Both the position numbers and the translations under genes were made by a program. The notes under the pieces were generated by a model. It was given only the letters and a program-made list of their open reading frames with translations. It ran no database searches and had not been told where the DNA came from. Shown here piece after piece: positions 1-64,000 of a stretch of DNA of 64,000 nt. Within the stretch, counting starts at the first letter, position 1. Every line of letters begins with the position of its first letter. Origin of the DNA: Odiellus spinosus (lineage: Eukaryota; Arthropoda; Arachnida; Opiliones; Phalangiidae); contig OY987231.1 of NCBI GenBank assembly GCA_963920705.1, positions 9,045,424-9,109,423 of the forward strand, in the 5' to 3' direction.

Positions 1-115
1 TATTATTTATTTTTTTACAGGGGGTGTATTTATTATTTATTTTTTTACATGGGTTGTATTTATTATTTTTTTGACAGGGGGTATATTTATTATTTATTTT
101 TTTTACAGGGGGTGC
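1..115 (-). repeat. Inverted segment of the 32-bp satellite
   Basis: About four diverged units related to the array that follows, but in the opposite orientation: the + strand here reads TTTTTACAGGGGGTGTATTT, while from about 159 onward it reads the complement (ATACACCCCCTG). The units carry longer T runs and substitutions. The window starts inside this block, so its full extent is unknown. Confidence 0.85.
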
Positions 116-158
116 CTATAAAATAAATAATCAAAAACATTACTTTGTAAAAAAATGA
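116..158. other. Junction between opposed satellite arrays
   Basis: Non-repetitive AT-rich spacer where the satellite changes orientation. It does not match the unit itself. The two flanks form a large imperfect inverted repeat around this spacer. Confidence 0.6.
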
Positions 159-2544
159 TACACCCCCTGTAAAAAAAAATAAATAATAAATACACCCCCT
201 GTAAATAAAAATAAATGATAAATACACCCCCTGTAAATAAAAATAAATGATAAATACACCCCCTGTAAATAAAAATAAATAATAAATACACCCCCTGTAA
301 ATAAAAATAAATAATAAATACTCCCCCTGTAAATAAAAATAAATAATAAATACACCCCCTGTAAATAAAAATAAATAATAATAAATACACCCCCTGTAAA
401 TAAAAATAAATAATAAATACACCCCCTGTAAATAAAAATAAATAATAAATACACCCCCTGTAAATAAAAATAAATGATAAATACACCCCCTGTAAATAAA
501 AATAAATGATAAATACACCCCCTGTAAATAAAAATAAATGATAAATACACCCCCTGTAAATAAAAATGAATAATAAATACACCCTCTGTAAATAAAATGA
601 ATAATAAATACACCCCCTGTAAATAAAAATAAATAATAAATACACCCCCTGTAAATAAAAATGAATAATAAATACACCCCCTGTAAATAAAAATGAATTA
701 TAAATACACCCCATGTAAATAGAAATGAATAATAAATACACCCCCTGTAAATAAAAATGAATAATAAATACACCCCCTGTAAATAAATATAAATAATAAA
801 TACACCCCCTGTAAATAAAAATAAATAATAAATACATCCCCTGTAAATAAAAATAAATAATAATTACACCCCCTGTAAATAAAAATAAATAATAAATACA
901 CCCCCTGTAAATAAAAATAAATAATAAATACACCCCCTGTAAATAAAAATAAATAATAAATACACCCCCTGTAAATAAAAATAAATAATAAATACACCCC
1001 CTGTAAATAAAAATAAATAATAAATACACCCCCTGTAAATAAAAATAAATAATAAATACACCCCCTGTAAATAAAAATAAATAATAAATACACCCCCTGT
1101 AAATAAAAATAAATAATAAATACACCCCCTGTAAATAAAAATAAATAATAAATACACCCCCTGTAAATAAAAATAAATAATAAATACACCCCCTGTAAAT
1201 AAAAATAAATAATAAATACACCCCCTGTAAATAAAAATAAATAATAAATACACCCCCTGTAAATAAAAATAAATAATAAATACACCCCCTGTAAATAAAA
1301 ATAAATAATAAATACACCCCCTGTAAATAAAAATAAATAATAAAAACACCCCCTGTAAATAAAAATAAATAATAAATACACCCCCTGTAATAAAAATAAA
1401 TAATAAATACACCACCTGTAAATAAAAATAAATAATAAATACACCCCCTGTAAATAAAAATATTAAATAAATACACCCCCTGTAAATAAAAATATTAAAT
1501 AAATACACCCCCTGTAAATAAAAATAAATAATAAATACACCCCCTGTAAATAAAAATAAATAATAAATACACCCCCTGTAAATAAAAATAAATAATAAAT
1601 ACACCTCCTGTAAATAAAAATAAATAATAAATACACCCCCTGTAAATAAAAATATTAAATAAATACACCCCCTGTAAATAAAAATATTAAATAAATACAC
1701 CCCCTGTAAATAAAAATATTAAATAAATACACCCCCTGTAAATAAAAATATTAAATAAATACACCCCCTGTAAATAAAAATATTAAATAAATACACCCCC
1801 TGTAAATAAAAATATTAAATAAATACACCCCCTGTAAATAAAAATATTAAATAAATACACCCCCTGTAAATAAAAATATTAAATAAATACACCCCTGTAA
1901 ATAAAAATGAATAATAAATACACCCCCTGTAAATAAAAATAAATAATAAATACACCCCCTGTAAATAAAAATGAATAATAAATACACCCCCTGTAAATAG
2001 AAATGAATAATAAATACACCCCCTGTAAATAAAAATGAATAATAAATACACCCCCTGTAAATAAAAATGAATAATAAATACACCCCCTGTAAATAAATAT
2101 AAATAATAAATACAACCCCTGTAAATAAAAATAAATAATAAATACATCCCCTGTAAATAAAAATAAATAATAAATACACCCCCTGTAAATAAAAATAAAT
2201 AATAAATACACCCCCTGTAAATAAAAATAAATAATAAATACACCCCCTGTAAATAAAAATAAATAATAAATACACCCCCTGTAAATAAAAATAAATAATA
2301 AATACACCCCCTGTAAATAAAAATAAATAATAAATACACCCCCCGTAAATAAAAATAAATAATAAATACACCCCCCGTAAATAAAAATAAATAATAAATA
2401 CACCCCCCGTAAATAAAAATAAATGATAAATACACCCCCCGTAAATAAAAATAAATGATAAATACACCCCCTGTAAATAAAAATAAATGATAAATACACC
2501 CCCTGTAAATAAAAATAAATAATAAACACACCCCCTGTAAATAA

Positions 2545-4660
2545 AAATATTAAATAAACACACCCCCTGTAAATAAAAATATTAAATAAACACACCCCCT
2601 GTAAATAAAAATATTAAATAAACACACCCCTTGTAAATAAAAATATTAAATAAACACACCCCCTGTAAATAAAAATATTAAATAAACACACCCCCTGTAA
2701 ATAAAAATATTAAATAAACACACCCCCTGTAAATAAAAATATTAAATAAATACACCCCCTGTAAATAAAAATATTAAATAAATACACCCCCTGTAAATAA
2801 AAATATTAAATAAATACACCCCCTGTAAATAAAAATATTAAATAAATACACCCCCTGTAAATAAAAATATTAAATAAATACACCCCCTGTAAATAAAAAT
2901 ATTAAATAAATACACCCCCTGTAAATAAAAATATTAAATAAATACACCCCCTGTAAATAAAAATATTAAATAAATACACCCCCTGTAAATAAAAATATTA
3001 AATAAATACACCCCCTGTAAATAAAAATATTAAATAAATACACCCCCTGTAAATAAAAATATTAAATAAATACACCCCCTGTAAATAAAAATATTAAATA
3101 AATACACCCCCTGTAAATAAAAATATTAAATAAATACACCCCCTGTAAATAAAAATATTAAATAAATACACCCCCTGTAAATAAAAATATTAAATAAATA
3201 CACCCCCTGTAAATAAAAATATTAAATAAATACACCCCCTGTAAATAAAAATATTAAATAAATACACCCCCTGTAAATAAAAATATTAAATAAATACACC
3301 CCCTGTAAATAAAAATATTAAATAAATACACCCCCTGTAAATAAAAATATTAAATAAATACACCCCCTGTAAATAAAAATATTAAATAAATACACCCCCT
3401 GTAAATAAAAATATTAAATAAATACACCCCCTGTAAATAAAAATATTAAATAAATACACCCCCTGTAAATAAAAATATTAAATAAATACACCCCCTGTAA
3501 ATAAAAATATTAAATAAATACACCCCCTGTAAATAAAAATATTAAATAAATACACCCCCTGTAAATAAAAATATTAAATAAATACACCCCCTGTAAATAA
3601 AAATATTAAATAAATACACCCCCTGTAAATAAAAATATTAAATAAATACACCCCCTGTAAATAAAAATATTAAATAAATACACCCCCTGTAAATAAAAAT
3701 ATTAAATAAATACACCCCCTGTAAATAAAAATATTAAATAAATACACCCCCTGTAAATAAAAATATTAAATAAATACACCCCCTGTAAATAAAAATATTA
3801 AATAAATACACCCCCTGTAAATAAAAATATTAAATAAATACACCCCCTGTAAATTAAAATATTAAATAAATACACCCCCTGTAAATTAAAATATTAAATA
3901 AATACACCCCCTGTAAATAAAAATATTAAATAAATACACCCCCTGTAAATAAAAATATTAAATAAATACACCCCCTGTAAATAAAAATATTAAATAAATA
4001 CACCCCCTGTAAATAAAAATATTAAATAAATACACCCCCTGTAAATAAAAATATTAAATAAATACACCCCCTGTAAATAAAAATATTAAATAAATACACC
4101 CCCTGTAAATAAAAATATTAAATAAATACACCCCCTGTAAATAAAAATATTAAATAAATACACCCCCTGTAAATAAAAATATTAAATAAATACACCCCCT
4201 GTAAATAAAAATATTAAATAAATACACCCCCTGTAAATAAAAATATTAAATAAATACACCCCCTGTAAATAAAAATATTAAATAAATACACCCCCTGTAA
4301 ATAAAAATATTAAATAAATACACCCCCTGTAAATAAAAATATTAAATAAATACACCCCCTGTAAATAAAAATATTAAATAAATACACCCCCTGTAAATAA
4401 AAATATTAAATAAATACACCCCTGTAAATAAAAATATTAAATAAATACACCCCCTGTAAATAAAAATATTAAATACACCCCCTGTAAATAAAAATATTAA
4501 ATAAATACACCCCCTGTAAATAAAAATATTAAATAAATACACCCCCTGTAAATAAAAATATTAAATAAATACACCCCCTGTAAATAAAAATATTAAATAA
4601 ATACACCCCCTGTAAATAAAAATATTAAATAAATACACCCCCTGTAAATAAAAATAAATA
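2545..4660 (+). repeat. Homogenised sub-block of the 32-bp satellite
   Basis: About 65 nearly identical copies of the ATATTAAATAAA variant unit, with only rare changes (for example AAATTAAAATATT at about 3852 and 3884, and a few shortened units near 4420-4480). Its uniformity compared with the mixed flanks suggests recent local amplification. Confidence 0.85.
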
Positions 4661-6564
4661 ATAAATACACCCCCTGTAAATAAAAATAATAAATACACCC
4701 CCTGTAAATAAAAATAATAAATAAATACACCCCCTGTAAATAAAAATAATAAATAAATACACCCCCTGTAAATAAAAATAATAAATACACCCCCTGTAAA
4801 TAAAAATAATAAATAAATACACCCCCTGTAAATAAAAATAATAAATAAATACACCCCCTGTAAATAAAAAATAAATAATAAATACACCTCCTGTAAATAA
4901 AAATAATAAATACACCCCCTGTAAATAAAAAATAAATAATAAATACACCCCCTGTAAATAAAAATAAATAATAAATACACCCACTGTAAATAAAAATAAA
5001 TAATAAATACACCTCCTGTAAATAAAAATAATAAATACACCCCCTGCAAATAAAAATAAATAATAAATACACCCACTGTAAATAAAAATAATAAATAAAT
5101 ACACCCCCTGTAAATAAAAATAAATAATAAATACACCCCCTGTAAATAAAAATAAATAATAAATACACCCCCTGTAAATAAAAATAAATAATAAATACAC
5201 CCCCTGTAAATAAAAATAAATAATAAATACACCCCCTGTAAATAAAAATAAATAATAAATACACCCCCTGTAAAATAAATAATAAATAATAAATACACCC
5301 CCTGTAAATAAAAATAAATAATAAATACTCCCCCTGTAAATAAAAATAAATAATAAATACACCCCCTGTAAATAAAAATAAATAATAAATACACCCCCTG
5401 TAAATAAAAATAAATAATAAATACACCCCCTGTAAATAAAAATAAATAATAAATACACCCCCTGTAAATAAAAATATTAAATAAATACACCCCCTGTAAA
5501 TAAAAATATTAAATAAATACACCCCCTGTAAATAAAAATAAATAATAAATACACCCCCTGTAAATAAAAATAAATAATAAATACACCCCCTGTAAATAAA
5601 AATAAATAATAAATACAACCCCTGTAAATAAAAATGAATAATAAATACACCCTCTGTAAATAAAATGAATAATAAATACACCCCCTGTAAATAAAAATAA
5701 ATAATAAATACACCCCCTGTAAATAAAAATAAATACACCCCCTGTAAATAAAAATATTAAATAAATACACCCCCTGTAAATAAAAATAAGTAATAAATAC
5801 ACCCCCTGTAAATAAAAATAAATAATAAATACACCCCCTGTAAATAAAAATAAATAATAAATACAACCCCTGTAAATAAAAATGAATAATAAATACACCC
5901 TCTGTAAATAAAATGAATAATAAATACACACCCTGTAAATAAAAATAAATAATAAATACACCCCCTGTAAATAAAAATGAATAATAAATACACCCCTGTA
6001 AATAAAAATGAATTATAAATACACCCCATGTAAATAGAAATGAATAATAAATACACCCCCTGTAAATAAAAATGAATAATAAATACACCCCCTGTAAATA
6101 AATATAAATAATAAATACACCCCCTCTAAATAAAAATAAATAATAAATACATCCCCTGTAAATAAAAATAAATAATAAATACATCCCCTGTAAATAAAAA
6201 TAAATAATAAATACACCCCCTGTAAATAAAAATAAATAATAAATACACCCCCTGTAAATAAAAATAAATAATAAATACACCCCCTGTAAATAAAAATAAA
6301 TAATAAATACACCCCCTGTAAATAAAAATAAATAATAAATACACCCCCTGTAAATAAAAATAAATAATAAATACACCCCCTGTAAATAAAAATAAATAAT
6401 AAATACACCCCCTGTAAATAAAAATAAATAATAAATACACCCCCTGTAAATAAAAATAAATAATAAATACACCCCCTGTAAATAAAAATAAATAATAAAT
6501 ACACCCCCTGTAAATAAAAATAAATAATAAATACACCCCCTGTAAATAAAAATAAATGCACCCC

Positions 6565-9170
6565 CTGTAAATAAAAATATTAAATAAATACACCCCCTGT
6601 AAATAAAAATAAATAATAAATACACCCCCTGTAAATAAAAATAAATAATAAATACACCCCCTGTAAATAAAAATAAATAATAAATACACCCCCTGTAAAT
6701 AAAAATAAATAATAAATACACCCCCTGTAAATAAAAATAAATAATAAATACACCCCCTGTAAATAAAAATAAATAATAAATACACCCCCTGTAAATAAAA
6801 ATAAATAATAAATACACCCCCTGTAAATAAAAATAAATAATAAATACACCCCCTGTAAATAAAAATAAATAATAAATACACCCCCTGTAAATAAAAATAA
6901 ATACACCCCCTGTAAATAAAAATATTAAATAAATACACCCCCTGTAAATAAAAATAAATAATAAATACACCCCCTGTAAATAAAAATAAATAATAAATAC
7001 ACCCCCTGTAAATAAAAATAAATAATAAATACACCCCCTGTAAATAAAAATGAATAATAAATACACCCTCTGTAAATAAAATGAATAATAAATACACCCC
7101 CTGTAAATAAAAATAAATAATAAATACACCCCCTGTAAATAAAAATATTAAATAAATACACCCCCTGTAAATAAAAATAAATAATAAATACACCCCCTGT
7201 AAATAAAAATAAATGATAAATACACCCCCTGTAAATAAAAATAAATAATAAATACAACCCCTGTAAATAAAAATGAATAATAAATACACCCTCTGTAAAT
7301 AAAATGAATAAATACACCCCCTGTAAATAAAAATAAATAATAAATACACCCCCTGTAAATAAAAATGAATAATAAATACACCCCCTGTAAATAAAAATGA
7401 ATTATAAATACACCCCATGTAAATAGAAATGAATAATAAATACACCCCCTGTAAATAAAAATGAATAATAAATACACCCCCTGTAAATAAATATAAATAA
7501 TAAATACACCCCCTGTAAATAAAAATAAATAATAAATACATCCCCTGTAAATAAAAATAAATAATAAATACACCCCCTGTAAATAAAAATAAATAATAAA
7601 TACACCCCCTGTAAATAAAAATAAATAATAAATACACCCCCTGTAAATAAAAATAAATAATAAATACACCCCCTGTAAATAAAAATAAATAATAAATACA
7701 CCCCTTGTAAATAAAAATAAATAATAAATACACCCCCTGTAAATAAAAATAAATAATAAATACACCCCCTGTAAATAAAAATAAATAATAAATACACCCC
7801 CTGTAAATAAAAATAAATAATAAATACACCCCCTGTAAATAAAAATAAATGCACCCCCTGTAAATAAAAATATTAAATAAATACACCCCCTGTAAATAAA
7901 AATAAATAATAAATACACCCCCTGTAAATAAAAATAAATAATAAATACACCCCCTGTAAATAAAAATAAATAATAAATACACCCCCTGTAAATAAAAATA
8001 AATAATAAATACACCCCCTGTAAATAAAAATAAATAATAAATACACCCCCTGTAAATAAAAATAAATAATAAATACACCCCCTGTAAATAAAAATAAATA
8101 ATAAATACACCCCCTGTAAATAAAAATAAATAATAAATACACCCCCTGTAAATAAAAATAAATAATAAATACACCCCCTGTAAATAAAAATAAATACACC
8201 CCCTGTAAATAAAAATATTAAATAAATACACCCCCTGTAAATAAAAATAAATAATAAATACACCCCCTGTAAATAAAAATAAATAATAAATACACCCCCT
8301 GTAAATAAAAATAAATAATAAATACACCCCCTGTAAATAAAAATGAATAATAAATACACCCTCTGTAAATAAAATGAATAATAAATACACCCCCTGTAAA
8401 TAAAAATAAATAATAAATACACCCCCTGTAAATAAAAATATTAAATAAATACACCCCCTGTAAATAAAAATAAATAATAAATACACCCCCTGTAAATAAA
8501 AATAAATGATAAATACACCCCCTGTAAATAAAAATAAATAATAAATACAACCCCTGTAAATAAAAATGAATAATAAATACACCCTCTGTAAATAAAATGA
8601 ATAAATACACCCCCTGTAAATAAAAATAAATAATAAATACACCCCCTGTAAATAAAAATGAATAATAAATACACCCCCTGTAAATAAAAATGAATTATAA
8701 ATACACCCCATGTAAATAGAAATGAATAATAAATACACCCCCTGTAAATAAAAATGAATAATAAATACACCCCCTGTAAATAAATATAAATAATAAATAC
8801 ACCCCCTGTAAATAAAAATAAATAATAAATACATCCCCTGTAAATAAAAATAAATAATAAATACACCCCCTGTAAATAAAAATAAATAATAAATACACCC
8901 CCTGTAAATAAAAATAAATAATAAATACACCCCCTGTAAATAAAAATAAATAATAAATACACCCCCTGTAAATAAAAATAAATAATAAATACACCCCCTG
9001 TAAATAAAAATAAATAATAAATACACCCCCTGTAAATAAAAATAAATAATAAATACACCCCCTGTAAATAAAAATAAATAATAAATACACCCCCTGTAAA
9101 TAAAAATAAATAATAAATACACCCCCTGTAAATAAAAATAAATAATAAATACACCCCCTGTAAATAAAAA
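6565..9170 (+). repeat. 1,293-bp higher-order repeat within the 32-bp satellite
   Basis: Rare variant units recur at a fixed offset of 1,293 bp. The short unit AAATGCACCCCCTG occurs near 6556 and again near 7850. The ATATT unit pairs near 6570 and 7863, and near 6916 and 8209, keep the same spacing, as does the CCCCATG variant near 7399 and 8692. At least two consecutive copies of a ~40-unit block are present, as expected from unequal exchange or segmental duplication. An earlier related copy near 6010 has a different spacing (about 1,390 bp). Confidence 0.8.
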
Positions 9171-9833
9171 TAAATACACCCCCTGTAAATAAAAATATTA
9201 AATAAATACACCCCCTGTAAATAAAAATAAATAATAAATACACCCCCTGTAAATAAAAATATTAAATAAATACACCCCCTGTAAATAAAAATAAATAATA
9301 AATACACCCCCTGTAAATAAAAATAAATAATAAATACACCCCCTGTAAATAAAAATAAATAATAAATACACCCCCTGTAAATAAAAATAATAAATACACC
9401 CCCTGTAAATAAAAATAAATAATAAATACACCCCCTGTAAATAAAAATAATAAATAAATACACCCCCTGTAAATAAAAAATAAATAATAAATACACCTCC
9501 TGTAAATAAAAATAATAAATACACCCCCTGTAAAAAAAATAATAAATACACCCCCTGTAAATAAAAATAAATAATAAATACACCCACTGTAAATAAAAAT
9601 AAATAATAAATACACCTCCTGTAAATAAAAATAATAAATACACCCCCTGCAAATAAAAATAAATAATAAATACACCCACTGTAAATAAAAATAATAAATA
9701 AATACACCCCCTGTAAATAAAAATAAATAATAAATACACCCCCTGTAAATAAAAATAAATAATAAATACACCCCCTGTAAAATAAATAATAAATACATAA
9801 ATACATAAATAATAAATAAATTAATAATTGATT

Positions 9834-9865
9834 TTTTTTTACAAGGGGTACCCCTTGTAAAAAAA
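9834..9865. repeat. Perfect palindrome centred on GGGGTACCCC
   Basis: A T-run, then ACAAGGGGTACCCCTTGT, then a complementary A-run give a perfect ~32-bp inverted repeat with no loop. It marks the end of the 32-bp satellite. The core recurs at 12327-12343 and as a half-site at 12884-12897, so it is a dispersed motif. ACAAGGGG resembles the complement of the satellite core (TTACAGGGGGTGTA). Confidence 0.85.
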
Positions 9866-9895
9866 TTATTACTGATTTTTTTTTTTTTTTTACAA

Positions 9896-10856
9896 GATTT
9901 AGAAAATTGAGATTTTTGAGATTTGGAAAATTGAAATTTTTGAGATTTGGAAAATTGAGATTTTTGAGATTTGGAAAATTGAGATTTTTGAGATTTGGAA
10001 AATTGAGATTTTTGAGATTTGGAAAATTGAGATTTTTGAGATTTGGAAAATTGAGATTTTTGAGAATTGGAAAATTGAGATTTTTGAGATTTGGAAAATT
10101 GAGATTTTTGAGATTTGGAAAATTGAGATTTTTGAGATTTGGAAAATTTAGATTTTTGAGATTTGGAAAATTGAAATTTTTGGGATTTGGAAAATTGAGA
10201 TTTTTGAGATTTGGAAAATTGAGATTTTTGAGATTTGGAAAATTGAGATTTTTGAGATTTGGAAAATTGAGATTTTTGAGATTTGAAAATTGAGATTTTT
10301 GAGATTTGGAAAATTGAGATTTTTGAGATTTGGAAAATTGAGATTTTTGAGATTTGGAAAATTGAGATTTTTGAGATTTGGAAAATTGAGATTTTTGAGA
10401 TTTGGAAAATTGAGATTTTTGAGATTTGGAAAATTGAGATTTTTGAGATTTGCAAAATTGAGATTTTTGAGATTTGGAAAATTGAGATTTTTGAGATTTG
10501 GAAAATTGAGATTTTTGAGATTTGGAAAATTTAGATTTTTGAGATTTGGAAAATTGAAATTTTTGGGATTTGGAAAATTGAGATTTTTGAGATTTGGAAA
10601 ATTGAGATTTTTGAGATTTGGAAAATTGAGATTTTTGAGATTTGGAAAATTGAGATTTTTGAGATTTGAAAATTGAGATTTTTGAGATTTGGAAAATTGA
10701 GATTTTTGAGATTTGGAAAATTGAGATTTTTGAGATTTGGAAAATTGAGATTTTTGAGATTTGGAAAATTGAGATTTTTGAGATTTGGAAAATTGAAATT
10801 TTTGAGATTTGGAAAATTGAGATTTTTGAGATTTGGAAAATTGAGATTTTTGTGCA
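9896..10856 (+). repeat. 24-bp satellite array (GAGATTTTTGAGATTTGG)
   Basis: About 40 head-to-tail copies of a 24-bp unit (GAGATTTTTGAGATTTGG followed by AAAATT). Changes are few; one-base shortenings near 10283 and 10666 alter the reading frame. A multiple-of-3 unit without stops gives open frames on both strands (RFLRFGKL or KIEIFEIW repeats). These are by-products of the repeat. An internal ~390-bp duplication is visible: the variant AAATTTAGATTTTTG followed by TTGAAATTTTTGGGATTTGG occurs near 10148 and again near 10528. Confidence 0.95.
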
Positions 10857-11394
10857 GGTAATAAAATTCAATTCAATTCAATTATTATTATTATATGGTA
10901 TCGGTGGTCCAATTCTCCAGTTATTGACAAGTTATTTGAAAGATAGAATAAATATTATTAAAGTAAATGGAATCATAAGTAAAGTCTCTTACAGAACCAA
11001 TATAGGTGTCCCCCAAGGCTCGGCCCTAGGGCCGCTGCTCTTTATAATTTACATTAACGACTTACCTAAATTCCTCAAATATGGATCAGAGATTGGTACT
11101 TTTGCTGATGATAACAAGCTATATCGTAATATAAAATCCCAGGCCGATTGCACCTCTCTAAATGATGACCTCAGGGCGGTTGAACTTTGGAGCCAACGTA
11201 ATGGGTTACCTCTAAACGCTAAAAAGAGCAGTGTGGTTTCTTTTACAAGGAAAAATAATTGGTTAAGATTTAATTACACGATAGATGATTGTATTATACA
11301 TCGCGAGACTTTTGTGGTAGATCTAGGTATCATACTTGACCAAAAATTCCAAAATAAAAAGCAATTGTTTCAAAGGTCTGTATGCTATGCTTAA
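10660..11394 (+). pseudogene. Reverse transcriptase fragment, frame 1
   Basis: Only the part after about 10890 is LINE-derived; the earlier open frame is 24-bp satellite read-through. Motifs in order are a helix YLKDRINIIKVNG, the PQGS box, INDLP, the FADD catalytic box, and LNAKKSS followed by DLGIILD. The frame stops at 11394, about 15 codons after homology is lost. Confidence 0.8.
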
Positions 11395-12261
11395 AATAGC
11401 CAAGAACCTTAGGTCGGCTAGGATCTTCAGAATGTTATATGTATCACTTATTCGCTCAAAAATAGAGTATGCTTCTTTAATCTGGTCGGGATGCAGTACT
11501 TACCTTTTGATCATAATAGAACGGATCCAGCGAAAATTTATCCAACTACTATATGAAAAATTTTTGAAACGTGGTCATTACGATTATATAGAGATTTTAA
11601 ATAAGGAGAATTTGCAAACTATAAAAAATCGATTTACTTATCTTGACATAAGCTTTATATACAAGCTGATATCCAACAAAGTAGATTGTAAAAATTTATT
11701 AACGAAATTAACATTTAAGATACCGTATTCTAAATTACGTGACCCGAAGTTTTTTGAAGTAGGTAAATCAATTAAACTGTTATTAAATCCAATGACACGA
11801 ATTCAAAATAACCTAAATAATGAATTATGCAATCTTAATGACTTAGATATATTAGAGCCTAATAAATTTATATTTCTGAACTGTCTGAAACGATTGTACA
11901 AAACGAACAAGAAAACATATCTTTTAAGAACCTCTCAAACTGAATCCAAATTGTTTTCATAGCATAGTAAGGTGTTTAAAATTTTACAAATTCTAAAATT
12001 TTTCTTTTTAAAAAGAAGGCTTAAAAATAATTAATTTAAACAGTAAATTTAAAGAACAAAACTTAAGTTTAGTTTTTCGAGAGAATAATTATATAAATGA
12101 GTGTATTTTAGCTAAGTGTATTTTATTGTAAATATGTATATTAGTTTTAATTTAAGAGGGTATATTTGTAAAAAAAAATAATCCTGTAAATCTCTAAAAA
12201 GTGGCACAGCCATGTTGTATTACAGGATTTCAAATAAAAAAACTCATTCATTCATTCATTC
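10894..12261 (+). mobile_element. 5'-truncated non-LTR retrotransposon (reverse transcriptase remnant)
   Basis: Sequence encoding the C-terminal half of a LINE reverse transcriptase of the Jockey/CR1 type. The first frame (to 11394) contains GVPQGSALGPLLFIIYINDL (RT finger/palm motif) and the catalytic FADDNKLYR box, in which the two Asp bind metal. A frameshift near 11340-11390 moves the match to another frame (11336-11962), which carries the typical thumb/C-terminal region with LIRSKIEYASLIWSG and RIQRKFIQLL. An AAATAAA signal and a (CATT)n tail end the element at about 12235-12261. The endonuclease and first ORF are absent. ATTATTATTATT on both sides (10881-10893; 12262-12273) could be the target duplication but is low-complexity. 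It is inactive. Clade assignment is an inference. Confidence 0.9.
11336..11962 (+). pseudogene. Reverse transcriptase C-terminal fragment, frame 2
   Basis: This continues the RT of the preceding frame after a frameshift, with roughly 20-25 residues of the expected linker missing. It begins to look element-like at FKGLYAMLKIAKNLRSARI and continues through YVSLIRSKIEYASLIWSG, a region conserved in Jockey/CR1-like elements, to a stop at about 11960. No independent gene is implied. Confidence 0.8.
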
Positions 12262-12345
12262 ATTATTATTATTTATTTTACAGGGGGTGTATTATTTATT
12301 TTACAGGGGGTGTATTATTTTTTTTTACAAGGGGTACCCCTTGAA
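12262..12345 (-). repeat. Inverted satellite units plus GGGGTACCCC palindrome
   Basis: Directly after the LINE tail there are two units reading TTATTTTACAGGGGGTGTATT, the inverted orientation relative to 159-9787, followed by a T-run and ACAAGGGGTACCCCTTG. The block resembles a short mirror image of the left border (9780-9865). Confidence 0.75.
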
Positions 12346-12359
12346 AAAAATTCGATTTT

Positions 12360-12861
12360 CAGGGCTCCCAGCGCATAGCCCGGAAAAAATTATAGGTATT
12401 ATAGGTTTTAAAAGCCAAAAATATAGGTAATTTATAGGTCCAAAAATATCAATTTATAGGACTTTTTATAGGTTTTCAGTTTTATAGGTAGGTTTCGCTG
12501 ACATGTAATGCAATATAGGTTCTAGACCTGTCCCTCTGCCTTTCTTTGGCACTACTAGCTAATCACGCCAATCTCGAAAGTCTACCTAACCTCTAAAAAA
12601 AAAAAGAGTAATAATTACCAGTAACCTAGGAGAGGAAACGTTTCTGCCACAGCTTGTTTTTTTTCAATCATTTGCACTTTTTCAAGCAAGAGTATAATTT
12701 TTATAGTTATATAGTTCATTCCTTTCGAATTTTATCATCGAAGTTGAACAAATTCCCCAAAAAATAGGTATTATAGGTTAAAAAGTGAAATTATAGGTTT
12801 TTATAGGATCACTTCAGAATTATAGGTAATTATAGGTATTATAGGTGGTCTGGGAGCCCTG
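12360..12861. mobile_element. 502-bp non-autonomous TIR element with TATAGGT repeats
   Basis: The ends are perfect 12-bp inverted repeats, CAGGGCTCCCAG at 12360-12371 and CTGGGAGCCCTG at 12850-12861. GATTTT occurs immediately outside both ends, a possible 6-bp target duplication. Both subterminal regions are packed with TATAGGT motifs (12390-12490 and 12770-12845), a pattern seen in transposons with subterminal transposase-binding repeats. There is no coding capacity. The CAGGG terminus suggests hAT, but a clean 8-bp duplication is not visible, so the superfamily is uncertain. Confidence 0.75.
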
Positions 12862-12875
12862 GATTTTATTATTCG

Positions 12876-12898
12876 ATTTTTTTACAAGGGGTACCCAA
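12876..12898 (+). repeat. Half-site of the GGGGTACCCC palindrome
   Basis: TTTTTTTACAAGGGGTACCC repeats the left half and centre of the palindromes at 9834 and 12327. After it comes AAAAAAACAGGACTCGCACA, which resembles the right end of the hAT element at 14070-14090 and suggests a nested, partly deleted copy. Confidence 0.6.
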
Positions 12899-12932
12899 AA
12901 AAACAGGACTCGCACAGTCCTAATAAAAACGT

Positions 12933-12947
12933 TTTATTTATTTTATT
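12933..12947 (-). terminator. Candidate polyadenylation signals of ULK3
   Basis: Three overlapping AATAAA hexamers on the minus strand (TTTATT on +), about 95-110 nt past the ULK3 stop codon at 13042. A 20+ nt A-run on the same strand lies between stop and signal. Position and orientation fit the gene, but AT richness makes chance matches likely. Confidence 0.4.
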
Positions 12948-13041
12948 TTATTTTTTTTTTTTTTTTTTTTTACGTAAGAGTAATTTATAATGATAAAATA
13001 TTTTTACTGTTAATTCAAACTAATTATTATGATCAAATGTT

Positions 13042-13064
13042 CTACTGTATATTACATCCGGGTC
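13042..13064 (-). CDS. ULK3: ULK3 terminal micro-exon (23 nt)
   Basis: Acceptor ATATCAG, then GA CCC GGA TGT AAT ATA CAG TAG. Joined to the single base from exon 13 it gives Gly-Pro-Gly-Cys-Asn-Ile-Gln-stop, matching the Cys-x-x-Gln end of ULK3 (human ends CTLQ). Found by searching for a phase-1 exon with this ending; no program would call it from the ORF alone. Confidence 0.85.
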
Positions 13065-16000
13065 CTGATATAAAATAAAACAATTTTTTTGGTTAACTTT
13101 CGTTACTAATTATTAGGGGTGTGCGAGTACTCGCAAATTGCTAGTACTCGGTCGCGAGTCCGAGTCCGAGTACTCGGACTCGGACTCGCAACACGTTTTT
13201 CCAGGACTCGCGCGAGTACCCGAGTCCTCCACCAAGGCTAAAAATTACTCGCATAGGACTCGCAATAGGTATAAAAATCGGACGAGTCCTAATTTTTGGG
13301 GGGAGTTTATAATTTTACAAAAGTTTCTATACATATAGTTAATTTACTTTACCTTTTAGCACTTTTACTACTTAAAAAATCCTTTATCACCGAAAATTCC
13401 AATACAATAGTAAATGGTATAGGTGGGTAAACTTCATCTTTGATTTGCCACAGCCAACTTTGATCACTCTTATTTTGTGCCGCCCTGGCTTCAAAATATA
13501 GAAATCAAAGTTGGCTGTACATATAAATAGGCATTAAAGGCGGATGCACACTGATTAATCTAGGGAAATTTTAGATAATTTGCCCATATAGATCTATTGT
13601 AAAACGACCTTGAACCACAGAAGATTTTTCAGTGTGCCTCCAGCTTTAAATTTCCTCTTGGCGACGCCTTGTGATTGGCTATTTCAGTTTCAACAATCCA
13701 TCCCAAAAAAAGTTCAATGTGTTCAAGCCGTAGTTGCGGTTTAGAAAACGTGAAAATCTAGGCTTCTCTAAGGAATTTTAATACAGAGACTTCTCTCTAC
13801 AAAATGTGATTGGCTGGTTCAAACTGAACCAGCCAATCACATTTTATGTAAATGTAGAGAGAGAAGCCTCTGTATTGTAATTCCATAGAGAAGCATTAAC
13901 TAAAAAATTTAAAAATTTGGGACTCGTCTTGGACTCGGCTAGAAATTTTGGACTCGTATTGGACTCGAAACCATTTCTTAAGGACTCGAAGACTCGTCGA
14001 GTCCAGTTTTTCAGGACTCGGACTCGGACGAGTCCAGTTTTCCAGGACTCGGGACTCGACTCGAAACCAAAAAAACAGGACTCGCACACCACTACTAATT
14101 ATGCTAATATAATATATAGAACGTACCAAAAGTGGTATTGATGTCATCCAGATCCTCTCCTCTCTTCACCGTATCAGCAACTTCTTTCATACGGAGCTTG
14201 CGAATCGCGAGACACGACTTCGCTTCCTCACCTTTTCTCAACCAATTAACAGCCTTTAATTAAGAAATTAAAATGATTAATTTAATAAATTATATTTAAG
14301 ATAAGGTTTTAAATTGACGAACTTGGGCGTATAAAGCGTCTTTTTTGGGTCCAGAAGGCATTTCTGAAATTTTAACGATAACGACATCTAGCTTTAAGTT
14401 TTAACCAATACTCATAATTTATATACGAAAAAATAAAAGAAAATAGATAAATTAAAATATTTGTTGAATTTATTTTTGGATTCATTGAATGTTGTTAGAT
14501 TCTTTGAATTTTTCGGATTCTTTGAATTTTTTGGATTCATTGAATGTTTTTAGATTCATTGAATGTTTTTAGATTCATTGAATGTTTTTAGATTCATTGA
14601 ATGTTTTTAGATTCATTGAATGTTTTTAGATTCATTGAATGTTTTTAGATTCATTGAATGTTTTTAGATTCATTGAATGTTTTTAGATTCATTGAATGTT
14701 TTTAGATTCATTGAATGTTTTTAGATTCATTGAATGTTTTTAGATTCGTTGAATGTTTAGATTCGTTGAATGTTTTTAGATTCATTGAATGTTTTTAGAT
14801 TCATTGAATGTTTTTAGATTCATTGAATGTTTTTAGATTCATTGAATGTTTTTAGATTCATTGAATGTTTTTAGATTCATTGAATGTTTAGATTCGTTGA
14901 ATGTTTTTAGATTCATTGAATGTTTTTAGATTCATTGAATGTTTTTAGATTCATTGAATGTTTTTAGATTCATTGAATGTTTTTAGATTCATTGAATGTT
15001 TTTAGATTCATTGAATGTTTTTAGATTCATTGAATGTTTTTAGATTCATAGAATTTTTCGGATTCATTTAATTTTTCGGATTCATTGAATGTTTTTAGAT
15101 TCATTAAATTTTTTGGATTCATTGAATTTTTTGGATTCATTGAATATTTTTTAATTTATTGTTTTTGGACTCGTTGAATTTTATTGGGATTTTGAATTTG
15201 TAGAGCCAATGCAAGCTTTGAATAAACATAATTTACCTTTAACAGCAGGAACTATAGTATTCAGCGCTTGTTTATAAAAACTTAAAGCTTTTTTGTAATT
15301 TCCAGCTAACATCTTCGTTAAAATTATCGAGTGAAATGAAAAATAAAGATTCACAATTATCAATTCATCAAAAAATGTTGAATCAGTATCTTACTTCTTG
15401 ATCCCCAGCATTCCCGTTGGCGAAAGACTCTGATAATTTGCTCTGATTTGTTAACAGTTCGTCTACAATTACAAATTAGTGAAATTACGTAATAAAAAGA
15501 ATTAACAAAATTTTTTAATTTAAACCAAAAGTCTATCACTTTATTCCATAAAACGTAAACAACGCCCCGTAGTTTAATACTATCAGCACAGGACCAGGTT
15601 AATGTATCGGCAGGTTCAGATTAGAGATACTCTAGCCTCCGCAGTCGGTGTAAATAGTGAAATCAGAAGCGCCACTCTTTGGAGAAATTCCGCGGTTGGG
15701 AGGGAAGACAATATTAGCTAAGCGTGGCCCGCCTAAATTTCGTTCCTTCCTCTTGACTCAAAATATCGAGGAAGAGTCCAAAACACTCGAGCCAGACAGG
15801 GGTGATGACTTTTTTGGCTAGTTTTAAGTAATGGGCTAGTACCTTTACTTGGCCCTTTGCTGATAGTATTAAGCTATGTGACGTTGTTTACTTTTATGGA
15901 ATAAAGTGATACACTTTTGTTGAAACTACAGTTCCTTTTCCTAATTAACTAGTAAATAACATAAATCAATTTAAAAATGGTTGTCTGACCACTTTCGTTA

Positions 16001-19000
16001 CCTCTTTAACAAAGTTGACAAAAGCTACGTTCAAGCGTTATAAAACGACAAAAATTCTAAGACTTTCCATAAAAATTAGAAAAGATGACATTATCACCTG
16101 AAAATAATTCTTTAATTAAATGGAAATGTTTTCAAACCTTGTTGAACTTTCAAATAATATTTTCAAGGTAATAAATACTAATAATTACAATTTGGGGCAT
16201 AGATCTTTACAACTGACCACAAATTGAAATTTACAAACTGTCCTTCCCAAAATGAGCTCTTATGTTTCAAAATATCTAGTGCGAACGTGACAACTAAAGA
16301 TATATAAAATTTAAAAGTGATAATGAAACAATTTTTATGGAAAAATCTATATTTTTCAGCTTAAAACTATTATTAAAAAAGGTTATCTATCGTAAAAATT
16401 TCTTTGACCTGTATCAAAATGTTTTATTTCTCTGACCTTTTAGCCTAATTTTAAAATTCTCTGACTTTATGGAACCCATTTTGAAATTCCCTAACTCTTC
16501 CTTGATGTTTTGGGCTCATTTTATAATTCCCTGACTTTAAGGGCTCATTATTCAAATTCCCTGACTTTTGGGCCCATTTGAAAATTCTCTGACTATATGG
16601 TACCCATTTTAAATTTCCTATTTTTCCCTGACCTTTAGGGGCCATTTGAAAATTCCCTGACTTTTCTAGGTTTTCCAGGTCGTGTACGAATCCTGGATAA
16701 GTTTTGAAAGGAAAAGTAACTAGACTTTTGCCATAAGGGGCATTTTTTTCAACACGATAGAAAGATTTAAAAAATTAAATATACTTACGTAAAATATCGC
16801 CTCTCTGATCACTGGATGTCGATTGTGATTGTGGTTGTGAACTAGTATTTTCATTGGTGGATTTTTGGCTCTCTTTGCGTAACAATTCCGCTCGATCCAT
16901 ATACTCAGTTACCTTTAACCTCAAAATTTCTCTCTTTTTGGGACTAGTTTCGCCTAAATATACAATAAATTGGAAAACCTCAAAAAAAAAAAAAAAAAAA
17001 AATTAGAATTTCATTAACTTACACTGAGCGTGAGGAACTAGATATAAAAGACCTTTAAAATAAAGCTCGCAAGCTTTGTCACAATCACCCATTTCATCTT
17101 TGGCAACCGCTTGAGTTATCAATGAAATCTGTAGTGAAAAAAAATCCTTGTAGATATTTAAATTAGGCTGCATTCGCACTAGAGAATTCTAAACCGTTCT
17201 GAATGTTCAGATCATCTTTTCAAGCAAATAATTCCAGTTTTTGGGCAAAGTCTCCATAGTTGACCCTCAAATTTTACAACTTGACCTTTTCAAAATGGTT
17301 TCAAAACATCTAGTGCGAACGCGTCTTAAGTGATGGATCCAAACCGATACTGGATCAGTATCGTTTTAAATTACAGATACCGTTATGGGGGTCTTTTACA
17401 ACTTGTTTTCGCGCCCAACCTCAATCCAATGTGACATCAAAAACAAAAAGAACAAATCAAACAATGCCGTAAATTTATATTGAGTTTTATTTAAAAAATA
17501 GATCAGTTTCTGCATAAGTAACATAATAGACATTATGTTACTTATGGTTTCTGTAGGATTAAGAGAATAGCGCCAAGAAAGAAAGTGGAGATTTGAAAGT
17601 ATTTTTTAAATTAATAAATACTTACTCCTTTATCGTAGGATTCTGGCGAAGGCATATGTTCCAAGTCGACGAAAGAATGGTTAAAAAAGTCTTCGAAAGA
17701 TATTCGATTAGTCGGGTCTCTCTGTAAAAGCCTCGTTAAGAGGTCCAAGCATTCATCAGATAATTCGGGAGAGAATGGAATCTGTCAAAAATATGCTTCA
17801 ATTAAAGGGATTTTTAAAGTCACTTTCTTTATATCTTACCAGACGCAGTTCACCGTAACTAATTGTACAGTCAAAGCTAAGCTGAGCGCTTAGAGATGCG
17901 AGGATGCGCAACCTGACTTGATTCGGGCCTTGTAGAATTGATCTCCAGTTAATTTTTATTCTTTAGAAATTGAAAATATTCCCTAGACTATTTTTACATG
18001 CGCATGACGTGAGTTTTACTTCGTATTTCAATGGGCTTCCAATTTTGAGCAAATTAGAAGAAAGTAAAACTGCCATCAAGTGGGATTTTTTTCAATTTCT
18101 TGTGATTAAATTCGAGAGCTTGGTGCAAGATCAATTTGACAAGGCACGAATCTAGCGACTACTTTAAAGCATGGGCCAAGAAACGATGAATCCAGGACAT
18201 GACTCTTCTCTGTTTGAGGGAATAAAATTCTCGGTCGGCCAAACAGCCTTCGTACAGCGTGTGATGTTACTTTGCTCCCAAAACGCCATAGCTTTGACTG
18301 TACAAAATTGACCCCAACGCATCATCACAGTGGTGACATAGCCGGTTTCTTTTAGTAGACTCTAGAGTCATGTCCTGGATTTATCGCCGTCAATTTGGCA
18401 GAATCGGTCGTTCATTCGGCCAGATGAATCGGTCCAAAATAATACTTTAGAGTTTGATAATTCTTTATATCTCAGCTCAAAAATGGTCAATATTTATGAA
18501 ATAATTGTATTTTATACTAATTGAACTCCTCTTTCGAATGAGACAGGTCAAGTTAAATTCAACTAATACCTTCTTAATCAAATAAAACTATGAAAATTAA
18601 GAAAAACCGACTTTTTTACATATATATTGGTTGAGATTCGTTGAGATTGGTTGAGATTCGTTTCGGTTGGTTGAGATTCGTTGAGATTGCTTGAAAGTGG
18701 TAGAGATTCGTTGAGATTGGTTGAAAGTGGTAGCGATTGGTTGAGATTGGTTGAAAGTGGTAGAGATTGGTTGTGAGTGGTAGAGATTGGTTGAGATATG
18801 TTGAGATTGGTTGAGATACGTTCAGATTGGTTGAGATACGTTCAGATTGGTTGAGATTGGTTGAGATTGGTTGAGATACGTTGAGATTGGTTGAGATACG
18901 TTGAGATTGGTTGAGATACGTTGAGATTGGTTGAGATACGTTGAGATTGGTTGAGATACGTTGAGATTGGTTGAGATACGTTGAGATTGGTTGAGATACG

Positions 19001-22000
19001 TTGAGATTGGTTGAGATACGTTGAGATTGGTTGAGATACGTTGAGATTGGTTGAGATACGTTGAGATTGGTTGAGATACGTTGAGATTGGTTGAGATACG
19101 TTTAGATTGGTTGAGATTGGTTGAGATACGTTGAGATTCGTTGAGATACGTCGAGATACGTCGAGATACGTTGAGATACGTCGAGATACGTTGAGATACG
19201 TCGAGATACGTTGAGATACGTCGAGATACTTTGAGATTGGTTGAGATTGGTTGAGATTGGTTGAGATTGGATGAGATACGTTGAGATACGTTGAGATTGG
19301 TTGAGATTCGTTGAGATACGTTGAGATTGGTTGAGATACGTTGAGATTGGTTGAGATACGTTGAGATACGTTGAGATTGGTTGAGATTGGTTGAGATTGG
19401 TTGAGATACGTTGAGATTGGTTGAGATACGTTGAGATTGGTTGAGATTGGATGAGATTGGATGAGATACGTTGAGATTGGTTGAGATATGTTGAGATTGG
19501 TTGAGATACGTTGAGATTGGTTGAGATACGTTGAGATTGGATGAGATACGTTGAGATAGGTTGAGATACGTTGAGATAAGTTGAGATTGGTTGAGATACT
19601 TTGAGATTGGTTGAGATACGTTGAGATTGGTTGAGATACGTTGAGATTGGTTGAGATTGGTTGAGATTGGTTGAGATTGGTTGAGATTGGATGAGATTGG
19701 ATGAGATTGGATGAGATTGGATGAGATACATTGAGATACGTTGAGATTGGTTGAGATACGTTGAGATTGGTTGAGATTGGTTGAGATTGGTTGAGATACG
19801 TTGAGATTCGTTGAGATTCGTCGAGATACGTCGAGATACGTTGAGATACGTCGAGATACGTTGAGATACGTTGAGATTGGTTGAGATTGGTTGAGATACG
19901 TTGAGATTGGTTGAGATTGGTTGAGATTGGTTGAGATTGGTTGAGATTGGTTGAGATACGTTGAGATTGGTTGAGATACGTTGAGATTGGTTGAGATACG
20001 TTGAGATTGGTTGAGATACGTTGAGATTGGTTGAGATACGTTGAGATTGGTTGAGATTGGATGAGATACGTTGAGATTGGTTGAGATACGTTGAGATTGG
20101 TTGAGATACGTTGAGATTGGTTGAGATTGGTTGAGATTGGTTGAGATACGTTGAGATTGGTTGAGATACGTTGAGATTGGTTGAGATACGTTGAGATTGG
20201 TTGAGATACGTTGAGATTGGTTGAGATATGTTTAGATTGGTTGAGATTGGTTGAGATACGTTGAGATTGGTTGAGATACGTTGAGATTGGTTGAGATTGG
20301 ATGAGATTGGATGAGATACATTGAGATACGTTGAGATTGGTTGAGATACGTTGAGATTGGTTGAGATACGTTGAGATACGTTGAGATTCGTTGAGATACG
20401 TCGAGATACGTCGAGATACGTTGAGATACGTCGAGATACGTTGAGATACGTCGAGATACGTTGAGATACGTCGAGATACTTTGAGATTGGTTGAGATTGG
20501 TTGAGATACGTTGAGATTGGTTGAGATTGGATGAGATACGTTGAGATACGTTGAGATTGGTTGAGATTCGTTGAGATACGTTGAGATTGGTTGAGATACG
20601 TTGAGATTGGTTGAGATACGTTGAGATACGTTGAGATACGTTGAGATTGGTTGAGATTGGTTGAGATTGGTTGAGATACGTTGAGATTGGTTGAGATTGG
20701 ATGAGATTGGATGAGATACGTTGAGATTGGTTGAGATATGTTGAGATTGGTTGAGATACGTTGAGATTGGTTGAGATACGTTGAGATTGGTTGAGATACG
20801 TTGAGATTGGTTGAGATACGTTGAGATTGGTTGAGATTGGTTGAAATTCGTTGAGATTGGATGAGATACGTTGAGATTGGATGAGATACGTTGAGATAGG
20901 TTGAGATACGTTGAGATAAGTTGAGATTGGTTGAGATACGTTGAGATTGGTTGAGATACGTTCAGATTGGTTGAGATACGTTGAGATTGGTTGAGATTGG
21001 TTGAGATTGGTTGAGATTGGTTGAGATTGGATGAGATTGGATGAGATTGGATGAGATTGGATGAGATTGGATGAGATACATTGAGATACGTTGAGATTGG
21101 TTGAGATACGTTGAGATTGGTTGAGATTGGTTGAGATACGTTGAGATTCGTCGAGATTCGTCGAGATACGTCGAGATACGTTGAGATACGTCGAGATACG
21201 TTGAGATACGTTGAGATTGGTTGAGATTGGTTGAGATACGTTGAGATTGGTTGAGATTGGTTGAGATTGGTTGAGATACGTTGAGATTGGTTGAGATACG
21301 TTGAGATTGGTTGAGATACGTTGAGATTGGTTGAGATACGTTGAGATTGGTTGAGATACGTTGAGATTGGTTGAGATACGTTGAGATTGGTTGAGATACG
21401 TTGAGATACGTTGAGATACGTCGAGATTGGTTGAGATTGGATGAGATTGGATGAGATACGTTGAGATTGGTTGAGATACGTTGAGATTGGTTGAGATACG
21501 TTGAGATTGGTTGAGATACGTTGAGATTGGTTGAGATACGTTGAGATTGGTTGAGATTGGTTGAAATTCGTTGAGATTGGATGAGATACGTTGAGATTGG
21601 TTGAGATACGTTGAGATTGGTTGAGATCGGTTGAGATTGGTTGAGATACGTTGAGATTGGTTGAGATACGTTGAGATTGGTTGAGATACGTTGAGATTGG
21701 TTGAGATACGTTGAGATTGGTTGAGATTCGTTGAGATTGGTTGAGATTCGTTGAGATAGGTTGAGATACGTTGAGATAGGTTGAGATACGTTGAGATTGG
21801 TTGAGATACGTTGAGATTGGTTGAGATACGTTGAGATTGGTTGAGATTGGTTGAAATTCGTTGAGATTGTATGAGATACGTTGAGATTGGATGAGATACG
21901 TTGAGATACGTTGAGATAAGTTGAGATTGGTTGAGATACGTTGAGATTGGTTGAGATACGTTGAGATTGGTTGAGATTGGTTGAGATACGTTGAGATTGG

Positions 22001-25000
22001 TTGAGATACGTTGAGATTGGTTGAGATTGGTTGAGATACGTTGAGATTCGTTGAGATTCGTCGAGATACGTCGAGATACGTTGAGATACGTCGAGATACG
22101 TTGAGATACGTCGAGATACGTTGAGATTGGTTGAGATTGGTTGAGATACGTTGAGATTGGTTGAGATTGGTTGAGATTGGATGAGATACGTTGAGATTGG
22201 TTGAGATACGTTGAGATTGGTTGAGATACGTTGAGATTGGTTGAGATTCGTTGAGATTGGTTGAGATTCGTTGAGATAGGTTGAGATACGTTGAGATAGG
22301 TTGAGATACGTTGAGATAGGTTGAGATACGTTGAGATTGGTTGAGATACGTTGAGATTGGTTGAGATACGTTGAGATTGGTTGAGATTGGTTGAAATTCG
22401 TTGAGATTGTATGAGATACGTTGAGATTGGATGAGATACGTTGAGATTGGATGAGATAAGTTGAGATTGGTTGAGATACGTTGAGATTGGTTGAGATACG
22501 TTGAGATTGGTTGAGATACGTTGAGATTGGTTGAGATACGTTGAGATTGGTTGAGATACGTTGAGATTGGTTGAGATACGTTGAGATTCGTTGAGATTGG
22601 TTGAGATACGTTGAGATTGGTTGAGATACGTTGAGATTGGTTGAGATACGTTGAGATACGTTGAGATTCGTCGAGATTGGTTGAGATACGTTGAGATACG
22701 TTGAGATTGGTTGAGATTGGTTGAGATTGGTTGAGATTGGATGAGATTGGATGAGATACGTTGAGATTGGTTGAGATACGTTGAGATTGGTTGAGATTGG
22801 TTGAGATACGTTGAGATTGGTTGAGATTGGATGAGATACGTTGAGATTGGTTGAGATACGTTGAGATTGGTTGAGATACGTTGAGATTGGTTGAGATACG
22901 TTGAGATTGGTTGAGATACGTTGAGATTGGTTGAGATACGTTGAGATTGGTTGAGATACGTTGAGATTGGTTGAGATACGTTGAGATACGTTGAGATTCG
23001 TCGAGATTGGTTGAGATACGTTGAGATACGTTGAGATTGGTTGAGATTGGTTGAGATTGGTTGAGATTGGATGAGATTGGATGAGATACGTTGAGATTGG
23101 TTGAGATACGTTGAGATTGGTTGAGATACGTTGAGATTGGTTGAGATACGTTGAGATTGGTTGAGATACGTTGAGATTGGTTGAGATACGTTGAGATTGG
23201 TTGAGATTGGTTGAAATTCGTTGAGATTGGATGAGATACGTTGAGATTGGATGAGATACGTTGAGATACGTTGAGATAAGTTGAGATTGGTTGAGATACG
23301 TTGAGATTGGTTGAAATATGTTGAGATTGGTTGAGATTGGTTGAGATACGTTGAGATTGGTTGAGATACGTTGAGATTGGTTGAGATTGGTTGAGATACG
23401 TTGAGATTCGTTGAGATTCGTCGAGATTCGTCGAGATACGTCGAGATACGTTGAGATACGTCGAGATACGTTGAGATACGTCGAGATACGTTGAGATTGG
23501 TTGAGATTGGTTGAGATACGTTGAGATTGGTTGAGATTGGATGAGATACGTTGAGATTGGTTGAGATACGTTGAGATTGGTTGAGATACGTTGAGATTGG
23601 TTGAGATACGTTGAGATTGGTTGAGATACGTTGAGATTGGTTGAGATACGTTGAGATTGGTTGAGATACGTTGAGATACGTTGAGATTCGTCGAGATTGG
23701 TTGAGATACGTTGAGATACGTTGAGATTGGTTGAGATTGGTTGAGATTGGATGAGATTGGATGAGATACGTTGAGATTGGTTGAGATACGTTGAGATTGG
23801 TTGAGATACGTTGAGATTGGTTGAGATACGTTGAGATTGGTTGAGATACGTTGAGATTGGTTGAGATACGTTGAGATTGGTTGAGATACGTTGAGATTGG
23901 TTGAGATACGTTGAGATTGGTTGAGATTGGTTGAAATTCGTTGAGATTGGATGAGATACGTTGAGATTGGTTGAGATCGGTTGAGATTGGTTGAGATTCG
24001 TTGAGATAGGTTGAGATACGTTGAGATAGGTTGAGATACGTTGAGATAGGTTGAGATACGTTGAGATTGGTTGAGATACGTTGAGATTGGTTGAGATACG
24101 TTGAGATTGGTTGAGATACGTTGAGATTGGTTGAGATACGTTGAGATTGGTTGAGATACGTTGAGATTGGTTGAGATACGTTGAGATTGGTTGAGATACG
24201 TTGAGATACGTTGAGATTGGTTGAGATACGTTGAGATTGGTTGACATACGTTGAGATTGGTTGACATACGTTGAGATTGGTTGACATACGTTGACCTACG
24301 TTGAGATTGGTTGACCTACGTTGAGATTGGTTGACCTACGTTGAGATTGGTTGACCTACGTTGAGATTGGTTGACCTACGTTGAGATTGGTTGACATACG
24401 TTGAGATTGGTTGACATACGTTGAGATTGGTTGACATACGTTGAGATTGGTTGACATACGTTGAGATTGGTTGACATACGTTGAGATTGGTTGACATACG
24501 TTGAGATTGGTTGACATACGTTGAGATTGGTTGACATACGTTGAGATTGGTTGACATACGTTGAGATTGGTTGACATACGTTGAGATTGGTTGACATACG
24601 TTGAGATTGGTTGACATACGTTGAGATTGGTTGACATACGTTGAGATTGGTTGACATACGTTGAGATTGGTTGACATACGTTGAGATTGGTTGACATACG
24701 TTGAGATTGGTTGACATACGTTGAGATTGGTTGACATACGTTGAGATTGGTTGACATACGTTGAGATTGGTTGACATACGTTGAGATTGGTTGACATACG
24801 TTGAGATTGGTTGACATACGTTGAGATTGGTTGACATACGTTGAGATTGGTTGAGATACGTTAAGATTGGTTGAGATACGTTGAGATTGGTTGAGATACG
24901 TTGAGATTGGTTGAGATACGTTGAGATCGGTTGAGATACAATGAGATTCGTTAAGATACGTTGAGATACGCTGAGATACGTTGAGATTCGTTGAGATTGG

Positions 25001-28000
25001 TTTGAGATTGTTTGAGATACGTTGAGATTGGTTGAGATACGTTGAGATTGGTTGAGATACGTTGAGATTGGTTGAGATACGTTGAGATACGTTGAGATTC
25101 GTTAAGATACGTTGAGATACGCTGAGATACGTTGAGATTGGTTGAGATACATTGAGATTGGTTGAGATACGTTGAGATTGGTTGAGATACGTTGAGATTG
25201 GTTGAGATACGTTAAGATTGGTTGAGATACGTTGAGATTGGTTGAGATTGATTGAGATTGGTTGAGATACGTTGAGATTGTTTTTAACGAGACGTATCTC
25301 ATTCGAAAGAGGAGTTTAATTAGAATAATTAAGAATTATTTATAAAACTTTGACCGATTTTGAGCCGAGATATATGGGTTTTTATGTACCCCTGATATAT
25401 ATATTTAAATATAGCACATGTCAAAAAATTTGTTTTTTCTTAATTTTCATAATTTTATTTCCTAATGAAGGAAAGACATGTTTTTAACGAGACGTATCTC
25501 ATTCGAAAGAGGAGTTTAATTAGAATAATCAAGAATTATTTAAAAAACTTTGACCTTTTCTGAGCCGAGATATATAGGTTTTATGTACCCCTTGATGAAT
25601 ATTGGTTTATTCATCTGGCCGAATGAACGACCGATTCTGCCAAATTGACGGCGATCCTGGATTTATCGTTTCTTCGCCCATGTTTAAAGGGACAATTATT
25701 ATAACTATAAACTTACTTCGATTGGTTTATCACTTTTTATTTTCTCAGCCAATTCGGTAAATGAAGCGGAACTGTATGGAGCTCTTCCATACAAGCATTC
25801 TATTTCGTTAATGGAATTTCAGTAAACGTTAAGAGCAAATAAAAGCCCTTAAAGCAACTGGCGGCTCTTAGAGTTTCTCCTAAATGAACGCTTTTCTGTT
25901 ACACAATTAATTTACCTTACCAAAGGCGGGTCCCATTGGCTCCTTTCACAGCTCCTCCAGAGCCGCCATTTGCTTTAAAAGCCTTGAAGGAAACAACTAC
26001 ATCAGTGTCCTTGACAAATTTATCGTAAAACTTCGATCGGTTATTATAAGTCTCACACGCTCAACTTAGATTTATCTATTTTGGCCATTATGAGGCTAGG
26101 CCAATAAATAAAAAGACGAGTATGACACTAAAATTATCTCTCGGGGTTCTTAGGGGGGGGGGGGGGGGGGGGCTTCAATTTATTCTATTTATATAATCAC
26201 TTAAATCAGTTCAATTAACTAATAGAGATGAACCTGAATCTGTCATAAAAACTACAAGACTTTTCAAGGCTGTAACTGGCCCAAAATGTCACCCAAAACT
26301 TTCAGATAGGACCATCCACTGCCCAAAACTAGCTGGTAATTGAAATATATAAAATGTGAATTGAAGTTTATTCTATTGTCAGGATTTAATTGACTAACCA
26401 AAAAGAATGATTCCAACAGACCACAGATCGACGGTAGCATCGTATTGGTGTTTTAACAATATTTCTGGTGCCATATATAATGGCGATCCCCTTAGAGACG
26501 AAGCTTCCTCGTCACTACTCAGGTACTGAGCAAAACCAAAATCTGAATGAAATAAAAAAGAGAATCGAGTAGTTGGCAGGTTGACCATGACAAATTTTCC
26601 ATTGCTTTATAGGAAATTACAGGGATAAAGTTTTAAGAAATATAAGAAAATATAGGTTTCAAATATGAAGTTGTTGTTTTTAAAGGGTAAAACCCACTTA
26701 TTTCTGGCTGAACCCCCCAATTGAGCGGGCCTAGTTTATAGTTAGGGCTACTATTCGTCTAGTTGATAGTTAGGGCTACCCCTCGCGCCTAGTTGATAAT
26801 TAGGGCTACTACTCGCCTAGTTGATAGTATTAGTTAGGGCTACTACTCGCCTGGTTGATAGTTAGGGCTACTACTCGCCTAGTTGATAGTTAGGGCTACT
26901 ACTCGCCTAGTTGATAGGTCTACTACTTGCCTACTTGATTATTAAGAAAGGGGTACGTGGGAGGATAAATCCTGCATCCTGCCACACACGTCGACTCGTA
27001 GTCCATTGTAAAAACTCATCTGCTTGATAGTTTACTACTCGCCTATTGAAAGTTAGGTTTAATACTCGCGTAATTGATAATGAGGCCAACTACTCTCTTA
27101 CTTGATATTGAGATCAAGTTGATTGTGAGGCTAACTACTGACCCATCGAGTATTAAGTTAAATTATCAAGTAGCAAACTCAATACTCATCACCAGCATTA
27201 AAATTAGGCAAAACAAGTACCGAGCATTCACCATGAAGTTAATTTATATTTATATATTACATACCTGCGATTTTTAATTTGGGATCCCGGACAGAATTTA
27301 ACAAAATATTTTGAGGCTTAAGATCCATATGAGTGATATTATGTTGTCGGAGAACTTTCAACGCAACCGCTAAAGTAATTATTGATAAGCAGTTAACTGG
27401 TTGTTACTAATTTAATTTTAAATTAGAATTGAATTAAGAACGAACGTACCAATTTGTTGTAAAAAACGGCGCACTATGCTTTCAGGTAGTTTTTTTCGTT
27501 GTTTAATGAAATGTGACAAATCGCCTCCTGCACAAAATTCCATGACAAGGTAAATGTGACCAGCATCCCACTGCAATTCATGGAGACATGATGATGAATT
27601 AACGCTATAAATTGTTCCTGCCTTTGGCAAGCTGGATTTGATGTGTAACAGGAAGAGAATTTCACAGGGGGGCCTTGAGGACCTGCCACTAGTTTTAATA
27701 ACCTAATTTCTGGTGATTTGGAGTTCTAGTTTCGACAATCAAACTGGGAAGTTACTTTCTCGTAACCATTTTTTTCTTTTTTTCTTTTTCCTGGATTTTG
27801 TAAGGAGCTAGGGATGTAATTACATCCTTAACAGCTCCCAAACTGACTCACAAAATGTGTAAAATTAAATAAAAATAAGGACGACTCATTATAAGAAGAC
27901 GGCTTATTGAGTTGACTTCTTAACACCTTATAATTAAATAGGGTCACAACCCTATAAAATCTGGTACTATATCAATTAATAATTACCTCAAAATCGATCA

Positions 28001-28340
28001 TTTCGACTATGTATTCGCATTTAATTTTTTTAAGAATTTCTATTTCCGTGACAATATTTTCCTTAGCTGCCTTTGACAATGATGAAAGCGAGATGCATTT
28101 TACAGCTAAGCATTCACCGTCGCCTTTTCGCAAATTATCCTAAAAATAAATAAAAGTTGAGTAGGAATTATTCGAATTAATGATAATCTGAATTACGATT
28201 TCTATATTTACTTTTCTATACGCCTTGAATACTGAGGCATAGGTTCCTTGTCCAATCTTTTGAGTGAAATAATAATTTTTGAGAATCTTCATATTATTTT
28301 GAGTTATTCCTAAACTAGGTCCTGGCTTCGGTTTATCCAT
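13042..28340 (-). CDS. ULK3: ULK3-like serine/threonine-protein kinase (14 exons, complete)
   Basis: Exons, 5' to 3' on the minus strand: 28340-28212, 28139-27987, 27570-27450, 27369-27265, 26542-26399, 25799-25717, 17781-17626, 17128-17023, 16953-16789, 15462-15395, 15312-15237, 14363-14323, 14253-14127, 13064-13042. All phases join and give 498 residues (human ULK3 is 472). The kinase domain covers about 22-280: GQGTYASV loop, Lys57, alphaC Glu75, HMDLKPQN (Asp150), DFG 170-172, APE 194-196. [10 protein letters not shown] follows the kinase as in ULK3. MIT domains lie at about 298-355 and 400-465, and the protein ends Cys-Asn-Ile-Gln. ULK3 acts in autophagy, Hedgehog signalling and the ESCRT abscission checkpoint, the MIT domains binding ESCRT-III tails; these roles come from family knowledge. 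AAAAAATGG gives a good start context. The catalytic residues are intact and I see no frameshift. Introns range from 69 bp to 7.9 kb. Homology is near certain, exact ends slightly less so. Confidence 0.95.
13106..13113. repeat. hAT target-site duplication, left copy
   Basis: CTAATTAT, identical to 14095-14102. Confidence 0.92.
13450..13518. repeat. Inverted repeat inside the hAT element
   Basis: ACAGCCAACTTTGAT (13450-13464) and its exact complement ATCAAAGTTGGCTGT (13504-13518) enclose a 39-bp loop. Confidence 0.85.
13762..13893. repeat. Long hairpin (~63-bp arms) inside the hAT element
   Basis: GCTTCTCTAAGGAATTTTAA... pairs with ...TTGTAATTCCATAGAGAAGC. The inner 21 bp on each side (AAAATGTGATTGGCTGGTTC and complement) are perfect, with a ~3-nt loop at 13822-13824. 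It could be a smaller foldback element nested in the hAT or part of the element itself. Confidence 0.88.
14095..14102. repeat. hAT target-site duplication, right copy
   Basis: CTAATTAT, identical to 13106-13113. It lies two bases from the in-frame TAG that would end exon 13 if it were not spliced. Confidence 0.92.
14127..14253 (-). CDS. ULK3: ULK3 exon 13 (MIT 2 third helix)
   Basis: Residues 450-491. [20 protein letters not shown] continues MIT 2 (compare NLMARAEYLKEQV), then [20 protein letters not shown]. The donor GTACGT lies before an in-frame TAG at 14104-14106; without splicing the protein would end seven residues later. Confidence 0.88.
14323..14363 (-). CDS. ULK3: ULK3 exon 12 (41 nt)
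   Basis: Residues 436-449 ([14 protein letters not shown]), matching AEPPGRRRELLHTEV of human ULK3. The donor GTTCGT is weaker than the others, but it is the only one that keeps frame with exon 13. Too short for ORF finders. Confidence 0.85.
14470..15178 (+). repeat. 19-bp minisatellite in ULK3 intron 11
   Basis: About 37 copies of TTGAATGTTTTTAGATTCA. The middle is nearly uniform; two copies near 14750 and 14885 lack TT and have GTTGAATG. The edges are diverged (GAATTTTTCGGATTC). It lies between exon 11 and exon 12 and has no coding potential. Confidence 0.95.
15237..15312 (-). CDS. ULK3: ULK3 exon 11 (MIT domain 2)
   Basis: Residues 411-435: [20 protein letters not shown] then VPAVK. This is the A/B helix pair of the second MIT domain, equivalent to ALDLYQHSLGELLLLL in human ULK3. 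Acceptor CGAAG, donor GTAAAT. Confidence 0.9.
15395..15462 (-). CDS. ULK3: ULK3 exon 10
   Basis: Residues 388-410 ([20 protein letters not shown]...). Little conserved, but the phases on both sides match and it links the MIT domains. Acceptor TTGTAG, donor GTAAGA. Confidence 0.85.
15521..15926. mobile_element. ~405-bp MITE in ULK3 intron 9
   Basis: Inverted ends: AAAAGTCTATCACTTTATTC near 15527 and GAATAAAGTGATACACTTTT near 15899, continuing as CCATAAAACGTAAACAACG versus CGTTGTTTACTTTTATGG. Related sequence occurs at 36840-36975 and 60190-60300. No coding capacity. The target duplication is not clear. Confidence 0.8.
16110..16290. mobile_element. Diverged MITE related to 17163-17329
   Basis: The right end TTTCAAAATATCTAGTGCGA (16268-) and the interior (TTTGGGGCATAGATCT, CAAATTGAAATTTACAA) align with the MITE at 17163-17329. 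The left end is degraded, so the start is approximate. Confidence 0.5.
16395..16690 (+). repeat. Diverged ~40-bp tandem repeat (AATTCCCTGACTTT)
   Basis: About seven imperfect copies of AAAATTCCCTGACTTTWNGG followed by GCCCATTT, ending TTCTAGGTTTTCCAGGTCGT. In intron 9 of ULK3. A related CCCTGATATTTCC-type repeat occurs at 49190-50021. The function is unknown. Confidence 0.7.
16789..16953 (-). CDS. ULK3: ULK3 exon 9 (MIT 1 third helix and linker)
   Basis: Residues 333-387. [20 protein letters not shown] is the third MIT helix. A polar Ser/Gln/Asn-rich linker follows ([15 protein letters not shown]). Donor GTAAGT, phase 1. Confidence 0.92.
17023..17128 (-). CDS. ULK3: ULK3 exon 8 (MIT domain 1)
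   Basis: Residues 298-332 and the first base of Cys333. [20 protein letters not shown] then [12 protein letters not shown] is a MIT helix pair like ALSLYCKALDFFVPALHYE in human ULK3. Confidence 0.92.
17163..17329. mobile_element. ~160-bp MITE in ULK3 intron 7, PIF/Harbinger-like
   Basis: GGCTGCATTCGCACTAGA at the left and its imperfect complement CTAGTGCGAACGCGTC at the right, both bordered by TTA. A 3-bp TTA duplication and GG...CC ends fit PIF/Harbinger MITEs. The superfamily is inferred. Confidence 0.7.
17626..17781 (-). CDS. ULK3: ULK3 exon 7 (end of kinase domain)
   Basis: Residues 246-297: [20 protein letters not shown], then [15 protein letters not shown] and the ULK3 hallmark [15 protein letters not shown]. 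Acceptor GACAG, donor GTAAGT; phase 0 on both sides. Confidence 0.93.
17868..18300. mobile_element. 433-bp Tc1/mariner-like MITE in ULK3 intron 6
   Basis: TA|CAGTCAAAGCT at 17866-17878 and AGCTTTGACTG|TA at 18290-18302: 11-bp perfect inverted ends starting CAGT with a TA target duplication, the Tc1/mariner pattern. The open frame inside (17970-18155) has no recognisable domain. A related end, CAGCTTTGACTGTA, is at about 54567. Confidence 0.8.
18371..18600. repeat. Left inverted arm flanking the decamer satellite
   Basis: TCCTGGATTTATCGCCGTCA (18373-) through CCAGATGAAT, then CTCCTCTTTCGAATGAGA near 18526 and ATTAAGAAAAA near 18596, are in the same order and reverse-complementary to 25420-25660. 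An extra ~160 bp bounded by AATCCAGGACATGACTCT and its complement lies just outside and is absent from the other arm. Confidence 0.85.
18621..25283 (+). repeat. ~6.6-kb satellite of decamers (TTGAGATTGG / TTGAGATACG) in ULK3 intron 6
   Basis: The base unit is 10 bp, TTGAGATNNG, mostly arranged as 20-bp pairs TTGAGATTGG-TTGAGATACG. TTGAGATTCG, TCGAGATACG, ATGAGATACG and TTGAAATTCG variants recur in clusters. From 18621 to 25000 every unit starts at the same position modulo 10, so no net indel other than multiples of ten has been fixed. A one-base shift appears only at 25001. The edges are diverged (TTGAAAGTGG near 18700). The unit has no stop on the minus strand, which yields open frames up to 1,801 codons ([10 protein letters not shown]-type repeats). 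These have no splice context or gene features and are artefacts. Confidence 0.97.
24243..24846 (+). repeat. Uniform sub-block of the decamer satellite (TTGACATACG)
   Basis: About 30 identical 20-bp pairs TTGAGATTGG-TTGACATACG, with TTGACCTACG in a run at 24291-24380. The change G to C or CA distinguishes it from the rest and indicates a recent local amplification. Confidence 0.9.
25281..25665. repeat. Right inverted arm flanking the decamer satellite, partly duplicated
   Basis: Contains two direct copies (25283-25390 and 25484-25590) of TTTTTAACGAGACGTATCTC, then ATTCGAAAGAGGAGTTTAAT and a TGAGCCGAGATATA tail, and then the outer arm AATTGACGGCGATCCTGGAT that mirrors 18373-18395. The arm contains CGTATCTCA, the complement of the satellite core TGAGATACG. 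Confidence 0.85.
25717..25799 (-). CDS. ULK3: ULK3 exon 6
   Basis: Residues 218-245, [20 protein letters not shown] and following, matching EALFGQPPFASRSFSELEEK of human ULK3. An in-frame donor, GTAAGT, opens the 7.9-kb intron that holds the decamer satellite. Confidence 0.92.
26153..26172 (+). repeat. G20 homopolymer tract in ULK3 intron 5
   Basis: Twenty consecutive G in an AT-rich context. It could form a G-quadruplex on the + strand (C-run on the sense strand of ULK3). Length should be treated as uncertain because such runs are error-prone. Confidence 0.9.
26399..26542 (-). CDS. ULK3: ULK3 exon 5 (activation segment)
   Basis: Completes Asp170 and runs to residue 217. Has [20 protein letters not shown], then PLYMAPE and [10 protein letters not shown] (subdomain IX). 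Acceptor TTCAG, donor GTTAGT. Confidence 0.93.
26720..26940 (+). repeat. 30-bp minisatellite in ULK3 intron 4
   Basis: About seven copies of GTTGATAGTTAGGGCTACTA followed by CTCGCCTA; degenerate copies continue to about 27130 (CTACTCGCCTATTGAAAG). Not telomeric despite TTAGGG, because the unit is 30 bp. Confidence 0.88.
27265..27369 (-). CDS. ULK3: ULK3 exon 4 (catalytic loop)
   Basis: Residues 135-169 plus the first base of Asp170. Contains [13 protein letters not shown], the catalytic loop with Asp150, Lys152 and Asn155. The usual HRD Arg is Met here; human ULK3 has Leu (HLD), so the loss of Arg is a family trait. Donor GTATGT. Confidence 0.93.
27450..27570 (-). CDS. ULK3: ULK3 exon 3 (kinase hinge)
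   Basis: Residues 95-134. [20 protein letters not shown] is the hinge and is nearly identical to vertebrate ULK3 ([10 protein letters not shown]). The open frame continues upstream past 27570, but the acceptor ATTGCAG and homology set the boundary. The donor is GTACGT; phase 1. Confidence 0.93.
27987..28139 (-). CDS. ULK3: ULK3 exon 2 (catalytic lysine, alphaC helix)
   Basis: Residues 44-94. Contains [10 protein letters not shown] with the ATP-anchoring Lys57 and [10 protein letters not shown] with the alphaC Glu75. Bounded by TTTTTAG and GTAATT; phase 0. Confidence 0.93.
28212..28340 (-). CDS. ULK3: ULK3 exon 1 (start codon, glycine-rich loop)
   Basis: Residues 1-43. ATG at 28340 lies in AAAAAATGG. 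A short basic N-terminus leads into [20 protein letters not shown], the ATP-binding loop, and ends at AYRK before GTAAAT. Phase 0. Confidence 0.93.
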
Positions 28341-31300
28341 TTTTTATTTTAGAAGAATAATTGAATTAAATTAAATCACATTTGCTTCGGTTCATTGACA
28401 CTTCGCAAGTTAGTAGTTACACCTCTTCTTAAATCACGAAATCATCGAAATGTTTTTAAGCAGACGACGCTACCACCGCAGTGAGTCGGTGTGATTTTCT
28501 TTTTAAAGGGAGTATGAAGTATTGAATTCAGGGTTTAGTAATATGACATATTTAATGGTAAATTATTAATTAAAAACTTCGCGCATGGTTATTTATTTTC
28601 GGAATCAAAAAACATGTTAAAAATGCGATCGAGAATATTTTTTTGCAATAATTGGGGCACACGTTTTTAATGTAAATTAATTTATAATCAGATTTGCCTC
28701 CTATCTTAAGTTGTCAATGACTAGTTGTCACTGTGACTGTTCTTCTAGAGTCTAGTTTCCATGGATTAAATTTTGTGTCCACCTAGTGATATTATAAAGC
28801 CTCTTCGACTGAAGAAAAGGGGGTAGGCATCCTTCAGAATCAGGCATACAACGGGGGTAGACCCAAAGCTATCAACTTAAATAAATCTTGATCAGTTCAG
28901 TGTGGTACAAATCCTTTTTGTAACAAGAAGGCTCAATGCCATAAACACATTTAAAACGGCTGCTGATTTTGGTTTACGCATCGAGAACTATTTTCTAAAA
29001 GCTGTTTTGTTCCAGAAGGGGGTTACCTTGGTGGTATCGTTGAGGGTTGGTAATATAGTTTCGAAAGGGAATACTCTCGCCATCTAGGAACTTTTTAAAA
29101 TACTAAAAGTAGTACTGTCGTCGAGATAATATCATTGGAAATATATACTCGTGTATTTTTTAAATAAACGTATTAAGTAAAAATGGAAGTACTTTTTTAA
29201 TTTTATCAGCCAAGGTTGTTGATGCTAATTTTTTTTTTTTTTTTTTTGGATGGCACACGAAGTCTCTTTTATATACAATTATCTCGTGATTCATATTTAC
29301 ATTATTAATATACAACATTACAGTTTCCAAATTTGGTTTTTGTCCATATAAACCACAAAAAACGTGCAAAAATGTATATTTTTTTCTTTGTTTATGCACA
29401 GATTTATATACTTTTTTATCCGCAACTTTATTATTTAGTAATAATAATATGAACTAGCACTGTGATACACGGTGCATCAATTGTTTTTCGCCATCTCCTT
29501 ATTCAATATTTAAATTTTTAGCTAACACTTCACAACAATTGTTTTTTTTTTTCTGATAGATTACTAATTTAGTAAAAATTATATTTATTTTTATTTTTAT
29601 TTTTTTTTATTCGGAAGAGTTTGAGTAAATAATATAATATACACTAATATATTTGAGATTTTCTTTTAAAGCCAGCCGCCAAATATGATAATAGTTCTTC
29701 AATGCTTTTAAATAGAGTTTTTTATGTGTAAAAATACTTAAGAGCTTGAAGGGAATAGAGCTTACGTGGTTTTCTTCACAAAAAAAAAATATATATATAT
29801 TTGTTTTAGGAATAGCCCCCGGTAACAAACCAAAACTAGCGCTAAAATACAGAGAGACAAAGGAGGGTCACAGACATTTTTTAACCTATTACGGTTTCGA
29901 TTCCCATTCAAAAAATATATATCTATAATTTTTATTTTTCGAAGAAGTTTACCAAGATTAAAATCCTAATAAATGTTAAAAGATTGATTATGTAATAAAT
30001 TTTTTTAATTTAATAATAAAATAAAAAAATGTGGAAGAATGATTTTCTTTTCATTCGGACTTTACAAATTTTATCATTCAAAATAATTTGTTTTCCAACA
30101 CCGGTACTCAAGGTTTGCAAAGGGTCTTTTAACAAATAACTAAGTCTCGCAGCCATTAAGACCTTGTACCAATAACCTATTCCTTGGAGGTCAAAGCCTG
30201 TGATCTAATCAGCAGTGATTTTGGGAGACAACAGCTGGGATTTAAACTTTAATTGAAACAGCTACATCATTTAATTAAATTAATTCGTTAAAATAAGCTA
30301 ACAAGCAGCAAGAATATCTATAGATTTGCTTTCTACCATTCCCATTGGTTGATTATTTTTATGCGTACATACGATCAGGTACTGCCTTATTATTAATTAT
30401 GAAAAAGGGAGCATAATCCTAAACAAAAAAATCGTACGCTAACGCAAACTAGATCTTGTTTCCTAACGTTACTAGCGCCGATTTTAGAGAACGATTATAG
30501 TGGCAAGAATGTTAAGCTGTACTTTCCACATCCTTATATCGATAAAACCTTTCCGATATTGGTAAAACTAAAAATTTTACGTCAAAACCTTTTACGTTAC
30601 GGCCACCCATCTACCTTAGAATATTTCGGAAGCAAATTATATAGAATAGAAACCCATATCTGTAATCTACATCTGTTATAGTGACGTCTGTCTTCCTTTA
30701 ATAATTTGGAGAAAGATCAGGATAAGTAAACTTTCTTCTACAAATCTTAGAATTATCACAAAAAAAAAAAAAAAAAAAAAAAAAATTATGGAGGAGATGC
30801 AATAGCTCGATTTGTTTTGGTTAGTTTTTGATACGAAAGAACGTAGAAAGAAGCACCCTAAACAATGGAGTAAAAACGCCACTTTGTCTTATTGTTAAAT
30901 ATTGAAATAAAATGAGTCACTGATTTGGAAAAGTGACAGTTAAAAAGTAAAATACAAGATTAGATTTGGCTTTAGTATAAAAATACTGAAGTTAGCTTCA
31001 AAAGTGCATTAAAAATTGGAATGAAAGCGTAATTTGGTTTTCAATTATGGAAAATAATAATTTTAAAATTTAATTTTAAATCATTAATTGCAATCTTTGC
31101 TTGGTTTACGACTTTACGTTAAAAAATTTAGTTCTAAGAGCTCTTTCCTTGCCAACATACTTCTTATATTGATAGGTAATCATTTTTAATTTTGCTTTAA
31201 ATTTACTTTTCATTATTTACGAGTACCGCAGTAAATTACACGTTTTTACTCTAGTAAATTACCGGATAATTAACAGTAAATTACCATCGAGCAGCTCAAA

Positions 31301-32475
31301 TCAAATATTTTTTGGGTTTGTTATAAGTTTTAAATTAACTGTTTCTTAAATGTTTCGGATATGGTATTTTAATTAGTGGGCTTCTTCCATTTTTACGTTA
31401 TATAAAAGAAAATTTAAATTAGGTAAAAAAAGTCAGGAAATTCATAGTTTTGATCAAATTTGTTAGTATTGGCTGATATCATAACTTAAGCCATACTTAG
31501 ATCAAGGTTTAACCAAAATCAATATTTTAAACAATATGGCGATATTGATTTATATTTTTTATTTTAAAGTCAAATTAGATTTCAATTCAAATTTCTGCGT
31601 CGAAAAATTGACGATACGACCGCTATCTATCAGTAAATGTATCAATAAAACCCTGGCTGGTATAGCGGCAAAATCCTTGCCAGTATCACGATACGAGCGC
31701 CATCTGTCTTAGAATATATCGGTATCGAATTATTAAGATGCAAAACCGATATAAATCAATAAAACCTTGATATCAGTAATCTGTATCATTTCTGTTCAGC
31801 CCATCACTAATCATTACATAATTTTTTAAGCGTATATAATATATGTCATGAAAACTGACCAAAAAATAATTGTATAAAATAGCTTTTATACAAATCAATC
31901 TCCAAAATAAATTATTAAACAGAGAATTTACGTAAACGATAACATTCACTCAGATTTAAGCGATACGTAATTACTTTCACTAGCTTTCTTCTTAATTATT
32001 TCCGAAACACAAATTAAACATTTAATTAGATTGTCTATCAGCTAGAATTAACATTTTTTGTTTTGTTCTTTCAACTAAAAATTAAACATTTCTATAATAA
32101 ATTCGCATTGTAAATTAAATATTAATATTAAACCATTTCAACTAGCTTTAAAAAAAAAAAAAAGCTGGAAGAATGTTTTTCACGCGGGCTTTTCACTCGT
32201 TCGATTCAAATGTAACTGTTTTCATATACGTTATATAGTGGTAAACATCTTTTTTTTTAAATAAACAACAGTTTTCTTAGCTTTTTTCACTGAATTCGTT
32301 GCGTTTTAGATTCTCAATTCTGTTCACAATTATTTACATATTTGTTTATAATAATTTCTGGCTGGGTTTTTAAATGTATTTTCCGTCTACCGAATAAGTA
32401 GTCCGCAAATTACGCCCACTTTTAGTTATCGCGCGCGAGCAATAAAGAAAAACAGTATATTATACCACTTTGGAA
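28341..32475. other. Intergenic interval between NDST and ULK3
   Basis: It must hold the 3' UTR of NDST (high-coordinate side) and the promoter and 5' UTR of ULK3 (28341 upward). It is AT-rich, with A/T runs at 29229-29247 and 30759-30784. The short open frames have no recognisable domain. Similar sequence around 30530-30690 and 31600-31800 (GATACG/GGTATCG motifs, CCATCT.CCTTAGAATAT) may be an old repeat. I see no RNA gene or third protein gene. Confidence 0.6.
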
Positions 32476-32695
32476 TCAGCTATGTGATAAGTCTTCTCTT
32501 AACCACGGGGGAATAGGTTGTCGAAGTCTATCCAAAAGTTTCGATAGCGCTACGTTATGCGAGAGATAAAACGCTTTCAAATACTTCTCGGCTAAAGGTT
32601 CCATAATTGGATACGATCTGCCTTTGCTACGACCCAAACACTGCGTACTATTAACGCGAGTCACTTGGCAATAAAAACCTTTACGAGAATCAAAC
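32476..32695 (-). CDS. sfl: NDST terminal exon
   Basis: 73 codons after one base, stop TGA at 32476. [11 protein letters not shown]...[14 protein letters not shown] carries the conserved Cys pair; the protein ends [13 protein letters not shown]. Confidence 0.93.
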
Positions 32696-35600
32696 CTGCA
32701 TCAAGACAAACAAAATCACATGTAATAGTGCAATTTGGAAAAAAATAATAGCAGGTGTAAATAGTTAGAAGTAGGTGCCCTCGCCTATTTGGAGATTTTT
32801 TTTCAAGCCTTTTAATTTTTGGGGTTTTGGCAGGAAATCGCGGATGAATAAACGAAATTCCGTGACTGGCAGAACTATTTTTTTATCTAGGTCATGAACA
32901 TTTACGACTATATGTAGTTATTTTTATGGTTTGAGATTTAGGGTCACTCCTAATCCCATTTCTTGTCCGTATATGCATTCTGCATCAGTATTAACTTTTT
33001 GAGTCATAGTTTTTCTTATCTCGGTTTCTTCAATACTAACATGGCCAAGGCCTAAACAATCAACTTCAATTCCTCTGCTTTTGTTTGAAATTTTTATCAC
33101 TGGTTTCTCAATAAGTTCCGTTACACGACGCTAACTAATTAAGCTGATTAAGTTGCTATAAGCTTAATGTAAAAGCAGAATGCCAGAATCAAACTTGACA
33201 GAAAATATTCATCCATGTCTATAGTTCGGGTTAGGACCGTGTGGTGGCACTTTTCATAAAATCGGCATCAACCAGCTGCCTCTCTCTAACTGGCTAGATT
33301 CAAGGGTTTGAGGTGCGAGTTCGTTTTATTTTTTTTTTTTTTTTTCAAGGGACGTCTTCCACTAGTTAGAAAGGGGGTTACCTACTTCCCCCTATTATAT
33401 TAGAAAAATTACAATACTAACCTTAATCGGTCCTTATAATCGTAAAAAGGTTTGATTTTCAGGTAATGTTGAAGCCTATTCATAACCAAGACAGGATCTG
33501 CTTTTAGTTCCTCTCCATCGATGATCATAAGCTGCTCGTTTAATTCAAGTTTAAGTGTGTTAATTAAAAAAATTATTAAACTGAAAATGAAATAACAAAC
33601 CTGTTGAGGGGTGTAGAAAGACAGCCACCTTTCAAGATGCTGCGAATACATTCCTGGACTAAGACATCGATTCCGCAATTCCCTTAGAGGTTTGGGAGCT
33701 TGATCTCCGGCAGTAACTACCTCATAAAAGGTGTAGTTTAGAGCCGTAGAATCCCGATGAGCTCTCATATGCTATGGGTAAAAAATTGCAACACTTGTTT
33801 TTTCCATCCTTGATTAAAAGGAGAATGCTAGCTCCTAACAACAGCTTAATTTTTCAGCTAAAAATTGACATTTGAATAGACCTAACCCACTAATAAAATA
33901 AATGTTGAACAATTAAATATTAAGCTGGAACTTAATTTTAAAACTTATCCGAAAAGTAGGCTTAACTCCATGGGGAGATTGACATCATATGCCTATAGTT
34001 TGAAAAGTTTTAATGTTGGAATAAAAACGAGCCTTAATTAAGCCTAGTTTGAAATGTTTTACTGTGGGAATAGAACACTGACTTCTTAAGCCTAGTTTGA
34101 AACGTTTTACGAATTCTTGTTAAGCCTACTTTCCGAGTTATACAATTGATTTCAAGCTTAATGTTTGTTTGTAAACTTCTTTAGGTCTATTTAAATGATA
34201 CAGAATCTGAGATCGAAAATCAATCGTTGTAGGGAACTTGCAATTGCCCTTTAATGGTTTAACTCTAGAGAAAAATATTCAAAATAAAATTTACCTGATA
34301 CCATGAATAGGCTCTTTTAATTGGGCTAATTAAAATCGTGACTAGTTTGGCTTCTGGTAGCAAAGCGTGAGCTCTCGTGGGAACTAGCTCGCCATCAAAA
34401 TAAGTGGCACTTTTCTCAAACAGATACTTATCCGTCGAGTTTTTGGGAACAGGGAAGAAATTCATATACCTTGAATTAGGAATTAAAAAGAGCATAAATT
34501 AAATTTTTAATATAATTTACAGGTGGAAAAATTTAAAAAAGGGAAGAAATAAAATAGTACCAGTCTAGACCCTTATAATAATTTCTTCCGTTAAAAAATT
34601 GAACCTCTTCAAATGTAACTGGACTTGGGTAATTACTAACTATAGCTGGATGAAGTATTAAGAATGTTGAAAGAGCCGTAGTACCTGAAAATAAATGAAT
34701 TTTAAAAAGTAGTAACCAATTTCTTAGTAGTAAAATTCAAATATTTTATAGTATTAAAGGGATAATGAAGTGATTTTTTTATATTAAAGGGATAATGAAG
34801 TGATTTTTTATATTAATTCAATAATGAATTTAATTTGTACAAAGGAGTAGCTGGAAAAGGTAGATATTTTTATTATAAATGAGAGCTTACCAGTCTTTTG
34901 GGGCCCTATCACCAAAAATTTTGGCAATTGCTCGCACGATTTTGTGGTGGACCAAATAGCTGCGTGACGTTTATCATTACAAGGATTCTTGAAAAAAAAA
35001 AAAAAAAATGTATATATATATATTTTAACTTGAACCAGGATATTTTTTGTCGTCGTTGTAAATGAACATTCAAAACTAGTGCGCGTGCTAACCACCAGAG
35101 GGAGTAACTATACTTCATGTGACGCTATAGACAAGAAAGAAAAGAGCTTGAGCACTCCTCTCTTGAACCTAGGATGATGTGATAGAGTAATAGTATTTTG
35201 TATCTAGCTTAATATGATCTCCGTAATTCAGTAATTAAATGAATACCCCATGCTCAATTCATTTAACACTGGTTATGCTTGGGTTTCTTATCAAGCTTTG
35301 GATCAGAGTTCTGAGGTTTCAAGCCTATATCGAGCCTCAAAATTCCAATTGAGCTTTTATCGAGCCTCAAAATTGTTTTTGCAAGATTTTGAGAGTATAA
35401 AGTTAAATTAAGCAATTGTTATTTCTAATAGCTTACTATATAAGAATTACAGAAGTGCATAGTGCTTGAATTTGCCTAGTAATTAGTTATTTTCCCCTCA
35501 GTGCTCAACAGCACTATAGTAACTATAGCGGACGCAGGTAACTGTAATTGGTTGCTCAACATCGTCCGCTAATTTTATCCAGCCATTTGTTAGTTTCTCG

Positions 35601-38600
35601 ATGCTAAAGAGGACTCGAACCTGAAGGAAAAGTCTTCAATATGTTCGTTAGCATCGAGAGACCAAATGAGCGAGATATAACCAATCAAAGAATTCTACAA
35701 GATATTTTCGGTTAATCATCTTACCATCCATACGGGATCAGTCTCATCAGGATAAAGTTGAAAATATTTTTCAGCTAGCTGCGTAGGAGGAATTGTTGAA
35801 AGCTGAAGATTCGTCCAACATCTTAGGAATTTTACAACGTATTGGAAAGTGTAGAGTGCTAATCGATCGTTTCCGTAATTGGAAAGGTGCGTCATGAATA
35901 AATTTATCTGCAAATATAAGACTATTTTTAAACAGACCTACATGGTATAGATACGATGGTAAAAAACCCAAACAATAACTTACTGGATTATTTACAAATA
36001 AGAAAAACAGTTCTCCTCCCCTAATACTGTTTTCCAGTTTTTCCCTGCCTCCGGGATACATATCCATGTATATGGTATGCGTGTACAGCCCGCAAGTTTG
36101 TCTCGGTAACACCTTTAAACAAGTTAAAAATTAAAGACTATCGACTCAAATACCATGGGATTGTCTAAATACCATGATATTTCTATGTATAAAGCCTCTC
36201 CTAAGTCTCGCTGGTCTCAAATGCGGGTATTCTTCGGTGCTAGTAACTCGAATGTTCCACACTTTCTTCCAAGCTTCGTACAATGGTTCGTGGACCGGAT
36301 AGACACCAGAATGATGAGGCGCGATTGAATAACCGGAATCAGTGGGAATATTGTGTTTCTAAAAGTTAATTAAACCTTAAAGAGTTAATATCTCTAGGTT
36401 GAAATCGCTCCAAAAAAATTAATATACTTTAGCAAATTCTTTATTGAGCCTCATTTCCGCTTCTATTTGCGTCACGTTATCGTAAAGGTGGGGTTGACTA
36501 TGACTCCACATGTGCTCAAACCACCAGAATTTATGGGCATTTTCTAAAATAATAAATTTTGAATCGTTAGTTAACAAAAAAAGTTAGTCAATGGCAAAAG
36601 AACGTTTGCCATTTCGGGCTTAGTTTCGGTGGTTCAGGTTTACATCCTGTCGGTTTGCTCACACATTTAACAATGAAGGTTTAAAACACTTCTCCAGGGG
36701 CTAGCAAAAAATTCCAAAGTTTATACATTATTACAGAAAAATAACGTTCAGTAGTGTAACAATCTAAAAAAAAAAAAAAAAAAAATTGTGCGTCATAGAC
36801 AACCAAGCTCGAGTAGAAAAAATTAGCTACCACCCCCGTTACGCTTCAGTGGTTTGGACTCTTCCGGGAGATTTTAAGTCTGGAAAGGAGTGGCGGAATT
36901 CAGGCGGGAGCACTTAGCGATATTGTCTTCTCTCTCTACTCTGGAATTTCTCTGGAGAGAGGCGCCGACTGAAAAATTAATACATTCAAAATAATGATTC
37001 GTTACATAAATTTTAATTTTTTATGGCGTAGTTTATTTCTGGAACGTAGTTAATGATTATTTTCATACGAAAAGTAGGACTTTCTGGATTAAGTACTTTT
37101 ACGAAAAAGCCCACGCGAAAGCGACCTTCTCACTGGTGCCAGAACGCGCGAGAATCAACTGTACGCTCTACACTAGCCAAACGATATTAATGATGACGTA
37201 GTATTGAGGGGAATTTATTTTAAAAATTTCCAAAATGGTGATTGTAAATATGTATTTTTACTGTCGTGGCAAGTTTTTCCATTACATATGTATATACAAG
37301 TACATTTTGAATCCATCTTTCCAAAAATAAAAATCCGTGATAGCTTAACTTTAAACGCGAACGTTCAATAAAATTGCTAAATTTTACCGCGCAGCATTTG
37401 TCGTGATCATTCAAATCGGAGTCTTTCATTAAACTCGATTCTTATAACCAAGGTTCTTTCATTTAAAATAAAAATGAATTTTTCGTGCTAGAGAACCATT
37501 AGGCTTGGCGCTCCTCACCGAGCACCGAGAAAGAAAAAAAAAAAAAGAAGCCGAACTAATTTTATTCTTGCACTCTTTTTTTTTTACGACATTTTATTCG
37601 CGTGTCGGATTTTTATTATTCTCCGATTAGGTCGGGGTCCAGCCCACTAAAGCTTAGCCCGCTTACTTTTCGTGGCTTCTTTTTCTTTCACTCGCGGTAA
37701 CATCGATAAAAAGAGGCGCTTCTCTAACAACTACCGAAAGAAAAGACACGTCCTTACCCAGAAAAATCTGGCTAATGATACGACCATAGTAGTTGACTCC
37801 CTTTTTGTCCTCGAAACAACAGAAAAATCTATCATTAAAACCCTTGTTTTGCATAGAAGAGTTTCTCATACAACCCCACCTTAGGGTTGAGGGTCGGGGT
37901 TGAGGGAAAACATCAAGAACAATTTTTGTAGTAATAACCACGGAACATTAATCGTTTTTTTATTTGAAAGTCATACGAGTATATCACGAAATCTTAGGGT
38001 TGACAACTCAAATAATTACGGCTCATTACGACAATTAGTTGTCATGAAAATGTTGTCATCTTATTGTTTTTCAATTAGTGTCTGAACTGCGTTACAAATA
38101 CAACTTCGACAATGGCGCGTCAGGATATTTTGAAGAGTGATTGACCAAGAATTGATTTCGGATATCTTATCAAATCCTATGGCGGCTCATTTGAGAAGCA
38201 TTAGGAACACATTAAGAAGCGTTGAGAACCGTGGCTACGCCAGGATGTTTTAACTAGATGGCAAAGATATAGTTTGAATTCGGGGATCATATCAAATTCA
38301 CAGACTGGTTATTGTACCCCATCTGGCCCAATCCTTGGTTGCGCCATTTACCCTACATTTTGCCCATGGAAAGTTCCGGAGACCAAACACCCACAAATGA
38401 AATTATTTTCATCTTAGATAGGCATCGAGGCTGAAACATATTTATGCGGGTTGAATTGAAAATACCTTAGATTGGGCAACCTTTTGCGGTTGCTTCTCTA
38501 CCTGACACGTGTATGATGGCTAAAAAAACACGTCTTTTACAGACTGTAAAATAAATTTCATCTATCACGCATAGACCAACCTCTAATCGGAATGAATAAG

Positions 38601-41600
38601 TTATTTTATATGATTAAATATAATAATATATGTTTCAGAATTAGGCTCGCGAGCCCAAAACCTTGAGCAAATAAGAACACGTTATATAAATATATAAAAG
38701 CATTTGTCCCATTTCTTATAATATAGACTTCTACAGTATGTAGACCAACAATAGAAGGAAGTTAGACAAATATTAATGTTCGCGTCGACTACCTTATCAT
38801 CGGTTTGATTCATGAGGTAGTATTACTGGCCCCAGACTAATAGCGGCGCCCGATTACGAGAATATACCCATCACCCTTTCACCCTTACATTTTTATACGA
38901 AAAAGCTAGCGGTGGAGTTCTAGCTAGCTGACCAAACACGCGAGAAAAACGGTTATACCCAATCCATCTTGCGCTATCTCGAGAGTGTCCTTGGTTCCGG
39001 ACGGCAAGAAACCCTGGCATATCATGTATACGAAACCTTGTATATCAAAGTTAAGTGGCGCGCATCTTATAGTCAGTCTCGTGACAACCCAGCCCGCTGT
39101 TGTACTGATATACCGCGAATGTTGAGTGATGTATGGCCATCAACCTATCCTTCCTTGGTTCATGTTACGTTGCTATCTACGCCGTGTAATTTGGGATTAA
39201 AGGGATACGCAATCAAACCAAAAGTGCCCCAAATGTTTTAGTCGAGGACCAGAAAGGTAATTGGAGCTAGTTACGTTATTTTCTCAACTCCCACAACAAA
39301 TACACCATGGAGGTTGAGCCTTTACGATCTCAGGATTGTTTTCGGTTGCGTATGATTTTAATTAGCTACATGTGAAATATATTTTGGTTTAATTATGGAA
39401 TTTCCTAATTACTAGCGCCTAAGGCTGTTAACAATGGGCACCGTTCTTAATACATAAAGATAGATAGAATAACGGAAAACAGTGCATGAAAAAACTAATA
39501 AAAGCACGTGCGTGGCTGCTATGGATAAAGAACAGACAGAAGAGCACACTTGGTTTTGTTAATTTCTACTTTTGCCTGCACTGTTTGCCGTTAGCTGACG
39601 CTTAAATTTTTATAAGAAGCTTATCATATTTTCAATTCTTTCTGTTTTATATAATTTATAAATCAGACAGAATAAAACGGTCTATAAACTAGAGACGCGA
39701 GTGATAAACATCCCTTTTTTTTTATACCGAGAATATGGAACGAGATGATGAGATCCAATACTCTTGTCGTATGTTGGCTAACAACTTAATTAGGATTGGT
39801 ACGAAGGCTTTTGACAAGCATTCCTATAATAACAGCCCTATACCTTCAACAATGTTCGAGCAATATAAAGGGAAGGAAAAAAAAAAAAAAAAATACATCT
39901 CTCATAAAAGATCGGAATTCCGACTTACGCAAGATCATGTCATCTCCGAGATTTTCCTCGGCGTTACCTCGGTGAAAGAACTTGCCGGAAAAGCCCAAAT
40001 TAAACCGGAAACCAGGGACAGACTGACGGAGACGTTCCTGGGCGTCCAATAGCGCCTAGAACAAAAAAAGGAAATAAAGATTGAAGGTTTGCAGTGAGGA
40101 ACAAGTTTGATACCAGATTCCATACACGATAAATCCTTAGAGAGATATATACGTAATAACATCTGATTTGGATTTTTTCACTTATTTTCAATATTATTAT
40201 ATATATTTTTGCTCAAAATATATTAATTCTTTTACGTAATCAAACACTATTTATGCACAATGTCCGTACGTGCGTACGTCCGTAACTTTTTACAGAATAA
40301 TATAATAATATCTACCACGGATTAAACATCATCTATTTCTGATATCACGGATAATTTAAAAATAAATAAGATTTTATAATTTTACACATTATTCGTTTCA
40401 CAGCCTCCCCCAGGCGTAGTAAACCATATCTTACAATCTTCATATTTCTAGATATCATTAAAATATTTTGGGTTAAACATTCCAAAAATTTTTATAAAAT
40501 ATATAACCAAATTTTAAATTTTCGTTTAACTATACACCCAAGGCGAGGTTCGCCTAATATTGAAATCAGTTTGAAGAACCCACTTTTAGAGCCCCCATAT
40601 ATTTTATTATTTTTTGGGTTCGATATCATTTTGGAGACATCACTAAAATAACTTGGCCTATATTTATCCTGGATATAGAGAGTGGGTTTGCGTTTTTTTT
40701 AGGTGGCTTTGGAGTGGTCCCTTGAACAAACCTTGCGTGTGCAAGTAACAGATATTTGATTTTTCGATATATTATTGGATTGAAAGATATAAATGATATC
40801 ATAAGTTAATTCAAAAAGTTATGAAAAATTAGGTTTATAACGGTACCAGCTCGTATGGACATTTTTAATAACACTTCAATCATAAGTTAGCAGCGAATTT
40901 TGTTAAAAACTCTACCATGCCTAGATATTAAAAACATATTTTAAACATTTTTCGAAGAAGATCTCCCAATACTTTTGAGATTGAATTTTTTGTCTCAGAA
41001 AACAGCGGGACACTTTTATATATATTGTCCCTAATATAGCACCCAAAATTGGATTTACGACCAGAAATTTAATAAATTATGGCCGTCGAAGCGTTAAAAT
41101 GTTCAATAAAAATGAGAAAAATATGAAGAAAAACTGTCTTTCGCGATGGAAAAGATAAAAATTTATTTTTTTTGTTTGGTAGAATTGCTCTAGAATTGCC
41201 AGAAAAAAAGAAAGATCGCGAAGAGAAGAAAAATAAGATGGAATCGATGGGGTTGAACGTATTACAGTTCATCCACTGCCTCGGATACAATATTAAGCAT
41301 ACTCAGAAGTAAATACAACAGAAGTAGCTAATTTTTTTTAGGGATTTTTCAACTTTTTCCATTTTTTCACCTCTTACAATTTTTGAGCTTTTGTCGGGAA
41401 AACACGACAAATGGCACGCTCCTAAGTTTTATCTCTTTAGAACAAAATGTATCAGATATTGTGAAAATTAAGCTGCGTTCATTCTGTGCCAAACGTTTCG
41501 CTGGAATCGATTTCTCAAAACTGCTTCGGGATCCAGTTTCATACCGATTCGGTTTCAACAAGCGATAGAAGAAGCTACAATAAATCGATTTATAAAGCGT

Positions 41601-44600
41601 GAAAAGCGCTAAAACGGGTCGTGTGCATCAACCATAAAGAAGGCTTGAAACTTGAAATTTTGAAGCGCGAACTTGTTTTTCGAAATGAAAGGAATGTCTC
41701 CCTCTATTTATTAAAACTGGGTTAGCATACTTCTTTCTATTTACTTCTGGTTAAGTTTAACTTTTTCCTCGCCTAGCTTCCATAATTTTTTTCCTCTATA
41801 AGTCAGTGGAAAAAAGTTCATCCCGTTCTCATAATATTTTTTTTAGTGGAAGTTAACTGAGGGACTGAATTTATATTCTATCGATTTAGTCTAATATTCC
41901 AGTATCTATATATACAAGGCGAAAGAGGATAGAGGAAATTAAAAAGATTCGATAAAGGAAAATTGAAAAAGTCCGTCCTCGCAAATTAGGTTTTTTTGTG
42001 CAAATAAAACTTCGCTATCTGTTTCATCTCTCTTCTCTTTTTTTGTCTACTCTTAATAAAATCTTTAGACAAACAATATATATTATCTCATTAATTTCCT
42101 GATCTTATTTGTATTTCGGCGAATGTAAATTCGAATAAAGTACGCTCTTGGTACACATTTGCAATGATTAGAAATTGATTAAACAGATTAAGTTAATAGA
42201 AGATAATTTAATTTCGGAATGATATTGATACGGTTATAATGACGACAGCCGGCTCTATTCCTCCGAACACCAGACTAATTAGACTAAAATCAATGCCTAG
42301 ATTTCCAACGAGTATAATGTCAGTACTTTTACAATTTGTATTTCTTGGATTATTTCTTTAAAGTGACGATGAAGAAGGAAAAGAATTATTTTTTTTATCG
42401 ACTCTACTTTTAAAAATTGGACTTGTTCGCGTATCAAAACATTTAGAAAATGTCTTTGAATTGAGAAAGATTCAGATTTTGCGAGGGGTCAGACACTCTT
42501 GAATTCGCTGTACACCTGAGTTCAGCTTTGATAGTGCAGAGATTTCAAAAAATTTGTACACCTGAGTTCGCAAGTGACAACCCCCTTGCGATTTTGGTAT
42601 TCAATTAAAAGGAGAACCTCTGACTAATGTTCCCAAAGCTATCCTTCTGTTATACTGTAGCGAAATATTTGTGCTATTTCGGAGAAAACGCTGTTCTTCG
42701 TCATATTAAGAAACAGAAAAATCTTAATCGTGTAATTTGATAAAAGTGGTTCATCATTTCACCGCATTGATGGGCATGCTTCACGGAGTTTAGTACAGTG
42801 GAAGGCTGGCGAAGCGCTTCACGCGAAGTGCTTCGCTATCCTTCCACTGTATTGCACCCCGCGAAGCATGCTCATCAATGTTTCACGGTTAAATTAAAAA
42901 AAATTATGGAAAATGAGGCGCCCCCTTTTGGGGGCTTGCCGCTTGTATATACAATGCTGTAATATATCTCCCTGAAAAGACGAAATTTGATTGGTTCGTA
43001 TCCCTTTCTCTCCGAGGAGGATTCAAAATGGGGGTCGACCTTTAAGCTCGAATTTTAAGTACTTATTTAAATACCGTTTTTAGATACTAAATATTATAAT
43101 TTAGAGTCTAAGAAACCAATTATTATACTCCATTTCCTCCAGATTACTTTGAATTTATATAGTTTCTCCTACATTGAAATACTGAACTATTGTTTTGTTG
43201 TTGCCTTTAGGATTTCATCCTTACTGCATACAAATACCAGCATTAAAATAGCCAGCATTCATGAATATAAACCACAAAGATTCTCGAGCAAAAGTTAGAA
43301 AACAAAGTATTTCATTATCATAACAATGAATTCAAAATAGCTAACAAAAAATGCGGGAGAGTAAAGATCTGGCCAATTGAAAATTGAAAAAACTAAAACC
43401 ATAATAATAAAAAAATAGTAAAAACCTAGGTAAATTGAATATTAAAAAACTTTGTAAATTCATCGAGGCTCCTGTTTTTTCCCTCAGCTACTTTGGTAAT
43501 GCAAAAAGGGGATAAGGATAGAAAAAAAAAACTTTTTCCTTCATCGATCGATGGCGAGAAAACGCAAACAAAAGCTATTAGCTTAATACAAAGCTGGTAA
43601 GAAAGAAAAAAGAAAAAAAAAAAGTAAAAACAGCTTTTAAAGAGAAGAGGAAAAAAATATATAAAAGAGGTTTAGACAGGGCAAGCTTTTAGCCTGATAT
43701 CAACCTCTTAAAAAATGGAAGGGGTAGATAACGGTCCAGAAAAAAATGTACAGGGTGATCATTTTTAGATTCGCCAAAATCCAAAAATAAATACATTACC
43801 GCGTACACTTAGCAAGTTTTCGAAATAATGTGTTTAGGGTGTTAAAATAAACGGAATATAACCCAACAAAGTAGTTACCATTATTTCCCACCCCTTTTAC
43901 AAGTGTTGGTATGTGAGGTCATCCATAAAGATGTGAGGGGGTCATCCATTACGATGAGAAATATGTTGGGTCTGCCCTAAACAGATCAAAGGTCATCGGT
44001 AAGTATGTTACATTCATGGGTAAATATGTTACATTTGTGGGGGTCATCGGTAAATATGTTACATTGTGGGGGTCATCGGGGGATCATTCCTAAATACATT
44101 GGGAGGGGGGATCATTCCTAAATATGTAGGAATCATCCCTTGAGCGGGGTTATTTCTAAATATGAATTAAATGGAGTTTATAATTCTTTTATAAGATACG
44201 TGTTTTCTTTCAAGAACTTCCTTAATGTACATGATATTACCGCTTCAAAGGTCTCACATTTTAATCGTTTATCTGGGTTTTATATTCTTACTGAAATCTT
44301 ATCCACCTTGTGTATTTTATCGAATTGTCTTTCCTTAAAAGGGCAAAGTTGTTATATATAGGGACAAGTAAAGAACTCGTACCATAGAGCAACAGCTCAA
44401 TTTATATAAAGTTGATAAAAAAAGGGGAATCTTTCTTACGCGATACCTAGAAGGAACGGTATTTAATTGGCACGGGTTTCGTTCGATCAAGAAGATTGCC
44501 TAGACTTTATACCACCGTTTTGTCTACGGACCACTCGAGATTACGGCGCTATTGATTCTAAAACGTTCTGGCAGCGAGTAGCTTGCTAGCGTGTCCCATA

Positions 44601-47600
44601 TAGTAATTTAGTTTTAGTACACCTACATCTTCTTCATCTTAATAGGTAGTGACTTGGTAATGGAATAGCCCAAAGATTTCTGAATATTCATTAAACACGG
44701 ATTTTTTTGTTCAGGCTAAGAGTATGGTTTGAAATCCCTGAAGGAAGAAAGGCTCGATGGAAAAATGCTTTTAGCAGAATTTTTTTATTGGAAAGTGTAC
44801 GAGAACTAGGGATCGTTAAACGGAGCGCGTGATACTAGCTGGTACAATTTTCTCCCTACATTCAAGATTAAAACCAACACGTTTATGGCACGGTTGCCAA
44901 TGCGTTAAAGGACAGATTCATCTTATAAGAAAGGACACATAAATTTCAAAACGTTGAAAAACCGTAGAGTTTCCTGAAAAATTAACCAAGGCCTAATTTT
45001 CTAGAAATGTTTCAAATACCGATGCGCACGTGGTTTTGTTAGTTACTAATTTTGCATTCACCGTTAGAGGACGCTTATGAAAGGGCTCCAGATTTTGTTA
45101 TACATCTTTATCTATTAAAGGGAGACTGAAGGAAAAATAGAAATCCCAATTTGGTTGATAAAACCGTATATAGTAATAAAAAAGTTCCTTCCTCAAGTTC
45201 CTTCACTGAAATATATTTTCTTCGGATTAATTACTCCAAAATTAAGGTTTAAAGTCAGAGTTCTATCCCAACCCGGTTTATTTAAATCGTCCACCATCTT
45301 GTTCCGTGTAGAAAAGGGGAGGCCAGCCAATTGGAATTTTTCTTTGTTATGTTAGTCTCCGAATAATTAATATACATTTTTAATGGGAAGTGTGGCGCCA
45401 CCTTTTGGGGACTTGCCGCTTGTACATGTATAATTTTGGAATAAAAAGACGAGATTTGATTGGCTCGCCTCCCTTTTCGCAATTTAACGTTTAATATATA
45501 TTTTTTGTAGTAACATTTTATGGTCTAAGAAATCGAAAAATTAGGTTATCGCAAATTACACACGATTTCCTTTAGTCTTTCTTTAAGATAAGTGTCCATT
45601 GTTAATATCCTATAGTTGAAACCAGAAGCCGATGAAACCCTCCTTTGAAGTCTACTACTCTAATGTTCCATATAGCGCGCCTCTCTGTATGGGTAAAATT
45701 CACGATTTTCCGAAATCGGCCAGCACCCCCTGTCTACGGAAAATTGGAAATTCTCTCTCTCCACAAACGACGACATTTTTTGACGAACTCCAAGGCTGCT
45801 AAAGATATTCGCTCGACGAACTCCCGCTCCGAAAATATCTACCGTTATGAGGCGTACGAATCGCGCTTTTTGAAACTAACCCATACAGAGAGGGGTAGAC
45901 AAGACCCGGGAGTAATAGACTTCAAAGGAAGGTTTCATCGGCTTCTGTTGAAACTGTAATCTATTAAATAATATCGAAATATGAGACTAAAAGTGGGAGC
46001 AGGCGGAGTTTTGACACGCCATCTAAGATCATTAAACACAATTTCAAACAACATCCATTAATATATAACAAAACTATATATAACATTATTCCCTTATAAT
46101 TATGGAAATATCCTCAGATATAGTCTATCCACTGCAGGATGTAATTCAAAGGGGTGAGAGAGAGAAAATAAAGGGAAATTACGTCACTACTATACTGCCT
46201 TTCATTCTGGATTGTTTCTATACAGTCAAGTATCGTACAAAGTATCAGAGATGATGTTTCTGATGGGTTGAATCCCCTTCTTCAAAACCCTACGGAGATA
46301 TTTGGGTAATTGTAATAAATGAAGATTCTTCTAATTCGGAGTTCGTAAGAGATTCGAATGTATCCCGCAAAGAATCCCGGAGCGCCTATGGCCAACTTAA
46401 CACCAAACTTTCGAAAACTTTTCCCTGGATCCTAATGGTTCTGACGCGAGAATATAGGTAACCGGACAAAAGCCTATCTCAACTGTAAAGACCTTATAGT
46501 AGTGGTAATAACAATAACAGTGAAATTCCTAGAAAAGGCGCGTTAAATAAAGCATAGGGTATAAGCACTGCTGAAGGGGATTATGACATTGAAGGAATAG
46601 TCTCATTTAAAGTTATCAAAATAGTGTAAAACGAATGATAGCGCATCTAAATCTACTTGAATATGTAAAAATCAAAACATAATATAGGTCATTCATCAAC
46701 TATTTGATGTTTATCGAAACCATGGCTTCCAGCAAAATATGAAAAAAATAAATAAAAAGAAACTTAAAGAGGGGCAGTCACGTATTTTTCGTGAACTCCA
46801 AATGGAAATTGAGTAGCATTTTCGGAAAAATTGTTAAAAACGATTCAAAACATATATACATATATAATAGAAACAAATTACCGCGAGAGTAAAAATACAT
46901 ATTTTATAATCACCATTTTCGAAATGTTTAAAATGAAAATTCCCCCTAATATTAGGTCATGGCACTATGATTGCGTGGCTATTGTAGAGCCTACAGTTGA
47001 TTCGCGCGTTCTAGATCGCGATAAAGTCACTTTCGCACCGACTTTTTCGTAATAGTACTTATTCCAGATCAAATCCTACCTTTCGAATGAAAATTATCGT
47101 TAATTACGTTCCGGAAATAAACTGCGTCACATAACGGAACAAAATATATTAATTTGTTCTGACATAAGGCCGCTTTCGTCCGGTCTTTTTCGTAAAAGTT
47201 AGCAACGATAATTATATCTGATCATTTAAAAGAAGTCGATATAAATGACAGTTGTCCTTTAAATTCCAAAGCGTAAACTACTAGTATAAGACAAATCGCC
47301 CCTAAAATAGGCGTAAAATTTCCAAAAGAGCTCGAAGCACGCGACACAAAATATTCTTTCTTAAAAAGACAATTTACGATATTTCTCGCTCATCAAAAAA
47401 GATGTACTCCTCCTATCCAGGCTGTCTCCAAATACAGTTTGAGAAACTACTTTCATCCTTTCAAAGTTAAACACGGTGTATTATTTTACCTCGGCTTTCT
47501 ATATTTTGCTCGACAAAAATATGATCTATATAAAAATATCCAAATATAAATTGACTACAGACATTTAAAGAGAGATTGAAAGGGTTCATGTTTTTTATAT

Positions 47601-50600
47601 TATATTGTATAAAATGCATTTAGACATCACTGACATTTATATTTAAAGCTAGGAAGCATGCGGTAATGAAACAATTGGCTGTTTTAATTGCAAGCGTGTG
47701 CTAAGAGAAGTTTAAAGATACAAATAATACTTACAAGAACATATTCTTTTCAAAAGGGATAATGAATGCTAATAAGTTATTTTTAATCGACTATTAGAAC
47801 TGATCAAACATTTCTCCTCAATTAGAGATCGGGGTTTGGACAAGAAATTTCTGATTATTTTATCTTTATTCATCACTTAAAATTTTTCGAGGAAAGTCTA
47901 TGATAAATCCAATGTAATCGCGAATAATTTTACGATTATTTTTTTATGATTAACTGATTAACTGATAGTTGTGGATTATTTTGTCCAAACCCCGATCTCT
48001 ATCCTCAATTTACAGTTATGTGCGGCTTTAGTCATTTTTTTCGATTGCTCGTGCAATATATTTTTAGTTTTATCTACTATTAAAACGCCATATTCAAAAT
48101 TTTGTACCTCTACAGGTTGAAACGTTCTAAACAAACGAATTATCAAAAATATATATGTAAATGTTTTTTCCGATAAATGACGTAGTTTATTTCTGGAACG
48201 TAATTAACGATAATTTTCTACGAAAGTTAGATGACTTTCTGGATTAAGCACTTTTACGAAAAAGACCGCGCGAAAGGGACCTTTTCACTTGTGCCAGAAC
48301 GACCGAGAATCAACTGTAGGCTCTAGAATAGCCACGCGACCATATTGATGACGTAGTATTGCGTTCAATTTTTATATTAAATTTAGAAAATGGCAATTAT
48401 AAAATGCATTTTTTGTGACATTGCAATAATTTTTTCTATATTATATATTTTGAATAGTTTTTTAACGATCTTACCGAAAATGCTACTCAATTCTAATTTG
48501 CATGTCATGAAAAATCCGTGACAAATTAACTTGAAGATATAAAATTTTGTTTTTCAAATATTACCAGTTTACCACTTATAAAAACGAAATTTTCCCATAA
48601 ACGTATATGATATACATAGCAACATCTAGCAATTTACCATTTCTTTAAAAAATACCCACAAAAAATGAAGTTGAAAAAACTTGGTGTAAAACAGAATTTC
48701 TTTCGGAAGAAAATTTAGGCGCGTTGTCTTATGAAGCAATGTCAATTTTAAGGCAGGGTTAAAGGAATACGAGCATTAACGTCTTTACACGCATTTCTTT
48801 CTCCCCATGTTTCACCCTGTTGCTTTAAATTCAAAAAACAATCTCGCGGCATGAACATTTTTGCGTTCGACATATATATTCTCGCGTTTTCAGGCACAAA
48901 AAAATGGGCTTCATATTAATGACCCCACAGGGATATAGGACCAACGCTGCATAATGTTCAATGCCCACACTATTCGCCCACCCAATGTTGTATAGTTTTT
49001 TTTAAGATATGGATCTACATGCGCGTACTTATTAAAGGCGCGTTCACACTATGCTTTCAATGTCGTTATGAAACGTTGCTCTATACACCTTTTAATATAA
49101 ATGCGTTAATTTACTTTTGAATTTCGAATTTGTATCGGTGTAATCTCACCTACATTTTTATAATTATTTGTAAAAATAACCCCAAAACATTTAGATTTCA
49201 CCAGCGAATTTCCCGGTATTTCCAGGCTTCACCTGCAAATTTTCCTTGATATTTCCAGGTTTCACCAGCGAATTTTCCCTAATATTTCTAGGTTTTACCA
49301 TTGAATTTCCCCTAATATTTCCAGGTTTCTCCATTGAATTTCCCCTTATATTTCCAGGTTTCAGCATTGAATTTCCCTAATATTTTCAGGGGCAATAAAA
49401 ATATTTTGAAAAATCCTAATAAAAACTAAGAATTTATATTTTAAGGTCGTCCTAACATAGCGTCACTGAAGTATAGGATCAAGAACTCTTATTTCCTTAA
49501 ATTTCCCTGATTTATGTAAAAAGGAGAGTTTCCCTGATATTTCCCTTATGTCAAATTCAGAAGAGTTTCCCTGATATTTCCCTTATGTCAAATTCAGAAG
49601 AGTTTCCCTGATATTTCCCTTATGTCAAATTCAGAAGAGTTTCCCTGATATTTCCCTTATGTCAAATTCAGAAGAGTTTCCCTGATATTTCCCTTATGTC
49701 AAATTCAGAAGAGTTTCCCTGATATTTCCCTTATGTCAAATTCAGAAGAGTTTCCCTGATATTTCCCTTATGTCAAATTCAGAAGAGTTTCCCTGATATT
49801 TCCCTTATGTCAAATTCAGAAGAGTTTCCCTGATATTTCCCTTATGTCAAATTCAGAAGAGTTTCCCTGATATTTCCCTTATGTCAAATTCAGAAGGGTT
49901 TCCCTGATATTTCCCTTATGTCAAATTCAGAAGAGTTTCCCTGATATTTCCCTTATGTCAAATTCAGAAGAGTTTCCCTGATATTTCCCTTATGTCAAAT
50001 TCAGAAGAGTTTCCCTGATATATGCTTTCCTAATTTCTTCTAGGAACTCCATTCAGGTTTGTATAAATCCTATAAATATTAACCCATAAATGGAGCAGTT
50101 GTTTGTCCAGAAGAAGCTTTCTTTTTGCTATGGAGTCAACAATAGAAAAACGAAAGTTGCATCTAAATACGAAGCCCTGTACATAAAAAATATACAGAAA
50201 AATATCATCTTTGTCATAGATCAACAATTAAGAGTAAATTTCTAACCGCTTCTCATTTTTCAAACGTCTCTAATATTTTTTTCTAAATAAAATAATATTT
50301 TCACTCCCACGCACTTGTTATTTTGTTATGAAACTCTAATAAAGCATAAATTTACCTAAAAAGTGTCTAGTCTGAACGCCCCTTAACGGGGAAGAAAGTA
50401 AAGTGGGAGTATATAGCGCACTTATAGGTCCGTTTTTCCAGGCGCAATGATATATGAAATATAAAAATTCGCGGCAGATATAAATGGGCCCGAGAATAAA
50501 AACTGTTTTTCGCGTATCTACGTCCTACTCCCCTTCATCTCCCGCCTTTTAGGGCACCCAAAAATGTAGAAATGATTTATGACAATTATGCAAAGGAATT

Positions 50601-53600
50601 TTTAGGGTAAGCCTACTTCGGGGCTTGATGGGTTTAGGGGTGAGAAAAGGAGGCACACAACGTCAAGATCATTTTTTTTCTCTCTTCAGGGTTTTGATGG
50701 ATGAGTTTAACTTATAGGAAGAACGACAATGGTTCTAAAAAATTTGAATTTGGTTACGATATGTCGCACTTTATGTAATTTTTTTTAATAAGAATATATC
50801 CTATCAAATATTAGTATAATCACAGAACAGAATGAAGCCACTATTGCTCCTAACTGCTTAGAACTTTCGCGTATCAGTATAAAGCTACGGTAACACTATC
50901 ATTTCTTAATCGATTTGAAACGGTAAAATCAAATCGATATTCGAATCGCCAGGAATCGTTTGAAGCGTCGAGTGTTCACACATTACCTTTATAAATCGAT
51001 TTAATGTAGCTTCATCTATCGGTATGAAACTGGTTCCCGAAGAAGTTTCGGGAAATCGAATCAAATTGATTAGAGAAAAGACGGTTTCCCGTTCACACGA
51101 TTCAACGGTTTGAACCGATTCCAAGCCCTTGTAAGAACGCAGCTATATTTTACAAATAAGTTAGCGGATAAAACTGTTTACACGACCAGATGTCTATCTC
51201 TTATTAACTGCTTTCCAAATCTAAATTATCTGTATTTCAGACGAGGCGTAATTAGCCGGTTTTATCCGATTTAACCGCGGTTTACATAAATAAACTCGGT
51301 TTAATTTGATTAACCTGATGGATATTTCGTATCCATTTGATAATGTCTGTTTATACATGTATAATTCGTGGTTCTAAATTAACAAACAATTTATCCGAGA
51401 TTAAAATATCTGTAAAAAGTCTAGTAATCGATGGACATCTTAAGTTATTATCCGATTCCGAGCTCTAATTATCGCAACCCTCAACAAGCTCTCAAACCCT
51501 GGTGGGTGACTCCTCACTGAACACCGATGTTCTCCTGTTGGAACACTTCTACAGGCGGTAAATAATTTTTAGAATGGATACGCGATTACTGTCGTCATGG
51601 AAATTGAACCTCACTTACGCCTTACATTAAATCCACGCACACCAAAGCGCAGAAGGTAAATCTCAACAAATGTATCCCGTAAAAACCTTTTTGAAAAATA
51701 TACGCAAGATTCTAGCCACCCTTAGGGTCTAAGAATATATATAAACTGGAATAAAAGTCGAGTTTTATAGCTTTAGAAAAATGCAATAGTCATATTTTGT
51801 CTGAAAAGGCAGGTTTTAACACGGGGGCTCGGGGAATTTTCTATAACCATTAAAATATTTCCTAAAAATCTTTGAAAAAAAAGCTTTTGACGCGCTAGCC
51901 AACTTTAAAGTTCGAAGTCCCATTTAAAGTAGACATCTCGCAACCTGATTCGATATCAAATGGTTTTACATTTCATTTCATTGTAATCCCATACAATAAC
52001 ATGGTTTTCCCACAAGGATTTTTAATTTATGTTCATTATGGCTTAATAAATAAAGAAAAACTTTTCTTTTCATAAATTAGGAAGCCCAAGCTTTGTTTTA
52101 ATAAGTCGGTTTCTTGGCTCTAAAATGTTTTGTTTTTCTAAATAAGAAAGCCCCAGTATTTGAAGTGTTAAATGAGGCATGCGTTTCTGATTCTTCTGGG
52201 CTCTAACGATATAATTAAGGCACTGCCTTAAAATTGAAAACAAAAAACGTTTTAGAGCCTTGAAACCTCTTATTTATAAAACGTAGGTTGGGCTTACAAT
52301 TTACCAAAATACTTTTAGTATCTTTATTTATTTAGTCATATGAACAACCATAATGAACAAAATAAAAATCCCACGTTGGAAAAAACAGTGGCAGACGACA
52401 ACCAGCCAAACCCGTCCCTCGACACTTTTTCCTGAAGAGGCATATATCTAGAGCGCAGCGTATAAGATCTCTGCTCAGAACCAAAAATTGTTTTCTGGGG
52501 GTTTGAAAAAAGCTAACGTGTAAATGTGACTTATGGCATAATACGCAAAAAGGCTTTTTAGCCTATTTTCGCTCAAATTTTTTACTATCAACACTATATC
52601 AAAAGAACTTGTCTGACGTCGTAAAAAACATAAAGCCGCTCGCGTCCGCTTAACATTTTCTCGTTATTACGGCTTATAATAAAATCAGGGCGTAAAGTTT
52701 TCATTTTCGGAAGCAGAAAAAATAAATAAAAATGAAAATATTTTTGAAAAGCCTCGTCTTGAAAATATTGCTTTCAAAAAGTATCGTATAGAAACTCTTT
52801 AAAGGGAAACTATGAGTCAAAAATTGGACAGCTTTCGAATTTATTTTCGGAATCACCATAACACAAAACCTATTCGAGAATTTTGAAACAATTTTTAGAC
52901 ACGTTTTTGGTATTTAAATTAATTTCTAAAGTTGGGTTAAGTTTGAAAGTAAGTGAAGTATAAAATCGAACCAATCAGATGAACTTATCGGGCTCCCACT
53001 TCAACATATGATATAATCATTATATTTGTAGGGTTGTACCCCAATGGCCGTTGCCCCTGGAAGTTGGTTTATGAATATGGAAATTTCGAATTCGTCAATT
53101 CAAACTTAGCCAAACTTTTGAAATTGATTTAAATATTAAAAACGCGTCTAATAATTGTGAAAAAAATCTCGAATACGTTTTTGGCATCCTGTGATTCCGA
53201 AAATAAATTCAAAAGCTGTTCCATTTCTAGCTTACAGTATCCCTTTTTAAAACATTTTGAGATGGGGCATTACGATACGATGGAATTGTTGAAAAATATA
53301 TTTTGACTAAACCACGAACGGCTATAATAAATAATGACACCAGCGATAACCACTTAAGGGTATTGCTTCCCGCGAGATTGTAAAACGAACGGCTTCTTTT
53401 CTGTCTTATTATTTAACCTCACCATAGATTTTTTTATTATTATTTCTTTCTTTAAAGTATTATCAGACCTTTCCAAAAAACGATGGGATTTACAAATGGT
53501 TCTGACATATTTTTAACCGACCTATACAAATAGCCGGTACAAATTGTGGTGCGTTGGAAAACGGATGATATTTTGTATCGCCAGAGATTATGCGTTTTAT

Positions 53601-54913
53601 ACGTGAGAAACGGAATAATATAATGTATGCAATATTTTCTAGGATATTATAGAAGGGCAACCTAAATCGTATCTATAAATCTTCTCGTTTTAAAATCAAA
53701 ACAACAAAGCCATGACTATCGGGATATCTAATTGAAGCCGCCAATCAGTGGCCTATGACCAATAAATGATGGGTTATGTTTCGTACGAACCAATCAAGTA
53801 ATATGCATAATTTGATATACACGTTGATCAATAATATATTTAAATTAAATTAACGGAAACTTTAAAAACTCAACTACTGTTAGAGAATTCCCAATAAAAC
53901 CTCAAAAATGTAGTTAATATCCTTAACTATTAAAACAAAATCCAACAAGAACTAATGAATAATAAACGAACATTAATTTTTCCAACTTAACATTACAATT
54001 TACTCTCCAAAACCGAAACTACCACTAAATACTTTAATTTATTAACTAATGAAACTAATTCACTAACTATAATGAAGAGAACTAAAACTAACCCAAATAA
54101 ATAAAACAAAAACCTACATTTTCAAAGCCAAAACTAAGACTATAATTAATAAACCTTAAACTAATCTTAACTAATAAACCCTAAACAAACACTATAATAG
54201 AACAAATCTTCAGCTGCGTTCATTGTAATCGATTTAAACCGTTTCAGAACGTTTTTTTAGTGTGAACAGCAAGCAGTCTTTTCTCTATAATCGATTTGAT
54301 TCGATTTCTCGAAACTGCTTCGGGAACCAGTTTCATACTGATTTTGATTCAACAACCGATAGATGAAGCTACAATAAATCGATTTATAAAGCGTGAAAAG
54401 CGCTAAAACGGGTCGGTTTATAATTTTACCGTTTCAAATCGATTAAGAAATGCTATAGCGAGATCCGGGCTTAACTTTCGCTTTCTTTCAACTTAAGATT
54501 GGTGTTATACTTTATAAATTAATCGCGAGGGGCTAATCACTCAACGTAATCGTCGCATATGCCTGCAGCTTTGACTGTACTTAAGTGATTACGAAAATTT
54601 TTTTTTTTTTTTTTTTTTAGAAATAATTACCAAAGGTTGTAATCTTAAGTATATAATCGCGTTATGGATGTATAAATTTTTAAAATTAATAAAAAAAATG
54701 CATTTTTACCTGAACATCGGTGGGTTTCATTCTGGTACTCTTCTCGCCCACGAAAATGTCATCAATATCGATGAGAACGTAGCGATGCAAAGGCAGGCTT
54801 AATTTACCGTGAGACAGATACGAAATGCTATCGAGGAAGAGTAACTTGTGAAGCCAGAACTTTAAACCGTTGCCAAATATGACACGTTGAATTTTATCAT
54901 ATTTTCCGTGATC
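32476..54913 (-). CDS. sfl: Heparan sulfate N-deacetylase/N-sulfotransferase (C-terminal 613 residues, 12 exons; 5' end outside window)
   Basis: Exons, 5' to 3' on the minus strand: 54913-54710, 40055-39929, 36543-36428, 36358-36173, 36112-35984, 35907-35725, 34987-34891, 34684-34561, 34469-34295, 33771-33601, 33531-33422, 32695-32476. All phases join. NDST is a Golgi type II membrane enzyme that removes acetyl from GlcNAc of heparan sulfate and transfers sulfate from PAPS, the first modification needed for growth-factor binding. The deacetylase part shows [18 protein letters not shown] and [11 protein letters not shown]. The sulfotransferase part starts near [17 protein letters not shown] (PAPS 5'-phosphosulfate loop with catalytic Lys) and includes RAYSWYQ and the two Cys of the FYCQ...QCLG disulfide. 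Human NDST1 is 882 residues, so about 270 N-terminal residues, with the membrane anchor, lie beyond 64000. No defect is seen. The symbol follows the Drosophila orthologue sulfateless. Confidence 0.95.
33422..33531 (-). CDS. sfl: NDST exon ([17 protein letters not shown])
   Basis: 36 codons plus two bases. Acceptor GAGCAG; donor GTTAGT. Matches LHIIDGQQLRTDPAAVM of human NDST1. Confidence 0.91.
33601..33771 (-). CDS. sfl: NDST exon (HMRAHRD...[11 protein letters not shown])
   Basis: 57 codons, phase 0. [20 protein letters not shown], then [20 protein letters not shown]. The open frame continues past the donor GTTTGT, but homology shows the exon ends at TPQQ; the next intron is only 69 bp. Confidence 0.92.
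33872..34195. mobile_element. Foldback element in an NDST intron
   Basis: AATAGACCTAAC... and TTAAAACTTATCCGAAAAGT then AGGCTTAA at the left pair with TTAAGCCTACTTTCCGAGTT and TAGGTCTATTT at the right. The middle carries three imperfect copies of AAGCCTAGTTTGAAA.GTTTTA. Same family as 61738-62053. The host intron is 33772-34294. Confidence 0.7.
34295..34469 (-). CDS. sfl: NDST exon ([15 protein letters not shown])
   Basis: 58 codons after one base. [20 protein letters not shown] and IKRAYSWYQ, the 3'-phosphate-binding region of sulfotransferases. Acceptor TTCAAG, donor GTAAAT. Confidence 0.92.
34561..34684 (-). CDS. sfl: NDST exon ([12 protein letters not shown])
   Basis: Completes the GTTAL of the PAPS loop, then [20 protein letters not shown] and YYKGLDW. 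Acceptor TTTCAG, donor GTACTA (weak, but phase and homology fit). Confidence 0.9.
34745..34820 (+). repeat. Short tandem duplication (~37 bp)
   Basis: TATTAAAGGGATAATGAAGT with GATTTTTT repeats twice, with a third partial copy. In an NDST intron. Confidence 0.8.
34891..34987 (-). CDS. sfl: NDST exon (start of sulfotransferase, PAPS loop)
   Basis: 32 codons plus one base. [12 protein letters not shown] then [13 protein letters not shown]. The Lys of QKTG is the catalytic base in human NDST1. The acceptor is a T-run then CAAG, with an A17 tract on + just outside the exon. Confidence 0.93.
35589..35667. repeat. Imperfect hairpin in an NDST intron
   Basis: TTTCTCGATGCTAA near 35593 and TTAGCATCGAGAGA near 35648 are inverted repeats with a ~45-bp loop. 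The surroundings also show partial symmetry (GTAATTGGTTGC / ATAACCAATCAAAG). Possibly an old MITE. Confidence 0.55.
35725..35907 (-). CDS. sfl: NDST exon ([13 protein letters not shown])
   Basis: 61 codons, phase 0. [20 protein letters not shown] is nearly identical to human NDST. It ends PDETDPVWM before GTAAGA. Confidence 0.94.
35984..36112 (-). CDS. sfl: NDST exon ([13 protein letters not shown])
   Basis: 43 codons, phase 0. [20 protein letters not shown] then GGRE...[13 protein letters not shown]. Acceptor TTTAAAG; donor GTAAGT. Confidence 0.93.
36173..36358 (-). CDS. sfl: NDST exon ([20 protein letters not shown])
   Basis: 62 codons, phase 0. One of the most conserved parts of the family: [20 protein letters not shown] and [20 protein letters not shown]. 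Confidence 0.94.
36428..36543 (-). CDS. sfl: NDST exon (deacetylase, HMWSH)
   Basis: 38 codons after two bases. [20 protein letters not shown] contains the His residues of the deacetylase site. Donor GTATAT. Confidence 0.92.
36840..36975 (-). mobile_element. Partial copy of the 15521-15926 MITE family
   Basis: GGACTCTTCC, GGAATTCAGGCGGGAGCACT, TAGCGATATTGTCTTC and GGAATTTCTCTGGAGAGAGG align with the complement of 15670-15780. Neither terminal repeat is preserved. Confidence 0.65.
37020..37358 (+). mobile_element. MITE family Y, copy A
   Basis: Shares GGCGTAGTTTATTTCTGGAA, TTACGAAAAAGCCCACGCGA, GAGAATCAACTGTA and GATGACGTAGTATTG in the same order with copies at 46764-47135 (inverted), 48025-48535, 55194-55622 and 62130-62345. 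The right end GTGATAGCTTAACTTTAA is the family terminal repeat; the left terminus is lost. Confidence 0.8.
39929..40055 (-). CDS. sfl: NDST exon (deacetylase, [10 protein letters not shown])
   Basis: 42 codons plus one base. [30 protein letters not shown], then [11 protein letters not shown]. Acceptor TTCTAG, donor GTAAGT. It lies isolated between 3.4- and 14.7-kb introns. Confidence 0.93.
41467..41620 (+). mobile_element. MITE family X, partial copy
   Basis: AGCTGCGTTCATTCTGTGCC, then AAACTGCTTCGGGATCCAGT and TACAATAAATCGATTTATAA, shared with 54216-54466. The right part is missing beyond AAAACGGGTCG. Confidence 0.75.
42765..42880. repeat. 116-bp near-perfect hairpin
   Basis: CATTGATGGGCATGCTTC...AGTGGAAGG..GCGAAGCGCTTC is followed by a 4-nt loop and its complement to CATCAATG. 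The arms are ~56 bp with a few mismatches and one bulge. GC content is higher than in the surrounding DNA. It could be a tiny foldback transposon; a small-RNA precursor is conceivable, but no expression evidence exists here. Confidence 0.88.
42906..43000 (+). repeat. Dispersed repeat, copy 1
   Basis: GGCGCCCCCTTTTGGGGGCTTGCC, given here only in part (CTTTTGGGGGCTTGCCGCTT), then GAAATTTGATTGGTTCG. Matches 45385-45475. Confidence 0.7.
43905..44145 (+). repeat. Degenerate minisatellite (GTCATCGGTAAATATGTTAC)
   Basis: Several imperfect copies of GGGGGTCATCGGTAAATATG with TTACATT, and GGTCATCC and ATCATTCCTAAATA variants. Confidence 0.7.
45385..45475 (+). repeat. Dispersed repeat, copy 2
   Basis: GGCGCCACCTTTTGGGGACT, TGCCGCTTGTA and GAGATTTGATTGGCTCG match 42906-43000. 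Confidence 0.7.
45613..45956. mobile_element. 344-bp MITE, Tc1/mariner-like
   Basis: Inverted ends of about 45 bp: AGAAGCCGATGAAACCCTCC then TTTGAAGTCTACTACTC at the left, and GGGAGTAATAGACTTCAAAG then GAAGGTTTCATCGGCTTCTG at the right. TA at both outer borders (45611-45612, 45957-45958). CAGT-type outer end on the right. No transposase. Confidence 0.82.
46764..47135 (-). mobile_element. MITE family Y, copy B (inverted)
   Basis: Begins TTAAAGAGGGGCAGTCAC (family terminal repeat), then AACTCCAAATGGAAATTGAG and TACGTTCCGGAAATAAACTG at the other side, in reverse order relative to copies A, C and D. Confidence 0.8.
47823..48001. mobile_element. 179-bp hAT MITE with perfect TIRs and 8-bp TSD
   Basis: Twenty-one-base perfect inverted ends beginning TAGAGATCGGGGTTTGGA (47823 and complement ending 48001). 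TCCTCAAT duplicated at 47815-47822 and 48002-48009. TAG...CTA ends plus an 8-bp duplication are typical of hAT. The perfect ends suggest recent activity. Confidence 0.9.
48025..48535 (+). mobile_element. MITE family Y, copy C (longer form)
   Basis: Includes an extra left part (AAAACGCCATATTCAAAATT, TTGTACCTCT) before GACGTAGTTTATTTCTGGAA. The same left part occurs in copy E (61655-61700). Right end CATGAAAAATCCGTGACA. Confidence 0.78.
49032..50386. mobile_element. ~1.35-kb element with TTAA borders holding a 37-bp minisatellite
   Basis: TTAAAGGCGCGTTCACACTA (49032) and TAGTCTGAACGCCCCTTAA (to 50386) are imperfect inverted ends flanked by TTA or TTAA. The interior carries CCTGATATTTCC-type repeats from 49190 on and the tandem array 49526-50021. 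No transposase. TTA would suggest PIF/Harbinger, TTAA piggyBac; unresolved. Confidence 0.65.
49526..50021 (+). repeat. 37-bp minisatellite
   Basis: About 13.4 copies of AGTTTCCCTGATATTTCCCT then TATGTCAAATTCAGAAG. Only one substitution is apparent (GAAGGGTTTCC near 49897). Confidence 0.96.
50883..51150 (-). mobile_element. MITE family X, full-length inverted copy
   Basis: Shares TTTCTTAATCGATTTGAAAC, ATAAATCGATTTAATGTAGC and GGTATGAAACTGGTTCCCGA with the complement of 54216-54466. Outer ends AGCTACGGTAACA and GAACGCAGCT. The open frame 50906-51124 lies wholly inside the MITE. Confidence 0.82.
52005..52383. mobile_element. 379-bp foldback element
   Basis: CACAAGGATTTTTAATTTAT, GTTCATTATGG at the left pairs with CCATAATGAACAAAATAAAA, ATCCCACGTTGG at the right. 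Symmetry continues inward (GGCTCTAAAATGTTTTG / AACGTTTTAGAGCC), so almost the whole element is a diverged palindrome. Confidence 0.82.
52798..53251. mobile_element. 454-bp foldback element with ~150-bp arms
   Basis: The left arm reads TTTAAAGGGAAACT...CGAATTTATTTTCGGAATCA...GACACGTTTTTGGTATTTAA. Its complement lies at 53090-53251 (TGATTCCGAAAATAAATTCA). There are no coding features; the ~140-bp centre is unique. Confidence 0.82.
54216..54466 (+). mobile_element. MITE family X, copy in + orientation
   Basis: AGCTGCGTTCATTGTAATCG at the left, GATTAAGAAATGCTATAGCG at the right; the interior matches 50883-51150 inverted and 41467-41620 direct. Confidence 0.82.
54710..54913 (-). CDS. sfl: NDST exon (deacetylase, DIDDIFVG)
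   Basis: 68 codons. [20 protein letters not shown] then [20 protein letters not shown]. The Asp pair resembles the metal-binding Asp of the deacetylase domain. Acceptor TTCCAG, donor GTAAAA, phase 0 on both sides. The first NDST exon found in the window. Confidence 0.93.
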
Positions 54914-55193
54914 CTGGAATTAAATAAACCCATAAAAATTGTTAGATTACTAAATTAATTCTTTTAGTCAACCCCTAACCGAAGAGATTTAAATATCATT
55001 GTACTAATAATCATAATTTGTTTCATTGCTTCACGCTTTCTTACTATTACGGTTCGTATTTACTGTTATTATTACAATTACTATTATTACTATATTATTA
55101 CTTAATTACATATCGTCTTGCCGAAGCGGGCTTTAAGAAGCTACCTTGAGACTAAATTGTCAACAAGCTATGCTCGTATGGTAACTATTAAAT

Positions 55194-55622
55194 TTAAAGT
55201 GGGGTTTTCACTATTTGTTTCATCATACTATTAAAAAATACATGTGTAATGTTTTATGACGTAGTTTATTTCTGGAACGTAATTAACGATAATTTTCGTT
55301 CGAAAGGTAGGACTGTCTGGATTAAGTACTTTTACGAAAAAGACCGCGCGAAAACGACCTTATCACGTGGCAGAAAGCGAGAGAATCAACTGTAGGCTCT
55401 ACAATAATCAGGCGACGATATAGTGATGACGTAGTATTATGAAGAATTAATATTTTAAAATTTTCGAAAATGGCAATTATAAAATATGTATTTTTACTGT
55501 CGCTGTAATTGTTTCTATGACATATGTATATATATTTTGAATTGTTTTTTAACCATCTTTCCGAAAATTTTACTTAATTTCCATTTGGAGTTCATGAAAA
55601 ATCCGTAACAGCCTCACTTTAA
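55194..55622 (+). mobile_element. MITE family Y, copy D (both termini present)
   Basis: Left TTAAAGTGGGGTTTTCAC (55194-55211), right GTAACAGCCTCACTTTAA (55605-55622). Inside are TTATGACGTAGTTTATTTCT, GTGATGACGTAGTATT and GGCAATTATAAAATATG. The best reference copy of this family in the window. Confidence 0.86.
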
Positions 55623-56573
55623 AAGTATTAAGGACATTTTTTTGAATTAAAACTGTTCACATATTTCGTGATAAACCCTTACACAAAATTAGAAGCAAGA
55701 TGTAAAAGTCTTTAAAAAACATCTGTCAAATAGATTAAAGAAATTATAAGATTAAAAAATAGAACCAGTAAATCTTTTACTCAGGTTACTCTTAACTTTC
55801 TACTTTTAACTTTCTAAAAGGAGAAAAAAATTGACAAAGAAAAAATAAAAGGGGGCGACGACTTTGAAGAAACAATTTAAATCAAATTAGGAAACCGGGC
55901 ATAATAAAAAAATATATATATTTCACAGTCCGTGAAACTGGAGTTCATCGAAGGATAAAAATGAAAATACAAAAAAAAGTGGCCACAGATTGCACGAACT
56001 CGGCTTCTCAAAAAAGTATTAGGTTTCCAAAAACGGTACAAAAATTCAATTTTGAATCTTAAAAAAAATATATATATGAAAAGTTAACCTAAAACCTCTA
56101 AAGGGAAACTAAATGGTTTTTCCTATAAAAATTTGTTCTATATCTTTTTACAGAAGTCATCGTTAGTTTTTAATCGATCCGTATATTGATTTTTATTTTA
56201 TTTTAAACCAATCAGAATAAGAAATACGGAAATGAATGAACGAGGTATAAATATAATACATTTTATAAATTTTTTATTTAAGGAAGAAAAGCAAGGAGTT
56301 GATGGAGTTAATTTTTATTCTTAAAAACTGTAACCATCAACTCTTACTTTTAGTGAATTTTTTAAAAATATTACTCTACCATGGATTCTAATTTTAGAAA
56401 ATTCAACGTTAATAAATAATACACGTTAGAAATATGAGTATATAACCTTTTATAAAAGTTTCTATAAATTATATATTCTCAATCGTATAAAATAGCTTGG
56501 TTCACTTTATTTCTTATTTAGCAGAATTCCCACTCAAACGCGCTAGGAGTTCTAGCTTCTATAAATGAATATT

Positions 56574-56745
56574 TTAAGTGAGGTTGTCACGGATGTTTCA
56601 TGAATTCCAAATGGAAATTGAGTAGTATTTATGAAAGGCTAGTTAAAAAACGATTGAAAATATATTTTGAATCGTTTTTTAAAGTTATTTCAATTTTTTT
56701 TACTCAATATACATTTGGAAATCGTGAGTGACAACCTCCCTTTAA
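56574..56745. mobile_element. 172-bp palindromic derivative of MITE family Y (copy F)
   Basis: TTAAGTGAGGTTGTCAC at 56574-56590 and GTGACAACCTCCCTTTAA at 56728-56745. Both halves (AATTCCAAATGGAAATTGAG / CTCAATATACATTTGGAA) derive from the same end of family Y, so the element is two right ends joined head to head. Confidence 0.82.
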
Positions 56746-58128
56746 TGAAGGAAGCCTATATAATTCATCCTAGACATCAAAGGGCTTTGATTAAAACGAA
56801 ACCCTTCATTTCCACAAGTTCACAACCATACGCATTCCCTTTGAACTTTTACAATTGTAACTAAGGAAACCAATCAAACTAAGTTGAACCTTGGAGGAAC
56901 TATAGATGTAGAAGTCGACTGCTTCAGTGTTTAGACTATACGTTGGCGTTACCATATTTGTACTCCTACGCGCATGCGTGTAAGGTTGTCTCCAATTTTC
57001 AACTTTATAAAAAGTGGGAATTTTGTTTGGATTGGCGACTTGGCTCTACTTCTTAGTTAAAAATAGAAATTTTTGCCTGAGTTATGCTAGAATTGAATAG
57101 ATAGAAAACCACCCAAATTGGAGTAAAATTGCTGAACTGGCAACCCTGAATGTTTGTGGATCTGACTAACACCCAGATCTGTACTGGCGTCTCTATTCGA
57201 GAACTCCCTCTACAGTTCCTCCAAGGTTGAACGCCTGGCTGTAATATAAGGGGTTAACCCTTTTGATGAAGGAGAATTGTTTTACACCGTCCCTAGAGTG
57301 GTGGACACGAGAATATATATTACAATCTAACATAATACGAGTTTTAGGAAAAGCCTGGAGGATTGGAGAGAAACTCTCGAAGGCGTGGGGGTGTATCCGA
57401 ATCAAGCAGCTGCTTCTAGTCTCAATGAATATTTAAAAGCACCGCGAAATCAATGCGCGAGAACCTTTGATGTTAGATAGCCTTCTATGACTTATTTAGA
57501 AGACGTTAAGAGTCGAGTAACTTTCAGAAGAGGTTTGTAAAATATAGAAAACTAAGGCGGAATAATTCGCCATATTAAATCCCATAGTGGGAACAAATAG
57601 TTTTATAAACCACATTTGAACATCACGAGAAAATATCTTCCTATGGCCTAGGCATAGCACATGGCTTTTTGGATAGTCATAATCAGTTTAAAGGATAAGC
57701 GTAATTTAAAACCATCACTTAGTTTATACTAGGTGGTGGTTTTAATTAACAAATGGACACTTGTTTCAATAGGGAGAGAAATAACATAAGCGCCATCTAA
57801 CGAGACAAACAGTTTTAGGCGTCTACCGAGGCTTTCGCGGCCGAGACAATACATTAACTTCGAAGAGCGAGGAGTTTAAGATTAGTTGAAGAATATAGGT
57901 TAAGCTTTTTAATAGAGAAAATACTTAAATTACGAGACGTTTCGATCCGAGGCCTTTATTCAGTCGATCGTTATAGAGTTAAAGTAATCTCTAGCGATCA
58001 ATTGAAAAAGGGTCTTGGCTTAAAAAGTCTTATAAATATAGTATTTCTTTCAATACCGTGTCGTTTTCTCTGTAAAAAGTTTAATTTTAACTTCATCATG
58101 GTAAAAAAATAAGTTTAAAATATTATTA

Positions 58129-59213
58129 GGCCCATCGTTTCAAACGACAAAGGCCCATCGTTTCAAACGACAAAGGCCCATCGTTTCAAACGACAAAGGC
58201 CCATCGTTTCAAACGACAAAGGCCCATCGTTTCAAACGACAAAGGCCCATCGTTTCAAACGACAAAGGCCCATCGTTTCAAACGACAAAGGCCCATCGTT
58301 TCAAACGACAAAGGCCCATCGTTTCAAACGACAAAGGCCCATCGTTTCAAACGACAAAGGCCCATCGTTTCAAACGACAAAGGCCCATCGTTTCAAACGA
58401 CAAAGGCCCATCGTTTCAAACGACAAAGGCCCATCGTTTCAAACGACAAAGGCCCATCGTTTCAAACGACAAAGGCCCATCGTTTCAAACGACAAAGGCC
58501 CATCGTTTCAAACGACAAAGGCCCATCGTTTCAAACGACAAAGGCCCATCGTTTCAAACGACAAAGGCCCATCGTTTCAAACGACAAAGGCCCATCGTTT
58601 CAAACGACAAAGGCCCATCGTTTCAAACGACAAAGGCCCATCGTTTCAAACGACAAAGGCCCATCGTTTCAAACGACAAAGGCCCATCGTTTCAAACGAC
58701 AAAGGCCCATCGTTTCAAACGACAAAGGCCCATCGTTTCAAACGACAAAGGCCCATCGTTTCAAACGACAAAGGCCCATCGTTTCAAACGACAAAGGCCC
58801 ATCGTTTCAAACGACAAAGGCCCATCGTTTCAAACGACAAAGGCCCATCGTTTCAAACGACAAAGGCCCATCGTTTCAAACGACAAAGGCCCATCGTTTC
58901 AAACGACAAAGGCCCATCGTTTCAAACGACAAAGCCCCATCGTTTCAAACGACAAAGGCCCATCGTTTCAAACGACAAAGGCCCATCGTTTCAAACGACA
59001 AAGGCCCATCGTTTCAAACGACAAAGGCCCATCGTTTCAAACGACAAAGGCCCATCGTTTCAAACGACAAAGGCCCATCGTTTCAAACGACAAAGGCCCA
59101 TCGTTTCAAACGACAAAGGCCCATCGTTTCAAACGACAAAGGCCCATCGTTTCAAACGACAAAGGCCCATCGTTTCAAACGACAAAGGCCCATCGTTTCA
59201 AACGACAAAGGCC
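58129..59213 (+). repeat. 23-bp palindromic satellite, ~47 copies
   Basis: Unit GGCCCATCGTTTCAAACGAC then AAA. Each unit contains TCGTTTCAAACGA, a 13-bp palindrome around a central C. Only one base change is visible (CCCC for GCCC near 58933). The array starts and stops abruptly in unique sequence. There are no spacers, so it is not a CRISPR array, although a repeat finder might flag it. Confidence 0.97.
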
Positions 59214-60189
59214 TATAACTCGAATGAAATAGGGCAATTTTCTGGATTTGAGGGCACCAGCTTTGAATTCAAATTTTCCGGAGCCCTCAAAATATAAAAA
59301 TTAGCGTTACAGAAGGCCCCCCAGAAAAAAGTAGTTTTCTAATTTAGGGAACCCCAAACTAATAAAACCCGGTGCATGCAAATCTATTCTTAAGCCGAGG
59401 CTTAGCCGCTTAATGTTAAGAATGGTGAATTGACAGAAAAATACTTCAAATTGTATTTCGGATCAGCCAGTTATTTCCTAATGGAAATATTTCAATATAT
59501 ATTGACTACCATTCACGTTAATTTAAATTATAGATATACTTTCCCTTTGAATTTTCAGTATCATCAGCCTAGGGGGACGTTAAACTTGACTCCAATTTCT
59601 GTTTTCAGTACGTAGCAAGCAAAGTATATAGTATGTTTAAAAGAAACTAATAAATATGTAATTTGTAAAATGAACACCATTTCCAGCCTGTAGCTTATTA
59701 GACGCTGTTAATTCAAAGTGTTTCTTAAACGGTTTAAACTCAGTAATAGGAACTTTGCCACGTATCAGAGGCAAAAGTTCAAGAAACTTTTAACACCGCT
59801 CGAAGCGAGAAAATTTGAAAAGCGGATTTAAAAAAAAAGTTGGTTATAATTAATGTCCTGGCTTAGAAATTGATTCAATGTTTTTAAGAATTAAAATACT
59901 AGCGTAGTGCCTAAAAATAGATTCGGCAAACGGAAATTTTAAATAATTTTGAGGAAGATTTTGTAATGCGTTGAATTCGGGATCATTTGGGTCTATTTGG
60001 TCACATTTTCCTATTTGGATCATTTTAGACCAAATTAGAAGATTTTTCGTAATTGGGTAAGCCATTTCTTTCAGTATTTTATGGAAGTATATCCCTTAAA
60101 TTGAATAAGAATTTAATCTTAAATAAAACGGAACATTTGAAGATAACCTTTCACTAAGTTTCAGTAAATTATAAAAATATATATCAAAA

Positions 60190-60310
60190 GTCTATCGGTT
60201 TCGTTCCTCTCTCCCTTTCTCATAATATCAAGGAAGAGTCCAAACCACTCGAGGCAGACAGGGGTGATGCCTTTTTTTAGCTATTTTTAAGTGATGCACT
60301 ACGACGTAAT
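60190..60310 (+). mobile_element. Partial copy of the 15521-15926 MITE family
   Basis: AAAAGTCTATCGGTTTCGTT, AAGGAAGAGTCCAAACCACT and CAGACAGGGGTGATG align with the left end and the 15750-15820 part of that element; the interior ~180 bp is deleted. Confidence 0.7.
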
Positions 60311-61587
60311 TAGAAATTTTTCCTATTTTGATCATTTTAGACCAAATAAGCTTTTTCCTCATTGAGTTAGCCAATTTCTTTCATTATTTTACGGGATATT
60401 GTTGAAATGAAACACATTAATTTTTATACGTTTATAATCATATTTTTACATTTTTAGTTATATCCCTTAAACTGAATAAAAAATAAAATTTAATTTAAAA
60501 ACGACACATTTGAAGAAGTTTGACTTGAAGTTTCAGTAAATTATAATAATATATATTCTGATAATTAGCAAAAACTTTAAAGTGAAAGAGAGAAGAAGGT
60601 ATAAACGTTTATTAAACACCTAAAAGCCATTTTTCACTTTTGAAAAATAACATAGTTTAAATTCTAAAAAAATAAAACCCAAACATTCAAATTGAGGGGG
60701 TCTCCGGCGATTAATTAAAATCATTTTGATGTTAGTTCTAAAGCCCGAAACAGATGTTCTACGGCGTGCTGCGCGTGACTGTGGTATTTCAACCACCCTT
60801 CCAAATATATACACCCCAGTACTCACCGATACCTCTTGGCTTTTAAAATAAACCCGAGAATTAATTGAGCCAAAAGTGATTAATCCGTGTATATAATAGC
60901 CTCGCCAGATGCGATACATTTTGCGGGCAAACTTATACTAGCTCTTTCAATAGCCCCTCTCCAGGGCAAGGCTCTCTAGCTTCCTCTTAATACCTCTTAA
61001 TATATCCTCTCTTTGACAAAAGGTTTAAAACAAGACTTCAAAGCAAAGGGGGATATATAGAAATGCCGAGTGTTTTGTATAAAGAATCTTAATTGTTTAT
61101 TTCGAACATTAAGCTCTTGAAATTCATTAAAATAGCCCATATCACCACCCCCTTTTCCTACTCGAAACCTTGACGATTGATTACGGTAAATACCTATTTG
61201 AGTGATAAATAATTAAGGCAGTTTTCCAGTTAATTTCCAAAACTTCGTCGAAACTATATATAGGTATGGCGAGAACGTCATTAGGTTCGCCTATAGGTGT
61301 TTTGAATAATTAGATCTTTGATCGAAATCGTATATTTGTATATAGAATTGGGAATGTTAATGCAAGAAACTTCCCCTCTTCCATCCCCGGGGCCCCGAAT
61401 CAAAACAAGTCCCATGACCCAGGCATATATATCCACTACGATATGGAGTTTACCTTTCCACGCCTTAATCCAATTTTACTATGTGTATAGGTGTTTTGAA
61501 GATATATTATTGAGATGGACATTAGAAGTGTAAATATATATATATATATATAGGGTATGAATTTAAACCCAAATTTATATGGATATG

Positions 61588-62345
61588 TTTAAAGTGAGGC
61601 TGTTACCATTTTCTTAATTTTTTATTATTATTATTATTTTTTTTTTTCGAATGCCTATGGATTATATTTTAAAACGTCATATTCCAAATTTTATACCTCT
61701 GGGTTAACGGATATATTTTTTATCGATTCCTTATTGTTTAAATAGGCTAGTGAAAAAAATTACGAACAAATATTAGACTAGAAATAAATTTAAAACCTAC
61801 CCGGAAAATAGGCTTAGGTATTCATGGAGATCCTGATTTCATCGTTTATAAGGTCTACCTAACAATCGAACGCGATTGTAAGTCTCGTGGAGATCTCGCG
61901 TGAACGACGGGCCTTTGCTCATTGGTAGCTAGACCTTACACGGAGACAATTCAGGATTTCCATGAATCCAGCTAAGCCTATTTCCCGAGTAAGTTTTAAA
62001 TTGATTTGTAGTTTAATATTTGTTTTGTAAACTTTTTATTGGATTAGGCCTATTTATACGATAAAAAATAACTTATTAGGTTGCATTCTCCCTTAAAGAA
62101 ACGAAAATGTCAAAAATATGTAGGTAATTATTTTTCCAATATATGACGTAGTTTATTTATGAAACGTAATTAAAGATAATTTTCATACAAAAGGGACGTT
62201 CCGGATTTAGTACTTTTACGAAATGGATCGCGCGAAAGCGACCTTATCTCGCAGCAAAACGCCAGAGAATCAACTGAAGGCTCTTCAAAAGCGATGACGT
62301 AGTATTGCGGGGTATGTTTATTTTAAAAAACGCCCTAAACTTATC
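61588..62345 (+). mobile_element. MITE family Y, copy E, interrupted by a foldback
   Basis: Left end TTAAAGTGAGGCTGTTACCA near 61588 and AAAACGTCATATTCCAAATT near 61672; after the foldback at 61738-62053 the family sequence resumes with ATGACGTAGTTTATTTATGA and ends near GATGACGTAGTATTGCGG. The right terminus is missing. Confidence 0.72.
61738..62053. mobile_element. 316-bp foldback element nested in copy E
   Basis: AATAGGCTAGTG..., AACAAATATTAGACTAGAAA, TTTAAAACCTACCCGGAAAA at the left pair with the complement at 61975-62053 (TTTCCCGAGTAAGTTTTAAA, GTTTAATATTTGTTTTGTAA, AGGCCTATT). Inner symmetry at TATTCATGGAGATCCTGAT / ATCAGGATTTCCATGAAT-like. Same family as 33872-34195. Confidence 0.78.
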
Positions 62346-64000
62346 TTTCCTCTCAATAGGTAGTTCGTATAGCTGATATAACGGAGCTTAGAAAAGATTA
62401 GGGAAAGCTCGAGAAATAGGACATTGATTATGCAAAATCAGTTTCCATCTCGAATGTCTCCAATATAATTAGTTATTTGAAGTCGTTTTTGCGACGTACA
62501 CCTTGTACATTAGCCCCATATAAGTCCATTTTAGACTTAATAGACGCTATAGACCCGGTTAATTTGGCGAATCCTCCTTCTCGGTAAGCTCTCTCGCTCT
62601 CGTCTATGACGAGGAGTCGGTTCAAATACCGGTTGGTGAAATTAGCATATCCCTTTACTGGTCTCTAACCGACAATATAGATATATCTATATATATAGTG
62701 GGCCCAAATATTAGCTAATAGCTTTCGATTCCCGAAGAGATGTTTACAAAGATTTACAACTCGGGTCGTAAAACTATGGGGCCCTGCAGAGTCGGCGCGC
62801 GAAGCTTTTCCAGAACTTATAGTCAAACAAGCGAGGGGCCCTAGCTAAACAGACAATAAAATATCTCTATTGGAGAGAAACAGAGAGGACGCGAGAGGAA
62901 ATAAATTGGAGACTAATAAAGGAAGATATACAACGGATTCTAAAGATCTGAGATTTTTAGCCTAGGCGATAGCTGGGCTACCAAAAAACTACCCCAGAAA
63001 ATATATACTTTTGGTACTCTTAAAACGAGTTAAATATCAAAAAATAATTTCACGCATTATAACTGTCGCACGCCAATTTCTTAAAGTATTTAAGCCATGT
63101 CAAATTTAAAAAATTCGAAAGATTGTTTTTATATACAAGCGTGACCAAAGAAATCGGCTTACATATAGAAGCTGAAAATTCAAGAATAGAAATGTTTCAG
63201 AATTTTCCGAGTGAGTATGTGTAAATTTAAATTTATATCTGTACTTCATATGATGCGAGGTTCAATTTCTGTTTGCTGTTTCGCGAACTTCGCTAGAAAA
63301 TGGTTTCTATATACACACATTTCATGGGGTTTGTAAAAAACATATTTACGTGACAGTCACCCTTTAATGGCATCAAGAATCTTCGGTCTACGCGAGATAT
63401 TTCTAATAATTTAAATTAGAGAACCCAAAACGGGGTCCGATTCTTGTTTCTTTTTCGAATGAGATGTTAACTTAACATGGAACGAGCCGAGCCGCAACTA
63501 GGCATCGTTTAAAGGTTTCGATGTTTACAAAATTTCGGTTTCTAAATTAGGAAATTCCTCATTTAATGGAAAATATATATATATTTACGAGTCTATAATT
63601 TTATTTTAAGGAAATTGGGATAATATTTTAACGAGGAATTTGAAAATTAAATTTAAAAGTGATAATGAAGTGTGACCAGATCGACAACCATGTTTATTAG
63701 ATACAGATGGAGAAAACCTATTGCTTTCGATAATTGATCTCAGAACCAAATACACTGGGGTAAACAACAGCTTCTATATGTTCCATAGACTATGATGAAT
63801 CTACTCATGCGCATTGAAGATAACTATATTTTAAAACATTTTGAATTAAGGTTGAACCAATTGATAAAAGAGGTCAAGGTTTAAGCATGTTTTCATGTCT
63901 GAGTTACTTTGAAATATCAATGTAAAGTGAAATGGTGAAGTGTATCATGAAAAGTTTTCATGAATGTAGGAGTTGTTTAGTCAGAAATAGCAAAAACGTC

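Follow-up and report, generated by a model that had tools for sequence, protein, structure and literature searches.

The window, that is, the whole stretch of 64,000 nucleotides analysed here, contains an array of 665 ten-base units (6.65 kb), located within a predicted intron, 9.06 Mb along a contig of 24.6 Mb. The array forms 91% of an inverted-repeat transposon of 7273 bp (18383-25655), which itself lies within a MITE-like host repeat. The features are as follows.

17782-25716, minus strand: predicted intron (7935 bp) of a ULK3-like kinase gene, from splice signals and peptide matches, containing the entire element
18162-18382, no strand assigned: left portion of the MITE-like inverted-repeat element that serves as host, within which the transposon is inserted and which resumes at 25665-25689
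18374-18382, plus strand: left target site duplication CCTGGATTT, 9 bp, the same as on the right
18383-18630, plus strand: left arm, from the arm alignment, whose 47-bp tip (18383-18429) matches the right tip exactly
18631-25000, plus strand: main array, 637 units of TTGAGATNNG and variants, mostly as the 20-bp dimer TTGAGATTGG/TTGAGATACG
25001, plus strand: 1-bp insertion of T, the sole internal register change found
25002-25281, plus strand: another 28 decamers, displaced one base
25282-25655, minus strand: right arm, inverted with respect to the left arm, with stretches (25279-25402 and 25479-25602) of the ~200-bp outer repeat of the family
25656-25664, plus strand: right target site duplication CCTGGATTT, matching the left one over all 9 bp

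The predicted intron has a GT donor at 25716 and CAG before 17781, and the joined exon peptides match Pkinase (9.8e-66) and the solved ULK3 (6.4e-101). The case shows that a conserved kinase gene can have 6.65 kb of satellite in a predicted intron. Read on the minus strand, the array is almost open, with 3-6 stops in each frame and a longest open stretch of 1817 codons, as against 213-220 stops per frame on the plus strand. This openness is a consequence of the repeat unit itself; for that reason, and because it lies in an intron, the array was rejected as a coding gene.

The decamers at 18631-25000 share one register, and the 28 that follow start one base later. When TTGAGAT is matched at five or more of its seven letters, 636 of the 637 matches starting at 18601-25000 fall on the same coordinate modulo 10, the exception being a flank match at 18615, and all 28 matches at 25001-25299 are displaced by one base; the unit at 18661 (TTTCGGTTGG) is under this threshold, yet in register. 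Wrap-around alignment of the array to one decamer gives 797 substitutions and two gap events, one being the insertion at 25001 and the other an effect of the array end at 25279. This is in agreement with the earlier note on this DNA, according to which no indel other than multiples of 10 is kept before 25001. Its count of about 638 units from 18621 is correct as to the shared register, but the first full unit is at 18631, giving 637 units to 25000. The 10-bp periodicity described there is present in the unit alignment and also in the base autocorrelation, which reaches 0.82 at lag 10 as against 0.20 at either neighbouring lag (9 and 11). At lag 20 the autocorrelation is 0.92, and the better unit is therefore the 20-bp dimer of TTGAGATTGG and TTGAGATACG instead of the 10-bp unit. 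These two types account for 272 and 188 of the 637 units in the main array, where 35 distinct decamers occur. The 20-bp register is lost repeatedly, with 28 gap events in the wrap-around alignment to the 20-bp unit, which indicates that odd numbers of decamers have been gained or lost.

The variants are copied along the array. A recurring five-unit context is found for 116 of the 175 variant units, as compared with a mean of 7% and a maximum of 14% in 200 shuffles. The array aligns with itself at offsets of 1.27-1.35 kb with gaps of whole units; the alignment of 18851-22570 with 20121-23920 scores 144 versus 15, 17 and 19 in the three block shuffles that make up the null, its 12 rows being overlapping versions of one alignment. 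An exact match of 45 units at a lag of two units starts at 24381. With its 665 units, recurrent contexts and self-alignment, this is a long tandem array with copied variants, as expected for a satellite. A search for duplicated blocks without gaps (windows of 30 units, 27 or more of them equal) gave a single pair, which suggests that the blocks are old or heavily altered, and the block reading is therefore based on the gapped self-alignment. The recurrent contexts and the self-alignment make growth by whole units a better account than helical twist, and together with the 45-unit match they favour the exchange in steps of 10 or 20 bp that the earlier note had offered as its alternative. In the main decamers no run of equal bases exceeds two, so that slips of 1-9 bp are expected to be rare. 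The decamer core probably expanded, whether before the insertion or after it, through unequal exchange, slippage or duplication of blocks. Copies paired in register would then add or remove whole decamers, each variant being spread along with its neighbours, and the 10-bp register would be a by-product of amplification.

Such strictness is not confined to units of 10 bp. Among the control arrays, which are those of the window and of the examined loci and were picked for nearness to decamer or tip matches, a 12-bp array on C14 of the same genome is equally strict (342 substitutions and one gap in 303 units). In the window, the 32-bp array, which is rich in runs, has 59 gaps for 390 substitutions and the 19-bp array has eight gap events; a related dimer array (L015, 4450-5222) has four gap events and 75 substitutions, three of the four gaps adjoining a T run. 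Satellite arrays are generally prone to assembly error, and the regularity could be an artefact, with true indels collapsed or polished out; this is extremely unlikely, as the assembly retains substitution variants, whole-unit gaps and the 1-bp insertion at 25001, as well as the 59 and eight gap events of the two other window arrays.

According to the earlier note, phased steps could curve the DNA or set the rotation of nucleosomes. A rival reading is that selection holds the register for this reason. The SS steps of the array indeed have a strong 10-bp periodicity, and its predicted curvature is above that of non-repetitive stretches of the window: using two parameter tables, the end-to-end/contour ratio (lower when more curved) is 0.852 versus 0.909 and 0.916 in two such stretches with one set, and 0.948 versus 0.980 with the other. 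However, shuffled repeats frequently equal the array in curvature, the array 20-mer being exceeded by 13% and 18% of 1500 shuffled 20-mers with the two sets and the main decamer by 58% and 41% of shuffled decamers. Rotational positioning requires about 180 degrees between the phases of WW and SS steps, but the AA/TT/TA peak is 12 degrees from that of SS, and WW including AT is 76 degrees from it. Since, moreover, the 12-bp array is equally strict and sister elements are built on a 21-bp unit, selection on helical geometry is very unlikely. Helical phasing as the cause of the register was rejected on the two curvature models, the dinucleotide phase and the other arrays; conspicuous as it is, the register needs no helical explanation.

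What the earlier note, in describing the array alone, had overlooked is that the array is the core of an intronic transposon. The arms (248 and 374 bp) can be aligned as inverted repeats with identical 47-bp tips, as in foldback elements, and the insertion is flanked by a duplication of 9/9 bp. The two stretches of the right arm are 88% alike and are partial units of ~200 bp. The host arm at 18162-18206 aligns with the joined flanks over 45 columns with two mismatches and one 1-base gap, and at no fewer than 38 other loci the joined flanks can be aligned over the junction (85-88%). The inverted arms, the identical tips, the 9-bp duplication, these uninterrupted relatives of the host repeat and the sisters that share both tips and arms are all evident in the sequence; they mark the array as most probably the tandem-repeat interior of a non-autonomous transposon of the foldback type, inserted in an intronic MITE-like repeat. 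In this way a very regular short satellite is connected with a mobile element whose insertion is evident from a perfect duplication and uninterrupted host-repeat relatives. It can be conjectured that the core aids transposition, through extra transposase contacts or as a spacer, as proposed for other foldback repeats.

Tip matches with at most two mismatches were listed at 59 sites in the genome (reversed control, 0); 40 of these form 20 pairs, all examined, and two of the 19 unpaired tips (L010 and L039) were also examined. The target duplication is a perfect 9 bp in 12 of the 20 paired copies and 8/9 in four more. The sisters have long inverted repeats of tandem subrepeats, a foldback property, with units of ~200 bp (23.0 and 5.4 in L009); the arms of the window copy are short. 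Two copies, L021 and L034, resemble duplicates of each other. Within the arms, and in arm orientation, seven of the 19 other paired copies carry a 21-bp array of GTTGAGACGG and GTTGAGAAAGA, with a GTTGAGA core. Cyclic alignment of this unit with the decamer dimer scores 54, which is reached by none of 1000 single-letter shuffles (best 50) that keep letters but not dinucleotides. Among the matches listed, 794 of 1491 exact 21-mers are within the examined loci. One family in one genome provides copies that lack an inner array alongside copies with either a 21-bp or a 10-bp one, so that the birth of a satellite can be compared copy by copy.

The TTGAGATNNG decamer is absent from all 19 other paired copies, and the arm-array junctions vary among copies; both were counted against shared descent of the inner domain. 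Decamers also occur outside the foldback family. Among the matches listed, 762 of 770 forward decamer pairs are in the window and the examined loci, the other eight and all 16 reverse pairs being outside these. It is possible, though rather doubtful, that the array is an independent satellite caught between the arms, as could happen when a break is repaired from a second decamer array, and not a domain inherited in the family. Of the 20 copies, that of the window alone has the decamer, the decamer arrays at C8:16.43-16.46 Mb and C7:3.98 Mb have no match to the element arms at E 1e-5, and L015 shares with the window the dimer and five of its nine decamer types. Separate capture must, however, also explain the GTTGAGA-core arrays that seven sisters have between the same arms, in arm orientation. 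A scan for inverted arms flanking free-standing arrays found short imperfect pairs only (18-22 nt) at L018; L017 was scanned on one side. At L016, and less cleanly at L015, near-identical decamers are also flanked by ACACCCCCTGT units in opposite orientation, which belong to an apparently unrelated family. More speculatively still, GTTGAGAT-type decamers, which lie between the arms in the foldback family, might be a core that inverted-repeat elements of this genome share and can exchange, with palindrome centres as recurrent landing and growth sites for a single short satellite. The decamer might also derive from the motif of the right arm, whose reverse strand contains ATGAGATACG, a decamer type that occurs 23 times.

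The nearest known systems, set beside the element by description, appear to be Tetris, Tm1 and Muta1. The Drosophila FB element (Potter, 1982) reportedly has inverted repeats with tandem repeats of 10, 20 and 31 bp. Tetris, a foldback element of Drosophila virilis, also has long inverted repeats, with tandem units of ~220 bp, and the available part of its description further gives target duplications of 8-10 bp, no transposase found, a variable middle and arrays expanding inside the element (PMC4079207). Compared by description, Tetris amplifies the ~220-bp unit, whereas a separate inner repeat of 10 or 21 bp is present here, forming most of the window copy (PMC4079207). Tm1, a Mutator/Foldback element of root-knot nematodes, has composite inverted repeats with a ~14-bp motif in varying number and, as here, target duplications of mostly 9 bp (8-10 bp in 45/53); in contrast to the present element, some Tm1 copies encode a putative transposase, as stated in the portion of the source available (PMC3169594). 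Muta1 and other MULEs of Aedes aegypti have duplications of 8-9 bp, and 10 of 12 families with long terminal inverted repeats have tandem repeats of 9-15 bp; in the excerpted account these are subterminal (nine copies of 12 bp in Muta1), whereas those described here number hundreds and lie inside ~200-bp outer repeats (PMC5225508). Galileo of Drosophila has long inverted repeats, and one subfamily has internal tandem repeats of ~210 bp; unlike the present element, it has a P-superfamily transposase, and no short inner satellite is described in the accessible part of the source (PMC3573991).

A search for MULE transposase, limited to that family, gave 72 PF10551 matches genome-wide, none of them within 150 kb of any of the 59 tips. 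Mutator (MULE) target duplications are about 8-11 bp, a range that includes the 9 bp found here; as no MULE transposase match is near the tips, the family is not classed as MULE. One copy, L029/L030, is 12.9 kb long, and pieces of it at L029 1593-2905 resemble what we take to be another, mariner-like transposon.

The decamer array (18631–25281) forms the core of an inverted-repeat transposon of the foldback type (18383–25655), making up 91% of its 7273 bp. The two ends of this element are identical over 47 bp in opposite orientation, the arms (248 bp and 374 bp) can be aligned beyond these tips, and a perfect 9-bp target duplication, CCTGGATTT, flanks the element on both sides. When the empty site is reconstructed by joining 100 bp of each flank, with one copy of the duplication kept, the joined flanks align across the join with at least 38 other loci at 85–88% identity (40 of 293 candidates were scored, two of the 40 being the window's own halves). 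These matches stop 18–28 bp past the join, at the end of the MITE-like inverted repeat (18162–18382 and 25665–25689) that the element interrupts, and the other arm of this host repeat (18162–18206) can be aligned to that end over 45 columns, at the cost of 2 mismatches and a single 1-base gap. Because other loci align across the join and end where the host repeat ends, the sequence shows that all 7273 bp came in together, inserted into an inverted repeat that is dispersed in the genome.

The element is flanked on both sides by exons, on the minus strand, of a ULK3-like kinase. The exon peptides, joined after trimming by eye, match Pkinase (9.8e-66), and their best match among solved structures is ULK3 (6.4e-101), followed by ULK1 (1.7e-57). 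Two downstream MIT-like pieces fall under the cut-off of the MIT family; with these pieces, the gene occupies 15181–28343 on the minus strand, having short exons across about 13 kb. The donor of the predicted intron lies 60 bp from the right end of the element:

25716 to 17782, minus strand: predicted intron of 7935 bp, GT to AG

In the flanking gene region there is a run of about 20 G (near 26150–26173), where the assembly is possibly unreliable.

The earlier note had described a strict 10-bp register from 18621 until 25001. The register itself holds, as 636 of the 637 matches to TTGAGAT (5 or more of the 7 letters; starts 18601–25000) share the same coordinate modulo 10, and 28 matches from 25002 onward are displaced by one base; the start has to be moved, the first full unit being at 18631. 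Wrap-around alignment of the array to one decamer gives 797 substitutions and one internal gap, at 25001, where a T is inserted; the other gap, at 25279, marks the end of the array. The 10-bp periodic signal proposed as a check is present, with an autocorrelation of 0.82 at 10 bp that is exceeded at 20 bp (0.92). The 637 units comprise 35 distinct decamers, of which TTGAGATTGG (272 units) and TTGAGATACG (188 units) are the commonest.

The same wrap-around procedure was applied to other arrays. Strictness needs no period of 10, because a 12-bp array of 303 units (locus L017, contig C14) is equally strict, with 342 substitutions and 1 gap. Gaps are absent from the 12 decamer arrays aligned in a cluster on contig C8, several of which resemble copies of each other (those of L014 were left out), and from the decamer arrays of L016, L018 and L015 (4015–4276); that of L017 has one gap, at the array edge. 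The 23-bp and 37-bp arrays of the window also have no gaps, but with one substitution each they are little informative. Against strictness counts the dimer array of L015 (4450–5222), with 75 substitutions and 4 gap events, 3 of which adjoin a T run. The 32-bp unit, which has runs, shows 59 gaps and 390 substitutions in the window and 10 gaps and 85 substitutions in L016; run-containing units of 19 bp (8 gaps, 20 substitutions) and 24 bp (2 gaps, 11 substitutions) slip too. The 21-bp arrays of related elements are uneven, ranging from 0 gaps (L033) to 20 gaps with 42 substitutions (one array of L023) and 25 gaps with 26 substitutions (one of L032). These counts suggest that a strict register accompanies the absence of runs in the unit.

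Curvature was predicted with two parameter sets, as the end-to-end/contour ratio at 150 bp. The ratios are 0.852 and 0.948 for the decamer array, 0.909–0.916 and 0.980 for two non-repetitive stretches, 0.869 and 0.987 for the 12-bp array and 0.813 and 0.962 for the 21-bp array of one related element. The array may therefore be gently curved in these models, and nothing sets it apart: shuffled 20-mers are more curved than its 20-mer in 13% and 18% of cases (n = 1500), and shuffled decamers more curved than its main decamer in 58% and 41%. Rotational positioning requires antiphase of the steps, and here AA/TT/TA peak at 82 degrees of the 10-bp cycle and SS at 70 degrees (WW, with AT added, at 146 degrees). 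The proposal that phased steps cause curvature or fix nucleosome rotation is thus not borne out.

The alternative offered with it, amplification by exchange of 10- or 20-bp steps, agrees with the arrangement of the units. Among the 175 variant units (neither main decamer type), 116 sit in a recurring 5-unit context (mean 7%, highest 14% in 200 shuffles). Self-alignment in unit space pairs 18851–22570 with 20121–23920 (277 of 346 aligned units equal, 60 gap units) at a score of 144; three block shuffles score 15, 17 and 19. A stricter ungapped scan finds a single duplicated block, of 33 units; therefore the putative large duplications have later been changed as single units were gained and lost. 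Beginning at 24381, 45 units of TTGAGATTGG/TTGACATACG match exactly at a two-unit lag, which points to a recent local expansion.

Elsewhere in the genome, exact TTGAGATNNG pairs occur 770 times forward and 16 times in reverse, and the window accounts for 422 of them, the C8 cluster for 281 and a locus at 3.98 Mb of contig C7 for 59; at E 1e-5 the element arms have no match in these loci outside the window. The C8 cluster (L011–L014, 16.43–16.46 Mb) has 12 or more decamer blocks, which alternate in a single orientation with the 32-bp repeat; their junctions are nearly identical and look like the outcome of duplicating a composite unit. L011 has N at 942 bases. Within L016 (4380–5100) and, less cleanly, within L015 (4000–5700), decamer arrays (of TTGAGATTGA in the former, of the window's dimer in the latter) are flanked by oppositely oriented ACACCCCCTGT units and may thus represent another inverted-repeat family that has decamers at its core. 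The L016 unit differs by one base from the commonest decamer of the window, where all 3 types of L016 are absent. No long arms were found in L018. In L017 (1212–5399) the 12-bp array, TTGAGGATCGTT, runs straight into a 56-unit array of TTGAGATTGA. The window itself holds a 9.6-kb array of the 32-bp unit (ACACCCCCTGT...) at 158–9805, reversed at 1–157, an inverted-repeat arrangement cut at the window edge.

With at most 2 mismatches allowed, the tip pattern is found 59 times in the 443-Mb genome, and its reversed control not once. Of these tips, 40 form 20 facing pairs, including the window copy; the 9-bp duplication is perfect in 12 pairs, matches at 8 of 9 positions in 4, and at 7 (L024), 6 (L020), 4 (L026) and 2 (L032) in the others. 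The arms of the 19 other copies are mostly arrays of a roughly 200-bp repeat, and inward of them seven copies (L021, L023, L024, L032, L033, L034, L035) carry a 21-bp array, GTTGAGACGG+GTTGAGAAAGA, which on the left side runs forward and on the right side is reversed (L024 forward only, L035 reversed only; L021 and L034 resemble near-copies of each other). The window decamers have the GTTGAGA core of these arrays and the orientation seen at the left arms. Aligned cyclically, the two units reach a score of 54, and none of 1000 single-letter shuffles goes beyond 50. Simple descent is opposed by arm junctions that are unlike between copies and by the absence of the decamer from all 19 other paired copies. 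The loop of L033 (5875–6270) holds 33 copies of ATATAAATATAT. The family may or may not belong to Mutator; none of the 72 MULE matches in the genome lies within 150 kb of any tip.

A text search of the available papers found no occurrence of five literal strings of the repeats and tips, and no title or abstract start among the search results describes this element. Tetris (PMC4079207) carries tandem units of about 220 bp, amplified into satellite, in inverted repeats with 8–10-bp duplications and without transposase; Tm1 (PMC3169594) and Muta1 (PMC5225508) are Mutator-type foldback elements with short tandem motifs and 8–10-bp duplications; and one subfamily of Galileo (PMC3573991) has tandem repeats of about 210 bp. 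Compared with these descriptions, the element studied here is distinguished by an inner satellite in which a short unit is repeated hundreds of times.
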